From Limnobacter humi (lineage in GTDB: Bacteria > Pseudomonadota > Gammaproteobacteria > Burkholderiales > Burkholderiaceae_B): a stretch of 64,000 bases of DNA. Location of the stretch: positions 5,522-69,521 of the forward strand of contig NZ_JANIGO010000002.1 of the NCBI RefSeq assembly GCF_024518835.1, written 5' to 3'. Made by a program: the position numbers and the translations under genes. Positions 1-64,000 of the stretch are shown here, one piece after another. Below the pieces are notes generated by a model. It was not told the DNA's origin, did not search any database, and worked only from the letters and a program-made list of their open reading frames with translations. Numbering within the stretch: position 1 is the stretch's first letter; each line of letters opens with the position of its first letter.

Positions 1-984
1 GGGTTAGGCAACGACAACTTGCTTGGATCCGCAGGCAACGATTCCCTCTATGGCGATGCAGGAGACGACCGCCTGGAAGGCGGGGCTGGAAATGACTATC
101 TGGACGGCGACCTGGGCAACGATACCTACGTGTTTGGCAAAGGCGATGGGCAAGACACCATGGTCGAGGACTACTACGAGACCAACGCCGCACGCGTGAA
201 CACATTGTTGTTCAAGACTGGGGTTCTGCCCACTGAGCTAAACCTGCAGGCTTCAGGTTCAGACCTGGTGATTAAGATCAACGGCACCACAGACCAAATC
301 ACCGTCAGGCAGTTTTTTACGCCAGACGAGGCGAACATCCTTTACAACCCACTGCAGCAGATCAAGTTTGCCGATGGCACCACGTGGAGCCGATCCACCA
401 TCATCAGCAAACACTTGGCAGGGACAACTGGCGACGACTCACTGCACGGCACACAAGCGGCCGACACCATCAACAGCCAGGCAGGCAATGACTACGTGTA
501 TGGTGCCGAAGGCAACGACACCATCCATGGTGGGGATGGTAATGATTATCTGAGTGGAGACGATGGCAATGATTTGCTGACGGGTGGAAATGGCGATGAC
601 TCGCTGTATGGGGGGTTGGGCACCGACCGGCTAGACGGTGGTGCTGGAAATGACTATCTGGACGGCGGCACTGGCAACGATACCTATGTTTTTGGGCGTG
701 GGTATGGCCAAGATGTGATTAACCACTACGACTTAACCACAGGCAAGGTGGACGCCATTTCATTCAACAGTGGTGTTGCTCAGGCCGATATCGTGGTTAC
801 TCGCTTCTACAGCGACTTGGTGCTGGGAATTAAAGGCACCACCGACACCATTCGTGTGAGCAACCATTTTTCAAGCACAGGAAACAATCCGTACGACATC
901 GATAGAGTTACGTTTGCGGATGGTACCTTTTGGGATCAAACCAAAATTAATTCGCTGGTGGTTGGCAGCAGTACTGTGGTTTGA
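1..984 (+). CDS. RTX calcium-binding repeat protein, C-terminal part (5' end outside window)
   Basis: The reading frame is open from base 1 and already codes for GLGNDN-type repeats there, so the TTG at 19 is not the start and the gene begins upstream. Visible are two blocks of nonapeptide RTX repeats (GGxGxDxLx; about residues 5-45 and 145-225 of the visible part), which form calcium-binding parallel beta-rolls outside the cell. Each block is followed by a domain of the haemolysin-type calcium-binding-related kind (SDLVIKINGTTDQITVRQFF and its second copy, SDLVLGIKGTTDTIRVSNHF). Such proteins are usually exported by type I secretion using a C-terminal signal. The protein ends shortly after the second related domain. 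The activity of the missing N-terminal part (adhesin, enzyme or S-layer) cannot be told. Confidence 0.9.
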   Translation, partial: GLGNDNLLGSAGNDSLYGDAGDDRLEGGAGNDYLDGDLGNDTYVFGKGDGQDTMVEDYYETNAARVNTLLFKTGVLPTELNLQASGSDLVIKINGTTDQITVRQFFTPDEANILYNPLQQIKFADGTTWSRSTIISKHLAGTTGDDSLHGTQAADTINSQAGNDYVYGAEGNDTIHGGDGNDYLSGDDGNDLLTGGNGDDSLYGGLGTDRLDGGAGNDYLDGGTGNDTYVFGRGYGQDVINHYDLTTGKVDAISFNSGVAQADIVVTRFYSDLVLGIKGTTDTIRVSNHFSSTGNNPYDIDRVTFADGTFWDQTKINSLVVGSSTVV

Positions 985-1018
985 CACCTTTCCCGTTCAA
1001 TCGCCAAAAGTCAATCCC

Positions 1019-1046
1019 CCCGCTGAACCGATATCCGTTCAGCGGG
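1019..1046 (+). terminator. Hairpin after the RTX gene
   Basis: Perfect 10-bp arms (CCCGCTGAAC / GTTCAGCGGG) with an 8-nt loop lie 35 bases after the RTX stop. There is no T-run behind it, so it is a candidate mRNA 3'-end structure rather than a clear Rho-independent terminator. Confidence 0.45.
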
Positions 1047-1102
1047 CGGTGAATGTTTCATCCCATCGTTTGGAGTACACATTCAGTTTTCTATATTCTA
1101 AA

Positions 1103-1131
1103 TTGACTACGTCCATTGTCAGATATACAGT
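1103..1131 (+). promoter_or_regulatory. Possible sigma-70 promoter for the monooxygenase gene
   Basis: TTGACT and TACAGT are separated by 17 bp in an AT-rich stretch about 50 bases before the ATG at 1182. The -35 is good and the -10 is weak; TATACA with 15-bp spacing overlaps it. Confidence 0.35.
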
Positions 1132-1181
1132 GTTAACCGGATTTCTCTCAGACCATAACAATTCAACGGGACACGAGACAC

Positions 1182-2639
1182 ATGGACAAGCATCAGGTGG
1201 TCATTATTGGCAGTGGCTTTGGTGGGCAATGCGCAGCCATCAACCTCATCAAACGCGGTATCAGCGATTTTGTGATTCTGGAGCGCCGGGAATTCATGGG
1301 TGGTACCTGGTGTCAAAACAGTTACCCGGGTGCCGCCGTCGATGTTCAATCGCCTTTGTATTCCATCTCCCACGAGCCCTATGATTGGTCGCAAATGTTT
1401 GCGGAGCAGGCTGAGCTGGAGGAATACACCAACCACGTGATTGAGAAGTACAAACTGCGTGAAAAAACCCGCACCCAAACCAATGTGGTCAAGGTGGAGT
1501 GGCAAGAAGAATTGAAATGCTGGCGTATTGAAACCGAGCAGGGTGATGCGGTGTATGCGCAAATCCTGATCAATGCATCGGGCCCTTTGAGCACCCCGGT
1601 GATTCCCAATTTCCCAGGGCGTGACACCTTCAAAGGAAAAACATTTCACACCAACAACTGGGACCACAGCTATGACCACCGTGGCAAGCGTGTGGCCATT
1701 ATTGGCAGTGGTGCCAGTGCGGCACAGGTGATTCCCGCCATTGCTGGCGAGGTGGGCGAGCTGCACATTTTCCAGCGCAGTCCGCATTGGGTATTGCCGC
1801 GCCCAGACCGCAGCTTCAAGCCGTGGCAGCGTTCCCTGTTGCGCATCAAACCTGTATACAAGGCGCTGCGCACCGCCATTTATTGGGGGCTGGAAGCCCG
1901 GGTGGTGGGCTTTAAATACTCGCAGACTGCGCTCAAGGTGTTTGCGCAAAACCATGCCCTTAAACACATTGAACAGCAGATCGCCGACCCTGAGCTGCGC
2001 CGCAAGGTGACACCCGACTTCACCATTGGTTGCAAGCGGATTATCCTGAGCAACACGCTATACCCGGCCTACTGTCGGCCAAACGTCACCCTGCATGACA
2101 AAACCGATGGCATTGCCCGTATCACTGAAACTGGTATTGAAACCCAGTCGGGCTCACAGATTGAGCTCGATTTGATTGTGTATTCCACCGGCTATGATGC
2201 CACCGATGGCGTGATTTCCTACCCGGTGAAAGGCCGAGATGGAAAGTCCTTGGGCGAAGTGTGGAAGGAGTTTCCACGCGCTTACCTGGGCACCACGGTA
2301 CCTGGCTTTCCCAACCTGTTCATTGTGACTGGCCCCAACACCGGCATTGGCCACACCTCCGCCATTTTTGTGATCGAGGCGCAGATGAACTACATCATGA
2401 AGAGCATTGATGCGCTTCGAAAAAACAACAAGCAAGTGATTGAGGTAAAACCACAGGCCGAGCATGACTACACGCACATGATTCACACTGAGATGGACAA
2501 AACCGTGTGGAAGACTGGTGGTTGCAACAGCTGGTACCAAAGCAAGAGCGGCCATGTGATTGCCATGTTTCCAGGCTTTAGCTTCACGTACCGACAGCTG
2601 GCGAACAACTTCAAGCCACAGCACCACGTGTTTCAATAA
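1182..2639 (+). CDS. Flavin-containing monooxygenase, Baeyer-Villiger type
   Basis: A 485-residue cytosolic flavoprotein. The FAD-binding GxGxxG motif is at residues 10-15 (GSGFGG), the second nucleotide-binding motif for NADPH at 175-180 (GSGASA), and between them the Baeyer-Villiger fingerprint FxGxxxHxxxW at 150-160 (FKGKTFHTNNW) followed by D. Enzymes of this family insert one oxygen atom of O2 next to a carbonyl, turning ketones into esters or lactones with NADPH. The next gene, 14 bases downstream on the same strand, is an alpha/beta hydrolase, which suits opening of the ester product. The substrate cannot be told from sequence. The length is normal for the CzcO/FMO-like branch. Start at ATG 1182. 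Confidence 0.88.
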   Translation: MDKHQVVIIGSGFGGQCAAINLIKRGISDFVILERREFMGGTWCQNSYPGAAVDVQSPLYSISHEPYDWSQMFAEQAELEEYTNHVIEKYKLREKTRTQTNVVKVEWQEELKCWRIETEQGDAVYAQILINASGPLSTPVIPNFPGRDTFKGKTFHTNNWDHSYDHRGKRVAIIGSGASAAQVIPAIAGEVGELHIFQRSPHWVLPRPDRSFKPWQRSLLRIKPVYKALRTAIYWGLEARVVGFKYSQTALKVFAQNHALKHIEQQIADPELRRKVTPDFTIGCKRIILSNTLYPAYCRPNVTLHDKTDGIARITETGIETQSGSQIELDLIVYSTGYDATDGVISYPVKGRDGKSLGEVWKEFPRAYLGTTVPGFPNLFIVTGPNTGIGHTSAIFVIEAQMNYIMKSIDALRKNNKQVIEVKPQAEHDYTHMIHTEMDKTVWKTGGCNSWYQSKSGHVIAMFPGFSFTYRQLANNFKPQHHVFQ

Positions 2640-2653
2640 TCAGGGTTGTCATC

Positions 2654-3601
2654 ATGAAAAAATGGATTGTTGCTGCACTGGCATTGGCAGGGCTTGCAAG
2701 TTGGGGTTTGAATGCCAACCCGGTGGCGGGGCAGTTGTTCATGCAGTACGGTGGGCAGCTGGAAGCCCGTGTGCATGGCTTTGCTGAAAAAACGGTAACG
2801 GCCACGGGCATTGCCCACCGACTGTATGAAGGTGGCGATGCCAGCAAGCCCACTGTGGTGCTGCTGCATGGTTACAGTGCTGACAAGGATGTATGGCCCC
2901 GTTTTGCTGCGCATCTGGTGAAGGACTACCATGTGGTGATTCCCGACATGGCGGGTCACGGAGAAACTGGCTTTCAGCCTGGCTGGGATTATTCCATCAC
3001 CGCGCAGGCGTCGCGGGTGGTGGCCTTGATGGATGCCCTGGACGTACAGCAATTCCATGTGGTCGGTAACTCCATGGGCGGGTATATTTCTGCCACCTTG
3101 GCAGCCAATTATCCCGACCGTGTGTGGAGTGTGTCGGCACTGGACCCGGCTGGCGTGCAAAGCCCCAAGCCCAGCAAAATGGCACAAATGGTGGCTGGCG
3201 GTCGCAACCCCTTTGAAGTGCAGAGTGCAGAGCAGTTCAAGGAGTTCTACGCCATGACCATGGCCAAACCGCCTTATCTGCCACAGTTTGTGCTCAATGG
3301 CATGGCCAAAACCTACATGGACCGTCGTGATGAATTGGCCACCATTTTCAAGGCGATTCACCAAATGGATGTGCTGGGCAACCGACTGGGTGACATCAAG
3401 GCGCCCATGCTGTTGCTGTGGGGTGCGAAGGATGAGTTGATTGACGTCAGCTCGGTGCCTGTGTGGCAAGCCGGTGTTAAAAACCTGCGCGCGAAAGTTT
3501 ACGACGACCTGGGCCACATGCCGATGGTGGAAGCGCCGGAAGAGTCTGCACGCGATGTGAAGGTGTTCATCGACTCGGTGCAGACTGCTGCCGCGCGTTG
3601 A
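2654..3601 (+). CDS. Alpha/beta hydrolase, probable exported or membrane-anchored esterase/lipase
   Basis: A 315-residue alpha/beta-hydrolase. Residues 1-20 form a hydrophobic signal or anchor segment. The oxyanion HG is at 72-73, the nucleophile elbow GNSMGG has Ser140, and the acid (near WGAKDEL) and histidine (DLGHMP) lie in the last quarter, so the triad is complete. Family members cleave carboxylic esters or acylglycerols. It follows the monooxygenase gene by 14 bases, probably in one transcript, and could hydrolyse esters derived from its products; however, the N-terminal segment predicts an extracytoplasmic position, which argues against direct coupling to a cytosolic enzyme. It ends 7 bases from the convergent thioesterase pair. 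Confidence 0.85.
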   Translation: MKKWIVAALALAGLASWGLNANPVAGQLFMQYGGQLEARVHGFAEKTVTATGIAHRLYEGGDASKPTVVLLHGYSADKDVWPRFAAHLVKDYHVVIPDMAGHGETGFQPGWDYSITAQASRVVALMDALDVQQFHVVGNSMGGYISATLAANYPDRVWSVSALDPAGVQSPKPSKMAQMVAGGRNPFEVQSAEQFKEFYAMTMAKPPYLPQFVLNGMAKTYMDRRDELATIFKAIHQMDVLGNRLGDIKAPMLLLWGAKDELIDVSSVPVWQAGVKNLRAKVYDDLGHMPMVEAPEESARDVKVFIDSVQTAAAR

Positions 3602-3608
3602 TATGGAC

Positions 3609-4016
3609 TCAATCCAGTAAGAGATGAGCCCGTGCCACCGCCACGGGTTTGTCGGGTGATTCTTGCCATGCAGATACCTGCACATTGGCCACTTGCTTGC
3701 CGTGCTTGGTGACCGTGCACACCGCCATCAAGTCCCTAGCAAAGCCAGGCCGCAGGTAATCAATCGAGAAGTCCACTGTTTTTGGAACCGAGTCGGTTTC
3801 CCGAATGCAGATCATGTGCATCAGCGCAGCCATTTCCATGAAGCCCCCAATCAGCCCACCATGCAGCGCGGGCAACTGGTCATTGCCAATGTTGTGGGCT
3901 TGAAAGGGCAAGTGGAATTCCAGTTGCCCGTCCCGAACGTCAATCTGCATGCCGATGAGCCGCGCATAAGGCGACTGGTCCAGCAATTGTTCCAGTTGAT
4001 CGCGTTGGTCCATCAT
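3609..4016 (-). CDS. PaaI-like hotdog-fold thioesterase (second of a pair)
   Basis: A 135-residue protein with the 4HBT/PaaI pattern: the central helix motif LPALHGGLIGGFMEMA followed by the strand DFSIDYLRPG. These enzymes hydrolyse acyl- or aryl-CoA thioesters in the cytosol. I take the ATG at 4016, which overlaps the stop of the upstream thioesterase (ATGA) and has AGGAG eight bases before it. A longer in-frame extension to 4142 lies inside the neighbour and is unlikely. The tandem arrangement suggests translational coupling and perhaps a mixed oligomer. Substrate unknown. Confidence 0.82.
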   Translation of the reverse strand: MMDQRDQLEQLLDQSPYARLIGMQIDVRDGQLEFHLPFQAHNIGNDQLPALHGGLIGGFMEMAALMHMICIRETDSVPKTVDFSIDYLRPGFARDLMAVCTVTKHGKQVANVQVSAWQESPDKPVAVARAHLLLD

Positions 4017-4474
4017 GCGGCTTCTCCTTTGGATGGGTGGCGTCGCATGAAGGTACCCACGCTGTAGGCCACAGGCTGCGGGTTGCCTTCCTGGTAAGCG
4101 GTGGCCCTGGTGAACGCTATATTGCGGGCCAGTCGATAGCATTCGGCCGTGCAGTAAACATCCAAACCCGGTGTGGCGGGCCGCAGGTAATCAATCCGCA
4201 AGTCCAACGTGGGCGTGGCTTCCGGGCTTTCCAGCAACGAGAAAATGGACAGTGCACTGGTGGTGTCGATGAGGGCTGTCATCACGCCGCCGTGCAACAC
4301 GCCGGTTTTGGAGTTGCCAACCAAGCGGTCCTGATAGGGCAGGCGCAGGGTGGCTTTGCCGCGCTCACCCTGCACAAATTCAAGTTTTAAAATAGTGCAG
4401 TGTGGAATGCGGCACAACCATTGGGCAACGCCATCAAACAGCGCCGGGTTATTCACGGGCAGGGGCAGGTTCAT
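4013..4474 (-). CDS. PaaI-like hotdog-fold thioesterase (first of a pair)
   Basis: A 153-residue hotdog thioesterase related to the downstream one: TGVLHGGVMTALIDTTSALS then LDLRIDYLRPA. The N-terminus NLPLPVNNPALFDG from ATG 4474 resembles the usual family start. A GTG at 4543 and an ATG at 4525 in the same frame would lengthen it by up to 23 residues; none of the starts has a strong ribosome-binding site, so the start is uncertain. It is divergent from the TonB-dependent receptor gene, and the 17-bp palindrome at 4552-4568 lies between them. Probable role: CoA-thioester hydrolysis. Confidence 0.8.
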   Translation of the reverse strand: MNLPLPVNNPALFDGVAQWLCRIPHCTILKLEFVQGERGKATLRLPYQDRLVGNSKTGVLHGGVMTALIDTTSALSIFSLLESPEATPTLDLRIDYLRPATPGLDVYCTAECYRLARNIAFTRATAYQEGNPQPVAYSVGTFMRRHPSKGEAA

Positions 4475-4551
4475 GCAGCACAGGGAAATATCGAAACGCC
4501 CGAAGTCTAACACCGGCCGCAACATGGCCCAAGGAGCACCCACTCTACTTG

Positions 4552-4568
4552 TGCGACATCATGTCGCA
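4552..4568. promoter_or_regulatory. 17-bp palindrome, probable operator between divergent genes
   Basis: TGCGACATCATGTCGCA has perfect 8-bp arms around a single C. It lies 64 bases before the receptor ATG and upstream of the thioesterase pair. It is not a Fur- or Zur-type box that I recognise. The regulator is not encoded nearby. Confidence 0.6.
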
Positions 4569-4632
4569 TGGCGTTAGCGGCCGCCAATCCTTAAGCTGTC
4601 GCCACGTTACACCCAACCCGTTTTTTTAAATC

Positions 4633-6717
4633 ATGCCGTTGTTACGCCCCTGGATTTTGGTTTTGTCATCAACCACGCTGTGTACAGTCCACGGCCATGC
4701 TTTGGCTGAGCATGAGCCCAGTCATCAAATGCCGGACGTGGTGGTCAGTGGGGCCAGCGAGCAACCGCTCCTGTCGACGCAGCCCAGCCGGGCGGAGTTT
4801 AAAGTGCGGATTGAGAACACCCCAGGCGGCATTGGCGCGGTGAATCGAGAAGAATTCGAGCAAGGCCGCGTATCCACTTTTGCAGACAGCCTGGGTTATG
4901 CCACCGGTGTGTTTATTCAACCACGATTTGGTGCAGACGAAGCCCGTTTGTCCATTCGGGGTTCGGGTGTTCAACGGACCTTCCATGGTCGGGGTGTTTG
5001 GCTTACCCAAGATGGCATTCCCGTTAATCTGGCGGACGGGTCGTTTGATTTTCAGGCGATTGAACCTTTGGCGGCTGACCACGTGGCGGTGTACCGCGGT
5101 GCCAACGCATTTGGCTTGGGTGTGGCTTCGCTGGGTGGTGCCATCGACTATGTGTCTCAAACAGGTTTGACCGCCCCCAGAGCCGCTGCTCGCATGGAAA
5201 CGGGTTCTTTCGGTTATTTGCGCTCGGCGGTGCAGGGCGCTTTCAAGGACGTTGCCAGCGACGGGTATTGGATGTTGTCCCAATCCCGTCAAGACGGGTT
5301 TCGGGATTTTTCCAAACAAGACAGCGTCAAGCTGGTGGGTAACCTCGGCCGGGTCATCAACCCCGATGTACAAACTCGGTTCTTCATGGCCAGCGCACGC
5401 AGCAATTCGCAACTGCCTGGCAATTTGACTTTGGACCAGATTCAACAAAACCCCCAGCAGGCCAATGCCACCAATGCGGCCCTGCGGCAGCGGCGTGATC
5501 TGAACCTCGACCGGTTTTCCAACCGCACGCGAATCCGCATCGGTGAAGGTGTGTTGGATGTGAATGGGTATGTCAGCAGCAAAGAGTTGTTTCACCCCAT
5601 TTTCCAAGTGATTGAACAGAACAACCTCGATTGGGGTGGGCAATTGAAATACGCTTTGCCGCACACCCTGTGGGGCATGCTGGCCGATACCGCCGTTGGC
5701 CTTGCCTATGGCCGTGGCGTGACGGACAACACCAACCGCGCCAACAATGGGGGTGTGCCGGCAGGGCCGTTGTTGGACCAAAGCCGCCAACGGGCTGAAA
5801 ACCAGTCCTTTTTCATTGAAAACCGCCTCGCGTTGCAATCGGACTTGTTGTGGATTACCGCGCTGCAATTTCAACAATCACAACGCCAGTACGACGGCTA
5901 CAACAGCACCGCCTTGGGCGGCACCGGGCAATTTCTCTCATTTGAGCGGCAATACGGCCAGATCAGCCCACGCGTGGGCATCATCAAAACGCTGGCTGAT
6001 CAGTCGCAGGTCTATGCCAACCTGTCTCGAAGCTTTGAACCCCCGTCGTTTGGTGAGTTGGGTGTCTCGGGCACCGCAGGTCAATTCACCATCAACAATG
6101 CAGCCCAGGACGGTGTTTCCGTGGAGGCGGGTTACCGTGGTGAACAATTGAATTGGGGGTGGGATGTATCGGCTTACTACGCTGAGGTGTACAACGAACT
6201 CATGGCCACTGTTATTCCCGGAACCACCATTTCCAGCACGTTCAATGCACCGGAAACCCATCGCCTCGGCCTTGAATTGGGGTTGCGCTACTCGGCTGGT
6301 GCTTGGACATTCCGAAACAGCACTCTGTTGAACCACTTCCGTTTTGCGTCGGACCCAGATTTTGGCGATGCACGAATTGCTGGCCTGCCAGCGGCAGCCA
6401 CGCGCCTGAGCGCCGAGCGGTTGTGGAACAGTGGTTGGCGAACCAGTCTGTCCATGGATGCAGCTGGCCCGACCTGGGTTGACCACAAAAATACGCTGCA
6501 GGCTCCTGGTTATGGTGTATTCAACGCACGTGTCAGTGTCCCCCTGGGCCTGGGTGCTCAGCCGTCTGCAGAATGGTTTGTGGATGCCCGCAACTTAGGC
6601 GACAAGCGCTATGTGGCCACCACCAGTGTTGTACGTCAATTCAACCCAGCACAGGCAGCCCAGTTTTTACCGGGGGACGGCCGCTCGCTGTACGCCGGGG
6701 TGCAGATTCGCTGGTGA
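4633..6717 (+). CDS. TonB-dependent outer-membrane receptor
   Basis: A 694-residue receptor with a signal peptide (about residues 1-25), an N-terminal plug (RLSIRGSGVQ, GIPVNLADGS, VAVYRGANAFGLG, SLGGAIDYVS) and a C-terminal 22-stranded barrel ending in the terminal aromatic residue (VQIRW) expected for BAM insertion. It belongs to the group annotated as siderophore or ferric-citrate-type receptors, which import iron chelates with energy from TonB. The PepSY membrane protein gene is convergent, 22 bases beyond its end; receptor-PepSY pairs are common in iron uptake. No N-terminal signalling domain is present, so FecIR-type control is not expected. The operator-like palindrome just upstream is the likely control point. 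Substrate not determined. Confidence 0.88.
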   Translation: MPLLRPWILVLSSTTLCTVHGHALAEHEPSHQMPDVVVSGASEQPLLSTQPSRAEFKVRIENTPGGIGAVNREEFEQGRVSTFADSLGYATGVFIQPRFGADEARLSIRGSGVQRTFHGRGVWLTQDGIPVNLADGSFDFQAIEPLAADHVAVYRGANAFGLGVASLGGAIDYVSQTGLTAPRAAARMETGSFGYLRSAVQGAFKDVASDGYWMLSQSRQDGFRDFSKQDSVKLVGNLGRVINPDVQTRFFMASARSNSQLPGNLTLDQIQQNPQQANATNAALRQRRDLNLDRFSNRTRIRIGEGVLDVNGYVSSKELFHPIFQVIEQNNLDWGGQLKYALPHTLWGMLADTAVGLAYGRGVTDNTNRANNGGVPAGPLLDQSRQRAENQSFFIENRLALQSDLLWITALQFQQSQRQYDGYNSTALGGTGQFLSFERQYGQISPRVGIIKTLADQSQVYANLSRSFEPPSFGELGVSGTAGQFTINNAAQDGVSVEAGYRGEQLNWGWDVSAYYAEVYNELMATVIPGTTISSTFNAPETHRLGLELGLRYSAGAWTFRNSTLLNHFRFASDPDFGDARIAGLPAAATRLSAERLWNSGWRTSLSMDAAGPTWVDHKNTLQAPGYGVFNARVSVPLGLGAQPSAEWFVDARNLGDKRYVATTSVVRQFNPAQAAQFLPGDGRSLYAGVQIRW

Positions 6718-6739
6718 TACAGGGTCCACCTGCAGCAGT

Positions 6740-8227
6740 TTAGCCGGGTCGATGCGAACGGCGCACCTTGATCACACCCAACACCGCCAGCAACAACACA
6801 CAGGCCAGTGCAACACTGCCAGTGGCCCAGTTCTGTAAGCCCCGGCCCAGTGGCTGAACAAAGGCCCATTTGTGTAGCCATGAGAAGCTCCAGCGTTCCG
6901 GCCTTTCAAACTGGTGAATCGAGTCGGCTAGCACACCACTTTGCGTGTCGATAAACACGGTGCTGCTCAATGGGGCTTCGAATTCGATTTGCCACACGGG
7001 CAGGCGTTTGTTTCTGAAATCATACTCGGGACCAAAACGGGTGATCAGCCGTGCAGAGCGGATGTTGGCCTCGCTTTGTCCCATGTATCGGGTGGCCAAT
7101 TGGATGGCCAATTGCCTGTCATCCCCGTTCCATGCCTGGCCTGTTTCAGCATTCACGTACAGCGCTGGGCCGGTCACCGGCGCACCATCAAACCGCGCAT
7201 TGCGAATGGCATCGGGCAGAATTGGAATACCGTCGGCTGTGCTCTCAGGTTTAAGGGCCAATCGATACAGCAGTTCGCCATGGGGTGACTCTACAATCGA
7301 AAAACCAGCCAGTTGGAGTCCCCGGGTGGTGTGCGCCCAATCGGCTTGAATATCAAATCGCAATCGGTGAGTCTCAATGGGTGGCGCAGCCACGGTGCGC
7401 ACTTCCACGTTGCTTGACGAATTCATCAGCAGGTGCAGCGCCCCGCTGAACGCCCAGGCGGCCAGTGGCACAGCCAACCCAAGGCCTACCCAGCGGTGAA
7501 GCGCTCGGGGCCAGCCTCGCGGTTTGCGCAGCCGAAGCGTTTTGAAAAAAACCGTCAGCCCGGTACCCGTCATCAGCAAGACAGTGCCCAGCAGCACCAC
7601 CATGGCCGGCCCTCGAACCCAGGCCAGGGGCTCTGGCATCCAGCTCCAAGTGTGCAGCCACTGAAATGCGGTTTGAAGGCGGCGCTTGGTTGGATCGGTG
7701 ACCGCAGCCAATGCGTTGGTTCCGGTGTGCACATAAGCCACCAGGCTATTCGCTTCCGGATACTCCAGTTTGTAAACCGGTAACAATCGGTTTACGGCCG
7801 GGTATTCGGTACTGAATTCGGTGATGAAGGTGGAGCGGGTCGCCATTCGATCGGCAGGCAGTTTCATGTAGTGCCGCACGATGAACGCAGCTTGCGCAAG
7901 GTCCTGTCCAGGAAGCTCTTGGCCCGTGGTCATGTCGAAATAACGCCGGGGTTCCTGGTTGGACTGGGTGACTTGAAGAAGCGGGCGTCCGTCATGGGGA
8001 AGCACCTGAATGAGTTGAGCCTGCTGGATGCCCGCTGTTTTCAGAATACCGGCAATCGACCGGGTGTGCTGCAGTTGCAGCGCCGGTGTGGGCGCGTTGA
8101 ACACCACTTGTTGAATGCCCAGCGCTGTCAGGATGGGATGCAACAAACCGGATAGCCCCCACAGCGTGACGGCGCTGGCAGCCAACCACATGAGGCGGCG
8201 GTGCAGGGCGTAAGCGCGGATTGTCAT
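6740..8227 (-). CDS. PepSY-associated transmembrane protein, possible ferric reductase
   Basis: A 495-residue inner-membrane protein with transmembrane helices near the N-terminus (RLMWLAASAVTLWGLSGLL), in the middle (AMVVLLGTVLLMTGTGLTVF and GLGLAVPLAAWAFSGALHLL) and at the C-terminus (GSVALACVLLLAVLGVI), and large periplasmic loops with PepSY-type segments. PepSY_TM proteins next to TonB receptors are thought to reduce ferric siderophores or handle the released iron, an inference from context here. It is convergent with the receptor gene and starts 125 bases downstream of the MFS gene on the same strand. It ends in a short basic tail (KVRRSHRPG). Confidence 0.8.
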   Translation of the reverse strand: MTIRAYALHRRLMWLAASAVTLWGLSGLLHPILTALGIQQVVFNAPTPALQLQHTRSIAGILKTAGIQQAQLIQVLPHDGRPLLQVTQSNQEPRRYFDMTTGQELPGQDLAQAAFIVRHYMKLPADRMATRSTFITEFSTEYPAVNRLLPVYKLEYPEANSLVAYVHTGTNALAAVTDPTKRRLQTAFQWLHTWSWMPEPLAWVRGPAMVVLLGTVLLMTGTGLTVFFKTLRLRKPRGWPRALHRWVGLGLAVPLAAWAFSGALHLLMNSSSNVEVRTVAAPPIETHRLRFDIQADWAHTTRGLQLAGFSIVESPHGELLYRLALKPESTADGIPILPDAIRNARFDGAPVTGPALYVNAETGQAWNGDDRQLAIQLATRYMGQSEANIRSARLITRFGPEYDFRNKRLPVWQIEFEAPLSSTVFIDTQSGVLADSIHQFERPERWSFSWLHKWAFVQPLGRGLQNWATGSVALACVLLLAVLGVIKVRRSHRPG

Positions 8228-8292
8228 GGTTCAGGCGTTGAAAATGCGAAGCCTGTATTCTCGCTGTTCAGCGTCTGGTTTGGCAGGGCATC

Positions 8293-8335
8293 TCACTGCA
8301 CCGTGTGCGGCATAAAGTCGCAGGTTGTGCAGTGA
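8293..8335. repeat. 9-bp inverted repeat between the MFS and PepSY genes
   Basis: TCACTGCAC and GTGCAGTGA are perfect arms 25 bases apart in the 125-base gap. It may end the MFS transcript or serve as a regulator site for the PepSY gene. There is no T-run on the minus strand. Confidence 0.4.
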
Positions 8336-8352
8336 AATGTATTCAAGAATGC

Positions 8353-9696
8353 TCAGTCCCGAATTTCCAGTGCCCGGTTCAAGCTGAGCGCCGCCAGTGA
8401 GCCCAAGGCGCCTGACAACAAATACAGGCTTACATATTCCAGGCCGAAATGGGCAGACAAGCCCAAGGCGATCAGCGGCGCAAATGCCGCGCCCACCAGC
8501 CAGGCCAGGTCAGACGTGAGTGCTGCACCGGTGTAGCGGAATTTCTGTTTGAAGTTGGCGGTTACCGCACCCGCAGCCTGGCCATACGACAAGCCCAACA
8601 ACAGGAAACCCACCAGAATAAAAATGGTTTGGCCGGAATCGCCCCCATTCATCAGCATGGGAACGAAGCCACTGAAAATAGCAATCAACACGGCCAAGGT
8701 GCCCAGGGTATTGCGGCGACCAAAGCGGTCGGCGATCAGGCCCGATGTGAATACACCGAAGGCTGCCATGGCACCCCCCAGCATTTGCACAGCCAGGAAT
8801 TCATCAACCGAGCGCTGGGAGTACAGGGAAATCCACGACAAGGGAAAAACGGTGACCACGTGGAAGAGGGCATAACTGGCCAGGGCAGCCAGTGCACCCA
8901 CCAGAATGTTGTAGCCCTGTGAGCTGACCATTTCCGAGGTGCTCACCGGTTGCAAAGCCTGCTCTTCCAGCATGCGGGAATATTCATTGGTGGCCACCAG
9001 GCGAAGGCGCGAAAACAAAGCCACCACGTTGATGGCAAAGGCTACATAGAAGGGATAGCGCCAGCCCCAGGTCAGGAAATCGTCCTGAGACAGGTTGTGC
9101 AACAGGTAAGCAAACACACCAGCCGCAATGATGAAGCCGACCGGAGCACCCAATTGACCAATCATGGCGTACCAACCCCGCTTGTTTTCCGGGGCACTCA
9201 AGGCCAGCAGCGAAGGCAAGCCATCCCAGGAACCACCCAAGGCGATGCCTTGTCCAATGCGCAGCAAGGCCAGCAGGATGACAGCGGTAAATCCAATGCG
9301 TTCGTAGATGGGTAAAAATGCAATGCCTGCGGTGGATATGCCCATCATGAAGAGCGCAATCGTCAGTTTGACTTCGCGGCCAAATTGACGCTGCACCCGC
9401 ATCATGAGCACCGTGCCCAATGGGCGGGCCAGGAATGCAAACGAGAAAATGACGAAGGAATACAGCGTGCCGGTCAGCTTGTCTTCAAACGGGAAAAACA
9501 CCGATGGGAATACCAGCACCGACGCAATGGCGTAAACGAAAAAATCGAAGTATTCGGAGGCCCGGCCAATCACCACGCCAATGGCGATGTCACCCGGGTC
9601 TACATGGCTGCTGCCGTGGTGGTGTGCCGAGATGTTGTTGGCCTGGGGGGTTGGTTTTGCCTGAAGTTGGCTGCTGTCCACGGTTTGCCCGCTCAT
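8353..9696 (-). CDS. MFS transporter, metabolite:proton symporter (MHS) type
   Basis: A 447-residue, 12-helix major facilitator protein. The N-terminal motif DIAIGVVIGRASEYFDFFVY and the loop 2-3 basic region (FLARPLGTVLMMRVQRQFGR) are typical of the MHS branch, which imports organic acids or compatible solutes with protons. I choose ATG 9696 because GAGGAG lies just upstream; the ATG at 9717 would place that ribosome-binding site inside the gene. The His-rich segment before helix 1 is cytoplasmic. Substrate unknown. It is divergent from cyoA. Confidence 0.82.
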   Translation of the reverse strand: MSGQTVDSSQLQAKPTPQANNISAHHHGSSHVDPGDIAIGVVIGRASEYFDFFVYAIASVLVFPSVFFPFEDKLTGTLYSFVIFSFAFLARPLGTVLMMRVQRQFGREVKLTIALFMMGISTAGIAFLPIYERIGFTAVILLALLRIGQGIALGGSWDGLPSLLALSAPENKRGWYAMIGQLGAPVGFIIAAGVFAYLLHNLSQDDFLTWGWRYPFYVAFAINVVALFSRLRLVATNEYSRMLEEQALQPVSTSEMVSSQGYNILVGALAALASYALFHVVTVFPLSWISLYSQRSVDEFLAVQMLGGAMAAFGVFTSGLIADRFGRRNTLGTLAVLIAIFSGFVPMLMNGGDSGQTIFILVGFLLLGLSYGQAAGAVTANFKQKFRYTGAALTSDLAWLVGAAFAPLIALGLSAHFGLEYVSLYLLSGALGSLAALSLNRALEIRD

Positions 9697-9776
9697 GTTT
9701 AGAATCACTCCTCGCATCGTTCTTTGCTTGATTTTTTGTGGATTTTCAATGGTTTATTTCTTGTTGTTACGGGGTG

Positions 9777-9789
9777 GGACAAAATGTCC
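9777..9789. promoter_or_regulatory. Short palindrome in the cyo / MFS divergent promoter region
   Basis: GGACAAAATGTCC has 5-bp arms and a 3-base centre, 67 bases before cyoA in the 159-base gap that must contain both divergent promoters. No clear -35/-10 pair was recognised. Regulator unknown. Confidence 0.3.
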
Positions 9790-9855
9790 AATCCCCACCG
9801 CCAACCCACGGTACTAAAGTAGCACACATTCACATTCTGGCATTGGTGTATTCGA

Positions 9856-10950
9856 ATGATTTCGCTACGCAAACTAAGCTCCTCCATCGGGCCGCGCATC
9901 AAGCATCGCGCGGGTCTGATCGCGCTGCTGCCGGCGATGCTCCTCACAGGGTGCAAAACGGTGGTGATGAACCCCTCAGGCGATGTGGCCGCGCAGCAGG
10001 CCGACCTGATTTTGGTCTCCACAGCCTTGATGCTGCTGATCATCGTTCCGGTCATTGTGCTGACCTTGTTTTTTGCCTGGAAATACCGCCAAAGCAACAC
10101 AGCCGCTGAATACGATCCTGAATGGGACCATTCCACCAAACTGGAACTGGTGATCTGGGGTGCGCCGCTGCTGATCATCATTGTGTTGGGTCTTGTTACC
10201 TGGGTCAGCACCCACAAACTGGACCCGTATCGCCCCCTGGAGCGCATTGATGCATCACGCCCTTTGGCTGCAGACCACAAGCCCCTGGAAATCCAGGTGG
10301 TGGCGATGGACTGGAAATGGTTGTTTATCTATCCCGAACAGGGCATTGCCACGGTGAATGAACTGGTCACGCCGGTTGATCGGCCGGTTCGCTTCAAGAT
10401 CACGGCCTCGACTGTGATGAATTCCTTTTTCATTCCTGCATTGGCTGGGCAAATTTACGCCATGCCCAGCATGGAGACCACGCTGAACGCCGTGATCAAC
10501 AAGCCCGGTGAATATGAAGGCTTTTCGGCCAACTACAGCGGCGCCGGTTTTTCTCACATGCGCTTTAAGTACTACGGCATGAATGACGCTGATTTCGACC
10601 AATGGGTGGCCAACACGCGCAAAGCCAGCAAAACCCTGGATCGAGCGCTGTACACCGAACTGGAAAAGCCCAGCGTCAAAGACCCTGTTCAAAAGTTTGG
10701 CACAGTGTCCAAAGACCTGTTCCACGCCATTGTGAACCGCTGCGTGGCTGAAGGTTCTGTGTGCATGGACGCCCAAATGATGGCTGACAGCCTGCGCAAT
10801 GGCACGGCATTGAAAGCTGAGGAACTGGCCATTCTGATCAACAAGGCGATGTGCACAGTCACACCGAATGGCGTGAACGCCAGCAACAAGCCCCTCCCGA
10901 TTATCCAATCTTCGAAGAACGACGACCATGATGATTCACTATCCAACTGA
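9856..10950 (+). CDS. cyoA: Cytochrome bo3 ubiquinol oxidase subunit II
   Basis: A 364-residue lipoprotein subunit of the quinol oxidase. A signal peptide ends in the lipobox LLTGC (Cys about residue 33), then two transmembrane helices and a periplasmic cupredoxin domain. The CuA ligand cysteines of cytochrome c oxidases are missing; the corresponding stretch reads [15 protein letters not shown], as in CyoA, so the enzyme takes electrons from quinol and not from cytochrome c. The C-terminal extension after the cupredoxin domain is longer than in E. coli. First gene of cyoABCD; it overlaps cyoB by 23 bases. Confidence 0.95.
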
Positions 10951-12943
10951 GCCCAATTTGCTGTTCGGGCGACTGAGTCTGGACGTACTGCCGTTCCTGC
11001 ATGACCCCATCGTGGGTGCAACCTTCGCGATGGTGATGCTGGGCGGACTGGCGACCATGGCATTGGTGACCAAGTACCGCCTGTGGGGCGTGCTGTGGCG
11101 GGACTGGTTTACCAGCATTGACCACAAAAAAATCGGAATCATGTACGTGATTCTGGGTTTGGTCATGTTGCTGCGCGGTTTTGCCGACGCTGTCATGATG
11201 CGGATGCAGCAGGCCATTGCCTTCAATGGAAACGAAGGCTTTTTGCCACCACACCACTACGACCAAATTTTCACGGCCCACGGTGTGATCATGATTTTCT
11301 TTGTGGCCATGCCTTTGGTCACCGGCTTCATGAACTATGTGGTGCCCCTGCAAATTGGCGCACGCGACGTGGCGTTCCCGTTCCTGAACAACTTCAGCTT
11401 CTGGATGACCACCATGGGCGCAGCGCTTATCATGGCCTCGCTGTTTGTGGGTGAATTCGCAACCACAGGCTGGTTGGCCTATCCACCGCTGTCTGGCATT
11501 TTGGCCAGCCCAGGGGTTGGCGTGGACTACTACATTTGGGCTTTGCAAATTGCGGGTGTGGGTACATTGCTGTCCGGGGTCAACCTGGTGGTGACCATTG
11601 TGAAAATGCGCGCACCCGGCATGACGTTGATGAAAATGCCCGTATTCACCTGGACCGCGCTGTGCACCAACGTGCTGATTGTGGCCGCTTTCCCTGTGTT
11701 GACTGCTGTGCTGGCCATGTTGGGTCTGGACCGTGTGTTCGGTACCAATTTTTTCACGAACGACCTTGGCGGCAACGCCATGATGTATGTGAACCTGATC
11801 TGGATTTGGGGTCACCCCGAGGTGTACATCCTGGTGCTGCCCGTGTTCGGCATCTTCTCCGAGGTGGTGGCCACATTCAGCCGCAAGCGTTTGTTCGGTT
11901 ACACCTCCATGGTGTACGCGACTGTGGTGATTACCATCCTGTCCTACCTGGTGTGGTTGCACCACTTCTTCACCATGGGCAGTGGCGCCAGCGTGAACTC
12001 GTTCTTCGGGATCACCACCATGATCATCTCCATCCCCACGGGTGCGAAGATTTTCAACTGGCTGTTCACCATGTACAAGGGCCGCATCAAGTTCGAGTTG
12101 CCCATGATGTGGACCATCGCCTTCATGGTGACCTTTGTAATTGGTGGCATGACCGGTGTGCTGCTGGCGGTACCGCCTGCTGACTTCGTGTTGCACAACA
12201 GCCTGTTCCTGATTGCGCACTTCCACAACGTGATCATTGGCGGTGTGCTGTTTGGTCTGTTTGCCGGTATCAACTACTGGTTCCCGAAAGCTTTTGGCTT
12301 CAAGCTCGATGTCTTCTGGGGCAAAGTGTCCTTCTGGTGCTGGGTCATTGGTTTCTACCTCGCCTTCATGCCGCTGTATGTGTTGGGCCTGATGGGCGTG
12401 ACCCGCCGCATGAGCCAGTTCAGTGACCCCAGCTTGCAGATCTGGTTCCAGATTGCTGCATTGGGTGCCGCGCTGGTTGCTCTGGGTATTGCTGCCATGC
12501 TGGTGCAGTTTGGCGTCAGCATCTGGAAGCGCAAGGAGCTGCGTGACGTGACCGGCGATCCCTGGGATGGTCGTACGTTGGAGTGGGCCACATCCAGCCC
12601 ACCTCCCGCATACAACTTTGCGTTCACCCCCAAGGTGTATGACAACGATGCCTGGACCGACATGAAAGCCAATGGCTACAAGCGCCCCCTGACCGGCTTC
12701 GTTGACATCCACATGCCCAAGAACACGGGTGCAGGTTTCATCATCTCCGCCATCAGTGCGGTGGTGGGTTTTGCCCTGATCTGGCACATGTGGCTGGTGG
12801 CGGGTGTGAGCTTTGTGGCCATGGTGGCTGCAACCATCATTCACACCTTCAATTACAAGCGTGATTACTACATCCCGGCCAGCGACGTGGTTCGCACCGA
12901 GGACGCACACACTCAATTTCTGATGGAGGCCAAGCATGTCTAA
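10928..12943 (+). CDS. cyoB: Cytochrome bo3 ubiquinol oxidase subunit I
   Basis: A 671-residue catalytic subunit of the haem-copper oxidase, reducing O2 to water and pumping protons. Visible are the quinol-site residues equivalent to R71, D75, H98 and Q101 of E. coli (RGFADAVMM and [13 protein letters not shown]), the CuB/Tyr motif [14 protein letters not shown], the histidine pair in VWLHHFF and the haem ligands in [12 protein letters not shown]. About 15 membrane helices. The start ATG 10928 lies inside the end of cyoA, so translation is coupled. The long antisense open frame across this gene is a shadow. Confidence 0.97.
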
Positions 12944-13568
12944 TGCTGCCGTGCTGGACGCCCAAGCGTCCAACGATGTCAGTTCACGGTATTACGTGAA
13001 GGAGCATCACCCCCAGAACGGCTCGCTGTTGGGCTTCTGGATTTACCTGATGAGCGACTGTCTGATTTTCGCTTGTCTGTTTGCAACCTATGCTGTGCTG
13101 GGCCGCAATTATGCGGGTGGCCCCACCGGCGCCGAGTTGTTTGACCTGAAACTCGTGGCCATCAACACAGGTTTCCTCCTGTTGTCATCCATCACCTATG
13201 GCTTTGCGATGATTGCCTCGCAAGCCAAAAACAAAAGCGGCACGCTGGTTTGGTTGGCCATCACCGGTGTGTTCGGTGCCGCGTTTCTGGGTTTGGAAAT
13301 TTATGAGTTTCTGCACCTGATCCATGAAGGTGCCGGCCCTCAACGCAGTGGTTTCCTGACCTCGTTTTTTGCACTGGTGGGCACCCACGGCCTGCACGTA
13401 TTCTTTGGCACCATTTGGTTGTTGGTGTTGATGGTGCAGGTGGGCAAGCATGGCTTGATTCCTGAAAACAAGCGCCGCCTGATGTGTCTGTCGATGTTCT
13501 GGCACTTCCTGGACGTGATCTGGATTGGTGTTTTCACCTTTGTTTACCTGATGGGAGTGTTGCCATGA
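12936..13568 (+). CDS. cyoC: Cytochrome bo3 ubiquinol oxidase subunit III
   Basis: A 210-residue, five-helix membrane subunit that stabilises the oxidase core. It carries the family pattern [20 protein letters not shown] and ends with [20 protein letters not shown]. It overlaps cyoB by 8 bases at the start and cyoD by the ATGA junction at the end. Confidence 0.96.
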
Positions 13569-13960
13569 GCGATCACCACACACACGACCATGGTCACCAC
13601 GATGACCATGACGACCACGCACACGGCACGGTCAAAAGCTACACCGTTGGCTTTGTGCTGTCAGTCATTCTCACCGCCATTCCATTTTGGCTGGTCATGA
13701 ACAAAGCGATTCCAAGCTCCACCACCATGGGCTTGGTGCTGATGGCTTTTGCAGTGGTGCAAATTCTGGTTCACATGGTGTACTTCCTGCACATGAACAC
13801 CCGCAGTGAAGGGGGATGGAATATGTTGGCGCTGATCTTTACCCTGGTGCTGCTGGTGATCACATTGGCCGGTTCTATTTGGGTGATGCACCACATGAAC
13901 ACCAACATGATGCCCGGCATGAACCACGAGATGCTGGACAAAATCAAGCAGCTGCCATGA
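13565..13960 (+). CDS. cyoD: Cytochrome bo3 ubiquinol oxidase subunit IV
   Basis: A 131-residue, three-helix subunit. The start ATG at 13565 overlaps the cyoC stop (ATGA). Its N-terminus is strikingly histidine- and aspartate-rich ([18 protein letters not shown]) before the conserved helices ([20 protein letters not shown]), and it has a Met-rich tail ([12 protein letters not shown]). The His-rich leader might bind copper or zinc; that is inference. cyoE (haem O synthase) does not follow and is not in the window. Confidence 0.93.
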
Positions 13961-14751
13961 TCGGCGGACGGCAACGTCTCAACTTCAAAAAGGCTGCGCT
14001 CGCACTGGGCGCGGCCTTTTTGTTTTTCGTGTTTGCAGCTTTGGGCACTTGGCAGGTGGAGCGTCGACAGTGGAAGCTTGACCTGATTGAGCGCGTTGAA
14101 AGCCGGGCCTATGGCACGCCAGTGGATGCACCAGGCCCAGCACAATGGGGCGAGATCACGGCGCAGAGCCATGAGTACCTGAGGGTGCATGTTGCAGGTC
14201 AATGGGATGTCGCTCACACCATGCGCGTTCGGGCTGCATCCCCTTATGGCCAGGGCTTTTGGCTCATGACACCCCTGCAAACGGCTGAGGGCTATCGCGT
14301 TTGGATCAACCGGGGTTTTGTGCCGGAAAACTGGACCGATCCCCTGCCGGCAGAAAATCCAGCTGAGGCTCACGTGGTGGGCTTGCTTCGATTGCCCGAG
14401 CCGCATGGCGGATTTTTAAGGCCCAATCGCCCTGACACAGGGCAGTGGTATTCGCGGGATGTTGCCGCGTTCAATCAACAGCTGCAGTTGACCAAGGCCT
14501 CACCTTATTTTGTGGATGCTCAGCAAGCACCAAGCCCCGAATACCGAATTGACGCGGTGGTACGTGCCCACAGGGCACAAGATGACACGGGCGAACAGCG
14601 GCTGAGCATTGATCCCGCCAAGTTACCTTTGACGGGTTTGACTGTGCTCGTGTTTCGCAATAATCACCTGCAATACGCCATCACTTGGTATGCTTTGGCC
14701 TGCATGGTGGCCGGTGTCAGCATTTGGCTTGCACGTCGCCGCCCAGACTGA
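13957..14751 (+). CDS. SURF1 family cytochrome oxidase assembly protein
   Basis: A 264-residue protein with one transmembrane helix at each end (LALGAAFLFFVFAALGTWQV and YAITWYALACMVAGVSIWLA) and the SURF1 periplasmic domain between them (GTWQVERRQWK, HVAGQWDVAHTM, GYRVWINRGFVP). SURF1 helps insert haem into subunit I of haem-copper oxidases. The start ATG 13957 overlaps the cyoD stop. SURF1 usually accompanies aa3 oxidases; its place directly after cyoD suggests it serves this bo3 enzyme. Codons 11-22 contain a terminator-like hairpin. Confidence 0.9.
   Translation: MIGGRQRLNFKKAALALGAAFLFFVFAALGTWQVERRQWKLDLIERVESRAYGTPVDAPGPAQWGEITAQSHEYLRVHVAGQWDVAHTMRVRAASPYGQGFWLMTPLQTAEGYRVWINRGFVPENWTDPLPAENPAEAHVVGLLRLPEPHGGFLRPNRPDTGQWYSRDVAAFNQQLQLTKASPYFVDAQQAPSPEYRIDAVVRAHRAQDDTGEQRLSIDPAKLPLTGLTVLVFRNNHLQYAITWYALACMVAGVSIWLARRRPD
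13987..14027 (+). terminator. Terminator-like hairpin inside the start of the SURF1 gene
   Basis: A 15-bp stem (AAAAAGGCTGCGCTC against GGGCGCGGCCTTTTT, counting two G-U pairs) with a 5-base loop is followed by GTTTTT. It fully matches a Rho-independent terminator but lies in the coding region for the first SURF1 helix, 26 bases after cyoD. It may act as an attenuator lowering transcription of surf1-regBA relative to cyoABCD. Confidence 0.55.
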
Positions 14752-14765
14752 ACCCGCGGTACCCC

Positions 14766-16112
14766 ATGGCCAGCCACACCGACATTGTCAGCAAACGCAC
14801 CCCACTGGATGACGCCAGCCTCGAGCATGGCGTGCTGAGCCAGACCGGGCACAAAAACATGCTGCACCTCATTCATCTGCGGTGGCTGGCGGTGTTGGGT
14901 CAAATTGCCACCATTTTGGTGGCCACCCTGGTGCTGGGCATTCATTTGCCCATGGCCAAAATGATCACCGTGCTGGTGGTTTTGATTGCATTCAATGCCG
15001 GTAGCCATCTGCGTTGGCATGATGAAACCACGGTCACCAACCAGGCCCTGTTTTTGGCTTTGATGGTGGATGTGGCAACCCTCACAGCGCTGTTGTATTT
15101 CAGCGGTGGCACCAACAACCCGTTTGCATTCCTGTTTCTGTTGCAGGTGACGTTGAGTGCCGTGTTGCTCAAAGCCAGCAGTGCCTGGCTGTTCATGCTC
15201 ATCACCACCTATTGTCTGGCATTTTTGTCGGTCTTTCACGAGCCCCTGGAGTTGCCGCCAACCAGCGCCCACCTGATGCCGAGCCTCTATTTACAGGGTT
15301 TGCTGGTGTGTTTCATCTTGATTGCTGCACTGCTGGTGTTTTTCATTACCCGCATCAGCAGCAACCTGCGTGCCGGTGATGCCTACCTGGCCAACATTCG
15401 CCAGCGCGCAGTCGAGGAGGAGCACATTGTTCGCATGGGGCTTCTGGCCTCGGGCGCAGCCCATGAGCTTGGCACACCGTTGGCGACGATGGCTGTTATT
15501 CTGAATGACTGGAAACACATGCCCCTGTTTCGTGATGATCCGGATTTGCAGGCAGACCTGGAGGATTTACAAACCCAGTTGATCCGGTGCAAGGGCATCG
15601 TGAGCGGCATTCTGATGTCTGCTGGTGAAACCCGAGGCGAATCCTCGCGCCGAACCACCCTCAAGGTTTTTGTTGATGAGGTGATTGAGCAGTGGAAGCA
15701 GGCCCAACCCACCATCGAGTTTCAGTTGGTCAACCGAATTGAGCAAAATACCCCTGTGGTTTTTGAGTCTGCCTTGAAGCAAACCATGTTCAATCTGTTG
15801 GACAACGCAGCTGAAGTGTCACCGCAGTGGGTGTGTTTGGAGGCGGATTGCCAGGATGAACAATTGGTTCTCACCGTATCCGACCAAGGCCCTGGCTTTC
15901 TGCCTGAAATACTGGACAATATCGGTAAACCCTACAACAGCAGCAAAGGGCGGCCCGGCGGCGGCCTGGGGCTGTTTTTGGCAGTCAATGTGGTCCGTAC
16001 CTTGGGCGGCACGCTGACAGCCAGTAACAGGGTGGCAGGGGGTGCCCAAGTGCGCATTCAACTGCCCATGAAGTCGATTGAGTTGTCTGTGGAGAAGTTG
16101 GATGTCCGGTGA
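14766..16112 (+). CDS. regB: RegB/PrrB/RoxS-type redox-sensing histidine kinase
   Basis: A 448-residue membrane kinase. Six hydrophobic segments fill residues 35-200, including the RegB signature GGTNNPF at 114-120, which binds quinone in this family. The H-box AAHELGTPL has His233, the N-box is LFNLLDNAAE, and the G-boxes DQGPGF and GGGLGLF complete the ATPase domain. Cys275 (LIRCKGI) sits where RegB proteins carry their redox-active cysteine. RegB senses the quinone pool and phosphorylates RegA, controlling respiratory and energy genes; here it directly follows a quinol oxidase operon. Start ATG 14766, 14 bases after the SURF1 stop; it overlaps regA by 11 bases. Confidence 0.9.
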   Translation: MASHTDIVSKRTPLDDASLEHGVLSQTGHKNMLHLIHLRWLAVLGQIATILVATLVLGIHLPMAKMITVLVVLIAFNAGSHLRWHDETTVTNQALFLALMVDVATLTALLYFSGGTNNPFAFLFLLQVTLSAVLLKASSAWLFMLITTYCLAFLSVFHEPLELPPTSAHLMPSLYLQGLLVCFILIAALLVFFITRISSNLRAGDAYLANIRQRAVEEEHIVRMGLLASGAAHELGTPLATMAVILNDWKHMPLFRDDPDLQADLEDLQTQLIRCKGIVSGILMSAGETRGESSRRTTLKVFVDEVIEQWKQAQPTIEFQLVNRIEQNTPVVFESALKQTMFNLLDNAAEVSPQWVCLEADCQDEQLVLTVSDQGPGFLPEILDNIGKPYNSSKGRPGGGLGLFLAVNVVRTLGGTLTASNRVAGGAQVRIQLPMKSIELSVEKLDVR

Positions 16113-16638
16113 TCGACTGTTGTTGATTGTGGAAGACGATGCATCGTTTGGCCGTGTGTTGAGTCGCTCGTTCGAGCGTCGAGGTTACACGGTGCTGCAC
16201 GCCGCCAATTTTGACGAGATGCAAGATTTCCTCAAACAGCACAACCCCACCCACGCCGTGGTGGACATGAAGCTGGATGGCAAGGCATCCGGCCTGACCT
16301 GCGTACAGGCCTTGCATGAGCACGATCCAGAGATGTTGATTGTGGTGTTGACAGGTTTCGCCAGTATCAACACCGCTGTGGAAGCCATTAAACTGGGTGC
16401 GTGCCAATACTTGGCCAAGCCATCGAATACCGACGACATCGAAGCCGCATTCAACCACGTGGCGGGTACCGAAGAACCCGAGTTGACCAACCGACCGACA
16501 TCCCTGAAGAACCTGGAATGGGAGCGTATTCACGAGGTATTGGTGGAAACCGATTTCAATATTTCAGAAACCGCCCGGCGTTTGGGCATGCATCGACGAA
16601 CGCTGGCCCGCAAACTTGAAAAGCAGCGTGTCAAATGA
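16102..16638 (+). CDS. regA: RegA/PrrA/ActR-type response regulator
   Basis: A 178-residue two-domain regulator. The receiver has the acidic pair (VEDDAS), the phospho-acceptor Asp55 (VVDMK), Thr (VVLTGFAS) and Lys (LAKPSN). A short linker leads to a C-terminal Fis-type helix-turn-helix, NISETARRLGMHRRTLARKL, which matches the nearly invariant RegA DNA-binding helix. Start ATG 16102 with GGAG upstream. Partner of the preceding kinase; likely targets include the cyo operon itself, an inference from adjacency. Confidence 0.92.
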   Translation: MSGDRLLLIVEDDASFGRVLSRSFERRGYTVLHAANFDEMQDFLKQHNPTHAVVDMKLDGKASGLTCVQALHEHDPEMLIVVLTGFASINTAVEAIKLGACQYLAKPSNTDDIEAAFNHVAGTEEPELTNRPTSLKNLEWERIHEVLVETDFNISETARRLGMHRRTLARKLEKQRVK

Positions 16639-17348
16639 GCCCCCATTACAACCATGAACACCTGATTCATCGCATCGGCTGGCTGCGTGCTGCCACTTTG
16701 GGCGCCAATGACGGCATTATTTCCATCTCCAGCCTTCTGGTGGGCATGGCCAGCAGCGGTGCGCAATGGTCTGTGGTCATGACCAGCGGCGTGGCTGGCC
16801 TGGTGGCAGGCGCCGCGTCCATGGCCGCGGGCGAATGGGTGTCCGTCATGTCGCAGTCGGATGCTGAAGAGGCTGAACTGGCGCTGGAAATCAAACACAT
16901 CGAAAACAACCCTCAGCAAGAGTTGATGGAGTTGCAGAAAATTTATGAAGGTCGAGGCTTGAAACCCGACCTTGCTCGCCAGGTTGCAGTGGCGCTCACG
17001 GAGCATGATGTGGTGGAAAGCCACGCACGCGATGAATTGGGCATCACCGAGCACAGCAAAGCCAAACCAGCCCAAGCGGCCTTGGCGTCGGCGCTTACAT
17101 TCCTCAGTGGTGGTGTGGTGCCCTTGCTGCTGATGTGGCTTACCCAGACTTTGCAGTTCGATTTGACAACAACCTTGTGGGCCATGGGGTTGGGCAGTGT
17201 GTTTACGCTGTTTGTCACAGGTGCGTTGGTGGCCAGGGCGTCCAATGCCCATGTGTGGCGCAGCGCATTCCGGGTGGCCATTTGGGGCACCTTCTCGATG
17301 GCCGCCAGTGCACTGTTGGGTAGAGCACTGGGTGTGCACATGGCTTAG
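16635..17348 (+). CDS. VIT1/CCC1 family iron/manganese transporter
   Basis: A 237-residue membrane protein of the vacuolar iron transporter family: RAATLGANDGIISISSLLVG in helix 1, the MAAGEWVSVMSQSDAEEAEL segment of the metal-binding helix, and three C-terminal helices. Homologues export Fe2+ or Mn2+ from the cytosol. It overlaps the regA stop by ATGA and is thus the last gene of the cyo-surf1-regBA run; co-regulation of an iron exporter with redox control makes sense but is inference. It is convergent with the DUF1178 gene. Confidence 0.9.
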   Translation: MSPHYNHEHLIHRIGWLRAATLGANDGIISISSLLVGMASSGAQWSVVMTSGVAGLVAGAASMAAGEWVSVMSQSDAEEAELALEIKHIENNPQQELMELQKIYEGRGLKPDLARQVAVALTEHDVVESHARDELGITEHSKAKPAQAALASALTFLSGGVVPLLLMWLTQTLQFDLTTTLWAMGLGSVFTLFVTGALVARASNAHVWRSAFRVAIWGTFSMAASALLGRALGVHMA

Positions 17349-17361
17349 AGGCTGTACGGCC

Positions 17362-17844
17362 TCAGTTCAGATCATCTTCCAAGGGCAAGTGGGGCAGGGC
17401 AATGATGTCGATGCCCTCATCCCGCAGTTCTTCAAATTCTTCTGGGCTGGCCTGTCCGCGAATGGCGCGAATTGGTGCTTCTTCATAGTGAATTTTGCGG
17501 GCTTCTTCTGCAAACCGGTCACCCACGTCTTCCGAATGCCGAATCAACGCCTGAATGGCCTGCTTGGCCATGACAAATGCCGTGGCCACATCCACCGTGT
17601 TGGCCTTCCCATCGACCACAGGAGCCGATGTGGGGGGGGCGGCTTCCGTGCTGGAGGCCTCGGCTGATGCGCGTGCCTGGCCAATATTGATGCGAGAGGG
17701 CACCTTTCGTATGGCCGCTGTGCCGCATTCCGGGCAGGTCAGCAATTGTTGTTCGCGTTGGCTGTCGAAGTCGTCGGCTGAACGAAACCAGCCTTCAAAG
17801 CGGTGTGCGTACTCGCACTCCAGGTCGTAAATGATTGTGGCCAC
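17362..17844 (-). CDS. DUF1178 family protein
   Basis: A 160-residue protein of unknown function conserved in alpha- and betaproteobacteria. The N-terminus (MATIIYDLECEYAHRFEGWF) carries a likely zinc-binding set: Cys in LEC, His in AHRF and the pair CPECG near residue 37. An Ala/Ser/Pro-rich linker follows, then a helical C-terminus (YEEAPIRAIRGQASPEEFEE). No enzymatic motif is visible. Confidence 0.85.
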   Translation of the reverse strand: MATIIYDLECEYAHRFEGWFRSADDFDSQREQQLLTCPECGTAAIRKVPSRINIGQARASAEASSTEAAPPTSAPVVDGKANTVDVATAFVMAKQAIQALIRHSEDVGDRFAEEARKIHYEEAPIRAIRGQASPEEFEELRDEGIDIIALPHLPLEDDLN

Positions 17845-17961
17845 TGCAATTGAATGAATCGATGAATTCCAGTATTTTACAGTGGAATGGTTTGCCTACA
17901 CGGGTCTGTCAAAGTTCTCTAGACTTCCGTGCACTCAATTAAAGCCCCCAAGAGGTTTTGT

Positions 17962-18318
17962 ATGCCCCGCAAAAAGTCCCTGGAACCGCACCTGCGTGGC
18001 CTTGTTGACTTGGTTTCAGCCACGCTCGACGAAGGCACCCGCCAGGTTGAGAGCGTGCATCGCCGCATCGCGGACATTCCTTTCTCGGTGTTGAAAAAAA
18101 TCCGCCCCATTGCACCGATATCGTCGGCAGTGCACATGGTGGAAAAAAAGATCACCCACTCAGCCTATGACACGGTGCGGCTGGTGGCCAAAGTGGGCGC
18201 ACAGGCTGTTCACAATGTGCTGCCAACCGACCCTGCAAGCCAGGGCATTGCCAAGCCTGAGTACAAGCTCGATCACGACGCCATTCTGCGCGACAAGAAA
18301 AAGCCCCGAAAACCTTGA
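17962..18318 (+). CDS. Small basic helical protein of unknown function
   Basis: 118 residues from ATG 17962, preceded by AGAGG at the right distance. Predicted mostly helical, no signal peptide, basic at both ends (MPRKKS and KKPRKP). The stretch VSATLDEGTRQVESVHRRIA and a second amphipathic helix could pack as a helical bundle. It resembles N-terminal helical segments of some Burkholderiales hydrolases, but no hydrolase domain follows. It lies between DUF1178 (divergent) and the sox operon; no functional link is evident. Confidence 0.6.
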   Translation: MPRKKSLEPHLRGLVDLVSATLDEGTRQVESVHRRIADIPFSVLKKIRPIAPISSAVHMVEKKITHSAYDTVRLVAKVGAQAVHNVLPTDPASQGIAKPEYKLDHDAILRDKKKPRKP

Positions 18319-18393
18319 TAACCCCCTTGAAAGCAGGGGTTGGGTAAATCCATTCACTGAAACGAAGCATCGAGTAGTGGCATTATTCTAATA

Positions 18394-18409
18394 ATGAGCA
18401 TATGCTCAT
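18394..18409. promoter_or_regulatory. 16-bp perfect palindrome upstream of soxC, probable sox operator
   Basis: ATGAGCATATGCTCAT lies 33 bases before the soxC start in an AT-rich stretch. Symmetry, size and the TGAnCA...TGnTCA form resemble operators of ArsR/SmtB-family repressors; SoxR repressors of sox operons belong to that family. The repressor gene is not in the window. Its position suggests overlap with the promoter. Confidence 0.6.
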
Positions 18410-18442
18410 ATAAAGAAAGAATTCGACACGCAGGAGATCTTC

Positions 18443-19819
18443 GTGACAGACAATATTCCGGCCAACGTGGCATTGGGGCGGGTGCAGCGGGCACCCGAAT
18501 ATTTCATTTCCCGTTCCGATGTGGCGATGGTCAATCGATCCAGTGAGATCGATCGCCGGCAATTTTTCCGTCAGGCATTTGCTCTGGCCTGCGCAGCGGC
18601 TTTGGTACCCACCCTGGCTCAAGCTCAAGCTCAAGCGGTGGGCGAGGGCGACCCCGTCATTCTTCAGTTGCCAGAACACAGCAAAGGCTTGGGACAGTCG
18701 GTGGCTGCACATCCGTATGGGCAACCATCCAAATACGAGTCCAATTTGCAACGCCGCCAGTCACCGGGTTTGACGCGGGTGGGTGCGGCATCGGTGTCGT
18801 TTTCGCCTTTGCAGGGCCTGTTTGGCATGATTACCCCCTCTGGTTTGCACTTTGAACGCCACCACCAAGGCTGGTGGGACATCGATCCCACCCAGCACCG
18901 GTTGATGATCAACGGCCTGGTGAGCCGCCCCATGGTGTTTACGATGGACGAACTGATGCGCATGGAATCGGTCTCCCGCATGCATTTCATTGAGTGCGGC
19001 GCCAATTCGGGCATGGAATGGGGCAATGTGGCGGTGCCCACGGTGCAGTACACGCATGGCATGCTGTCCTGCTCGGAGTTCACCGGTGTACCACTGATTA
19101 AAGTGCTGGAGTATTGCGGCGTTGACCTGAAAAAGGGTCGCTTCATTTTGGCCGAGGGTGCCGATGGTTCTTCCATGACGCGGACCATTCCCATGGAGAT
19201 GGTCGAGTCTGGTGAGGTGTTGCTGGCCTACGGGCAAAACGGGGAGATGCTGCGCCCGGAAAATGGCTATCCACTCCGCCTGGTTGTGCCCGGTGTTCAG
19301 GGTGTGAGTTGGGTGAAATACCTTCGCCGAATTGAGGTGGGGGATCAACCGTACGGCACCAAAGACGAGTCGGTCCATTACGTGGATTTGATGCCGGATG
19401 GTCAACACCGCCAATACACGTCCATTCAGGAATGCAAATCCGTCATCACCACACCGTCGGGTGGTCAGAAGTTGTTAAACACTGGGTTCTATAACATCAC
19501 GGGCCTTGCATGGTCAGGGCGCGGTGCCATCAAAGCGGTGGATGTGTCGGTGGATGGTGGACGCAACTGGAAGCCTGCGCGACTGGAAGAGCCCGTGCTT
19601 AGCAAGTGTTTGACCCGTTTCAGTCTGCCTTGGGTGTGGAGCGGACAGGAGGCCATTCTGCAAAGCAGGGCTGTGGACAGCACGGGCTATGTGCAACCCA
19701 GCTATCAAACCTTGCGTGGCGTGCGTGGCAGTAAAAGCGTGTACCACAACAACGCCATTCAGAGCTGGCAGGTGTTGGCCTCGGGCGAGGTGAACAACGT
19801 GCAGGTGAAGGCATCATGA
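18443..19819 (+). CDS. soxC: Sulfite dehydrogenase molybdopterin subunit SoxC
   Basis: A 458-residue periplasmic molybdoenzyme subunit of the Sox(CD)2 sulfur dehydrogenase, which oxidises the sulfane sulfur bound to SoxY. A Tat signal with RR at residues 38-39 (DRRQFFRQAF) sits behind an unusually long n-region. The Mo-ligand Cys185 is in HFIECGANSG, and the C-terminal dimerisation domain (VDVSVDGGRNWKPA) is present. The GTG start at 18443 has AGGAG upstream. First gene of soxCDYZAXB; its stop overlaps the soxD start. Confidence 0.94.
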   Translation: MTDNIPANVALGRVQRAPEYFISRSDVAMVNRSSEIDRRQFFRQAFALACAAALVPTLAQAQAQAVGEGDPVILQLPEHSKGLGQSVAAHPYGQPSKYESNLQRRQSPGLTRVGAASVSFSPLQGLFGMITPSGLHFERHHQGWWDIDPTQHRLMINGLVSRPMVFTMDELMRMESVSRMHFIECGANSGMEWGNVAVPTVQYTHGMLSCSEFTGVPLIKVLEYCGVDLKKGRFILAEGADGSSMTRTIPMEMVESGEVLLAYGQNGEMLRPENGYPLRLVVPGVQGVSWVKYLRRIEVGDQPYGTKDESVHYVDLMPDGQHRQYTSIQECKSVITTPSGGQKLLNTGFYNITGLAWSGRGAIKAVDVSVDGGRNWKPARLEEPVLSKCLTRFSLPWVWSGQEAILQSRAVDSTGYVQPSYQTLRGVRGSKSVYHNNAIQSWQVLASGEVNNVQVKAS

Positions 19820-20850
19820 TGAATGCGAGGCGATGGATTGGGTGTGCATGGGTGGTCGCTGGATGTTGCACGATTGTGCAGGCATGGGCTTTTGAGGGTT
19901 TGGGCCGCGTTGCGACCCCAGCCGAAATCAAAGCGTGGGACATTGATGTACGCCCAGACTTCAAAGGCATTCCCAAGGGAAGGGGCAGCGTACAACAAGG
20001 GCAGTTGGTGTGGGATGCACAGTGTGCGTCGTGTCACGGCGCTTTTGGTGAAAGCAATGAGGTGTTTACGCCGATCGTGGGTGGCACCACGGATGCCGAT
20101 ATTCAATCAGGCCATGTGGCCGCCTTGCGCACCGGTGCCGTGCCTCAGCGCACCACCCTGATGAAGGTGCCCACCGTCTCGACCTTGTGGGATTACGTCA
20201 ACCGCGCCATGCCGTGGAATGCGCCCAAATCATTGAGTGCCAACGAGGTGTATGCCGTGACGGCGTATATTTTGAATTTGGGGGGTATCGTGCCCGACGA
20301 TTTTGAGTTGAACCAGGACAACATGGCAGCCGTGCAGAACAAAATGCCCAACCGCCATGGCATGACCCAGCAACACGGCCTGTGGCAGGTTTCGGGAAAA
20401 CCCGATGTGAAAGAGCGGCGGTGCATGTCAAACTGCGTGAGGTCTGTTGTTGTCAGCTCCAGCATTCCAGATTACGCTGCCGATGCGCACGGCAATCTGA
20501 TGGATCAGAACCGGGTCATCGGCCCTGTGCGGGGGCAGCAAACATCCACGGCGCTGGCGCCAAAGCTTGCAGTCAGCCACGTGTCTGCTGGCGAAGCGCT
20601 GTTCAATGCGCAAGGTTGTACCGCATGCCATGCGGTGGGCCAAGCGGGCTTGGGGCCTGCCATGGTGGCTGTGGCTGGCAAGTACAAAGACCGCAGTGAC
20701 GCGCATGCTTATCTGGTTTCCAAAATTCGGCAAGGTGGAACGGGCCAGTGGGGCAATGTGCCGATGCCGGCGCAGTCGCAGCTAAGTGAACATGAGTTGA
20801 ATACATTGGCGAGTTGGGTGAGTCAGGATTTGGTCAAACTGAACAAATAG
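19816..20850 (+). CDS. soxD: Dihaem cytochrome c subunit SoxD
   Basis: A 344-residue periplasmic cytochrome c, the electron-accepting partner of SoxC. A signal peptide covers about residues 1-25. Two haem c sites are visible: CASCH (C70, C73, H74) and CTACH (C268, C271, H272). The start ATG 19816 overlaps the soxC stop. The stretch RRCMSNCVR near residue 203 adds two cysteines that could form a disulfide. Confidence 0.93.
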   Translation: MMNARRWIGCAWVVAGCCTIVQAWAFEGLGRVATPAEIKAWDIDVRPDFKGIPKGRGSVQQGQLVWDAQCASCHGAFGESNEVFTPIVGGTTDADIQSGHVAALRTGAVPQRTTLMKVPTVSTLWDYVNRAMPWNAPKSLSANEVYAVTAYILNLGGIVPDDFELNQDNMAAVQNKMPNRHGMTQQHGLWQVSGKPDVKERRCMSNCVRSVVVSSSIPDYAADAHGNLMDQNRVIGPVRGQQTSTALAPKLAVSHVSAGEALFNAQGCTACHAVGQAGLGPAMVAVAGKYKDRSDAHAYLVSKIRQGGTGQWGNVPMPAQSQLSEHELNTLASWVSQDLVKLNK

Positions 20851-20888
20851 CCGCGAAGAACAAACCGTTTTTTAGGAGGACGAAGTCC

Positions 20889-21365
20889 ATGAATGAAAAC
20901 AGACGTGCCTTGCTGAAGGCGTCATCCGGATTCACCGTGCTGGGGTTGGCCGTGGCCGCTGGTTTGATTAAACCAAGCGACGTGTTGGCCTCAACTGCCG
21001 GCTACAACGACAAGGCATTCACTGCCAAAACCCTGGACGATTTGTGGAAAGCCATGGGCACCAAAGCCCCCAAGGAAAGCAATGCGGTCACCGTGATTGC
21101 GCCCGACATTGCGGAAAACGGCGCGGTGGTGCCGGTGGGTGTGTCCAGCACATTGCCCAACACCACAGAAGTGGCTTTGCTGGTGGCCAACAATCCATCG
21201 GTGCTGTCAGCCAGTTTTGTATTGCCCGCTGGTACGGATGCCAAAGTGAATACCCGCGTCAAAATGGGCCGCTCCAGCGATGTGTACGCCCTGGTGAAAG
21301 CCGATGGACAGTATTACTTTGCCAAGAAAGAAGTCAAAGTCACCTTGGGTGGTTGTGGCGGCTGA
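20889..21365 (+). CDS. soxY: Sulfur-carrier protein SoxY
   Basis: 158 residues with a Tat-like signal (NENRRALLKASSGF) and the C-terminal swinging-arm motif GGCGG at 154-158, whose cysteine carries the sulfur substrate in thiosulfate oxidation. The start ATG 20889 has a perfect AGGAGG upstream; the frame is open further upstream but that part overlaps the end of soxD. Forms the SoxYZ heterodimer. Confidence 0.96.
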   Translation: MNENRRALLKASSGFTVLGLAVAAGLIKPSDVLASTAGYNDKAFTAKTLDDLWKAMGTKAPKESNAVTVIAPDIAENGAVVPVGVSSTLPNTTEVALLVANNPSVLSASFVLPAGTDAKVNTRVKMGRSSDVYALVKADGQYYFAKKEVKVTLGGCGG

Positions 21366-21419
21366 TGCAGCACACATCGTCGAGCAATTCACACAACAAA
21401 CAAGCCGGAGAATTCGAAA

Positions 21420-21731
21420 ATGGCAGATCCAATGAAAATTCGCGCCAAAGCCAATGGCGCTGATGTGGAAGTGAAAGTGTTGATGTCCCATGAAATGGAA
21501 ACCGGTCAGCGCAAAGCCGCCGATGGTAGTTTGGTGCCTGCGTGGTACATTCAGACGGTTACCGCCAAGTGCAACGACAAAGTGGTGCTTCAGGCCAACT
21601 GGGGTCCATCGGTTTCCAAGAATCCATTCCTCTCGTTCCAGTTCAAGGGCGGCAATGTGGGCGATACGGTTGAAGTTAGCTGGGTCGACAACAAAGGCGA
21701 AACACGGACCGACAAGGCCAAGATTGCCTAA
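21420..21731 (+). CDS. soxZ: SoxZ, partner of the sulfur carrier SoxY
   Basis: A 103-residue protein with the SoxZ fold, starting MADPMKIRAKANGADVEVKV and containing VSWVDNKGETRTD. It has no signal peptide of its own, as usual; it is co-exported with SoxY through the Tat system. It lies 54 bases after soxY. Confidence 0.95.
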   Translation: MADPMKIRAKANGADVEVKVLMSHEMETGQRKAADGSLVPAWYIQTVTAKCNDKVVLQANWGPSVSKNPFLSFQFKGGNVGDTVEVSWVDNKGETRTDKAKIA

Positions 21732-21758
21732 TCCAATCACAACCAGAAGGAGTCGGGG

Positions 21759-22610
21759 ATGACACACACATCACACCGCAAATTGTCGGTCAAGGCAGGC
21801 TCATGGCTTGCGCTCGCAGTGGGTTGCACCATCGGTTACCTGGTGGGTAGCCCAGTGGCCATGGCACAAAAAACCACCGAGCAGGGCATTCAGGAATATC
21901 GGGACATGTTGGCCGATGGCAACCCGGCCGAGTTGGTTGAACTGCGCGGCGAAGACTTGTGGAAAACACCGAAAGGCCCGAAAAAGGTTTCCCTGGAACA
22001 GTGCGATTTGGGCATGGGCCCCGGCAAGCTGGAAGGCGCTGTGGCCAAGTTACCCAAGTTTTTCGCCGATGCGGGGAAGGTGCTGGATGTGGAATCCCGT
22101 CTGGTGTATTGCATGGTGAATTTGCAAGGCCGGGATGAGGCGGAGGTGATTAAAAAACCCTTCTCTGGCACGGCGGAAAAACCCACCGAAATGGAATCGC
22201 TGGTTGCCTATGTATATGCCCAGTCCCGCGGGGCAACGATTGATGTTCCGCAATCGCACCCGGAAGAGCGCGCGGCCCGTGCACGCGGCGAGAAATTGTT
22301 TTATTACCGGGGTGGCCCTTACGATTTTTCATGTGCCAGTTGCCATGGGTCTGACGACAAGCGCATTCGGTTGCAAGGTCTACCCAACCTGACCAAGTCG
22401 GGCCCCGCACAAGCCGCTTTTGCCGCATGGCCAGCTTACCGGGTTTCCCAAGGGGCGGTTCGCAGCATGCAGTGGCGCATGTATGACTGTTTCCGCCAGC
22501 AGCGCTTTCCTGAACTGAAGTTTGGTTCGCAGGCGTCCATCGACCTCATCACCTTCCTGGGCGTGAATGCCAAAGGCGGTACGATGCAGGCCACTTCGCT
22601 GAAGCGTTGA
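21759..22610 (+). CDS. soxA: Cytochrome c SoxA (monohaem type)
   Basis: A 283-residue catalytic subunit of SoxAX, which joins thiosulfate to the SoxY cysteine. The signal peptide ends near AMAQ (34-37). Only one haem c motif is present, CASCH (C192, C195, H196); the N-terminal domain keeps a cysteine pair (C82, C118) that forms a disulfide in monohaem SoxA proteins. The axial ligand and active-site cysteine is C244 (RMYDCFRQ). RBS GAAGGAG precedes the ATG. Confidence 0.94.
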   Translation: MTHTSHRKLSVKAGSWLALAVGCTIGYLVGSPVAMAQKTTEQGIQEYRDMLADGNPAELVELRGEDLWKTPKGPKKVSLEQCDLGMGPGKLEGAVAKLPKFFADAGKVLDVESRLVYCMVNLQGRDEAEVIKKPFSGTAEKPTEMESLVAYVYAQSRGATIDVPQSHPEERAARARGEKLFYYRGGPYDFSCASCHGSDDKRIRLQGLPNLTKSGPAQAAFAAWPAYRVSQGAVRSMQWRMYDCFRQQRFPELKFGSQASIDLITFLGVNAKGGTMQATSLKR

Positions 22611-22622
22611 AGGAGCACACAC

Positions 22623-23252
22623 ATGATGCGTAAAACTGTTTACATCGCTTTGGGTACAGTGGGTCTCACGGTTGCGGGCTGTGCAATTCTGCAAGATTCA
22701 CCCAGGGTGAGTGATGGGCAAATTCGTCAGGAACTGTTGAGCAGCTTTCAGGACAAGGGCCAGGCCAAACTGGAGCGCGTGCAGCAGACTGCCTTGCAGG
22801 AGGCATGTTCGGTCGCCGACTCTGGCAAACCACTGCCTGAATCGACACGTGCAGCCATCGAAAAAGCAGCGCTGAGTTCCGTGAAGTTTCCTGCAGATGG
22901 CCAGTATTTGGGCGACTGGAAAAGCGGCGAGAAAATTGCACAAACTGGTACGGGTTTTCAGTTTTCCGACAAAGCCGGTGACCCGGCTGGCGGCAACTGT
23001 TACGCCTGCCACCAACTGGCCCCCCAGGAATTGGCTTACGGCAATATCGGCCCCTCGCTCTACAACTACGCCAAATTGCGTGGCAACAGCGAAGAGACCA
23101 TGAAGTACACTTGGGCGAAAATCTGGAACTCCCATGCGTACAACGCCTGTTCGGTGATGCCCCGGTTTGGCGATGCAGGCATTTTGACCGAAGCGCAAAT
23201 CAAGGACGTGATGGCCCTGTTGATGTCGCCCGACTCACCGGTCAACAAGTAA
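22623..23252 (+). CDS. soxX: Cytochrome c SoxX, predicted lipoprotein
   Basis: A 209-residue monohaem cytochrome with CYACH (C126, C129, H130) and the distal ligand Met179 (SVMPRFG). The N-terminus carries a lipobox VAGC ending at C20, so this SoxX is predicted to be membrane-anchored rather than freely periplasmic. An extra domain of about 90 residues precedes the haem domain, as in longer betaproteobacterial SoxX. It starts 12 bases after soxA with AAGGAG upstream. Confidence 0.92.
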   Translation: MMRKTVYIALGTVGLTVAGCAILQDSPRVSDGQIRQELLSSFQDKGQAKLERVQQTALQEACSVADSGKPLPESTRAAIEKAALSSVKFPADGQYLGDWKSGEKIAQTGTGFQFSDKAGDPAGGNCYACHQLAPQELAYGNIGPSLYNYAKLRGNSEETMKYTWAKIWNSHAYNACSVMPRFGDAGILTEAQIKDVMALLMSPDSPVNK

Positions 23253-23266
23253 GCGTTCACTGCTCG

Positions 23267-23287
23267 GGGGCGACAGTGTCGCCTCCG
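23267..23287 (+). other. Intercistronic hairpin between soxX and soxB
   Basis: GGGGGCGAC and GTCGCCTCC form a 9-bp RNA stem (one G-U pair) with an AGU loop. There is no T-run, so it more likely stabilises or processes the upstream mRNA than terminates it. Confidence 0.45.
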
Positions 23288-23316
23288 ATGTCATTTACTC
23301 CACTGGACACATTCTC

Positions 23317-25044
23317 ATGCAAATGAATCGACGTGAATTCATGGGTATGCTGGCTGCTGCCTCGGCTGCTGGCATGGTGCTCAACAGTCCAGATGCGTTG
23401 GCGGCCGGCAAAGGCACTGCACTGTACGACATCAAACCGTTTGGCAATGCCAGCCTGTTGCATTTCACCGATTGCCATGCCCAGCTCACACCGATTTATT
23501 TTCGCGAACCCAGTGTCAATCTCGGGGTGGCCAGCGCGCTTGGAAAGGCGCCTCACCTGGTGGGCGAGCAGTTGCTCAAGGCGTTCAACATATCCCGAGG
23601 CACCCCGCAGGCCCATGCTTTCACCCACCTGAATTTTGAGGCAGCCGCGCAAAAGTACGGCAAAGTGGGTGGCTTTGCGCACCTGGCCACGTTGGTTCAG
23701 CAGATGAAAGCCCAACGCCCCGGGGCAGTTTTGCTCGATGGCGGAGACACCTGGCAGGGCTCAGCCACCAGTCTTTGGACCAATGCCCAAGACATGGTCG
23801 ATGCCAGCAAGTTGCTGGGTGTGGATGTCATGACCCTTCACTGGGAATGCACCTACGGGCAAGCCCGTGTCCTGGAAATTGCGCAGAATGATTTCAAAGG
23901 TCAAATTGACATCATTGCCCAAAATATCAAAACCGTCGATTTTGGCGATGCAGTGTTTCCCAGCCATGTGATGAAGGTCATCAACGGTGTTCGGGTTGCC
24001 ATCATTGGCCAGGCATTCCCTTACACACCGATTGCCAACCCACGGTATATGGTGGCTGATTGGTCATTTGGTATTCAGGAAGAGACCATGCAATCCGTGG
24101 TGGAAGAGGTCAAAACCAAAGGCGCCCAAGTGGTGGTGGTGTTGTCCCACAATGGCATGGATGTGGACCTGAAAATGGCCAGCCGCGTTCGCGGCATCGA
24201 CTTTATTCTGGGTGGGCATACGCACGACGGTGTGCCAAAACCCATCGCCGTGAAAAACCCTGGTGGGGTGACCCATGTCACCAACGCGGGCAGCAACAGC
24301 AAGTTTCTCGGTGTGTTGGACATGGATGTTCGGGGCGGTCGATTGCAAGATTTCCGTTATCGATTGCTTCCCGTATTTTCCAACTTGTTACCCGCCGACC
24401 CAGCCATGCAAGCACTGATCGATCGTGTTCGTGCACCGTTTGCCGCCAGGCTGGCCGAACCACTGGCAGTCACCGAAGGGCTGTTGTACCGGCGCGGCAA
24501 TTTCAATGGCAGTTGGGACCAGTTGATTGTCGATGCCTTGATGGAAGTGAAGGGCGCCGAGATTGCATTTTCGCCAGGCTTCCGTTGGGGGACCACCTTG
24601 CTGCCCGGGCAGACCATCACCCGCGAACATGTGATGGATCAAACTGCCATCACTTATCCTTACACCACATTGACCGACATGCCCGGCAGCATGATCAAGA
24701 CCATTCTGGAGGACGTGTGCGACAACCTGTTCAACCCGGACCCGTATTATCAGCAGGGTGGTGACATGGTTCGCGTGGGCGGGCTCACCTACACGTGCAG
24801 GCCCAATGAAGGAATGGGCAGGCGCATTGACAACCTGCGTTTGAACGGCAAACCGTTGGATGCCGACAAACTCTACAAAGTCGCCGGTTGGGCGCCAGTG
24901 GCCGAGGCGGCAAAAAATGCGCCAGGTGCACCCATTTGGGATGTGGTGGAAGGCTACTTGAAAGCCCACAAAACCATTGCGAAAAAATTCCCTTATCTGC
25001 CCGAGCTCGCTGGCATGCAAGGCAATCCCGGCTTGGTGCTGTAG
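23317..25044 (+). CDS. soxB: Thiosulfohydrolase SoxB
   Basis: A 575-residue periplasmic dimanganese enzyme of the 5'-nucleotidase family that removes sulfate from SoxY-bound cysteine-S-thiosulfonate. A Tat signal is at the N-terminus (NRREFMGMLAAASAAG). Metal-binding motifs include HFTDCHAQ (D52, H54), DGGDTWQG and GGHTHDG, and the C-terminal substrate-binding domain is complete. It is the last core sox gene; the thioredoxin ATG follows the stop directly. Confidence 0.96.
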   Translation: MQMNRREFMGMLAAASAAGMVLNSPDALAAGKGTALYDIKPFGNASLLHFTDCHAQLTPIYFREPSVNLGVASALGKAPHLVGEQLLKAFNISRGTPQAHAFTHLNFEAAAQKYGKVGGFAHLATLVQQMKAQRPGAVLLDGGDTWQGSATSLWTNAQDMVDASKLLGVDVMTLHWECTYGQARVLEIAQNDFKGQIDIIAQNIKTVDFGDAVFPSHVMKVINGVRVAIIGQAFPYTPIANPRYMVADWSFGIQEETMQSVVEEVKTKGAQVVVVLSHNGMDVDLKMASRVRGIDFILGGHTHDGVPKPIAVKNPGGVTHVTNAGSNSKFLGVLDMDVRGGRLQDFRYRLLPVFSNLLPADPAMQALIDRVRAPFAARLAEPLAVTEGLLYRRGNFNGSWDQLIVDALMEVKGAEIAFSPGFRWGTTLLPGQTITREHVMDQTAITYPYTTLTDMPGSMIKTILEDVCDNLFNPDPYYQQGGDMVRVGGLTYTCRPNEGMGRRIDNLRLNGKPLDADKLYKVAGWAPVAEAAKNAPGAPIWDVVEGYLKAHKTIAKKFPYLPELAGMQGNPGLVL

Positions 25045-25512
25045 ATGATGATCAGGTGTCTGCTGCTGTTGTGGTGTGCAGCACTGTCTGGGGGCTCGTA
25101 TGGCCAGGACCAGCACCTGCCGTTTCCGGTGGACCTGTCTCAGGCTCACGCGCTGAGCCTTCAACAACCAGGCGCGGTGGTCATTCTGTTTTCCATTCCA
25201 GATTGCACGTATTGCGAGCAGGTGCGGGCGCAGTCTTTGCGTCACCTGGAAAAAGACCCTGCTTATCGAGGGCACGTGCGTGTATTTGAATTGGACTTTA
25301 CCGACGATCGCCGTCGGGTGGTCTGGTTTGACGGTCAACAACGAACCGGTAAAGCAGTTGCTCAGCGCCTGGATGTGAAGTTCTCGCCCACAGTTTGGGT
25401 GTTTACACCCACGGGGGGTACACCTGCCAAACCGTTGCAAGGGGCTGGATTGCCCGATTTTTACAACCAGTATCTGGACGAACTCATTCAGCAGGTGTTC
25501 AGGTCGCAGTAG
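25045..25512 (+). CDS. Periplasmic thioredoxin-like protein (SoxW/SoxS type)
   Basis: A 155-residue thioredoxin-fold protein with a signal peptide (cleavage near SYG-Q at 20) and the redox pair C54-T-Y-C57. The cis-proline loop is at KFSPTVWVF. Thioredoxins in sox clusters reduce SoxY disulfides and keep the carrier active. It begins at the base after the soxB stop. It is smaller than classical SoxW, and assignment to SoxW or SoxS is not certain. Confidence 0.82.
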   Translation: MMIRCLLLLWCAALSGGSYGQDQHLPFPVDLSQAHALSLQQPGAVVILFSIPDCTYCEQVRAQSLRHLEKDPAYRGHVRVFELDFTDDRRRVVWFDGQQRTGKAVAQRLDVKFSPTVWVFTPTGGTPAKPLQGAGLPDFYNQYLDELIQQVFRSQ

Positions 25513-25527
25513 CCCGGTGTTCGTGCT

Positions 25528-26997
25528 TTAACTGTCCTCAAAATCCTGTTTGAAGGCTTCAATGGCCACGCGAATACGGTCTAGCATGCCTTTGCTGGGC
25601 TTCCTCTTGGAAATCAGTCGGGCTAGTTCGTAGCCTTTCCCCGGGATATTCACTGAAAAACACATTTCCAGCAGACTGGTTAGTGTTTCAGGTTCCATGC
25701 TGTCCAGGTCGTCCGTGTGTTCCTCAAAGAATGCATGCAATCGTTCTTTGGCACGGCCGCCCCGGTCATCTGAAATATCGCGCTGAATGTTCAGGATGGC
25801 CCGTGCGATCTCCAGTGCACTGGAACTCACGGTGCTGCGCAGTTTGGCAGTCAGCTTTTCCGCCTCATCCACTCGGCCTTCAGCCACATAAATTTTCGAC
25901 AGTTGCAAGTAGTCGCCCAACTGCGACAGGGACGTGTTTCTGGAACGATCAATAACCTTGTTCAGGTAATTCTTGGATCGGGTGTTGTCTCCCACCCGCA
26001 CAGACAAATCCGCCAGTTTTCGCAACCGCGTGGTGGAGGCCAGGGCCTTGGCACCCATTTTTTCGAGAATATCCAACGCATCGGCTGGGCGGTTTTGTTC
26101 CCACAACACATCGGCAAACAAATCACTCGCAGCCAGGTATTCGGGGTTGTGTTTCACGATACCCGACAGCAATTGACCAGCCTCATCATAGCGTTTGCGT
26201 TCCACTTTCAATTTGGCCAGCAATAGCTTCATCCAGGGGCGTGGCTCTTGCTCCAGGTCTTCTTTCAGGGCGGCCTCGGCTTTGTCCAGTTGCCCCGATC
26301 TGAAATACGACTCGATTCGCACCCTTTCCAGTTCGAGGCTGTACTGGGGGTATTCCACCAGCATCTCCAGGCACAGGGCCGGCAATTCCTCAAACCGACC
26401 CTCAAAATGGGCCGAATAAATCTTGGACAGGCGAAGTTTTTTATTAAAAATGCGAACCACCCGATCAGACAGTGTCGAGGCGGTGAATGGTTTGATCAAG
26501 TAATCATCGGGTTCAAATTCGGCCACTGCCACGACATTCGCGTAGCTGCGCTCACCCGTCACCATCATAAAAGCCACGTGTGGGTCCAGTTTCCGGTTAA
26601 CCCGCAAGTCTTCCAGCAATTGTTGTCCGTTGCGTTCGCCTTCCAGTTGGTATTCACACACAATGAGCGAGTAATCCCGGCTCAGCAGTTGTTGCTCCAC
26701 TTCGGATACGCTGCTGGCAAACACCACCGATCGGGCACCCAACTGAGACAGTTGGTCCTGCAAGGCCCGGCGTGTTGCCAAGGCTGAGTCCACCACCAAT
26801 GCATTTTTGCCCTTCAATGGCGTCATGTCCTGCACCGCCTGGTGGACGGCAGGATTGAGCGCAGAAGGGGGGGTGTGCGCACGTTCCGCAGCATTCAATG
26901 TGGGTGTCATGGGCATCTTCTGAAAAAAACCAACACCTGATTGTCCCAACTTCGAGGGGAAAGTTACCGCTGGAACTGGGGGGCTTTTTGCATCCAT
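25528..26997 (-). CDS. Receiver-domain / TPR protein with a degenerate phospho-site
   Basis: A 489-residue cytosolic protein: a disordered N-terminal stretch of about 60 residues, a response-regulator receiver domain (about 64-185) and TPR-like helical repeats to the end. In the receiver one acidic residue (D70 in LVVDSA) and the lysine (YLIKPFTA) are kept, but the phospho-acceptor aspartate is replaced by Glu115 (IVCEYQLEG), so it may be constitutively active-like or a pure interaction domain. There is no DNA-binding output. The start is uncertain: ATG 26997, 26916 and 26910 are all in frame without strong ribosome-binding sites. Convergent with the sox operon, divergent from the TRAP locus. 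Confidence 0.78.
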   Translation of the reverse strand: MDAKSPPVPAVTFPSKLGQSGVGFFQKMPMTPTLNAAERAHTPPSALNPAVHQAVQDMTPLKGKNALVVDSALATRRALQDQLSQLGARSVVFASSVSEVEQQLLSRDYSLIVCEYQLEGERNGQQLLEDLRVNRKLDPHVAFMMVTGERSYANVVAVAEFEPDDYLIKPFTASTLSDRVVRIFNKKLRLSKIYSAHFEGRFEELPALCLEMLVEYPQYSLELERVRIESYFRSGQLDKAEAALKEDLEQEPRPWMKLLLAKLKVERKRYDEAGQLLSGIVKHNPEYLAASDLFADVLWEQNRPADALDILEKMGAKALASTTRLRKLADLSVRVGDNTRSKNYLNKVIDRSRNTSLSQLGDYLQLSKIYVAEGRVDEAEKLTAKLRSTVSSSALEIARAILNIQRDISDDRGGRAKERLHAFFEEHTDDLDSMEPETLTSLLEMCFSVNIPGKGYELARLISKRKPSKGMLDRIRVAIEAFKQDFEDS

Positions 26998-27082
26998 TTT
27001 TCGAATCACCGTTCGGATACTGCGGCAAATACGGCTTTTAGAGCGCGACTTCCCTTTGTGTGCCCGGTGATTCATGGTTTAA

Positions 27083-27127
27083 TAACAAAAAATAACTTTG
27101 TTACTCGCCGGTCAAATCCAATTGACC
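27083..27127. promoter_or_regulatory. Two inverted repeats in the TRAP-locus promoter region
   Basis: TAACAAA-N7-TTTGTTA (27083-27103) and GGTCAA-N6-TTGACC (27110-27127) are both perfect and lie 42-86 bases before the TatT-like gene in an AT-rich divergent promoter region. They are candidate operator sites; no regulator is assigned. Confidence 0.45.
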
Positions 27128-27168
27128 GCTTGCAAGGTAAAAAGAAAAACACTGACGGAGACATCTGA

Positions 27169-28206
27169 ATGATCAAAGCGGGCGTACTACGCATAGCCGC
27201 CATTTCTGGCTTTCTTGCACTCACGGCATTCGTTTCAGGGTGCGCCAAGGTAGAAGGGGCTGCCACCAACCTGGCCATTAATCTGGTTGAACGCCGCGTT
27301 CTTCCTCCCCAGCTTGAAATTGCCGATGTTGACATGGGTTGTAATTTCGCCCAATCCAACTTCCCCCTCCTGAATTCAGCCTTGCGCGCCTTCCACGGTG
27401 ACCCTTCACTGATCGAGTCCTTGCTGTATGTGTCAGCTGCCGCCTGTTCAGAAGCCCGGGCTGTGGAAGAAGAGCTGCGCTACCTTCGTGCATCCAAAGA
27501 AAACCGCATTCCTGAAGCGCAAGACGCGCGAATTGCCCAAAAGCGCTTGTTGGAACTGACGGCCCGCCGCCAACTGGCCAGCTTCGAGGTCATGCGCACC
27601 AAACTGGAAGACAAGTACCGGTTCTCGTACGGCGACAAGTGCCCCGAATTCGAGCGCGATTTTGATGAGCTGGTTTACCTCTTGGGTACCGTGGCTGGCT
27701 TGCAAGCCGTGGTGAATGATATTGCGTCGCAGCAAATGGTGGGCGTGCCCACCGACATCGCACCCAAAGCGGAACGTGCACTGGCCTGTTTGCAAAACGG
27801 CAAGTGGTGGGGTGCTCCCAATGCGGCCCGTGCGGTGGTGTGGAGCATTCTTCCCGGTGCCTCTGAAGGCAAGGACATCTGGGGAACCTTCCGCCTGTCC
27901 ATGACCATCGGTGAGCGCCACGGCGTTCGTTTGGCCCACGTGATGTATGGTTTGTCTGCACTGGCTGTGGGCGACACGGCTCGCTTCCGCGACGCCACCA
28001 AGCGATTTGCCAACGTCAAAGACTTCAAGCCCAGCAAACAATACCGGTTGGTTGAGGCTTTGGCGTCCACCACGATGCTGAACCTGTCAGACCGTTACTG
28101 GACCGAGAATACGGGAACCCGCACGCCAGTGGGTGCCATGGGTAAATACTGGGACGAAGAAGCCGCGATGCCTGAAGGCATGAACGTGGACGATCTATTG
28201 AAATAA
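27169..28206 (+). CDS. TatT-like TRAP-transporter-associated lipoprotein
   Basis: A 345-residue lipoprotein (lipobox VSGC, Cys25) that is almost entirely helical and starts CAKVEGAATNLAINLVERRV. The arrangement of a short stretch after the lipid anchor followed by helical repeats resembles the TatT component first described in Treponema pallidum, a TPR-like periplasmic protein that associates with TRAP binding proteins. Several cysteines (DMGCNF, AAACSEA, DKCPEF, LACLQN) may form disulfides. The TatT match is by pattern and context: the next two genes are a binding protein and a TRAP permease. Confidence 0.6.
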   Translation: MIKAGVLRIAAISGFLALTAFVSGCAKVEGAATNLAINLVERRVLPPQLEIADVDMGCNFAQSNFPLLNSALRAFHGDPSLIESLLYVSAAACSEARAVEEELRYLRASKENRIPEAQDARIAQKRLLELTARRQLASFEVMRTKLEDKYRFSYGDKCPEFERDFDELVYLLGTVAGLQAVVNDIASQQMVGVPTDIAPKAERALACLQNGKWWGAPNAARAVVWSILPGASEGKDIWGTFRLSMTIGERHGVRLAHVMYGLSALAVGDTARFRDATKRFANVKDFKPSKQYRLVEALASTTMLNLSDRYWTENTGTRTPVGAMGKYWDEEAAMPEGMNVDDLLK

Positions 28207-28289
28207 TGCTGCGGATGTTGCACTGGGCGGTTCAACCTCGAGTTGCCCGCCTGTCCCGTGAGCGTCAACTACCTGAAGGGAGATATTCC

Positions 28290-29333
28290 ATGACAATTAA
28301 ACTGAAAGCAGTGGCCGCCGGTTTGGGCCTCGCCATGATGGCAGCAGCAACGCCAGCCCTGGCAGCCAAAAACAAAGTGTGCGTGTTCGACATTTTGGGT
28401 GCTGGTGGTGATGTGTTCAACATGACCAAAGACTATGCCTTGACTGCCAAGGGCTTTGGTGCCGAGTTGGAACTGGAGCCATTCACCGACGAGAAAATTG
28501 CGTCCGAAAACTTCAAGACTGGCCAGTGCGACATGCTCGTGGCCACATCATTCCGCACACGCGCTTACAACTCGGTGGCCGGTTCCATCGACGCCCTGGG
28601 TGCCGCTTCTGTGGTGAAAGACGGCAAGGTGGACATGGACCTGAGCTACGAAGTGGTCAAGCGCACCATTCAGCTGTTTGCCTCCGAGAAAGCCGATGCA
28701 CTGATGACCTCTGGCAACTACCAAGTCGCCGGCATCATCCCGTTCGGTGCTGCTTACCTGTACACCCGCGACCGCTCCATCAACTCGGTGGAAAAGCTGG
28801 CTGGCAAGAAAATCGCCTCTTTTGACTACGATTCAGCTCAGAAGCAGATGATTTCCAAAGTGGGTGCATCCCCAGTGTCTGCCGACATTTCCAACTTCGG
28901 TGCCAAGTTCAACAACGGGTCTGTGGACATCATTGCCGCGCCCGCTGCTGCCTACAAGCCACTGGAACTCTACAAAGGCGTGGGCACCAAGGGTGCAATT
29001 GCACGCTTCCCCGTGGCTGTGTTGACTTACCAGATCGTGGTCAACAAAACCAAGTTCCCCGATGGTTTTGCCACCAAGTCGCGTGACTACTGGGCCAAGC
29101 GTTTTGGTGACGGTTTGAAGATCGTTCACAACGCCGAGAAAGCCATTCCAGCCGCAGCTTGGATGGAAATTGCGCCAGCAGATTCCGTGAAATACACCGT
29201 GTTGTTGCGTGAGTCCCGCGTGGACCTGGCCAAGAGCGGTGCCTATGATCCCAAAACCTTGAACATCATGAAAAGCATTCGTTGCGGTGTAAACCGTGCA
29301 GACTCCGAATGCGCGACCAAGAACGAGCTGTAA
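28290..29333 (+). CDS. Periplasmic solute-binding protein of the AdeT family
   Basis: A 347-residue exported protein (signal peptide cleaved near ALA-AK, residue 24). The core reads VCVFDILGAGGDVFNM, YLYTRDRSINSVEKLAGKKI and FNNGSVDIIAAPAAAYKPLE, which matches the family called AdeT1/2 in Acinetobacter, sometimes annotated as an efflux-pump part. Fold and context point instead to a TRAP-type solute-binding protein. Start ATG 28290 with GGGAG upstream; the frame extends to 28206 but without a site there. Two C-terminal cysteines (RCGVNRADSEC) are typical. Ligand unknown. Confidence 0.8.
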   Translation: MTIKLKAVAAGLGLAMMAAATPALAAKNKVCVFDILGAGGDVFNMTKDYALTAKGFGAELELEPFTDEKIASENFKTGQCDMLVATSFRTRAYNSVAGSIDALGAASVVKDGKVDMDLSYEVVKRTIQLFASEKADALMTSGNYQVAGIIPFGAAYLYTRDRSINSVEKLAGKKIASFDYDSAQKQMISKVGASPVSADISNFGAKFNNGSVDIIAAPAAAYKPLELYKGVGTKGAIARFPVAVLTYQIVVNKTKFPDGFATKSRDYWAKRFGDGLKIVHNAEKAIPAAAWMEIAPADSVKYTVLLRESRVDLAKSGAYDPKTLNIMKSIRCGVNRADSECATKNEL

Positions 29334-29345
29334 TGCCATGTGTCA

Positions 29346-29413
29346 CCGGTGCGGCAGACCTGCACCGGGTTATTTGACCTAAAAAAGCGGGGGTTGTGCA
29401 TGCCCCCGTTTTT
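29346..29413 (+). terminator. Two hairpins, the second a Rho-independent terminator, after the binding-protein gene
   Basis: CCGGTGC/GCACCGG (29346-29368) is followed by CGGGGG/CCCCCG (29388-29408) flanked by A-rich and T5 stretches. This would end most transcripts after the binding protein and let only a fraction reach the permease, giving the usual excess of binding protein over permease. Confidence 0.8.
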
Positions 29414-29477
29414 ACAGTTGCTAAACACCTATTGTTTTGTTCGTTGGCCCAAGGGCTGGCACTGATAAGGACTCGTC

Positions 29478-32147
29478 ATGCAGACTTCCGCAGGCAAAAA
29501 GTGGATTGGCCGTTCCCCACAGGAATGGTTATCCAGCTTACCCATCTTCTCGTTGCTGTTGTTGACCCTGATCATCGGTACCGGTGAGATGGTTCACGGC
29601 CAGTTGTTGCGGCTGGGCGAGCGCATGTTTGGTGATTCGGAAAAACAGGTTCAATACTTCCTGCTGCGTGCCGATCCGGAAAAGCCCACCTGCGATCCCA
29701 ATCCAGACATCGATACCCTGGTGGCCAAAGAAGTTGAAAAGGCGAAAAATGCACCGGCCTCCGATCTGGATTCCCTGTTTGGTCCCCAGGAAGTAAACCC
29801 AGATGAAATCCGCCAGTCCCTGGAAGCAGCCCGTTCCTTGTGTCAGGAACGCTATGCGGTGTACGAGAAAGTCAGCAAAGCCATCACCCCCGAACTCAAA
29901 GCGTTTCGAAGTCTGGAGACCGGTTTCTTCGGCATCTTTAAATTTGGTACTGAAAACCGGCCGTTGATTCTACTGGTGATGGTGGCCATTGCCGCCGTGA
30001 CCACGACCATGGGGTATCACCACATCAATTTGAGGCCGCCCCGCACCCGGAAAGATTTCCAGGTGTATTCGGTCGCCATGTTGATTGCCAACCTCATCAT
30101 GTTTGTGTCCACCAGCTATTACCTCAAGCTGCAGATGGACTCTGGTGTACCGGTGGAGCACCCGGCGATTAGCTGGATCTCGATTATTTTGTTTGCAGGC
30201 CTGTCGCTAATCAGCCTGCGCGACGTGTTGAAAATGCCGGCCCATGCCGAGCCCGGTGGCTCATACGGCTTGGGTGTCCTGAGTATTCCGCTGTATGCCT
30301 TCATGGCCATCAATGCGGGCTTCAACTTCTTCATGGACGACTATGTTGCTGGCTTGGCCATTTATTTTGGTCAAATCACCGAACTGGCCTCCATCTTCCT
30401 GAACCTGGCGTTGTACCTGTGGGCAGGTATGCTGTTGAAGCAAACCCGCGTGGTGCAGTTGTTCATGGACATTCTGCGCCCATGGAAACTGCCGCCCGAA
30501 GTGTTTACCTGGATTGTGCTGTTGGCCGCTGCGGTGCCCACGGCCTACACCGGGGCTTCGGGTGTATTTGTGATTGCTGCCGGTGCCATCGTGTACCGGG
30601 AAGTGTTGGGCGTGGGTGCCCGCCGCCAGTTTGCGCTGGCCGCTGCAGCCATGTCCGGTTCACTGGGTGTGGTACTTCGCCCCTGCTTGCTGATTGTGGT
30701 GATTGCCGCCTTGAACAAGGAAGTCACCACCAGTGAGTTGTACGGCTGGGGTCTGTTCGTGTTCATCATGACATCCACCCTGTTTGTCATCATCGCTTTG
30801 CTGAAGTCGGAAGGCCGTGCCATTGAACGGGCCAAAGCCAAAGACGCCTTGCCGCAGTCATTGCGGGCCTTGGTGCCGGTGTCACCCTACATCGTCATCA
30901 TGCTGCTGGTGGTGTTTGGCTATGAATACCTGCTGGACACCAAGCTGGACGAATTCACTGCACCGGTGATGTTGCCCGTGATCATGCTGTTCGTGATCAT
31001 TTTCGACAAACTGCGCGGTGGCCCCACCAAGGTGGGTGGCGACACACCGTCCGAGAAAAAGCAGAACCAAGGCTTGGAATTTGCGGTGCGAGCAGCCACC
31101 ACCGAGACCATCGGTCACATCGGCGCGCTGATCATGCTGATGGCCTTGTCGGTCAGTGTGGGTGGCATGATCGAACGCTCCGGCATCATGAGCCTGGTGC
31201 CGGCCGACATGGGCAGTGTGTGGATTGCACTCACCTTGCTCATGCTGTTGATGATTTTCATCGGCATGGTGATGGACCCGTTCGGTGCGGTGATTCTGGT
31301 GTCAGCCACAGTCGCCCCAGTGGCGTATTCCAACGGCATTCACCCCGTGCACTTCTGGATGATTGTGGTCACCGCGTTTGAATTGGGTTACCTGTCACCA
31401 CCTGTGGCGCTGAACCAGCTGCTTGCTCGGCAAGTGGTGGGCGAGGCGGAAATGGACAAGGCCGACGCAGAAAGCAAACACCGTCCGTTCTATTACAAGT
31501 ACGAGCGCTGGCTGCTGCCTGTTTACACCATGATGACCGGCTTGTTGATTGTGGTGTACGGTGGTCAGTTGATGATCAACAATGCCGAGGCATTGAAGCC
31601 GGTCAGCCACTTCCTCGGTCTGGACCAGCTTCGCCCGAAAGAACTGGGCAGTGAAGTACCAGCCGCACCAGCTGCACCGGCGGCAGCACCTGCTGCTGAG
31701 GCACCAGCATTGCCTGCCGATGCTGCACCGGTCGTAACAGCGGCGGAACCTGCTGCCCCAGCGCCTGAACCCGTGCCAGCCGGCCCCGATTTGGGGGCCT
31801 TGAAGGCGGAGGTGAATGAAACTGTGAGCAATTGGGCTGCGGCCTGGAGTGCGCGTGACGTCAATGGCTACCTTAGTTTCTACTCACCTAAATTTGAGAT
31901 TCCGGGTGCTTTGTCCCGCGATCAGTGGGAAAAACAGCGTCGCCAGCGGATCGCCAGCAAAAAGTCCATTGAAGTGTCATTGGCCAACCTCAAAATCGAT
32001 GTCACGGCCGATGGCAATTCAGCCACGGCGGTGGCCACCTTTGAACAAGATTACCGTTCGGACAATTTCAAGGAAGTGACTCAAAAAACCTTGCGCTTGA
32101 GCAAAGAAGATGGGCACTGGAGAATCACCGCTGAACAAGCCAATTGA
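29478..32147 (+). CDS. TRAP-type large permease with DctQ-like N-terminus and NTF2-like C-terminal domain
   Basis: An 889-residue membrane protein. Helix 1 (residues 21-40) is followed by a soluble loop of about 110 residues, then several helices forming a DctQ-like part, and a DctM-type permease region to about residue 690 (PTAYTGASGVFVIAAGAIVY, GMVMDPFGAVILVSATVAPV, VTAFELGYLSPPVALNQLLA). After the last helix comes an Ala/Pro-rich linker (about 710-773) and a C-terminal NTF2/SnoaL-like domain (774-889: NWAAAWSARDVNGYLSFYSP, DGHWRITAEQ), usually found in cell-envelope enzymes and not in transporters. TRAP permeases import organic acids or similar solutes with Na+ or H+. RBS AAGGA precedes ATG 29478. 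Confidence 0.82.
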   Translation: MQTSAGKKWIGRSPQEWLSSLPIFSLLLLTLIIGTGEMVHGQLLRLGERMFGDSEKQVQYFLLRADPEKPTCDPNPDIDTLVAKEVEKAKNAPASDLDSLFGPQEVNPDEIRQSLEAARSLCQERYAVYEKVSKAITPELKAFRSLETGFFGIFKFGTENRPLILLVMVAIAAVTTTMGYHHINLRPPRTRKDFQVYSVAMLIANLIMFVSTSYYLKLQMDSGVPVEHPAISWISIILFAGLSLISLRDVLKMPAHAEPGGSYGLGVLSIPLYAFMAINAGFNFFMDDYVAGLAIYFGQITELASIFLNLALYLWAGMLLKQTRVVQLFMDILRPWKLPPEVFTWIVLLAAAVPTAYTGASGVFVIAAGAIVYREVLGVGARRQFALAAAAMSGSLGVVLRPCLLIVVIAALNKEVTTSELYGWGLFVFIMTSTLFVIIALLKSEGRAIERAKAKDALPQSLRALVPVSPYIVIMLLVVFGYEYLLDTKLDEFTAPVMLPVIMLFVIIFDKLRGGPTKVGGDTPSEKKQNQGLEFAVRAATTETIGHIGALIMLMALSVSVGGMIERSGIMSLVPADMGSVWIALTLLMLLMIFIGMVMDPFGAVILVSATVAPVAYSNGIHPVHFWMIVVTAFELGYLSPPVALNQLLARQVVGEAEMDKADAESKHRPFYYKYERWLLPVYTMMTGLLIVVYGGQLMINNAEALKPVSHFLGLDQLRPKELGSEVPAAPAAPAAAPAAEAPALPADAAPVVTAAEPAAPAPEPVPAGPDLGALKAEVNETVSNWAAAWSARDVNGYLSFYSPKFEIPGALSRDQWEKQRRQRIASKKSIEVSLANLKIDVTADGNSATAVATFEQDYRSDNFKEVTQKTLRLSKEDGHWRITAEQAN

Positions 32148-32151
32148 GAGA

Positions 32152-32174
32152 TTGCATGCATCACCGGCATGCAA
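32152..32174 (+). repeat. Hairpin directly after the TRAP permease
   Basis: TTGCATGC and GCATGCAA with a 7-base loop start 5 bases after the permease stop, upstream of the terminator at 32237. Probably a 3'-end stabilising structure. Confidence 0.35.
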
Positions 32175-32236
32175 GAAGCGTTGTACCCGGCGTCGCTGAA
32201 TTGGGCGCCCAAACCAGCAGTCTGTAATCGAGTTTG

Positions 32237-32262
32237 AACCCCGCCTCTGGCGGGGTTTTTTT
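32237..32262 (+). terminator. Rho-independent terminator of the TRAP operon
   Basis: AACCCCGCC-TCT-GGCGGGGTT followed by a T-run. A strong 9-bp stem, placed right at the 3' end of the convergent antiporter gene. Confidence 0.92.
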
Positions 32263-33526
32263 ATAGCAGCATGAAAGCGCTGCCAGCAATCACTGTTGGC
32301 GGCAAAGCCGCCAGGAGCAGCTTTATCGGGTTAACCGTCCCATCAGTGAAGCGGTCTTTCAAAATGGACAGGCCAGCGGGATTGGGCGCATTGGCAATCA
32401 CCGTTAAACCACCCCCTGTCACCGCCCCAGCCACAATCGCATAACGGAACTCAGCGCTGGTGCCTTCAACCAAAGAGGCCAAATAGGTCAACGCCGCATT
32501 GTCGGTAATCGCCGTCAAACCGGTGGCCAGGAAAAATAGCGCACCTGAACCGACGCCCAGCAGGGTGTCTTGTAACCACCACTGTTGCAGTCCACCCAAC
32601 ACCACCAATCCAGCCAGGAAAAAAGCCACCAACAACGCCTCTTTGAGGATGAGTGGCGATTGATGCTGCTTGTAGGCCTCTGTGTAGCCAATGAAAAACA
32701 GCAACAAACCCATGAACACAGGTGGATGATGCGCGAACACGATAACACCCACCAAAAAGGTGACGTGTATCGCACTCACCAATCGTGGAACTGGCACCTC
32801 TGCATTTTTTGGCATTTTCAGGTCTCTGAGTTCATGCCGTACCCACAGTGCCAGCACACTGGCATTTACAAACACCGCCAGAGCTGCCTTCCACCCAAAT
32901 TGGGTCAGCATGAAGGTCGAGCTCCAGTTCCAGCTTGCGGCCACCATCAGGACCGGTGGTGCTGCAAAATTGGTCAATGTTCCGCCAATTGAAATATTGA
33001 CAAACAACACACCCAAGGTGGCGTAACGAAAGCGACTGCTGACCGACGCAGTAAAGAATCGGTCTCGCAACAGCAAGGCTGCCAGGGTCATGGCTGCAGG
33101 TTCGGTGATGAACGAGCCCAACAGTGGCAAAATCCCCAGGCACAACCAATACATGGCAATGCCCTGGTTCACTGGCATGAATCGGGTGGCTGTTTCAAGT
33201 AGATATTGCACACTCAGCAAAATAGGTCTGCTGGCGGCCACCACCATGATGGCAAACACAAACAGTGGTTCCGTAAAATTGCGACTTTCCAGATAAGCCA
33301 CGGCCTGCTGCTCGCCCAGCAAGGCATACAGGCTGAGCATGAGCACCAGTGCCCACACGCCGAATACCACCTCGATTTCAGCGAACCAGTGCCAAAGGCC
33401 TGAATGCGCAGAGTGACCGTGGGCCAGCTTGGCGAACAGCTTGGTGGAAAATGTGTGAAGAACAGCCAAGCCAAACAGCACGGCTGCGACCCACTCGATT
33501 GTGCTTACTGCACCGGGTACGGTCAT
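32261..33526 (-). CDS. Putative Na+/H+ antiporter
   Basis: A 421-residue polytopic membrane protein with about 11-12 helices, matching the family of putative Na+/H+ antiporters (Na_H_antiport_2-like, within the ion-transporter superfamily). Recognisable features are GTLTNFAAPPVLMVAA and the helix-break region FFLATGLTAITDNAALTYLA with a charged Asp, plus AGAVTGGGLTVIANAPNPAG, all typical of substrate-binding re-entrant loops. It would exchange cytoplasmic Na+ for protons. The start ATG 33526 leads into the first hydrophobic helix. It lies 56 bases after the tRNA gene on the same strand. Confidence 0.8.
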   Translation of the reverse strand: MTVPGAVSTIEWVAAVLFGLAVLHTFSTKLFAKLAHGHSAHSGLWHWFAEIEVVFGVWALVLMLSLYALLGEQQAVAYLESRNFTEPLFVFAIMVVAASRPILLSVQYLLETATRFMPVNQGIAMYWLCLGILPLLGSFITEPAAMTLAALLLRDRFFTASVSSRFRYATLGVLFVNISIGGTLTNFAAPPVLMVAASWNWSSTFMLTQFGWKAALAVFVNASVLALWVRHELRDLKMPKNAEVPVPRLVSAIHVTFLVGVIVFAHHPPVFMGLLLFFIGYTEAYKQHQSPLILKEALLVAFFLAGLVVLGGLQQWWLQDTLLGVGSGALFFLATGLTAITDNAALTYLASLVEGTSAEFRYAIVAGAVTGGGLTVIANAPNPAGLSILKDRFTDGTVNPIKLLLAALPPTVIAGSAFMLL

Positions 33527-33582
33527 GGAGCAATCTCAAAGGCAATAACAGAGATGACCCACATCGACGCTTGAAAGTTCCG

Positions 33583-33657
33583 TGGTGCCCCGGACAGGAA
33601 TCGAACCTGTATTTGACCCTTAGGAGGGGCCTGTATTATCCATTATACGACCGGGAC
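33583..33657 (-). tRNA. tRNA-Arg (anticodon CCT)
   Basis: A complete cloverleaf can be drawn on the minus strand: acceptor GTCCCGG/CCGGGGC with one G-U pair, D-stem GTAT/ATAC, anticodon stem GGCCC/GGGTC with loop CTCCTAA (anticodon CCT at 33624-33622), and T-stem ACAGG/CCTGT around TTCGATT. The 3' CCA is encoded. It reads AGG codons. A TAGAAT -10-like hexamer lies at 33680-33675 upstream on this strand. Confidence 0.97.
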
Positions 33658-33769
33658 CACCTGACCAGCGCCGTATTCTACACCACCAGCCAACGGGAGC
33701 GTTCCGGGTTTGCCTGTGGCGTCTGATTTGGTTTTTTCGACGTTGATTGCGCGGGCTGTATACAAAAAT

Positions 33770-33786
33770 TCAAACGCAGCGTTCGA
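33770..33786. promoter_or_regulatory. Imperfect palindrome, possible activator site for the sigma-54 promoter
   Basis: TCAAACGCAGCGTTCGA has 7-base arms with one mismatch and lies about 80-95 bases before the expected transcription start, a normal place for an enhancer-binding protein site. A shorter related string, TCGACGTTGA, is at 33737. Inference only. Confidence 0.35.
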
Positions 33787-33837
33787 GTTAACCCAATTAA
33801 ATATCAATATATCAATAGGTTGCATACATGGGGTTGT

Positions 33838-33853
33838 TGGCACAACACCTGCA
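33838..33853 (+). promoter_or_regulatory. Sigma-54 (-24/-12) promoter of the first ECF sigma gene
   Basis: TGGCACAACACCTGCA matches the consensus TGGCACG-N4-TTGCA at all but two positions, with the invariant GG and GC exactly 10 bases apart. The predicted start is near 33864 and the gene begins at 33890. The upstream region is AT-rich. Confidence 0.75.
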
Positions 33854-33889
33854 CCGTGAGAAGGAAATACATTCTCAAAAGGTCGGCCC

Positions 33890-34510
33890 ATGATGATGAA
33901 TACCCTGCAAGATGTTCACTGCCTTCAAGACAGCCTGTTGGCCCATGCGCTGGTTCAGGATGCACCACTGGCCCCGGAGCAGTTGCGCACCCTGGAAATA
34001 CTCCTGACCAGTCAGCGTAGCCGTTTGACCCATTTCATTCGAAAGCATTTGCGCAAAGACGACTGGGTGGATGATGTGTTGCAGCAAACACACTTGGCGG
34101 CATTCCGAAATTGGTCCCGCTTCCGTGGTGAGTCCAAACCGGAAACCTGGTTGTTCGGTATTGCATTGAACTTGGTCAAAAACTTCCGCTATCGCGACGA
34201 CAGCCATCGATTTTGTCAAGACGATTGTGAGGACGAAATCAACAATTTGCCCTGCAACAGCGAGCTGGAACCCGAGCAGGCTGCGCTGCAGCGCGAGCGC
34301 ATTGATTTGCTTCGAGGCGCCATCGAACACTTGCCTTTGAAAATGCAACGTGTGGTCCAACTGGTGTTGCTGGAGGGGCTGAGTTATCAGGATGCTGCGG
34401 TGGAATTGGATCTGCCAATTGGGACAGTCCGCTCCAGGCTGTCTCGCGCCAGGGATGCACTTCGAGAAGAGATGGAGCGCGCTGAATTGCCCCCTGAGAA
34501 AACCCACTGA
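33890..34510 (+). CDS. ECF sigma factor, HrpL-like (first copy)
   Basis: A 206-residue sigma-70-family factor with regions 2 and 4 only. Region 2 reads WVDDVLQQTHLAAFRNWSRF then ETWLFGIALNLVKNF; region 4 has YQDAAVELDLPIGTVRSRLS. It is closely related to the second ECF factor of this locus (FIxKHxR, VxDVxQQT, WLFGIALN, LPIGTVRSR). No anti-sigma factor with a membrane helix follows; instead a sigma-54 activator gene lies downstream. AAAAGG precedes the ATG at 33890, the first of three consecutive ATGs. Transcription is predicted from the sigma-54 promoter at 33838, as for hrpL in Pseudomonas. Confidence 0.88.
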   Translation: MMMNTLQDVHCLQDSLLAHALVQDAPLAPEQLRTLEILLTSQRSRLTHFIRKHLRKDDWVDDVLQQTHLAAFRNWSRFRGESKPETWLFGIALNLVKNFRYRDDSHRFCQDDCEDEINNLPCNSELEPEQAALQRERIDLLRGAIEHLPLKMQRVVQLVLLEGLSYQDAAVELDLPIGTVRSRLSRARDALREEMERAELPPEKTH

Positions 34511-34539
34511 ACCTATGCGGGTTACCCGCACCAGTGGGT
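34502..34539 (+). other. Composite hairpin between the ECF sigma gene and the activator gene
   Basis: Outer arms ACCCACTG/CAGTGGGT (34502-34509, 34532-34539) enclose inner arms TGCGGG/CCCGCA with a TTA loop. The outer left arm contains part of the ECF stop codon. No T-run, so translational insulation or mRNA processing is more likely than termination. Confidence 0.5.
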
Positions 34540-34573
34540 GAGGTGTCTGAAGACTGTTTTGAGGACAATTCAC

Positions 34574-35959
34574 GTGTTGCCGCTTTCAAAGCCCGTCATG
34601 AACCGACTGACTGTGTGTGTACGATCCCCAGACCTACGAAGCCGCTTGCGCGCAGCAGCCCTGTTGATGCAAACCGAGCTGAGGGAGATACAACTGGAAG
34701 ATTTGTTGAGCCGGCGGCCTTTGCCAGACCACTGGATTGCGGTGGATTCACCCGTGGATGAGCTGGTCAACCTCATCGATCGGCTGAAGGCAGAGGGCAG
34801 GGATCCCGCCACGCAGATCATCCGCTTCATCGATCAACCGTGGCAGACCTATGTGTATCACGATATACCCATTTTTGCGTCGATCGTCGTTCCAGCGGAT
34901 CCATTGTCAACTGTCCAGATTTTGGAAAAGCTGGCCAAGACACAGCCGTTTTCTCTTCAACTGGGTCAGTCAGGCTCATTCACTGAGCCTGATGCGGATA
35001 ACCCATTTCATGCTGATGTTGTCCGATCGCCAGGCATGAGACGGGCAGTGCAGCAACTGACTCGATTGAAAAACCTGACAGTCGACACCGTGTTGCTTGG
35101 ACCGACTGGCGCAGGCAAAGACACCGCCGCGCGTTGGTTGCATCAACAATCCCGCTGCACTGGTCAATTTGTCCACGTGAATTGTGCAGCCTTGCCGGAA
35201 AATTTGTTTGAGGCGGAGTTGTTCGGTGTGAGTGCAGGGGCCTACACAGGTGCCAGCAAAGACAGGCCCGGCAAACTGGAGCTCGCCCACCAAGGTACTT
35301 TGTACCTCGACGAAATCGACAGCCTGAGCTTACCTTGTCAGGCCAAATTGCTGACAGCCCTTCAGTACCGTGGAGCAACACGATTGGGTGGCAATCATTA
35401 TGTCGAGTCAGAGTGCCGGGTGATTGCATCCACGAAGGTGGACTTTCGGGCGTTGATTGATGCAGGGCGCTTTCGTGAAGACCTCTACTTTCGCTTGCAT
35501 GTGTCCCAGGTGCAATTGCCTGCCTTGCGGGACCGTTTGGAAGACATTGTTCCCCTGTATTCGAATTTCCTGAATTTATTTACCCAGCGTTACCAATGCT
35601 CAGCGCCAGTGTTGACGGCAGAGTTGGCCGATCAATTGTTGAGTCATGCCTGGCCAGGCAATGTGCGTGAGCTACAAGCGTGCGCACAGCGGCACGTGAT
35701 TGGATTGGATACCGGGCCGGACGGACTGCCGGCTGCGCATGAGCAGGCACCGCTCAGTTTCAAGGAGCGGGTATCTGCATTCGAACTGGCATTGATACAG
35801 CAAGCGTTGAAGCGACACCAGGGCTGTGCAAAATCAGCCAGTGCTGAACTGGGTTTACCGCTGCACGCCTTGTATTACCGTTTGCGCCGGTATGAACTGG
35901 AATTCAATCCCAGTGGTCGTTCCGATGGAACCAGTCCGTCAGAAATTGCACTCAAATAA
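34574..35959 (+). CDS. Sigma-54-dependent activator without canonical receiver (HrpS-like wiring)
   Basis: A 461-residue AAA+ enhancer-binding protein. From the GTG at 34574: an N-terminal region of about 150 residues with no recognisable receiver phospho-site, Walker A GPTGAGKD (176-183), the sigma-54 contact loop as GAYTGA (222-227, a variant of GAFTGA), Walker B LYLDEI (243-248), the arginine-finger stretch FREDLYFRLHV and a C-terminal Fis-type helix-turn-helix (GCAKSASAELGLPLHALYYR). It would open sigma-54 promoters such as the one before the upstream ECF gene. The GTG 34574 start has AGGA eight bases before it; ATG 34598 is the alternative. The last codons contain the ECF-type promoter of the next gene. 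Confidence 0.87.
   Translation: MLPLSKPVMNRLTVCVRSPDLRSRLRAAALLMQTELREIQLEDLLSRRPLPDHWIAVDSPVDELVNLIDRLKAEGRDPATQIIRFIDQPWQTYVYHDIPIFASIVVPADPLSTVQILEKLAKTQPFSLQLGQSGSFTEPDADNPFHADVVRSPGMRRAVQQLTRLKNLTVDTVLLGPTGAGKDTAARWLHQQSRCTGQFVHVNCAALPENLFEAELFGVSAGAYTGASKDRPGKLELAHQGTLYLDEIDSLSLPCQAKLLTALQYRGATRLGGNHYVESECRVIASTKVDFRALIDAGRFREDLYFRLHVSQVQLPALRDRLEDIVPLYSNFLNLFTQRYQCSAPVLTAELADQLLSHAWPGNVRELQACAQRHVIGLDTGPDGLPAAHEQAPLSFKERVSAFELALIQQALKRHQGCAKSASAELGLPLHALYYRLRRYELEFNPSGRSDGTSPSEIALK
35927..35954 (+). promoter_or_regulatory. HrpL-box-like ECF promoter upstream of the 74-residue gene
   Basis: GGAACC-N15-GCACTCA, preceded by T. The hrp box is GGAACC-N15/16-CCAC-N2-A, so there is one mismatch. 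It sits in the last codons of the activator gene, 25 bases before the small gene. The same string type occurs before the second ECF gene at 37887-37860. Confidence 0.6.
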
Positions 35960-35978
35960 AACCTTTGGAAAACATCTC

Positions 35979-36203
35979 ATGAGCAATTTGCCCAGCAACC
36001 TCATTTCACTCCGTTCCCAAGCCGCAAGCACTGGTGCTGTGGGTGGTGTTGGAGTTTCAGCGGTCAATGCGAGAGTCAACACCTTCGATTCGGTCATGAG
36101 TCGCTTGGCGTCCAAACCCTTGCAGCCTCTGTCAGTCAAGGTGATCAACAGCAATGATTCTTCAGAGGTGTACCTTCGGCAGGACAGTTGTTTGCAGTAT
36201 TGA
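35979..36203 (+). CDS. Small protein (74 residues) downstream of an ECF-type promoter
   Basis: Not recognised. It has no signal peptide or membrane helix. The N-terminal half is rich in Ser, Asn, Ala and Gly (SLRSQAASTGAVGGVGVSAV), followed by a predicted helix (NTFDSVMSRLAS) and a polar tail with one Cys. Composition and size recall type III-secreted small proteins or pilins, but there is no sequence match to support it. ATG 35979 lies about 20 bases after the predicted transcription start; the ribosome-binding site is weak. Probably cotranscribed with the next gene. Confidence 0.5.
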   Translation: MSNLPSNLISLRSQAASTGAVGGVGVSAVNARVNTFDSVMSRLASKPLQPLSVKVINSNDSSEVYLRQDSCLQY

Positions 36204-36220
36204 AGTGGAGTAATCAGCGC

Positions 36221-36565
36221 ATGGCTTCTAATCCCGATGTGATCGAACGTCATTTAACACTGCTTGAGCGTACTCAACCGGGTTTGGGTTGGTTCTCTCT
36301 TCTTCAGCATCAGTCGGCACCCCATGAATTCATCTGGGAACTCCGCTTGAATGAATACCACAGCCGTTGTCATCGAGAATGGCTCGATTATCGGTGGCGA
36401 TTCTTCAGCCTCGCAGGTTCTGCGCTACATTTGCGTAACGTTAATCAACTGGATATTTGTTTGATGCGTACCTTTGATTCGCCAGAGCAAGCTCAACTGG
36501 CGTTCGATCATTGGGTTGATACATTGCTGGGCGAATTGGAAGTGGCCAGCACTGAACGGGCTTGA
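36221..36565 (+). CDS. Small cytosolic protein of unknown function (114 residues)
   Basis: Not recognised. From ATG 36221 with GGAG ten bases upstream, it starts 17 bases after the 74-residue gene. Rich in Trp, Leu and His (LGWFSLLQHQ, HREWLDYRWRFFSL), predicted alpha/beta with a C-terminal amphipathic helix (QAQLAFDHWVDTLLGELE). No signal peptide or membrane helix. It could be an adaptor or chaperone for the preceding small protein, an inference from pairing. Confidence 0.55.
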   Translation: MASNPDVIERHLTLLERTQPGLGWFSLLQHQSAPHEFIWELRLNEYHSRCHREWLDYRWRFFSLAGSALHLRNVNQLDICLMRTFDSPEQAQLAFDHWVDTLLGELEVASTERA

Positions 36566-36605
36566 TCAATTCTGACCCGCTTCATCAACAGCCCCAACGC
36601 GGGCC

Positions 36606-37079
36606 TTAGCCTTCTGCCAAAAATGTCAGTTTGAATGCATATGCAAAATGAACAAATTCCTGAAAGCGTTGCATCAAGTCTTCAGACGAATCTTGAAAGT
36701 GCCCGATCATCTGCAGTCTTGCGGTGGTCGGCCACTGCAGGTCAAGCACGCTGCGCAGGCAATTGTCATGATTTGAAATCGCCAAGGCACTGGCATGTGG
36801 TGTTCGATGAATCAAATCTCTCTGTAGATCCAGCGCCTTTTCAATTTGCCGATTTTGGGTTTCAAGTGATTTCGCCAAACGGCTCAAACGCGCACTGATC
36901 CTGCAAATGTTGTTGGACAGTGGGTAAAGCTCCACACAAAACTGATTCTCAAATTCAATCCGAAAGCTCTGGTTTGTTTGAACGCCAACAAGTTCACCAC
37001 CGCCCATACCCAACTGTTCAAGAATCAAGGCGGTCGTATTCTGTGTTGGGTCTGGGATGCAAGCTTCAGGGGCGTTCAT
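36606..37079 (-). CDS. Small cytosolic protein coupled to the second ECF sigma, CesT-chaperone-like
   Basis: 157 residues, no signal or membrane helix. Its ATG shares one base with the ECF stop (TGATG), so both are translated together, the position normally held by an anti-sigma factor. The pattern (N-terminal helix ALILEQLGM, strands FRIEFENQFCVELYP and ICRISARLSRL, a middle helix, then ARLQMIGHFQDSSEDLMQRF and an aromatic C-terminal helix) resembles class I type III secretion chaperones of the CesT/Tir family. That match is by eye and tentative; a cytosolic anti-sigma or regulator role is equally open. Confidence 0.6.
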   Translation of the reverse strand: MNAPEACIPDPTQNTTALILEQLGMGGGELVGVQTNQSFRIEFENQFCVELYPLSNNICRISARLSRLAKSLETQNRQIEKALDLQRDLIHRTPHASALAISNHDNCLRSVLDLQWPTTARLQMIGHFQDSSEDLMQRFQEFVHFAYAFKLTFLAEG

Positions 37080-37690
37080 CAGTCCATGTATTGATCGTAA
37101 ATGTTTTTCAGCTGTGCTCTGGATCTCGAAATGCGAGATCGAACGGTACCAATCGGGATGCCCAGGATGTCGGCTGTTTCCTGATAGGAGTTTCCATTTT
37201 GAACGACGAGCACCAATGTTTCTCTCAAGTCGGTTGGCAATTTGTCGATCGCGCTTTGCAGCTTGATGCTGAATTCGTTTTTCATGCAATGCGACAGTGG
37301 GTCTGCATCCTCGGCCTGCTCGTTTTCCAGTTCGTCATCGGTGGTGAAATTGAATCGAAACTGTGGGGAGCGGCGTGACATGTTTCGAATGATGTTCAAG
37401 GCAATGCCAAACAGCCATGTTGCGCGCTTGGCGTCACCGCGGAAGCTGTCCCAGCAGCAGTACGCTTCGATCAATGTTTGTTGAAAAACATCCTCGACCG
37501 CATTTTCATCACGAAAGTGTTTGACGATAAAATTCCGCAGGCGTTTGTCCTGTTTGGCAATCAGGCTCTCAAACTCCGAGCGGGTGGTTGTTCCTCGGTC
37601 GGTGTCACACTGCTGGATGGCAGCAATTTTCAAGGGAGTCAGCTTGGGGGTCACGGCAAACCTCTCAACTTGAAATGGGATGGATTGCAT
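37079..37690 (-). CDS. ECF sigma factor, HrpL-like (second copy)
   Basis: A 203-residue ECF sigma factor, a close paralogue of the one at 33890: VEDVFQQTLIEAYCCWDSF, ATWLFGIALNIIRNM, then region 4 YQETADILGIPIGTVRSRIS. GAGG precedes ATG 37690; the in-frame ATG at 37753 is less likely. A HrpL-box-like promoter is 170 bases upstream, so this gene may be transcribed by the first ECF factor or by itself. It is coupled to the chaperone-like gene downstream. Confidence 0.87.
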   Translation of the reverse strand: MQSIPFQVERFAVTPKLTPLKIAAIQQCDTDRGTTTRSEFESLIAKQDKRLRNFIVKHFRDENAVEDVFQQTLIEAYCCWDSFRGDAKRATWLFGIALNIIRNMSRRSPQFRFNFTTDDELENEQAEDADPLSHCMKNEFSIKLQSAIDKLPTDLRETLVLVVQNGNSYQETADILGIPIGTVRSRISRSRAQLKNIYDQYMD

Positions 37691-37859
37691 TGATTCCTCG
37701 GCTTGTATGATTTGATTGAGCCACAAGGGTAGCAATCTCTCAAAAATCGACACCGGGAGTTAATCATTCGAAGCGAGTCACCGGGGTGCAAGTTCTCAAC
37801 GCCACTTAATTGTGTTAACCGCTCCAAGCTTTGGCGCTCCCGGGAATTCATTCATGTTC

Positions 37860-37887
37860 TAGGTGCTTCATCCCCGGAAATGGTTCC
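37860..37887 (-). promoter_or_regulatory. HrpL-box-like ECF promoter upstream of the second ECF sigma gene
   Basis: On the minus strand GGAACC-N15-GCACCTA, the same -35, spacing and -10 form as at 35927. It leaves a leader of about 160 bases before the ECF start, which contains a short open frame (37851 leftwards) of doubtful reality. Confidence 0.6.
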
Positions 37888-37949
37888 GGAAATCGGGAGA
37901 ATCAGCCGGTTGTTGATATCATCCAAGGGTGTTTTCCATTGACCAAGCC

Positions 37950-39911
37950 ATGAGCCAATATCAAGAATCGTCCATCCGTGTTTTGAAAGGTCTGGAGCCA
38001 GTCAAACAGCGCCCCGGCATGTACACCCGTACTGACTGTCCCTTGCATATCATTCAGGAAGTCATCGACAACGCAGCTGACGAAGCCCTGGGCGGGTTCG
38101 GCTCCCGCATCACGGTCACTGTGCATGTGGATGGCAGTGTGTCTGTTCAGGATGAAGGTCGCGGTATTCCCATCGGGTTGCACCCCGAGGAAAAAGTCCC
38201 AGTGATTGAGCTGGTGTTTACTCGCCTGCATGCGGGTGGCAAGTTCAACAAGGCAGATGGTGGTGCTTACCGGTTCTCGGGCGGTTTGCATGGTGTGGGT
38301 GTTTCAGTAACCAACGCGCTGAGTACTCGGCTGGAGGTTGCTGCCGTGCGTGACAAGCAGGTTGGCTCCATGGCATTTTCCGGCGGTGATGTGGTTGAAC
38401 AGCTCAAGGTTCGCCCTCAAACATCGGGTGACCCGAAAAAAGGCACGCTGGTCCGTGTGTGGCCCGACCCAAAATACTTTGACTCGCCCGCTCTACCCAT
38501 GGCTGAACTGGAGCGCCTGTTGCGCAGCAAGGCCGTGCTGCTCAAGGGGGTGGAAGTGGTGCTGGTGATTGAGAAATCGGGTGAAACCCGCAAGTGGAAA
38601 TTTGACGATGGTTTGACAGGCTTTTTGCGTGAAGAATTGATGGAACGCGAGTTGGTTGCACCACTGTTCTCGGGTGACCTCACCGTTGATCTCAAGCGCG
38701 ATGAGGGGTTTGCAGAGGGTGAGGGCGCTGCCTGGGCGCTGGCCTTCGTGACCGAAGGTGCACCGGTGCGTGAAAGTTACGTGAACCTGATTCCAACCCC
38801 GGCGGGCGGTACCCATGAGTCTGGCCTGCGCGAGGCTGTGTTCCAGGCTGTGAAGTTGTTTTGTGAACTGCATTCACTCCTTCCCAAAGGTATCAAGTTG
38901 ATGCCCGACGACATCTTCTCCAAGGCCTGTTTTGTATTGTCGGCCAAGGTGCTCGACCCTCAATTCCAGGGGCAAATCAAGGAACGCCTGAACAGCCGCG
39001 ACGCTGTGAAATTGGTATCGTCATTGGTCCGTCCGGTATTTGAACTGTGGTTGAACCAGCACGTGGAAGACGCCAAGAAAATTGCTGAACTGGCCATCAA
39101 GCAGGCTCAGGCTCGTTCACGCGCTGCTCAAAAAGTGGAAAAGAAAAAGAGTTCCTCGGTGGCGATTTTGCCGGGCAAACTCACCGATTGTGAAAGCACC
39201 GACATCACGTTGAATGAAGTGTTTTTGGTGGAAGGTGATTCAGCAGGTGGCTCTGCCAAAATGGGCCGCGACAAAGAGTTTCAGGCTGTCTTGCCCTTGC
39301 GGGGTAAGGTGTTGAATGCTTGGGAAACCGACAAAGACCGTTTGTTTGCCAACCAGGAAATTCACGATATTTCGGTGGCCATTGGGGTTGATCCGCACGC
39401 CGTGTCAGACGAACCAGACCTGTCTGGTTTGCGCTATGGGAAAATTTGTATTCTGTCAGATGCAGACGTGGATGGCTCGCACATTCAGGTGCTGTTGCTC
39501 ACGCTGTTTTATCGCCATTTTCCAGCGCTCATCCGCCATCGCCATGTGTACGTGGCACGTCCGCCTTTGTTCCGGGTGGATGTGCCCGCCATGGGTAAAA
39601 AACCAGCGCGCAAGCTGTATTGCCTGGACGAAGCTGAGCTGTTCGCGGTGCAAGACAAGCTGGGCAAGGAAGGCGTGAAGGAACACAACATCAAGATCTC
39701 CCGCTTCAAGGGTTTGGGCGAGATGAATGCAGAGCAGTTGTGGGAAACCACGCTGAACCCGGACACCCGTCGATTGTTGCCCGTTACCCTGGGCGAGCTG
39801 GACACAGACCAAACCAATGCCATGATGCACATGCTGATGGGGCGCACCGAGAGTGGCGCGCGCCGCACCTGGCTGGAAGAAAAGGGTAACTTGGTGGATG
39901 TCGATATTTAA
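37950..39911 (+). CDS. parE: DNA topoisomerase IV subunit B
   Basis: A 653-residue GHKL ATPase and TOPRIM subunit of topoisomerase IV, which decatenates daughter chromosomes. ATP-site motifs: EVIDNAADEALGG, DEGRGIPIG and GGLHGVGVSVTNAL. TOPRIM acidic motifs: EGDSAGGSAKMGRD and DADVDGSHIQVLLL. The C-terminus ends LEEKGNLVDVDI. The start at ATG 37950 gives the usual N-terminus (RVLKGLEPVKQRPGMYTRT). parC is not the neighbour; the convergent gene is dnaE2. Confidence 0.96.
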   Translation: MSQYQESSIRVLKGLEPVKQRPGMYTRTDCPLHIIQEVIDNAADEALGGFGSRITVTVHVDGSVSVQDEGRGIPIGLHPEEKVPVIELVFTRLHAGGKFNKADGGAYRFSGGLHGVGVSVTNALSTRLEVAAVRDKQVGSMAFSGGDVVEQLKVRPQTSGDPKKGTLVRVWPDPKYFDSPALPMAELERLLRSKAVLLKGVEVVLVIEKSGETRKWKFDDGLTGFLREELMERELVAPLFSGDLTVDLKRDEGFAEGEGAAWALAFVTEGAPVRESYVNLIPTPAGGTHESGLREAVFQAVKLFCELHSLLPKGIKLMPDDIFSKACFVLSAKVLDPQFQGQIKERLNSRDAVKLVSSLVRPVFELWLNQHVEDAKKIAELAIKQAQARSRAAQKVEKKKSSSVAILPGKLTDCESTDITLNEVFLVEGDSAGGSAKMGRDKEFQAVLPLRGKVLNAWETDKDRLFANQEIHDISVAIGVDPHAVSDEPDLSGLRYGKICILSDADVDGSHIQVLLLTLFYRHFPALIRHRHVYVARPPLFRVDVPAMGKKPARKLYCLDEAELFAVQDKLGKEGVKEHNIKISRFKGLGEMNAEQLWETTLNPDTRRLLPVTLGELDTDQTNAMMHMLMGRTESGARRTWLEEKGNLVDVDI

Positions 39912-39919
39912 TGTCGATG

Positions 39920-39941
39920 CCGGGACTAGCGAAAGTCCCGG
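39920..39941. terminator. Symmetric hairpin between parE and dnaE2
   Basis: CCGGGACT-AGCGAA-AGTCCCGG, 8-bp arms, covering the dnaE2 stop and starting 9 bases after the parE stop. It could serve both convergent transcripts; there is no T-run. Confidence 0.5.
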
Positions 39942-42900
39942 GAGTGAACGGTGAGTTCGGTCAGCAGTGGCGTGTAGTCCACCAGCTTTTTGGCCAGCAG
40001 GCTCACCACTTCCCCCTGCTGTTGCCAAACACCAAACACACCCATCACGGTGGCATTGCGCAATATGTGTCGCTGCTGTTCGGCCAGGTCATTCCAAACA
40101 ATCACATTCACATGTCCGGTTTCGTCTTCCAGATTTAGAAACACAGTGCCTTTGGCTGTGGCCGGGCGTTGACGGTGGGTGATCAGTCCACAGGCCCTGG
40201 CCAGTCGACCATCGGGATAGGTTTTCAAAGTGCTGATGGGCTGTATGCGGTGCTTGCTCAAATGCATCCTCAAGAATGCGATGGGGTGGTGCTCGAGGCT
40301 GGCACCCAGTGATCGATAATCCGCCAGCATGTCTTGCAAAGCCCCCGCCGGTGGCAAGGTCACGGTCGTCTCGGTTTGCCGTGTTTGTTGCAGCAAATCC
40401 CGGTGGTGGTCCAAGCCCGCGCTTTGCCAGACAGCCTGCCGTCGATGCCCGGCCAACACTTTCAGTGCATCGGCGTCTGCCAATGCTTGTAGGTCGCGGC
40501 GGTCCAATTGGGCGCGTTTGCTGAGGTCTTCAACACTGTGAAAGCGACCGGCTTGCCGGGCTTCCACAATGCGTTGTGCTGCTGCCTGTTTCAGGCCGTT
40601 GACACGGTTAAACCCCAGGCGTACCGGATACAAGCAATGGTTGTTGATCAGCCGTGAGCGGGCGTGGTCGTCACGGGTTATTGGGTGTTCCAGGTGACTG
40701 TCGACGCCACTGCATTGTACATCCACAGGCAGTACGTGCACGCCATGCCGTTGGGCATCTTGAATCAGTTGGGCGGGGGCATAAAAGCCCATGGGCTGCG
40801 CATTGAGCAGACCGCACAGAAAAGCATCCGGGTGGTTGCATTTGAGCCATGCAGAGATGTAAACCAGTTTGGCAAAACTGGCGGCATGGCTTTCCGGAAA
40901 ACCGTATTCACCAAAGCCTTCCATTTGCCGAAAAATGCTTTCGGCAAATTCGCGGGTGTATCCGCGTTCCAGCATCCCGCCCACCACGCGATCGTAAAAG
41001 TGGTGCAGGCCACCACGCCGTTTCCAGGCGGCCATGCCGCGGCGAAGCTGGTCGGCTTCACCCGGTGAAAACCCAGCCGCCAGAATGGCAATTTGCATGA
41101 CCTGTTCTTGAAAAATGGGTACACCCAAGGTGCGCTTCAACGCAGCTTTCAGGTCTTCTGACGGGTATTTCACGGCAGCCGGGTTTTGACGACGTTTCAG
41201 GTAGGGGTGCACCATGCCACCCTGAATAGGGCCTGGCCGCACAATGGCCACCTGGATCACCAGGTCGTAAAATTTCTCGGGCCGCAAACGCGGCAGCATC
41301 CCCATTTGGGCCCGGCTTTCCACCTGGAATACACCAATGGTGTCGGCCCGGCTCATCATGCGGTAGGTCTCGGGTTCCTCGGCAGGAATACCTTGCAACG
41401 TCTTGGGCGCCCCAGGCTTGTGCTGCAGCTCATCCAGTGTGAGCCGAATGGCGCTCAACATCCCCAAGGCCAACACATCCACTTTCATCAAGCCCATGGC
41501 ATCCAAGTCGTCCTTGTCCCATTGGATGACGGTGCGCTCCGCCATGGCTGCATTTTCAACCGGGACCAATTCATCCAGATTGTCCCGGGCTATGACAAAG
41601 CCACCCGTGTGTTGCGACAAATGCCTGGGAAAGCGCAGCAGCTCTTCTGCAAAAAACAGGCAGCGACGCACCACAGGGTCCTGTGTATCCAAACCAGCCT
41701 GTTGGGCATGCTCCAGGTTCATCACCCGGTTGTATCCGCCGTCTTGCGAGGTGGCAATCTGTTCAATCAGTTCAGGCGACAGGCCCAAGGCTTTGCCGGC
41801 ATCCCGAATGGCTGAACGCGGGCGGTACACCACCACACTGGCCGCCAGGGCTGCACGGTGCCTGCCATACTTGCGATAGATGTACTGGATCACTTCCTCT
41901 CGCCGACTGTGTTCAAAGTCCACATCAATATCGGGGGGCTCATTGCGCTCACGGCTGATGAAGCGTTCAAACAGCACTGCCATGTCGGCCGGGTTGACTT
42001 CGGTGATGTACAGGCAGTAACACACCACTGAATTGGCGGCGGATCCTCGCCCCTGGCACAGAATATTCTGGCTGCGAGCAAAACGAACAATGTCATGCAC
42101 CGTCAGAAAGTAAGCCTCGTATTGCAGCTCAGCGATCAAGCGCAGTTCGTGGTCCAGCTGTTCCTGAACAGAGGGGGGGATGCCGTTGGGGAAGCGTTGT
42201 CCAGCCCCTTGTTTGACCAGTGCCCGGAGGTACTCTGTTGGGCTCAGGCCTTCGGGGCAAACCTCCCGAGGGTACTGGTATTTGAGCTCGTCCATGGAAA
42301 AGCTGCATTGCGCTGCCCATTGCAGGGTGTTGTCTAGCCAGTCCGTCGGGTAAAGCTGCGCCAATTGGGTACGGGTGTGCAGGCTTCGGCTGCTGTTGGG
42401 CAGCAGTTTGCTGCGCACAGCCTGCAAGCTACCATTGCAGCGGATGGCTGTCAGCAGGTCGTGCAGGGGTTTTCGGTCGGGCGCATGCATCACGGCCCGA
42501 TTGCTGGCCAGCACCGGGCATTGGTATAGGCCAGCCAACGTTCGCAGTTGGGTGGTCCAGGCTGCATCAAAACCTTGCTGGGCCATGTGTGCTGCAATAC
42601 CGATTCTGCCGGTGTACCGGCTGCTGCACCACGCCAGAAAAACCGGGAAACCCGCCTTATTGTGCTCTCGCGGGATTAGTAACAGCAGCAGGCCGGGCAG
42701 GGGGGTGGCCAGGTCGCGGTGGGTGATGGTGTATTGACCTTTGTCTGCACGGGTTCGGGCTCGTGTAATGAGCCTGCACAACTGCGTGTAGCCTTCGCGA
42801 TTTTTGACGAGCAATGCAAAACGTTGACCGGCAAACTCGCCGCTGCTGGACAGTTCAAACTGAGCGCCCACAATCAGATGGATGTGATGCTCTCGGGCGG

Positions 42901-43078
42901 CTTCATGGGCACGCACAATGCCCGCCAGTGAGCATTCATCGGTCACTGCCAGGCTGCGGTAACCCAAGCGGCTGGCCTGCAGCACCAGTTCCTCTGGGTG
43001 GGATGCACCCTTCAAAAAACTGAAGTTGCTGGTGCACAGCAGCTCGGCAAACTCAGGGGGTGTTTGTTCGGTACTCAC
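39926..43078 (-). CDS. dnaE2: Error-prone DNA polymerase III alpha subunit DnaE2 (ImuC)
   Basis: A 1050-residue C-family polymerase for translesion synthesis. The N-terminal PHP domain (AELLCTSNFSFLKGASHPEE), the catalytic acidic motif PPDIDVDFEHSRREE and FGEYGFPESHAASFAKLVYI are visible, with a C-terminal OB-fold (GTVFLNLEDETGHVNVIVW). I choose the GTG at 43078, which overlaps the imuB stop (GTGA) and has GGAG upstream; the frame runs on to 43138 inside imuB. Last gene of lexA-imuA-imuB-dnaE2. Expected to be SOS-induced and to act with ImuB in damage mutagenesis. Confidence 0.94.
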   Translation of the reverse strand: MSTEQTPPEFAELLCTSNFSFLKGASHPEELVLQASRLGYRSLAVTDECSLAGIVRAHEAAREHHIHLIVGAQFELSSSGEFAGQRFALLVKNREGYTQLCRLITRARTRADKGQYTITHRDLATPLPGLLLLLIPREHNKAGFPVFLAWCSSRYTGRIGIAAHMAQQGFDAAWTTQLRTLAGLYQCPVLASNRAVMHAPDRKPLHDLLTAIRCNGSLQAVRSKLLPNSSRSLHTRTQLAQLYPTDWLDNTLQWAAQCSFSMDELKYQYPREVCPEGLSPTEYLRALVKQGAGQRFPNGIPPSVQEQLDHELRLIAELQYEAYFLTVHDIVRFARSQNILCQGRGSAANSVVCYCLYITEVNPADMAVLFERFISRERNEPPDIDVDFEHSRREEVIQYIYRKYGRHRAALAASVVVYRPRSAIRDAGKALGLSPELIEQIATSQDGGYNRVMNLEHAQQAGLDTQDPVVRRCLFFAEELLRFPRHLSQHTGGFVIARDNLDELVPVENAAMAERTVIQWDKDDLDAMGLMKVDVLALGMLSAIRLTLDELQHKPGAPKTLQGIPAEEPETYRMMSRADTIGVFQVESRAQMGMLPRLRPEKFYDLVIQVAIVRPGPIQGGMVHPYLKRRQNPAAVKYPSEDLKAALKRTLGVPIFQEQVMQIAILAAGFSPGEADQLRRGMAAWKRRGGLHHFYDRVVGGMLERGYTREFAESIFRQMEGFGEYGFPESHAASFAKLVYISAWLKCNHPDAFLCGLLNAQPMGFYAPAQLIQDAQRHGVHVLPVDVQCSGVDSHLEHPITRDDHARSRLINNHCLYPVRLGFNRVNGLKQAAAQRIVEARQAGRFHSVEDLSKRAQLDRRDLQALADADALKVLAGHRRQAVWQSAGLDHHRDLLQQTRQTETTVTLPPAGALQDMLADYRSLGASLEHHPIAFLRMHLSKHRIQPISTLKTYPDGRLARACGLITHRQRPATAKGTVFLNLEDETGHVNVIVWNDLAEQQRHILRNATVMGVFGVWQQQGEVVSLLAKKLVDYTPLLTELTVHSRDFR

Positions 43079-44412
43079 GCAAATACTCCATGCCAGTACC
43101 ACTGGGGAGGATCCATCTGCAAATCCCGATAAATCCACACCATGCTCCGTTGGGGATTCATTGCACAGTAATAGTCACGTTGGCATGGGGTGTTGTCCCA
43201 CCAGCCGTAATCCACCCGCTCAGGGCCCGACAGCAATTGCCAACGGCTGTTCAACGTCCAACTGGGGAGGGCGCCTTGCACGGCGCGTGCTTGTGGCAGC
43301 AACCACAGTGGGCGTGGTGTGCTGCCAGGCAATGCGGTGGGTACCTTGCGTTGGCTGGCCTGTGCGGGTGTGGGTTTGAATTGCAGACTGTGTTCGGGCC
43401 TTGGGTCTGGTGCGGTGTGTGCAAATAGCACCGCTTGCTCACCCAGGCGCGCGCGCAGCAGGTCGCAAGTGCTGTCCCAGTGGGTTTCGGTTTCCGTTGC
43501 ACTGGGAAACAGGCTCAAGCTGTGGGTTTGCCAGGGTTCGGTGTGTTCACAGCGCAGCAGGACATGGCGCACATCGTCGGTGAACGGCAAGCGCTGAAGA
43601 CGATGTTTCAACAGGTGCAACCAATCCTTGGCCTGGTGCATGGGGTTTGCACTGCGCAGGGGCAGTTCAATCTGCGCATGGGCTTCTTCGAAAGTCCAGT
43701 GCAGAGCCCGGGTGTGTTCTTGCCGGGCGTTCAACCAGTCTTCCAGTCGTTTGAGTAGCCGCTCTGCATGCCGAAGCAGGGCCTCGTGCTGCTGCGTGTG
43801 AAAAGGCAGTTCCTCCCGCTGTTCGAAAAACTCAGTGGGTGCATGAACCAGCAAGGCGGGCGCATCTCGGTGCTGCAAGCCAAAGCCGGAATCCAGTTCC
43901 CCTCGCAGGGTGTTGCCAAAGCGTTGGATGAAACCGTCGCGCGGCAGGTTCATCAACTGAGCCAAGGTGTGGAAGCCGCATTGTTCCCAGGTTTGCAAGG
44001 TGTGCAATGGGGCATCCAGTGCCTGGACTGGCAAGTCGTCCAGCGCGGGGCAGGTGTCCTGCTCTAGCCAATCTGCGTGCCGTTCAGCGGCTTTGTGCTT
44101 ACTGATCCACCAGGCGCCTGTGGCGGTGGCATGACGCCCCAGGTAGACCGGGTATTCCAAACCATCCAGGCTTTCCCACACTGTGTTCAGCAAGCCGTTC
44201 AGACCACCAAAGAGGCGCTCGCAACTGGCCACTTCCAGCAACCAACCCCGGTTGGCCTGGTGTTGATCCTGCCGCAGGCAAATGGTTGGGGTGAAACGCG
44301 CCATCCGTTCGTACACCTCGGCCTGGCGTTGCAGCACCCAGGGTTCAGAAGAGGGTTTGTTGCGGCTTGCCTGGGGTGTGGGTGTGAATCTCACGGCGAT
44401 CCAGCGCACCAT
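43075..44412 (-). CDS. imuB: Y-family polymerase-like protein ImuB
   Basis: 445 residues. ImuB is a catalytically inactive Y-family polymerase homologue that links DnaE2 to the beta clamp. Visible are YERMARFTPTICLR, the palm/fingers-like ASCERLFGGLNGLL, the thumb-like DLPVQALDAPLHTLQTWEQCG and the C-terminal Trp-rich region (VDYGWWDN, QWYWHG). The N-terminus is about 50-60 residues shorter than in typical ImuB: only some 25 residues precede the VLQRQAEVYERM stretch. ATG 44412 has AGGAGG upstream. It overlaps the end of imuA by 68 bases and dnaE2 by GTGA. Confidence 0.85.
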   Translation of the reverse strand: MVRWIAVRFTPTPQASRNKPSSEPWVLQRQAEVYERMARFTPTICLRQDQHQANRGWLLEVASCERLFGGLNGLLNTVWESLDGLEYPVYLGRHATATGAWWISKHKAAERHADWLEQDTCPALDDLPVQALDAPLHTLQTWEQCGFHTLAQLMNLPRDGFIQRFGNTLRGELDSGFGLQHRDAPALLVHAPTEFFEQREELPFHTQQHEALLRHAERLLKRLEDWLNARQEHTRALHWTFEEAHAQIELPLRSANPMHQAKDWLHLLKHRLQRLPFTDDVRHVLLRCEHTEPWQTHSLSLFPSATETETHWDSTCDLLRARLGEQAVLFAHTAPDPRPEHSLQFKPTPAQASQRKVPTALPGSTPRPLWLLPQARAVQGALPSWTLNSRWQLLSGPERVDYGWWDNTPCQRDYYCAMNPQRSMVWIYRDLQMDPPQWYWHGVFA

Positions 44413-45163
44413 AAACCTCCTGTGAGCGTGGGCCAATCGTGGCGTTTAGTTCATGTTCAAGCATCAGCCCGGGCAGGGCGCTGTGTGGTGTGGGCAGTGC
44501 AATACTCAAAGGGTGTTCCATGACTGGGCCACGCCGTTTAATGAGATGCACCCGCAGCCGGTGTGGGCTTTGTGCGGTCAGGCACAGGCGCAGTGAGGCC
44601 GGTGATGGCTGGTGTTGCGCATGTAGGGGGCGAAATACAAAACTGAGGCCTGCGCTTCGGCTGGACTGGTATTGCAAACGCCGCAACGTGGTTGGGCTGA
44701 CCAACTGCCGGTCCTCGGGCAACCACACCAGAAGCGCACCAAAGGCATCGCTGCGCAACAGTTGTTCCACGGCCCACAAGCGGTCTTGGGGCTTGCTGGT
44801 TTGTACCAGCGTGAGCTGTTTCAGGTTGACGCCATATTGCTCAAACACCGGGGTGAGGGGCAGGTGTGGGGGGGCCACCATCACCAGTTTGCGTTCTTCC
44901 AGCGATAGTCGCCTTAACACCGGCATGAGGAAACGCAGCTCGCCAATACCCTGGTGTTTCAGCAACAGTTCAATCAGGTTTCGGGTTGGCCAACCGCCAC
45001 CGGGCAGTTGCTGGTCGAGTTCGACAAAGCCACTGGGTATGCGGGCGGTGGTGTCGCTGCCCAGTTGGTGGGCGCGCCACAGGGCGGGGTGAATGTGTTC
45101 AGGCTGCAGGGGGGCGGCTGGCTGGCCGCCGTTTTCCAGAGGCAATTTGGGTGTGGATGACAT
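44345..45163 (-). CDS. imuA: ImuA, RecA/SulA-like partner of the mutagenesis cassette
   Basis: A 272-residue protein of the ImuA family, RecA-fold-like: the N-terminal helix (HPALWRAHQLG), PSGFVELDQQLPGGGWPTRN (the ImuA/RecA-like strand-loop), KLVMVAPPHLPLTP and a C-terminal region rich in basic residues. It works with ImuB and DnaE2 in SOS mutagenesis. It lies 26 bases downstream of lexA with no promoter of its own evident, so it is under the lexA SOS box. Confidence 0.9.
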   Translation of the reverse strand: MSSTPKLPLENGGQPAAPLQPEHIHPALWRAHQLGSDTTARIPSGFVELDQQLPGGGWPTRNLIELLLKHQGIGELRFLMPVLRRLSLEERKLVMVAPPHLPLTPVFEQYGVNLKQLTLVQTSKPQDRLWAVEQLLRSDAFGALLVWLPEDRQLVSPTTLRRLQYQSSRSAGLSFVFRPLHAQHQPSPASLRLCLTAQSPHRLRVHLIKRRGPVMEHPLSIALPTPHSALPGLMLEHELNATIGPRSQEVYGALDRREIHTHTPGKPQQTLF

Positions 45164-45189
45164 GGAAAACCCCGTATAGGCTGTGCATG

Positions 45190-45894
45190 TCAGTGCAAGT
45201 GCCCTTGGCGAATCAAACCGACCGCCAAGCCTTCAATTGCAAAGCTGTCTTTGCGCAAGTCCACTTCGATGGGGGCGAACTCCGCGTTTTCCGCGTGCAA
45301 TTCCACCGAATGGCCCTTTTTGAAAAACCGTTTTACGGTGACATCGTCGTTGACGCGGGCCACCACCACTTGCCCGGCCCGGGCTTCGGTGGTGCGTTTA
45401 ACCGCCAACAGGTCGCCGTCCAGAATGCCGATGTCTTTCATGGACATGCCCCGAACCTTCAGCAGGTAATCGGGTTTGTCAGGAAAAAGGGCAGGGTCAA
45501 CCGGCACATGTTTTTCAACATGTTCCTGGGCCAGAATGGGGCTGCCTGCCGCCACACGTCCCACCAGGGGTAGCTGCATGAATTGTTCGGCCAGCGCTGC
45601 AAGATGGTCGGCTGCTTTGTTGGCTGCCAAAGTAGCCGCTGCGGTGGCTTTGCCAGCCAACTCATCCAGCCCCTCGGCATAGTCACCCAGCAGGCGAATG
45701 CCCCGGGATGTGCTGGCATCCAGCGCAATCACATTTTTTTTGGCCAAAGCCTGCAGATGGTCTTCCGCCGCGTTGGCTGAGCGAAAGCCCAATGTTTTGG
45801 CAATTTCTGCCCGTGTGGGCGGCCGGCCAAATTGCGCGATTTGTTCACGAATCAGGTCCAGGATTTCTTGCTGGCGAGCGGTCAAGCCTTTCAT
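45190..45894 (-). CDS. lexA: SOS response repressor LexA
   Basis: 234 residues: an N-terminal winged helix ([29 protein letters not shown]) and a C-terminal S24 peptidase domain with the self-cleavage site A116-G117 (VAAGSP), Ser151 (RGMSMKD) and Lys188 (VTVKRF). The linker between domains (about residues 72-106) is long and Ala-rich ([20 protein letters not shown]), making the protein about 30 residues longer than E. coli LexA. Start ATG 45894; the frame is open much further upstream but covers the SOS box and is not coding. Autoregulated through 45918-45933. Confidence 0.95.
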
Positions 45895-45917
45895 GGTGGC
45901 ACTCTCGAAGTGATGTG

Positions 45918-45933
45918 CTGTAATTATATCCAG
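45918..45933 (-). promoter_or_regulatory. LexA-binding SOS box
   Basis: CTGTAATTATATCCAG on the given strand fits CTG-N10-CAG with an AT-rich centre. It lies 24 bases before the lexA ATG, so it controls lexA-imuA-imuB-dnaE2. Confidence 0.9.
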
Positions 45934-46046
45934 TAAATTGAAAATTGCCAACCAGCAATTCACCACCAACCGGGTTGAATCCAATTGATTGCACCAGCGG
46001 TACAACAGACATCTTCGGGAGGGACAGCCTGGGAGACTCGGCCAAA

Positions 46047-46070
46047 GCGGGGCGACACGATTCGCCCCGC
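46047..46070. repeat. GC-rich hairpin in the lexA-yaaA intergenic region
   Basis: GCGGGGCGA-CACGAT-TCGCCCCGC, perfect 9-bp arms, about 120 bases before yaaA. No T-run. The 296-base gap otherwise holds only the SOS box and the presumed yaaA promoter. Confidence 0.45.
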
Positions 46071-46190
46071 GGCCACCACACTGTTCACCCTGCCCAGTTT
46101 TTCCCGCCATCGGGTCCGCCCGTATCCTTTGCTTCCCCACTTCCTGCGATAATGTCGGTTTGTGTTTCATCCCCCATTCCGAGTTGCGCC

Positions 46191-46967
46191 ATGTTGCTAG
46201 TTGTACTGTCGCCTGCCAAATCGCTGGATTACGAAACCCCTTTGTCCACCACGCTCAGCACCAAGCCGCAGTTTGTGCCGCAGGCTGAGGCTTTGGTCGA
46301 CACGTTGCGCCCCATGAGTCCGGCAGCGTTGGGCGAACTCATGTCGATTTCCGACAAACTGGCAGTGCTCAACACCACGCGTTATGCCGAGTGGTCAACA
46401 ACATTCACCAAACGCAATTCACGTCCAGCCGTGCTGGCCTTCAACGGCGATGTCTACGACGGTTTGGATGCCAAAACCCTGGATGAAGACGGTTTGAAAT
46501 TTGCGCAAGCGCATGTGCGCATCCTGTCGGGCCTGTACGGCATTCTTCGCCCTCTGGACCTGATGCAGCCCTACCGATTGGAGATGGGCACCCGTTTGCC
46601 AAATCCCAAAGGTGAAAACCTGTACAGCTACTGGAAAGACACGATCGCGCCTGCACTCAACAAAGAACTGAAAGGCGAAAACCCTGTGTTGGTCAATCTG
46701 GCCTCAGACGAGTATTTCAAATCGGTGGATGTGAAAGCCCTGAAAGCCACTGTCATTGAACCCGTGTTTCAGGATGAAAAAAATGGCCAGTACAAGGTCA
46801 TCAGTTTCTTCGCCAAAAAAGCCCGTGGCTTGATGGCCCGTTACCTGATTGACCATCGCATTACCGAGGCAGAGAAACTAAAAAAATTCAATGTCGATGG
46901 TTACAAATACGATGCCAAATCCTCCACCGATACCCGCTGGGTGTTTCGCCGCAAGGAGCCCGCGTGA
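46191..46967 (+). CDS. yaaA: Peroxide stress protein YaaA (UPF0246)
   Basis: A 258-residue protein starting [17 protein letters not shown], the family hallmark, with [12 protein letters not shown] and the C-terminal [12 protein letters not shown]. YaaA lowers free iron under peroxide stress and has DNA-binding fold features. ATG 46191 gives the family N-terminus; the frame upstream is open but non-homologous. Its stop shares a base with the surE start. Confidence 0.94.
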
Positions 46968-47737
46968 TGGCCTCGCACAGCATTCCTCGCATTCTCATCA
47001 GCAACGATGACGGGTACAGCGCCCCCGGTATTCTGGCCTTGCATGCAGCGCTGATTGAGCGCTTCGGCACAGCCATTCACCTCGATGTGATGGCGCCGGA
47101 GCAGGACCGTTCGGGTGCATCCAATTCGCTCACGCTGGACCGCCCACTGACCGTTCGCACGGCATCCAACGGCTTTCGTTACGTGAACGGCACACCCACC
47201 GACTGCGTACACATTGCAGTCACGGGTTTGCTGGACGAGCGGCCTGATCTGGTGCTTTCTGGCATCAACAACGGCGCCAACATGGGCGATGACACCATTT
47301 ACTCCGGCACTGTGGCTGCTGCCATGGAAGGCTACCAGTGCGGTCTTCCCGCGATTGCCTTTTCGCTGGCTGGTAAAGGCTATGCACACCTGGACAGTGC
47401 TGCCCGTGTGGCGGCCGAAATTGTGGAGCGTTTTCTGGACAAGCCTCAGGGGCTTGAACACTGCCTGCTGAATGTGAACATTCCGCCTTTGCCCTACGAC
47501 GAGTTGCAGGGTTATGAGTGCACACGGTTGGGCAAGCGCCACCATGCAGAGCCGGTCATTCCCACCACCAACCCCAAAGATGAAGTGGTGTACTGGATTG
47601 GTCCCCCAGGCAGCGCCAAGGATGCAGGCCCAGGTACCGATTTTTATGCGGTCAAGGCAGGGCGTGTGTCTGTGAGCCCGCTGAAGGCCGATCTGAGTGA
47701 TTTCAACCTGATCAACACCGTGGCGGCCTGGCTGTAA
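46967..47737 (+). CDS. surE: 5'/3'-nucleotidase SurE
   Basis: A 256-residue metal-dependent survival-protein phosphatase acting on nucleoside monophosphates. The catalytic N-terminus is [14 protein letters not shown] with the DD pair; [10 protein letters not shown] and [18 protein letters not shown] complete the site. ATG 46967 overlaps the yaaA stop by one base; the GTG at 46964 is also possible. First of surE-pcm-nlpD. Confidence 0.96.
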
Positions 47738-47741
47738 ACGC

Positions 47742-48482
47742 ATGGACCAGAAGCCCCGTTTCAAGCCCGCCCCCGTGCTGATGCCGCAGTCTGCCCGCAA
47801 GGTGGACCGCGTGCCCGAGCGCATCGGTGGTTTGAGTTTGACCTCTGACCGAGCGCGGGCAAACCTGGTGGCCAAGTTAAAAACACTGGGCATTGCCAAC
47901 CAGCAGGTGTTGGACGTTGTGGGTGCTGTGCCCCGTCACTTGTTTGTGGACGAGGCATTTGCATCACGCGCCTATGAAGACGCTGCCCTGCCGATTGGGC
48001 ACCAGCAAACCATTTCGCGGCCGTTCACGGTGGCCCGCTTTGCGGAATACGCATTGCAAGGTCGAAAGTCGCTGGACAATGTGCTGGAGGTGGGGGCGGG
48101 TTGTGGTTATCAGGCAGCCGTGTTTGCCAGTCTGGCCAAGCGCGTGGTCAGCATTGAACGCATTGAGGCGTTGTATCACAAGGCTGTGCGGAACCTTGCT
48201 GCTGCTGCGGTCTCCAAAGTGAAGGTATTGCACGGTGATGGCCTCTTGGGCATGCCCGCGCTGGCACCGTTTGATGTCATTATTGTGGCCGCCGCCGGCC
48301 TGGATATTCCGCAGGAGCTGCTTCGGCAGTTGAAAGTGGGCGGGCGGCTGATTGTGCCTGTGGCCGATCAGGACAAACAGGTGCTGGTCACGGTGGATCG
48401 ATTGACCGCCGATAAATGGCACCGCGAGAACAAAGACTTGGTTAAATTCGTGCCCCTGCTGAAGGGCACCCGTGAGGTTTAG
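47742..48482 (+). CDS. pcm: Protein-L-isoaspartate O-methyltransferase
   Basis: 246 residues. SAM-dependent repair of isoaspartyl residues in proteins. Motif I is VLEVGAGCGYQAAVFA, with RPFTVARFAEY and the post-I stretch VVSIERIEALY. It has an N-terminal extension of about 25 residues compared with E. coli. It begins 4 bases after surE. Confidence 0.95.
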   Translation: MDQKPRFKPAPVLMPQSARKVDRVPERIGGLSLTSDRARANLVAKLKTLGIANQQVLDVVGAVPRHLFVDEAFASRAYEDAALPIGHQQTISRPFTVARFAEYALQGRKSLDNVLEVGAGCGYQAAVFASLAKRVVSIERIEALYHKAVRNLAAAAVSKVKVLHGDGLLGMPALAPFDVIIVAAAGLDIPQELLRQLKVGGRLIVPVADQDKQVLVTVDRLTADKWHRENKDLVKFVPLLKGTREV

Positions 48483-48534
48483 GCTCACCGCCTGAGCCCA
48501 CGCTTGGTATAGACATGGCATGGAGAAGAGAACA

Positions 48535-49341
48535 ATGAAAAACACCCGTCACCTGTTGCTGCTTGGTGTGGCCTCTGCAGTGTTGGCTGCCTGTACATCC
48601 GTACCCTTGAACCAGCCGGCACCCGTGATTGACCGTTTGCCCACGCGCAATGTTGAAGGCGGTTACCAGGCTGTGGACGGCTATTACACCGTGGTTGGGG
48701 GCGATACGCTGTATAAAATTGCCCTGGAGTTTGGTCTGGATTGGCGCGAGTTGGCGCGCGCCAACAACATCAGCGACCCCAACAAAATTTTTGTGGGCCA
48801 GCGCTTGAAAGTGGAGGGCATTTCTTCTGCACCTGCTGTGGCTGGTGCAGGCACCACGACGGACAGCAATGGCGTGGAAGTCACCCCGGTTGCGCCTGCG
48901 GGTGGTGCAAAGCCCATCGAAGCCCCCAAGGTGATTGAGACCACCCCGGTTGAGCCGCCCAAACCGTTTGCCGCCACATTGGGCTTTGTTTGGCCCCACC
49001 CTGGTGAAGTGCTGCAGGGTTACAAAGCCGGTAGCAGCAAAGGGCTGGACATTGCGGCCAAGGTGGGCGACCCGGTGGTGGCAGCCCAGGCGGGCAGGGT
49101 GGTGTATTCCGGCAACGCATTGCGGGGCTATGGCAACCTGATCATCCTCAAACACGACAACAATTTGCTGACCGCCTACGCCCACAACAAAACACTGCTG
49201 GTCAAAGAGGGTGACCCGGTAACCAAAGGCCAGAAAATTGCCGAGGCAGGCCAGTCGGACGCCGATCGACCCAAACTTCACTTTGAAGTGCGCAAACAGG
49301 GCAAGCCTGTGGATCCCATGGACTACCTGCCCAAGCGATAA
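48535..49341 (+). CDS. nlpD: NlpD-like lipoprotein, LysM plus degenerate LytM domain
   Basis: A 268-residue lipoprotein (LAAC, Cys20). A LysM peptidoglycan-binding domain (YYTVVGGDTLYKIALEFGLD) is followed by a Pro/Ala/Thr linker and a C-terminal M23/LytM domain. The zinc-site histidine of active M23 enzymes is replaced (SSKGLDIAA instead of HxGxD), as in NlpD and EnvC, so it is expected to activate amidases in cell separation and not to cut peptidoglycan itself. ATG 48535 has GAGAAGAG upstream. rpoS, which usually follows, is absent. Confidence 0.9.
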   Translation: MKNTRHLLLLGVASAVLAACTSVPLNQPAPVIDRLPTRNVEGGYQAVDGYYTVVGGDTLYKIALEFGLDWRELARANNISDPNKIFVGQRLKVEGISSAPAVAGAGTTTDSNGVEVTPVAPAGGAKPIEAPKVIETTPVEPPKPFAATLGFVWPHPGEVLQGYKAGSSKGLDIAAKVGDPVVAAQAGRVVYSGNALRGYGNLIILKHDNNLLTAYAHNKTLLVKEGDPVTKGQKIAEAGQSDADRPKLHFEVRKQGKPVDPMDYLPKR

Positions 49342-49374
49342 GCCATCCATTCACACTTTATTGAACAATTCAAC

Positions 49375-50787
49375 ATGGGACGCAGCAGAAACAGAACACC
49401 GGCCGCACCGGTCCAGGTGAAGCTGGTGGTCGAGTCCATCGACCTCGAAGGCAATGGCGTTGGCCATGTAGACGGCAAAGTGCATTTCGTCGATGGTGCC
49501 ATTACGGGTGAAACCGTGGTGGCCGAGGTCACGCGAAGCAAGCCCTCCTATGCCAGGGCCATCACGCGGCAGGTGCTTTCCGAGTCCGCACTGCGTGTCA
49601 AGCCGAAGTGCCCACACTTTGGAACTTGCGGGGGTTGCGCTGTTCAGCACATTGAGCCCGATGCGCAGGTGGCCATCAAAAATCGTGCATTGGAAGATTT
49701 GTTGGAGCGCATTGGTCGACAAAAGCCTGAACAAATGATGCGCCCCATGGTGGGCCCGTTTTGGGGGTATCGCCACCGCGCACGCCTCACTGTTCGCTTT
49801 GTGGAGAAGAAAGGCGGCATGCTGGTGGGTTTCCATGAAAAAGGGTCCAGCTATGTGGCCACCATGACCGAGTGCCATGTACTGCCTAAGCGCATATCCG
49901 ACTTGCTGGTGCCGATTGGCCGCATGCTGGAGACGCTGTCCATCTACACGCGCATTCCCCAGTTGGAGCTGGCTGTCGGGCATGAGGTCACTGCACTGGT
50001 GTTGCGTCATCTGGAGCCCTTGTCGGACGGTGATCTGAATACGCTGCGCGTGTTTGGGCAAGCCCACGGTATTGACTGGTGGCTGCAGCCGGAGGGCCCG
50101 GCATCGGCTTATCGTCTGGAAGCCGATGTGCCTCGGGAGTTGGCCTATCACATTCCAAGTTTTGGTGTGCAGATGCGTTTCCGGCCCACGGACTTTACCC
50201 AGGTCAACCATTGGATCAACGACTCCATGGTCAGTCGTGCGGTATCGCTATTGGACTTGAAACCCGAAGATCGCGTACTGGACCTGTTTTGCGGTCTCGG
50301 AAATTTCTCATTGCCTTTGGCCACCCGAAGCCGTTTCGTCAAGGGCTTTGAAGGTTCACAGGACTTGGTCGATCGAGCTGGTGCCAATGCGGTGCTCAAC
50401 GGCCTTCAGGACAAAACCGAGTTTCATGTTCGCAACCTGTTCGAGGTTGAAAGCCCGGAATGGGAGAGTTGGGGGCAGTTCGACAAAGTGTTGATCGACC
50501 CCCCACGGGATGGGGCACTTGAAATTTGCAAAGCGATTGTGGGTGCAAAGCCTGCGTATCAGCCTCGTCGAATCGTGTATGTATCGTGCAACCCGGCAAC
50601 CTTGGCCAGGGATGTGGCTGTGCTGTGTTGCGCGGGGCCATACGTGCTTAAACAGGCGGGGGTGATCAATATGTTTCCGCACACGTCGCATGTGGAGTCG
50701 ATTGCTGTGTTTGAGCGCAAGGCCGATTGGGTACCGATCGGGGCGCCAGCGGAGCAGGGTGCAGCGACTGAGCTGCGCGCAGAATAA
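49375..50787 (+). CDS. rlmD: 23S rRNA (uracil-1939-C5)-methyltransferase
   Basis: 470 residues: TRAM domain at the N-terminus (VESIDLEGNGVGHVDGKV), a 4Fe-4S cysteine set (CPHFGTCGGC plus an upstream or downstream Cys), and a SAM methyltransferase domain with VLDLFCGLGNFSLPLA, IDPPRDGA and the catalytic cysteine in VYVSCNPATLARD. Family RumA/TrmA. It follows nlpD by 33 bases. Confidence 0.94.
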   Translation: MGRSRNRTPAAPVQVKLVVESIDLEGNGVGHVDGKVHFVDGAITGETVVAEVTRSKPSYARAITRQVLSESALRVKPKCPHFGTCGGCAVQHIEPDAQVAIKNRALEDLLERIGRQKPEQMMRPMVGPFWGYRHRARLTVRFVEKKGGMLVGFHEKGSSYVATMTECHVLPKRISDLLVPIGRMLETLSIYTRIPQLELAVGHEVTALVLRHLEPLSDGDLNTLRVFGQAHGIDWWLQPEGPASAYRLEADVPRELAYHIPSFGVQMRFRPTDFTQVNHWINDSMVSRAVSLLDLKPEDRVLDLFCGLGNFSLPLATRSRFVKGFEGSQDLVDRAGANAVLNGLQDKTEFHVRNLFEVESPEWESWGQFDKVLIDPPRDGALEICKAIVGAKPAYQPRRIVYVSCNPATLARDVAVLCCAGPYVLKQAGVINMFPHTSHVESIAVFERKADWVPIGAPAEQGAATELRAE

Positions 50788-50788
50788 C

Positions 50789-50813
50789 AAACGGGGCCCT
50801 AGGGGCCCCGTTT
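50789..50813. terminator. Terminator hairpin after rlmD
   Basis: AAACGGGGCCC-TAG-GGGCCCCGTTT starts 1 base after the rlmD stop. An 11-bp stem with A and T flanks, symmetric so it could act in both directions; the T-run is short. Confidence 0.75.
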
Positions 50814-50983
50814 ACGTTGGAGACTGGCCTCTCCAACTTGGCGGTCGATACTATATCGACCTGTCGAGCTTTCAGATTGCGCCTTTTGCAAACCGATTGC
50901 AAGTACTTTTCATGTTGCGCTGTGTCAAGAAAAGTCTTTTTCAACAAAGGTTTACGCGTGGTAAACCCCTGTTGATCCCACCA

Positions 50984-51688
50984 TCAGTCGCGATCACCAC
51001 CCGCAAATGCCATGAGCAACTGCAGCAAGTTGACAAACAGGTTGTACAGGTCCAGGTAAATGGCCAAGGCAGCGGTGATGTAGTTGTCTTCACCGCCGCG
51101 CATCACGCGCTGCAGGTCATACAACAAGAACATCGAAAACAAGCCCACGCACAGGGTTGAAATGGTCAGCGACAGGGCTGGCATTTTCAGGAAGATGTTG
51201 GCCACCGAAGCGACCAACACCATCATGAGCACCACAAACAAGGTTTTGCCCATGGTGGTGAAATCCCGTTTGGTCACGGCCGCGTAACTGGCCAAGCCAA
51301 AGAAAATAGCGCCGGTGCCCAGTGAGGCCATGGCGATGATCGAGCCGCCGTTGCTGTATCGCAGGGCGACCGACAAGATGCCCGACAGCATCAAGCCCAT
51401 GAAGAATGTAAAGCCCAACATGAGCACCACGCCCAAGCCATTGTCTTTGTTGCGTTGAATACCCCAAACAAAACCAAACATGGCGGCCATCATGACCAGG
51501 AACGAGATGAGTGGGCTGCCCGCAAACAACCTGAAGAAGCCAAACTGAACACCCAAGGTGGCACCCAGCGCTGTCGGAATCATGGACAGCGCCAGCAAAA
51601 AGTAAGTGTTGCGCAGCACACGGTTGGTGTCTTGCACCACGACGGTGTCCGCGGATCGTCCAAACGAGGTTACGTTGTAGTCAGACAT
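50984..51688 (-). CDS. BAX inhibitor-1 family membrane protein (YccA-like)
   Basis: A 234-residue, seven-helix membrane protein of the TMBIM/Bax inhibitor-1 family, closest in form to E. coli YccA, a modulator of the FtsH protease. The N-terminus ends before helix 1 (NTYFLLALSMIPTALGATLG); the C-terminal helix carries the acidic pair DLYNLFVNLLQLL expected for the calcium-leak-type pore. Single gene, divergent from ndk. Confidence 0.9.
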   Translation of the reverse strand: MSDYNVTSFGRSADTVVVQDTNRVLRNTYFLLALSMIPTALGATLGVQFGFFRLFAGSPLISFLVMMAAMFGFVWGIQRNKDNGLGVVLMLGFTFFMGLMLSGILSVALRYSNGGSIIAMASLGTGAIFFGLASYAAVTKRDFTTMGKTLFVVLMMVLVASVANIFLKMPALSLTISTLCVGLFSMFLLYDLQRVMRGGEDNYITAALAIYLDLYNLFVNLLQLLMAFAGGDRD

Positions 51689-51801
51689 GGATGAGTCACT
51701 CCCTGATCAATGCCCATGCTCATCGGCGAACTTGGGCTGTGTGTGAATTTAGAGTAATGGTAGGGGCGAAAAGTTGCAAATCAAGCGCGTGAACGGGCCT
51801 A

Positions 51802-51871
51802 GAGGAAATTTTTTAAAACACTGCAAAGCAAACTTCACACAGACGGGCTATAATATAAGGCTAATTTCCTC
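51802..51871 (+). promoter_or_regulatory. ndk promoter flanked by a 9-bp inverted repeat
   Basis: TATAAT at 51849-51854 is a perfect -10 without a good -35. GAGGAAATT (51802-51810) and AATTTCCTC (51863-51871) are perfect inverted copies on either side. The predicted leader of ndk is about 50 bases. Confidence 0.5.
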
Positions 51872-51911
51872 AATCTTTTCAAACTTTTCGATCATTTCTG
51901 GAGTTGTCCTC

Positions 51912-52337
51912 ATGGCAATCGAACGCACCCTGTCCATCATCAAGCCCGACGCAGTTGCAAAAAACGTGATTGGTCAGATTTATTCCCGTTTTGAAGGCGC
52001 AGGCCTGAAGGTGGTGGCTGCCCGCATGGCTCACCTGTCCCGCGCTGAAGCGGAAGGCTTCTATGCTGTGCACAAAGCCCGTCCTTTCTTCAAGGACCTG
52101 GTGGATTTCATGATTTCCGGTCCTGTGATGATCCAGGTTCTGGAAGGTGAGAACGCGATTGCCAAAAACCGCGAACTAATGGGTGCAACCAACCCCAAGG
52201 AAGCGGCAGCCGGCACCATTCGTGCCGATTTCGCTGAAAGCATTGATGCCAACGCTGTTCACGGTTCCGATGGTGCCGACACTGCGGCCGTTGAAATCGC
52301 CTACTTCTTCCGTTCCTCCCAGGTGTTTGCGCGCTAA
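51912..52337 (+). CDS. ndk: Nucleoside diphosphate kinase
   Basis: 141 residues, the standard length. It balances NTP pools by phosphotransfer through the catalytic His in [20 protein letters not shown]. The N-terminus [18 protein letters not shown] is canonical. ATG 51912; upstream in-frame codons are not homologous. Confidence 0.97.
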
Positions 52338-52441
52338 TTTGGGTGCATCGGCCAGGGTGCTTTGCACACGCCTGGCAGCATTGGTAAGCGAAGTGGTAAA
52401 TTTGGCGGGGGCGCAGGCGCTCCCGCTTTTCATTCGAGCAC

Positions 52442-53584
52442 ATGGGAAACAACTTGGACAATCTGCTGGAATATTCGGTGCCTGAGCTGGTGCAGTGGTG
52501 CACAGCGTTGGGCGAGAAGCCGTTTCGAGCCAAGCAATTGGCCAAGTGGATTCACCAGGGCGGTGTCGCAGACTTTGAGGCCATGACGGACCTGGCCAAA
52601 TCCTTCCGGCAAAACCTGCAAGCCAAAGCCTGTGTGCGTTCACCAGGTATTATTTCAGACCACAAGTCCCGAGATGGCACACGCAAGTGGTTGTTCGATG
52701 TCGGCAATGGCGACGCTGTAGAAACCGTGTTTATTCCCGAAGAGCGGCGCGGCACGCTGTGTGTCAGTTCCCAAGCCGGCTGCGCCGTGAATTGCCGTTT
52801 TTGTTCCACTGGCAAACAGGGTTTTTCCCGCAACCTGAGTACCGCCGAGATTGTGGCCCAATTGTGGAAGGCCAACGTGTTGCTGAAAGAGGCGGGCGAC
52901 CATGTGTTCGCGCAAGAGCGACCGGTGACCAATGTGGTCATGATGGGCATGGGAGAGCCTTTGCTCAATTACGACGCCTTGGTTCCAGCCTTGCAATTGA
53001 TGCTGGATGACATGGCTTATGGTCTGTCGCGCCGGCGGGTGACGGTGTCCACCTCGGGGGTGGTGCCGTTTATGGATCGTTTGTCGCAAGATTGCCCGGT
53101 GGCGCTGGCAGTTTCTTTGCATGCGCCCAACGATGCTTTGCGCGACCACTTGGTGCCGCTCAACAAAAAGTACCCACTGAAAGAGCTGCTTGACGCCTGC
53201 TTGAGGTACTTGCGTTTTGCGCCTCGCGATTTCATTACGTTTGAATATGTGATGCTGGATGGCGTCAACGATACGGTTGAGCATGCCCGCCAATTGCTGG
53301 ATATTGCCAAGGTGGTGCCTTGCAAATTCAACCTGATTCCGTTTAATCCGTTTCCCGAGTCTGGTTTGCACAAGTCAAAGTCTCAGGCCATCAAGGCTTT
53401 TGTGGATATTTTGTCCGAGGCGGGCGTGGTTACCACCGTCCGCAAAACACGGGGCGATGACATTGACGCTGCTTGTGGGCAATTGGCTGGAGAAGTCAAA
53501 GACCGCACGAAAATCAAGCAGCGTCTTGAGTCGGTAGTGCCCGTGGAAATTCTCAAAGCCAGCGCAAAACGACGCCTTTCATGA
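52442..53584 (+). CDS. rlmN: Dual-specificity RNA methyltransferase RlmN (23S A2503, tRNA A37)
   Basis: 380 residues, a radical-SAM enzyme with the cluster motif [19 protein letters not shown] (CxxxCxxC), [10 protein letters not shown] and the catalytic cysteine region near the C-terminus ([11 protein letters not shown]). The N-terminus [14 protein letters not shown] is typical. It follows ndk by 104 bases in the conserved order. Confidence 0.95.
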
Positions 53585-53696
53585 CGTTCCTGGGCAGTGG
53601 TTTGCTCTACAATGGATTTGGGTGTTGAGTATGCCAATGCATTCGGGTAGATGGGTTTTCAAAGCAGGTCGACTGTCTTAAAACCGATTTTTAAAA

Positions 53697-53741
53697 CGTT
53701 GTTCAACTATCTGAATAGTTTATAAATTTCCTTGAACAACG
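53697..53741 (+). promoter_or_regulatory. Nested inverted repeats upstream of the RodZ-like gene
   Basis: CGTTGTTCAA and TTGAACAACG are perfect 10-bp arms 25 bases apart; between them lies AACTAT-CTGA-ATAGTT partly overlapping the left arm. A TATAAA-like string is inside. The 225-base gap otherwise shows no gene. Candidate operator or leader structure. Confidence 0.45.
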
Positions 53742-53809
53742 GGACCGTGTTCGATTATTCTCTAATGGTAAGCTGCACCACCCGATTAAATGACCTATAA
53801 CTAAAGAAA

Positions 53810-55066
53810 ATGGCCATACCGATGTATGGCCACCGGAAACCCCAAATGATTGAAAACCGTGCGATGAGCAATAGCGACCTGACTGCATCTTCAGGTTCCA
53901 AGCCGGAGCCTGCTGTGAATCCCGACAAGCAACCCAGCTTGACGCTGTTAGAACCTGGGCAAAACCCTGGAGCCCTCTTGCGTTCGGCCCGTGAACGCGC
54001 CGGAATGACGCTGTCGGACATCAGCGGTCAAACCAAAATCAATGAACGCCAGTTGCAGGCCATTGAAAGTGGCGACACGACCAAGCTACCGCCCGAAACG
54101 TTTGCCAAGGCATTCATCAAGAGTTATTGCAAAGTATTGAAAATGGACCCAACGCCGGTGATTCTGGCGTATGGCTTGTCTGAACATTCCACGGTTGCGC
54201 GGGCAACGCAAGCAGCCAGTGAGCAAGCTGTTCGTTCTGATGTGTCCGAGGCGCGCATGCCCAGCACCTCTCGTCGTTTAACCAGCTTGAGTTTCGATCG
54301 AAAACCTGGCAAATCACTGGGCTATGGCATTGTGCTTGGTGCATTGGTGCTGATGGCTGTGTTCTATTTGCCCGTGTTGATGTCGGGAAAATCCAAAGAG
54401 GTTTCAGATTCTGCCGAGGCCACTTCGCCTGCGGTTGAGCAAGCTGCGCCATCGGTTCCCATTCCGGCTCCCGCCCAATCTGCAAATACGCCGACCGGTT
54501 CAGGATCGTCGATTGAACCCATGGCAAGCGCTGTATTTCCGGCATTGCAACAACCTGCCGCACCTGCACCGTCTGCTGCGCCATTGACCACGCCGGCCGC
54601 CCCTGCTGCACCTGCTGCACCTGCTGCACCTGCTGCACCTGCTGCACCTGCGGCTGCTGTGTCTGCGTCGCCATCGGCCAGCGTAGCGCCCAGCAACGTT
54701 ACGCCCACCACCGCCGCCACGGTTGCCAATACACCAACACCCAGTAAGCCTGCTGCACCGGCCAGCACGGCGAACTTGACCAACAAGCCAGCAGCTGCAC
54801 CAGCTGCGTCACCTGTTGCGAATGTCGCCGATTCAACATTGCGTTTTAATTTTTCTGAGCAAAGCTGGGTCACAGTGCGTGATGCCAATGATCAAGTGCT
54901 GATCTCCCAGTTGAATGCCGGCGGGTCCTCATTGGACGTCAAAGGCAAAGGTCCCTTCAAACTGATTGTCGGAAACGCCAAAGCCGTTCGGGTATTCAAC
55001 AACGGGCAGTATGTTGATTTGGGCTCTTCCATTCGGGGTGAGGTGGCCCGATTGACGGTCCAGTAA
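53810..55066 (+). CDS. RodZ-like helix-turn-helix membrane protein (DUF4115)
   Basis: 418 residues: a cytoplasmic HTH_25 domain (GALLRSARERAGMTLSDISG, about 50-130), one transmembrane helix (GYGIVLGALVLMAVFYLPVL, about 184-203), a long Ala/Pro/Ser-rich periplasmic linker and a C-terminal DUF4115 domain (SEQSWVTVRDANDQVLISQL). RodZ proteins link the membrane to MreB and shape the cell. The linker contains five exact 9-bp repeats. The start is uncertain: ATG 53810, 53846 and 53864 are in frame; none has a clear ribosome-binding site. Next in the conserved rlmN-rodZ-ispG order; the usual pilF/pilW gene between rlmN and rodZ is not present. Confidence 0.85.
   Translation: MAIPMYGHRKPQMIENRAMSNSDLTASSGSKPEPAVNPDKQPSLTLLEPGQNPGALLRSARERAGMTLSDISGQTKINERQLQAIESGDTTKLPPETFAKAFIKSYCKVLKMDPTPVILAYGLSEHSTVARATQAASEQAVRSDVSEARMPSTSRRLTSLSFDRKPGKSLGYGIVLGALVLMAVFYLPVLMSGKSKEVSDSAEATSPAVEQAAPSVPIPAPAQSANTPTGSGSSIEPMASAVFPALQQPAAPAPSAAPLTTPAAPAAPAAPAAPAAPAAPAAAVSASPSASVAPSNVTPTTAATVANTPTPSKPAAPASTANLTNKPAAAPAASPVANVADSTLRFNFSEQSWVTVRDANDQVLISQLNAGGSSLDVKGKGPFKLIVGNAKAVRVFNNGQYVDLGSSIRGEVARLTVQ
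54602..54646 (+). repeat. Five tandem 9-bp repeats in the rodZ-like gene
   Basis: CCTGCTGCA is repeated five times without change, coding for Pro-Ala-Ala units in the periplasmic linker. Degenerate copies flank it. Length changes would keep the frame and alter linker length. Confidence 0.9.
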
Positions 55067-55092
55067 TCCACGATCGGTTGGTTGTGCAGCAG

Positions 55093-55117
55093 ACCGTCCT
55101 CCACCGGGACGGTTTTT
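55093..55117 (+). terminator. Rho-independent terminator between rodZ-like gene and ispG
   Basis: ACCGTCC-N7-GGACGGT followed by TTTTTG and a second T-run. It separates the rodZ-like gene from ispG, so ispG probably has its own promoter in the following 90 bases. Confidence 0.75.
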
Positions 55118-55206
55118 GATTTTTGTGACCTTGTATTCAGATCTTGAGTCGACCCACCGTCCCTTGATTCAAGCAACAAGGTCTCTGTTCATGTTCGGGT
55201 GTTACT

Positions 55207-56466
55207 GTGATCGCCAATACTCCTTCAATACGCCGTTCAACGCACCGCGTGGTGGTGCGCTGGAAAGATCATGCAGTTCAGGTGGGGGGGGGTGCGCCGG
55301 TTGTCGTTCAGTCAATGACGAACACAGATACTGCCGACGCTTTGAACACCGCGCTTCAGATTAAGGCGTTGTACCTGGCTGGTTCTGAGGTGGTGCGCAT
55401 TACCGTGAACAACGATGCGGCAGCGCAGGCCGTACCCTACATCCGTGAACAACTCGACAAAATGAAAATTCCGGTGCCCATCGTCGGTGATTTTCATTAC
55501 AACGGCCACTTATTGCTTCAAAAATATCCAGATTGTGCCAAAGCCTTGTCAAAATATCGAATCAATCCCGGCAATGTGGGATCCAGCCGGTCGAGGGACG
55601 ACAATTTCGCGGCCATGATTGCCATGGCGATCGAATACGACAAGCCTGTTCGCATCGGGGTGAATTGGGGGAGTCTGGATCAAGGCCTGTTGGCCCGGAT
55701 GATGGACGACAATGGTCGACGTGCAGAGCCATGGCCAGCCGAACAACTCATGTACGAGGCACTGATCGAGTCCGCCCTGTCCAGCGCCCACAAGGCTGTT
55801 GAGCTGGGTCTGCCGGCCGACCGAATTGTGCTGTCCTGCAAAGTCAGCCAGGTTCAAGACTTGATTGCTGTTTATCGTGAATTGTCCAAGCGCAGCGAGT
55901 TCCCCTTGCACCTGGGGTTGACCGAGGCAGGAATGGGCACCAAAGGCATTGTTGCGTCCACGGCAGCCATGGCGGTTCTGTTGCAGGAAGGCATCGGTGA
56001 CACGATTCGGGTCTCTCTCACACCCGAGCCGGGCGGTGACCGGACTAAAGAAGTGGTGGTGGCGCAGGAAATATTGCAGTCCCTTGGTTTGCGGGCATTT
56101 ACGCCCCAAGTGATTGCTTGCCCAGGTTGTGGTCGCACCACGAGTACAGTCTTTCAAGAGCTGGCAGACCAAATTCAAACCTACCTTCGAGACCAGATGC
56201 CAATCTGGAAAAATACTTATGCTGGCGTGGAGACCTTGAAGGTCGCCGTGATGGGGTGTGTGGTCAATGGTCCGGGTGAAAGCAAGCATGCCGACATTGG
56301 CATTTCCTTGCCAGGTACCGGAGAGGCGCCGTCTGCGCCGGTGTTTCTTGATGGACAGCGGTCTGTCACGCTGAAGGGCGACAACATTGCTCAAGAGTTT
56401 CAGAAAATTGTTCAACGTTATGTGGAACAAAGGTACGGTGCCTCCCGACAAGGCACCCAGGAATGA
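55207..56466 (+). CDS. ispG: 4-hydroxy-3-methylbut-2-en-1-yl diphosphate synthase (GcpE)
   Basis: 419 residues. It converts MEcPP to HMBPP in the MEP isoprenoid pathway, using a 4Fe-4S cluster bound by the C-terminal cysteines (ACPGCGRTT and [10 protein letters not shown]). The TIM-barrel half shows [19 protein letters not shown] and RINPGNVG. The start is a GTG at 55207. Its stop overlaps the hisS ATG. Confidence 0.95.
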
Positions 56467-57833
56467 GCGACAATACCAGGTTGAATCAATTTCCAGTCGA
56501 ATCCATGAGCCAGTCCGAGTCACAGGATCCATCCAATAAATCCAAAAAACCAGTCAAACTCCAGTCCGTCAAAGGCATGAATGATGTTCTGCCTGTTGAG
56601 GGTATTCATTGGGAAAACCTTGAAACCTTGTTGCGTGAATGGCTGACGGCTTACGGCTATCGCCTCATCAAAACACCTGTGGTGGAGCCCACAGCCTTGT
56701 TTCGCCGGGGTATTGGTGAGGTGACGGACATTGTTGAAAAGGAAATGTTCAGCTTCATTGATCGCTTGAACGGCGATGAACTGACGCTGCGTCCTGAATT
56801 TACTGCAGGCATTGCCCGGGCGACGATTCAGCACAACTTGACTTATGCAGCACCCCAGCGCGTGTACGCCATGGGCCCAGTATTTCGCCATGAGCGTCCG
56901 CAGCGGGGGCGATATCGGCAGTTTCATCAACTGGACGTGGAGGCCCTGGGCTTTGAAGGCCCTGATATTGATGCTGAACTGATCGTCATGTTGTCTCGCC
57001 TATGGCGTGACATGGGGTTGGAGGGTGTTCGTCTGGAAATTAATTGCCTGGGTGAGGCTTCGGAAAGATTGGCCCACCGGGAGGCCCTGATTGCCTACTT
57101 CGAGCAACATCAGGAGATGCTGGACGAAGACGCTCAGCGGCGCTTGCACAGCAATCCCTTGCGCATTCTGGACACGAAAAACCCAGCCATGCAGGCCATG
57201 GTGAATGCGGCGCCCAAGTTGTTCCAGTATTTGGGTGAAGCGTCGCTGGCCCATTACAGCGGCGTCAAGCGGTTGCTGGATGATGCCGGGGTGCCGTACA
57301 TCGAAAACCCGCGCCTTGTTCGAGGTCTCGATTATTACAACCTCACGGTCTTTGAATGGATCACCGATGCCTTGGGTTCGCAGGGAACCATTTGTGGCGG
57401 TGGTCGATATGACGGCCTGGTGGAAATTCTGGGGGGAAAACCAACGCCAGCCATTGGATTCGCCATTGGCCTGGAGCGTCTCCTGGAGCTGTACCTGGAA
57501 AGTGCGCAGCCGGATGATGCAGCCGATCTGGATGTGTATGTGGTTCATCAGGGCGATGGCACAGCGCGTCGGGCATTTACATTGGCCGAGGAATTGCGAG
57601 ACGCTGGTTTTGCGGTGGTTCTCCATGCCGGTGGTGGTGGGTTCAAGTCACAAATGAAACGAGCCGATGTGAGTGGCGCGTCGGTGGCGGTCATCCTGGG
57701 TGAGAACGAACTCAATAAAGGCACCGCAGCTGTTAAATTGCTGCGTGGTGAGGGAGAGCAAATGGAATTCAGTCAAGACACGCTGGCCGAATCAATTTTC
57801 GGTCTGCTGTATGGAGAAGGAGAAGCGCAGTGA
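56463..57833 (+). CDS. hisS: Histidyl-tRNA synthetase
   Basis: 456 residues, class II synthetase. Motif 1 region [17 protein letters not shown], histidine-A loop [15 protein letters not shown], motif 2 [19 protein letters not shown], motif 3 [12 protein letters not shown], and a C-terminal anticodon-binding domain. The N-terminus has about 30 extra polar residues; the ATG at 56463 is coupled to ispG, and internal ATGs (for example 56505) are possible. Confidence 0.95.
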
Positions 57834-58477
57834 GCCGTTACACACTCGAAGAAGAAGAGCAGATTGCCAATTTCAAGGCATTCTGGAACAAATACGGCAA
57901 TTTCATCCTCACGGTGTTGATTGTTGTCTTTGGCAGTTTTGCTGCCAACAACGGCTGGAAATGGTGGCAGGCCCGGGAGTCGGCAGCCGCCGTGGCGCCG
58001 TATGAAAAGTTGGAAAAAGCATTGACCGATGGTGATCTGGCCTTGGCCAGCCAAATCCAGAATACGCTGAGCGCAGACCATGCCCGATCCCCCTATGCGC
58101 AGCGGGGTGCGGTGTTGATGGCGCGTGCATTGTTTGCCAAAGGGCAAATCAATGAGGCCAAAACGCAGTTGGAATGGGCCGTGGAGCATGCCCGGCAGGA
58201 CGAGTTCACTGCGACTGCGAGCTTGATGTTGAGTGGCCTTCTGCTTGACGATAAACAATACGACAAAGCCGCTGCATTGCTGGAAAAACATTACCCGGGG
58301 TTTGAGGGCTTGTTTCACGACCGGAAGGGCGATATTGCGCTTGCGCGTGGCGATTCCGCCACGGCCAAAGCTGAATACGATGAAGCTGTGAAAACCATTC
58401 AACCCGATAGCCCCTGGAAGCCTGTGATTGAACGCAAACTGGCAGCGCTACCCAAAACAGGAGACAAAGCCCAATGA
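57830..58477 (+). CDS. yfgM: YfgM-like TPR membrane protein
   Basis: A 215-residue inner-membrane protein: a short cytoplasmic part, a single helix ([20 protein letters not shown]) and periplasmic TPR repeats (DUF2133/YfgM). It assists periplasmic chaperones at the Sec translocon in E. coli. The GTG start overlaps the hisS stop (GTGA). Confidence 0.9.
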
Positions 58478-59640
58478 AACAGGTCATGAAATATGGTTGT
58501 GTGGCTGTGGTTTCGCTGGCCTTGGGTGGGTGTTCAACCTTGTCGTCCATGGTCAATGCCGTTAACCCGTTTTCCTCGTCGAAGGTGCGGCCTGCGGAGT
58601 TGGCCTCGTTCAAACCCGAGCTGTCCGTCAATACACGTTGGTCGGTGGATGTGGGTGACTCTGACCAAGGTTATTTCACGCCAGTGGCTTACGGCAATAC
58701 AGTGTATGCTGCGTCTCAGGAAGGCAAGGTCTACGCCGTGGACAAAGCCAGCGGCAAGGTTCGATGGTCGGTCAAGCTCGACAGTAAACTAAAGTCGGGC
58801 GTGGGTGTTACCGCCGACACCGTCGCAGTGGTTGATGCAAGCAACCAGTTGGTCGCGCTCGATGGACAGGGCAAACCAAAATGGAAAGTCCCGCTGTCGG
58901 TGGATGCCATCAGCGTGCCGATTGGCACCCTCAATAGCATCCTGATTCGCGGCATCGATTTTTCAGTTAATAACTACGCCAGTGACAACGGGGCGCTGCG
59001 TTGGGCGTTCACGCGTCAGTTGCCACCCCTGACACTGCGGATCAATTCCACCGTGGACGTCAACAATGCCCGTGTATATGCCGGTTTCCCAGGCGGTCGC
59101 CTGATTGGTGTTGATCTCAACAATGGCGCGCAGGTGTGGGAGGGTGTGTTGGCCTCTCCCTCGGGTACCACCGAGATTGAGCGAATCACCGATGTCACTG
59201 GTTCGCCGGTGTACAACTTCCGTGAAGTGTGTGCCGCGTCTTTTCAAGGCCGTGTCGGTTGCCTGGATGCGGTGAATGGTCGCAGTATCTGGTCCACTGA
59301 GTTTTCATCACCCAATGGTGCATCGGTGGATGACCGTTATCTGATTGCATCGAACGAATTGGGCGATTTGTTCGCATTCTCCCGATCGGGTGGCAAGCAG
59401 GTGTGGCGAGTGGCCAATTTCCAGCGTCGTCAGCCCACTGCTCCGTTTGCCATTGGCCGTGCTGTGGCGATTGGCGATTTTGAAGGCTACGTGCATTTCA
59501 TCGATCGAGACACCGGTAAAACAGTGGCCCGCACACAGGTGGGCTCGGCCGCATTTTCCAGCAACCCGCAGCCCGGCGACAGTGGCGAGCTGGTTGTTCA
59601 ATCCAGAAAGGGCAAGCTGGCCTTGCTCAGTGTTCAGTAA
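58474..59640 (+). CDS. bamB: Outer-membrane assembly lipoprotein BamB
   Basis: A 388-residue lipoprotein (LGGC, Cys20) forming an eight-bladed propeller with PQQ-like repeats ([45 protein letters not shown]). Part of the BAM complex that inserts outer-membrane barrels. Start overlaps yfgM (ATGA). Confidence 0.95.
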
Positions 59641-59648
59641 GCGAAACC

Positions 59649-60974
59649 ATGAAACCAGTCATAGCCCTGGTGGGGCGGCCCAATGTGGGCAAATCCACCC
59701 TGTTTAACCGTCTCACGCGCACGCGTGATGCGCTGGTGGCCAACCAGCCGGGGCTGACACGTGATCGCCACTATGGGGTGGGTCGCATCGGGTCGAGGGA
59801 TTATCTGGTGATTGACACCGGTGGTCTGGAGCCGGTGGCCAAGGACGGCATTTACGCAGAGATGGCAAAACAAAGCCGTCAAGCCATCCTGGAGTCGGAT
59901 TTGGTGCTGTTCATTGTGGACGGCCGGGCTGGCATTACCGCCCATGACCATGTGATTGCCGATGAGCTGCGCAAATCCAAACGGGAAGTGATTCTCGTCG
60001 TTAACAAAACAGAAGGGTACACCCACGCCGTTGCGGCGGCCGATTTTTATGAATTGGGTTTGGGTGAACCAGAGACCATTTCAGCCAGCCATGGCGACGG
60101 TGTGCGTCAGTTGATGGACATGGCCTGCGAGCGTTTGCCTCAGTTGCCGGAAGATGAAGAGGGTGGCAAACGCATCAAGGTGGCCATTGCTGGTCGACCG
60201 AATGTGGGCAAGTCCACCATGGTGAACACCCTGCTGGGCGAAGAACGGGTTATTGCATTTGACATGCCCGGTACCACGCGCGACAGCATCTATATTGATT
60301 TCGAGCGGGGTGACAAACCTTACACCCTGATTGATACTGCCGGCTTGAGAAAGCGGGGCAAGGTGTTTGAGTCGGTCGAGAAGTTTTCAGTGATCAAAAC
60401 ATTGCAGGCGATTGAAGACGCCAATGTGGTGATTTTGATGCTGGATGCCCAGCAGGACATTTCTGACCAAGACGCCTCAATTGCTGGTTTTATTGTGGAA
60501 GCAGGGCGTTCGCTCGTGTTGGCTGTGAACAAATGGGATAGCCTGGACGAATATCGCAAAGACCGGGTAAAAACCGAGGTCAATCGGAAACTTGCGTTTT
60601 TGGGCTATGCCAAGCTGCATTTCGTATCGGCAACCAAGGCATTCGGCATCGGCGCCATGATGCGCTCTGTGGACGAGGCCCATGCGGCTGCGTTTGCCAA
60701 ATTGCCCACCCCCAAGCTAACACGCCTCATTCAAGAGTGCGTCGAACATCAACAGCCACCTCGCAAGGGCATTTTCCGTCCCAAAATGCGTTACGCCCAC
60801 CAGGGTGGGCAGAATCCGCCCATCGTGGTTATTCATGGTACGGCGCTGGATGGTATTCCCGATAGTTATAAACGCTTTCTTGAAACCCGCATACGGGAGC
60901 GGTTTAACCTGACTGGAACGCCGCTGCGGGTTGAGTTCCGCAGCACTGTAAACCCCTTTGACAAGAAAGACTGA
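59649..60974 (+). CDS. der: Ribosome-associated GTPase Der (EngA)
   Basis: 441 residues with two tandem GTPase domains, each with G1 (GRPNVGKST at about 9 and 182), G3 (DTGG and DTAG), and G4 (NKTE and NKWD), followed by the KH-like C-terminal domain. Needed for 50S ribosome assembly. It starts 8 bases after bamB. Confidence 0.97.
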
Positions 60975-60996
60975 GCTCAATAGCAGTTCAGTCTTT
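60966..60996. terminator. Hairpin between der and the DUF962 gene
   Basis: AAAGACTGA and TCAGTCTTT, perfect 9-bp arms with a 13-base loop; the left arm contains the der stop. It could end both convergent transcripts. Confidence 0.6.
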
Positions 60997-61005
60997 GTCT
61001 GGGTG

Positions 61006-61320
61006 TCAGAACGGGATTTTTCGAGTCAGGATGTCTTTGTACATCACCCAGTCCCCCATGAAACTCCACAGGGGGTACTTGAATGTCGCCGGCTTGTTCT
61101 TTTCGAAGAAGAAGTGCCCAACCCAGGCAAATGCATAGCCTTGGATCAAACCACAAAAAAACCAAGCCGGATTGCCCGACAGACCAAACCGAATCAAACA
61201 ATACAGCGCAATGCTCGAACCCACAAAATGCAATCGACGGCAGGTGAGGTTGCTGTGCTCAGCCAAATAGAACGGATAAAAATCCGAAAAACTCTGAAAG
61301 CGGTTGCCGGTTTTTGGCAT
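61006..61320 (-). CDS. DUF962 / Mpo1-like membrane protein
   Basis: 104 residues: FSDFYPFYLAEHSNLTCRRL, then hydrophobic helices (LHFVGSSIALYCLIRFGL and FFCGLIQGYAFAWVGHFFFE). The histidines in AEHS, RRLHFVG and GHFFFEKN match the family of yeast Mpo1, an iron-dependent 2-hydroxy fatty acid dioxygenase. The function in bacteria is not established. ATG 61320; the longer frame to 61458 is not supported. Confidence 0.82.
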   Translation of the reverse strand: MPKTGNRFQSFSDFYPFYLAEHSNLTCRRLHFVGSSIALYCLIRFGLSGNPAWFFCGLIQGYAFAWVGHFFFEKNKPATFKYPLWSFMGDWVMYKDILTRKIPF

Positions 61321-61479
61321 GTGTCTAGTCTCCGTGTCTGTATGTGATGAGCGGTAGTGTATCGCGTCGGTTGGAAGTTGTTGCCTTGCCAATTTCAGAA
61401 GTCTGACATTCAGACTTGAAAGATCGGGCAGATGCGGTACGATGGAACAAAACCCCAAAAAATTGCAAGGAGAATGGTG

Positions 61480-61953
61480 ATGAAAGTCAAAGAAGTGCTG
61501 CGCGTGAAGGGCAATACCTTGTTTACTGTGTCACCCGAAACATCGCTGTCGGATTGTGTGGTGACCATGGCTGACCATGATGTGGGCTCGTTGGTTGTGA
61601 TGGACAAAGGCCGCTTGGCCGGTATCGTCACCTTCCGTGAAGTGATTCGTGTGCTGGCCAAACGTCAGAAAGAGCACCGAACTGGCCCAACACCACCCGT
61701 GGCCGAAATTGTAGTGAATGAAGTGATGAACACCTCACCCACCGTGGCCAACTTGGACATGGAAGTCGATGCCTTGCGAAAGCTCATGCTCGAAAATCAC
61801 CAACGCTATTTGCCGGTCATGGATGGCAATACCCTCTGTGGTGTCATTTCTTTCCATGATGTCGCCAAAGCGGTGTTGGAGGAGCAGGGCTTTGAGAACA
61901 AAATGTTGAAGGGCTACATCCGCGATTGGCCGATCGAAGAAAACAGCAATTAA
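61480..61953 (+). CDS. CBS-domain pair protein
   Basis: 157 residues consisting of two CBS domains (FTVSPETSLSDCVVTMADHD and VANLDMEVDALRKLMLENHQ), which together bind adenine nucleotides or SAM and act as regulatory sensors. No effector domain is attached. AGGAG lies 7 bases before ATG 61480. Partner unknown. Confidence 0.9.
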   Translation: MKVKEVLRVKGNTLFTVSPETSLSDCVVTMADHDVGSLVVMDKGRLAGIVTFREVIRVLAKRQKEHRTGPTPPVAEIVVNEVMNTSPTVANLDMEVDALRKLMLENHQRYLPVMDGNTLCGVISFHDVAKAVLEEQGFENKMLKGYIRDWPIEENSN

Positions 61954-62051
61954 TAAAATAGCCATTGGGTTGCCACAACCCGGTTGATCATTCAGCGGTA
62001 CACGGGCCATGTTGCACGCTGAATGCCCACACTCGAGCAGTAGGAGTGATC

Positions 62052-63077
62052 ATGTTGAACAAACGAGTTGCCATTGTCGGCGCTGGAATGTCCGGTTTGG
62101 CTTGTGCGCGGGAATTGGTTCGTCAGGGATGCGATGTAACCCTGTATGAAAAAAGCCGAGGTCCCGGTGGTCGCATGCCCACCCGCTGGTTGAATCGTGA
62201 TGCAGAAGTTCCCCTCGGTTTTGACCATGGCGCCCAGTATTTCCAGGTGTCCAATCCACAGTTCCAACTCGTCATTGACCAGGCGCATTCAGACGGCGCT
62301 GCGGCGCTGTGGACAGGTCGTGTGGTTGACCTCAGTTATGGGGTGATTCAGGACCATGCGCCCGGTGCACGTCGCTGGGTTGGTACACCAGGCATGGCGA
62401 GTTTGGGCCGTTGGTTGTCCCAAGGCCTGACGTTGCACACCCAGGCACGGGTGGTTGGCGTCATGCGCCAGGGTGCCCATTACAAGGTTACTGTTCACTT
62501 GGGCGATGGAACGGTGCGTGTCGATCAGGGGTTCGATGCTGTGGTGTGCGCCATTCCTGCCGAGCAAACCCGTGACTTGTTTGAAGAATCCCATCCGGCA
62601 TTGGCGTTAAAAGCCGCGCAGGTCAAGTCCACCGTCACGTGGACTGTGATGTTGAGTTTGCAGCAACCGCTGAAAATGGATTATGACGGGGCATTTGTGG
62701 TGGACAGCCCCTTGGGTTGGATCTGCCGCGACTCTGCCAAGCCGGGTAGGGCACCGGGTGAACGATGGGTATTGCAGGCGACCGCAGACTGGTCGTCTGT
62801 TCACCAAGACATTGCACCCGATGAAGCGCTTCGTCTCTTGCTGGACGTATTTTGCAATGTAACGGGGCAGTTTGTGGAGCCTCTTCAAATGACTGCGCAC
62901 CGGTGGTTATATTCATTGCCTCTGAACCCTTGCAACGAAATGTATTATTTGGACGCGGCTCAAAATCTCGGCGCTTGTGGTGATTGGTTGGCAGGCGCGC
63001 GGGTTGAAGATGCATTTTTGAGTGGCCATGCCTTGGCCAACAAGCTGCTTCGGGCCTGGGATTCAGCCCTGGTCTGA
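62052..63077 (+). CDS. FAD-dependent amine oxidase-like oxidoreductase (renalase-like)
   Basis: A 341-residue flavoprotein. N-terminal dinucleotide motif VAIVGAGMSGLACARELVRQ, then EKSRGPGGRMPTRW and DHGAQYF, the pattern of bacterial renalase-like proteins, which oxidise abnormal NAD(P)H isomers. The C-terminal FAD contact is CGDWLAGARVEDAFLSGHAL. ATG 62052 has TAGGAG upstream. Substrate not proven. Confidence 0.85.
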   Translation: MLNKRVAIVGAGMSGLACARELVRQGCDVTLYEKSRGPGGRMPTRWLNRDAEVPLGFDHGAQYFQVSNPQFQLVIDQAHSDGAAALWTGRVVDLSYGVIQDHAPGARRWVGTPGMASLGRWLSQGLTLHTQARVVGVMRQGAHYKVTVHLGDGTVRVDQGFDAVVCAIPAEQTRDLFEESHPALALKAAQVKSTVTWTVMLSLQQPLKMDYDGAFVVDSPLGWICRDSAKPGRAPGERWVLQATADWSSVHQDIAPDEALRLLLDVFCNVTGQFVEPLQMTAHRWLYSLPLNPCNEMYYLDAAQNLGACGDWLAGARVEDAFLSGHALANKLLRAWDSALV

Positions 63078-63119
63078 ATAATCCGATAAAATAGCGGTTT
63101 TGGTTCGCGCACAACAATC

Positions 63120-64000
63120 ATGTCCGGAAGCAGCCTGGGTCGTCTTTTCGTGGTTAGCAATTTTGGTGAAAGCCATGGACCGGCCATTGGGTGCGTGGTG
63201 GATGGTTGCCCACCAGGTTTGCCACTCACTGAGGCTGATCTGCAAGCAGACCTGGATCGACGAAAGCCCGGCACATCACGCCATGTTACCCAGCGGCAAG
63301 AGGCTGATCAGGTGGAAATTCTGTCGGGCGTCTTCGAGGGTTTGACCACCGGCGCACCCATTGGTCTGTTGATTCGCAACCAGGACCAGCGCAGCAAAGA
63401 CTATGGCAACATCATGGACACCTTTCGTCCAGGCCATGCTGACTATACCTACTGGCACAAATATGGCATTCGCGACTATCGCGGCGGCGGTCGTTCCTCC
63501 GCGCGAATGACTGCGCCCATGGTGGCGGCCGGTGCTGTTGCAAAAAAATGGTTGAAGTTAAACCATGGCATCGACATTCGGGGCTGCATGACGCAAATCG
63601 GTGATGTGGACATTCCATTCGAGTCTTGGGACGACGTCCACAACAATCCGTTTTTTGCACCCAACGCTAGCAAGGTGGCCGAGTTGGAAGCCTACATGGA
63701 TGCCCTTCGAAAGTCCGGCGATTCCTGCGGTGCTGGCTTGCGCGTTCAAGCCACCGGTGTGCCGGTTGGTTTGGGTGCACCGCTTTACGACAAGCTGGAT
63801 GCCGACATTGCTCATGCGATGATGAGCATTAATGCTGTCAAAGGTGTGGAAATTGGCGCGGGTTTTGCGTGCATCACGCAAAAAGGCTCGGAGCACGGCG
63901 ACGAGCTGTATCCAGACGGCTTCGGTTCCAATCAAGCAGGTGGCATACTCGGGGGCATTTCCACCGGTCAGGCCATTGAAGTTCGCATGGCCATCAAGCC
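63120..64000 (+). CDS. aroC: Chorismate synthase (3' end outside window)
   Basis: Open from ATG 63120 to the window end, about 293 residues of the usual 350-370. It catalyses the last step of the shikimate pathway (EPSP to chorismate) with reduced FMN. Visible are [60 protein letters not shown] and [14 protein letters not shown]. Other open frames over this stretch are shadows. Confidence 0.96.

What the first reader, a model, noticed from the sequence alone, without database searches (positions are those of the whole stretch)
33770..37887. Candidate HrpRS-HrpL-like regulatory cascade with two ECF sigma factors and orphan small genes
In order: a sigma-54 promoter, an ECF sigma gene, a sigma-54 activator lacking a receiver, two small unknown genes, and (convergent) a second ECF gene coupled to a chaperone-like gene. 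Both output units carry the same ECF-type promoter. This matches the Pseudomonas syringae logic HrpR/S to sigma-54 to HrpL to hrp box (established knowledge), but in a probable sulfur-oxidising environmental betaproteobacterium and without any secretion apparatus gene in view. It may control a distant type III system or an undescribed small secreted-protein system.
Basis: partly seen in the sequence, partly recalled or inferred. Interest (0 to 1): 0.82.

Follow-up and report, generated by a model that had tools for sequence, protein, structure and literature searches.

The report
Hrp-type switch for distant injection system
A water bacterium (genus Limnobacter) carries, far from its type III protein-injection machine, a small control cassette built like the switch that plant pathogens use for theirs, with matching promoter signatures at both places, so it very probably turns that machine and its cargo on.

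Summary
This Limnobacter genome carries a sigma-54 promoter, ECF1, a receiver-less sigma-54 activator, two small genes behind an hrp-box-like promoter, and convergently ECF2 plus a chaperone-fold gene behind a second such box. The cassette is syntenic in all 13 long same-genus loci examined; the three promoters are conserved, box1 even across a reading-frame change. The guess of a distant type III system holds: another contig has a non-flagellar T3SS, and in 9 of 10 genus genomes a matching box lies 65-97 nt before sctV (0.9% of random windows). One box precedes an IpgD-family gene. The activator groups with HrpR/HrpS (100/100); the ECFs form their own lineages beside HrpL and BtrS. Best reading: a variant HrpRS-sigma54-HrpL-type cascade running a T3SS regulon, with an extra N-terminal domain on the activator, a second box-driven ECF and chaperone-like small proteins. 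Against it: no genome-wide box excess in most genomes, the cassette persists in three genomes without an intact sctV, and one genome has T3SS boxes without the cassette. Which ECF reads which box, and the signal, are unknown. Nothing has been tested experimentally.

The parts
33583..33657 (-). tRNA-Arg(CCT), left neighbour
   Evidence: the same tRNA lies at the same place in locus L105
33838..33853 (+). sigma-54 promoter TGGCACAACACCTGCA
   Evidence: conserved in 14 aligned loci (one with GCA for TGCA) and as TGGCACGTTTACTGCA in L105; rpoN is present in this genome
33890..34510 (+). ECF1 sigma factor (among mostly T3SS-linked ECFs)
34598..35959 (+). sigma-54 activator, sister group of HrpR/HrpS, with an extra ~140-aa N-terminal domain, no receiver
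35927..35954 (+). box1, hrp-box-like promoter GGAACC-N15-GCACTCA for s74-s114
35979..36203 (+). s74, fast-evolving 74-aa protein, no known family
36221..36565 (+). s114, 114-aa protein, model with beta-beta-beta-alpha-beta-beta-alpha order (pLDDT 85), possibly chaperone-like
   Evidence: fold match inconclusive
36606..37079 (-). [quoted passage not shown]
37079..37690 (-). ECF2 sigma factor
37860..37887 (-). box2, hrp-box-like promoter GGAACC-N15-GCACCTA for ECF2-chaperone

Best explanation
The cassette is the master switch of Limnobacter's chromosomal type III secretion system. An HrpS-type sigma-54 activator, tuned by an unknown signal through its extra N-terminal domain, fires the sigma-54 promoter in front of ECF1 and its own gene (positive feedback, inferred from gene order). 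ECF1, an HrpL-type sigma factor, then reads hrp-box-like promoters GGAACY-N15/16-nCAC in front of s74-s114, ECF2-chaperone, sct operons on another contig, and scattered effector- and chaperone-like genes. ECF2 is a second, box-driven sigma factor that probably amplifies or extends the regulon. The chaperone-fold protein, and perhaps s114 and s74, probably report secretion status back to the activator or the sigma factors, as HrpG/HrpV and Bordetella BP2265/BtrA do. Shown: genes, promoters and their conservation, the T3SS and its boxes, the regulator phylogeny, the chaperone fold (model). Inferred: direction of the cascade, which ECF reads which box, feedback, signal.
For: Synteny of ECF1, activator, s114, chaperone and ECF2 in 13 of 13 long loci (loci chosen by the chaperone gene); sigma-54 site, box1 and box2 footprinted in 14 loci, box1 across a reading-frame change. 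The genome has SctC, SctR and SctS above NCBIfam cut-offs; SctV, SctN, SctT, SctU are below theirs but score higher as T3SS than as flagellar; SctJ by tblastn. Exact box density in 10 T3SS intervals 10 vs 0.3 in 100 shuffles; four wrong-spacing controls 1, 1, 2, 4 vs 1.6-1.8. GAACY-N15/16-nCACNNA before sctV in 9 of 10 genomes vs 186 of 20000 control windows; a second one in this genome 32 nt before the sctI-like gene. Box-led IpgD-family gene in the same genome. Activator in one 100/100 clade with HrpR/HrpS against 9 other activators, one with an equal bit score. 60 of 75 ECF relatives fetched by sequence alone have an sct match nearby. The box (loose form) is enriched in 24 Pseudomonas HrpL-type loci (44 vs 2.9) and 8 Massilia/Herbaspirillum-type loci (22 vs 0.6), not in 16 BtrS-type loci (1 vs 1.1). 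Herbaspirillum HrpL promoters are published as GGAACC-N15-CCACTCAAT (PMC3487950, passages).
Against: No expression or binding data. The box is below its reversed control in 13 of 16 genomes (above it in G002, G007, G011). Not every box in the T3SS intervals heads an operon: one in G006 lies inside sctC, one in G010 precedes a non-sct frame near metH. The cassette persists where SctV was not found (G005, G015) or is truncated (G004). G002, 85% complete, has a T3SS and boxes but only one ECF match, of ECF1 type, away from the cassette place, without a sigma-54 site, and no hit to the activator's N-domain. The ECFs are not inside the HrpL clade.
Confidence: 0.8

Rival explanations
1. The cassette mainly controls a T3SS-independent regulon (e.g. 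the ~410-420 aa box-led proteins) and the T3SS boxes are read by it only secondarily or by another sigma factor.
For: G004 has only a truncated sctV (L270) but keeps the cassette, both cassette boxes and two box-led genes with relatives behind boxes in other species (L266, L268). G005 and G015 show no SctV, though G005 has a second SctN/FliI-like match.
Against: 60 of 75 fetched ECF relatives have sct matches nearby, the activator is HrpRS-type, and 9 of 10 sctV promoters carry the box. The box-led genes in G004 may be left-over secreted substrates. All three genomes are drafts (20-110 contigs).
Confidence: 0.12
2. Two separate circuits: sigma-54/activator/ECF1 drives something unrelated, while ECF2 alone, autoregulated from box2, drives the T3SS.
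For: ECF2 is more conserved (72-79% vs 58-71% for ECF1) and has its own box.
Against: In G002 (85% complete) only an ECF1-type factor was found and the T3SS still has boxes; locus L105 has the ECF1-type gene and activator but no ECF2 beside them. Sigma-54 control is the hallmark of HrpL (PMC8999054, passages).
Confidence: 0.1
3. The boxes are chance or generic ECF (RpoE-like GGAAC) promoters with no link between the two loci.
For: GGAAC -35 elements are common to many ECFs (recalled); no excess over the reversed pattern in 13 of 16 genomes.
Against: Spacing-specific, about 30-fold enrichment in T3SS intervals, 9 of 10 sctV promoters, conservation across a frame change.
Confidence: 0.03

Closest known systems
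Pseudomonas syringae / Erwinia HrpR-HrpS - sigma-54 - HrpL - hrp box (ECF32)
   Same: sigma-54 promoter before the ECF gene; receiver-less activator in one clade with HrpR/HrpS; GGAACY-N15/16-nCAC boxes at T3SS operons; order sctV-FHA protein-sctN-sctO-sctQ-R-S-T-U as in Pantoea Hrp clusters apart from HrpP
   Different: activator has an extra ~140-aa N-terminal domain and follows ECF1; two ECFs, the second behind a box; cassette not linked to the T3SS; ECFs outside the HrpL clade
Herbaspirillum HrpL (Betaproteobacteria)
   Same: HrpL-type ECF in a betaproteobacterium; published promoter consensus GGAACC-N15-CCACTCAAT (PMC3487950, passages) equals box1 of several species; a T3SS assigned to Limnobacter was reported as closest to that of H. 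seropedicae (PMC4224133, passages)
   Different: its hrpL lies at the T3SS cluster and was reported to have no sigma-54 promoter (PMC3487950)
Bordetella BtrS / BtrA / BP2265
   Same: ECF sigma factor running a T3SS; a class I chaperone tied to the regulatory node (PMC10732220, PMC7498569, passages)
   Different: BvgA-controlled (PMC7498569); 16 BtrS-type loci show no box enrichment (1 vs 1.1); separate clade
HrpG/HrpV feedback pair
   Same: small proteins with predicted class I chaperone fold that control HrpS (PMC6069116, passages)
   Different: no direct comparison with HrpG or HrpV sequences was made; the role of s114 and the chaperone here is inferred

Membership tests
HrpR/HrpS activators | sigma-54 AAA+ domain with GAFTGA-type loop and Fis HTH | tested here: met
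   (domains); GAYTGA in the window and L031, GAFTGA in the other relatives whose sequence I saw
HrpR/HrpS activators | no receiver domain | tested here: met
HrpR/HrpS activators | same clade by phylogeny | tested here: met
   joint clade 100/99 and 100/100, as sister group, not nested inside
HrpR/HrpS activators | short protein (~310-350 aa) without N-terminal domain | tested here: not met
   453 aa with ~140-aa N-domain; HrpR/S rows 313-354 aa
HrpL (ECF32) | ECF sigma factor transcribed from a sigma-54 promoter | tested here: met
   sequence level only
HrpL (ECF32) | hrp-box promoters at T3SS operons | tested here: met
HrpL (ECF32) | falls inside the HrpL clade | tested here: not met
   ECF1 and ECF2 each 100/99 clades outside the 34-row HrpL clade (91/82); deep order unresolved
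HrpL (ECF32) | initiates transcription at hrp boxes | not testable with these tools
   needs in vitro transcription
Bordetella BtrS | same clade; same promoter type | tested here: not met
Class I T3S chaperones | alpha-beta-beta-beta-alpha-beta-beta-alpha fold | tested here: met
   36606-37079: (VecA 2.5e-5, ExsC, SicP, SigE); s114 inconclusive
Non-flagellar T3SS (G000:C1) | SctC plus export gate and ATPase distinct from flagellar ones | tested here: met

The most novel reading that the evidence does not exclude
A genus-wide Hrp-type switch with a two-tier ECF cascade (sigma-54 to ECF1 to ECF2), an activator that senses through a new N-terminal domain, and a secretion-coupled feedback by two chaperone-fold proteins; in species that lost the injectisome the switch lives on and drives another set of exported proteins.
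Probability: 0.3. Interest if true: 0.75.

Novelty: new variant of a known kind. Interest (0 to 1): 0.63.

Why it matters
HrpRS-HrpL control is known from plant pathogens. Here a homologous activator and an HrpL-type sigma factor with the same promoter code sit at a conserved place in the genomes of aquatic betaproteobacteria that are reported from algal cultures (PMC4224133, passages) and sea anemones (PMC4557100, passages). It offers a model for how such a cascade senses its surroundings, since here the HrpS-type activator has a domain that could receive the signal, and a promoter code with which to list the cargo of a T3SS of unknown purpose. In the library searched I found no description of regulation of the Limnobacter T3SS, nor of a sigma-54-driven HrpL in Betaproteobacteria; subscription journals are mostly not in it.

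Tried and rejected
Single-sequence scan with the activator found no relatives; replaced by the ECF alignment. Pattern searches for boxes in whole genomes gave no excess over the reversed pattern in 13 of 16 genomes, so genome-wide box lists are not a regulon; only boxes with conservation or position support are used. A matrix built from the 28 cassette boxes was strict around positions 7-9 and did not list the G000 sctV box at its threshold, so a pattern with spacing controls was used instead. The activator's N-domain looks by eye like a worn receiver, but no profile or PDB sequence supports this: rejected. With one query it was found in 2 of 399 genomes of the order, both of this genus, and in the MAG of L105. 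s114 as a class I chaperone: the order of elements fits, but no match reaches E 0.001 and the best are kinase N-lobes, with SpcU at ranks 5 and 36: left open. A T3SS in the MAG of L105: SctV-like in two frames and a SctN-like protein, no other sct match and no box on the 15.3 kb fetched: inconclusive. Phage records: nothing relevant. The first plasmid comparison with the whole activator ranked long proteins first; repeated with the AAA+-HTH part, where HrpS of Pantoea vagans (254 bits) and a Paraburkholderia activator (253 bits) tie, so the tree with the competitors decides, not the score.
Full report
What is there. The window lies in a 3.2-Mb genome (G000:C12:5522-69521) of the genus Limnobacter: contigs of same-genus genomes agree in length and place with named Limnobacter contigs (G007 = L. 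parvus, G013 = Limnobacter sp. 130, G005 = Limnobacter sp. CACIAM 66H1). Between a putative Na+/H+ antiporter gene with tRNA-Arg and a ParE/GyrB-type topoisomerase gene stand: a sigma-54 promoter (33838-33853), ECF1 (33890-34510), a sigma-54 activator (34598-35959), box1 (35927-35954), s74 and s114, then convergently the chaperone-like gene (36606-37079) coupled to ECF2 (37079-37690) behind box2 (37887-37860). The three small genes match no Pfam or NCBIfam family.

Is it more than chance. Two boxes in 64 kb are not improbable (10 of 100 shuffles have two or more), and in whole genomes the pattern falls below its reversed control in 13 of 16 (above it in G002, G007 and G011). But the cassette is conserved: the chaperone-like gene is found in 14 of 15 other genus genomes and in 0 of the 44 genomes of other genera searched. 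From those 14 I took 13 long loci (the 14th, G011, lies on a 3-kb contig); all 13 have ECF1, activator, s114, chaperone and ECF2 in the same order and place. s74 is found by tblastn in only 2 of the 13, but an s74-like frame is there in 4 of 4 loci whose frames I listed. Alignment of the upstream regions shows the sigma-54 site, box1 and box2 as islands in otherwise diverged sequence (counts). box1 lies over the last codons of the activator gene, in one reading frame in the window and another in the other 13, so the DNA is what is kept.

The distant target. The genome has a non-flagellar T3SS on contig C1 (761-783 kb, one strand): sctV, an FHA/sctD-like gene, sctN, sctO, sctQ, sctR, sctS, sctT, sctU, a small gene, sctJ, sctK-like, sctL-like, sctC, sctW-like, sctI-like, small needle-like genes, membrane proteins that may be translocators, and a DUF1521 protein. 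SctC, SctR and SctS pass NCBIfam cut-offs; SctV and SctU miss narrowly, SctN, SctT and SctD by more; V, N, R, S, T and U all score higher as T3SS than as flagellar. The SctL-like and SctW-like genes had no NCBIfam hit, SctI a Pfam hit below its cut-off, and the other unscanned labels rest on order and length. The cluster lies beside metH in the ten genomes fetched. SctV is intact in 12 of 16 genomes; G004 has a truncated copy, G011 a broken one in a poor assembly, and G005 and G015 show only FlhA. SctC passes its cut-off in 11 of 16. G005 has a second FliI/SctN-like match, so loss and assembly gap cannot be told apart there.

Same promoter at both places. In the ten T3SS intervals (247,578 bp) GGAACY-N15/16-nCACYYA occurs 10 times against 0.3 in 100 shuffles (max 2); the looser GAACY form occurs 14 times against 1.8, and with the spacing changed to N10/11, N12/13, N18/19 or N20/21 it occurs 1, 1, 2 and 4 times against 1.6-1.8. 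Not all head operons: one in G006 lies inside sctC and one in G010 before a non-sct frame near metH. In 9 of 10 genomes a GAACY-N15/16-nCACNNA box lies 65-97 nt before the aligned sctV start; of 20,000 random windows of the same regions 186 have one. In the tenth (G012) a box stands before a 438-aa frame upstream of sctV. In the window's genome another box stands 32 nt before the sctI-like gene. Outside the cluster, of the 15 further exact boxes in L. parvus, I count 7 with a start codon about 20-45 nt downstream (L238, L246, L251, L253, two in L254, L256; L238 and L253 by an internal ATG; L260 left out because it lies inside another frame). They include a second family that looks chaperone-like to me (L241, L242, L256; no Pfam hit for L241), proteins that look effector-like, and a radC-like gene. 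In the window's own genome one box (C12:495328) stands before an IpgD-family gene (PF05925, 5.6e-61; about 45 nt to the longest frame, about 95 nt to its ATG). The other 5 non-cassette boxes of that list are unconvincing or unclear.

What the regulators are. Of 75 loci fetched by ECF similarity alone (L105-L179; capped list, best 80), 60 have at least one sct match within the fetched stretch. In the tree (110 rows) ECF1 and ECF2 are separate 100/99 clades, neither inside the HrpL clade (Pseudomonas, Pantoea, Brenneria and others; 34 rows, 91/82) nor the BtrS-containing clade (Achromobacter, Bordetella and others; 22 rows, 96/90); the deep order is open. The box (GGAACY-N15/16-nCACNNA) is enriched in 24 Pseudomonas HrpL-type loci (44 vs 2.9 in 20 shuffles) and 8 Massilia/Herbaspirillum-type loci (22 vs 0.6) but not in 16 BtrS-type loci (1 vs 1.1), so by promoter code the Limnobacter system is of the HrpL type. 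The activator's AAA+-HTH part is 47-48% identical to HrpS of Pantoea, Lonsdalea and Brenneria and 43-45% to HrpR/S of a Pseudomonas. Bit scores do not single HrpS out, but a tree with close competitors puts Limnobacter, L105, an Eleftheria pair, a Vibrio regulator and HrpR/HrpS in one 100/100 clade against nine others. Its ~140-aa N-domain matches nothing known. A Burkholderiales MAG of unstated genus (L105) has the same neighbours with sigma-54 site, tRNA, ECF and activator only, so ECF1-activator looks like the older core and ECF2 with the small genes like an addition in Limnobacter.

The small proteins. The gene after ECF2 is predicted as a class I T3S chaperone (pLDDT 71; five matches at E 0.001 or better: VecA three times, ExsC, SicP; then SigE, SycH, CesT). 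s114 has a similar order of elements with pLDDT 85 but no match at E 0.001. [quoted passage not shown] in Bordetella a class I chaperone is needed to secrete the anti-sigma factor BtrA (PMC10732220, passages). A secretion-coupled feedback here is a reasonable guess, not shown.

Known and new. A T3SS in Limnobacter is in print: tabled for strain MED105 (PMC2702493, passages), doubted in PMC4557100 (passages), and placed as sister to the Hrp1 family, closest to Herbaspirillum, in cultures of the alga Ostreococcus (PMC4224133, passages). HrpL in a betaproteobacterium is in print for Herbaspirillum, with promoter consensus GGAACC-N15-CCACTCAAT and explicitly no sigma-54 promoter before hrpL (PMC3487950, passages). 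Not found in the searches named: the Limnobacter regulators, a sigma-54-HrpS-type control of an HrpL-type factor in Betaproteobacteria, a second box-driven ECF, or an HrpS with this N-domain (the last two were not searched for by name). I therefore call it a new variant of a known kind.

Against it. All evidence is sequence. The cassette is kept in G004, G005 and G015, where SctV is truncated or not found; G004 keeps two box-led genes with boxed relatives elsewhere (L266, L268). G002 (85% complete; the same contig as L117) has T3SS and boxes but a lone ECF1-type gene elsewhere without a recognisable sigma-54 site, no hit to the activator's N-domain and none to the sigma-54 factor itself. Which sigma factor reads which box cannot be told from sequence.

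Noticed in passing
L292 (Eleftheria terrae plasmid) 2863-6837; L096 (Azospirillum B510): Two HrpRS-clade activators beside an ECF sigma gene and tssA of a type VI system; the top-listed plasmid relative of ECF2 (45%) in Azospirillum also lies in a stretch with genes that look like type VI parts to me. The same activator-ECF logic may run type VI systems.
   Followed up: partly
L263 (G000:C12:300102) and L259 (G007:C7:662045): A box 99 and 119 nt before a response-regulator-like gene in two species; very similar box strings (ending ACAAGTCACCCA) recur in G003, G005, G006, G008, G012 and G014, where I did not look at the gene.
   Followed up: no
G000:C25:117270-121251: A further FliI-like/FlhA-like pair (494 bits to the T3SS ATPase model; 33% to SctV) besides those on C27 and C24: perhaps a second flagellar-type export set.
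   Followed up: no
L243, L244, L246: A box-like site 21-23 nt before the start of a radC-like gene in three Limnobacter species, with differing spacer sequence.
   Followed up: no
L236-L238, L266 (G004): A ~410-420 aa protein with Pro/Glu- or Pro/Thr-rich repeats behind a conserved box, in three T3SS-bearing species and in G004 with a truncated sctV.
   Followed up: partly
G000:C1:761269-762114: DUF1521 protein at the end of the T3SS cluster (1.9e-34); I recall this domain from rhizobial NopE.
   Followed up: no
window 39926-45163: DnaE2-like polymerase with an ImuB-like neighbour next to the ParE/GyrB-type gene (named from the translations): a probable mutasome cassette.
   Followed up: no
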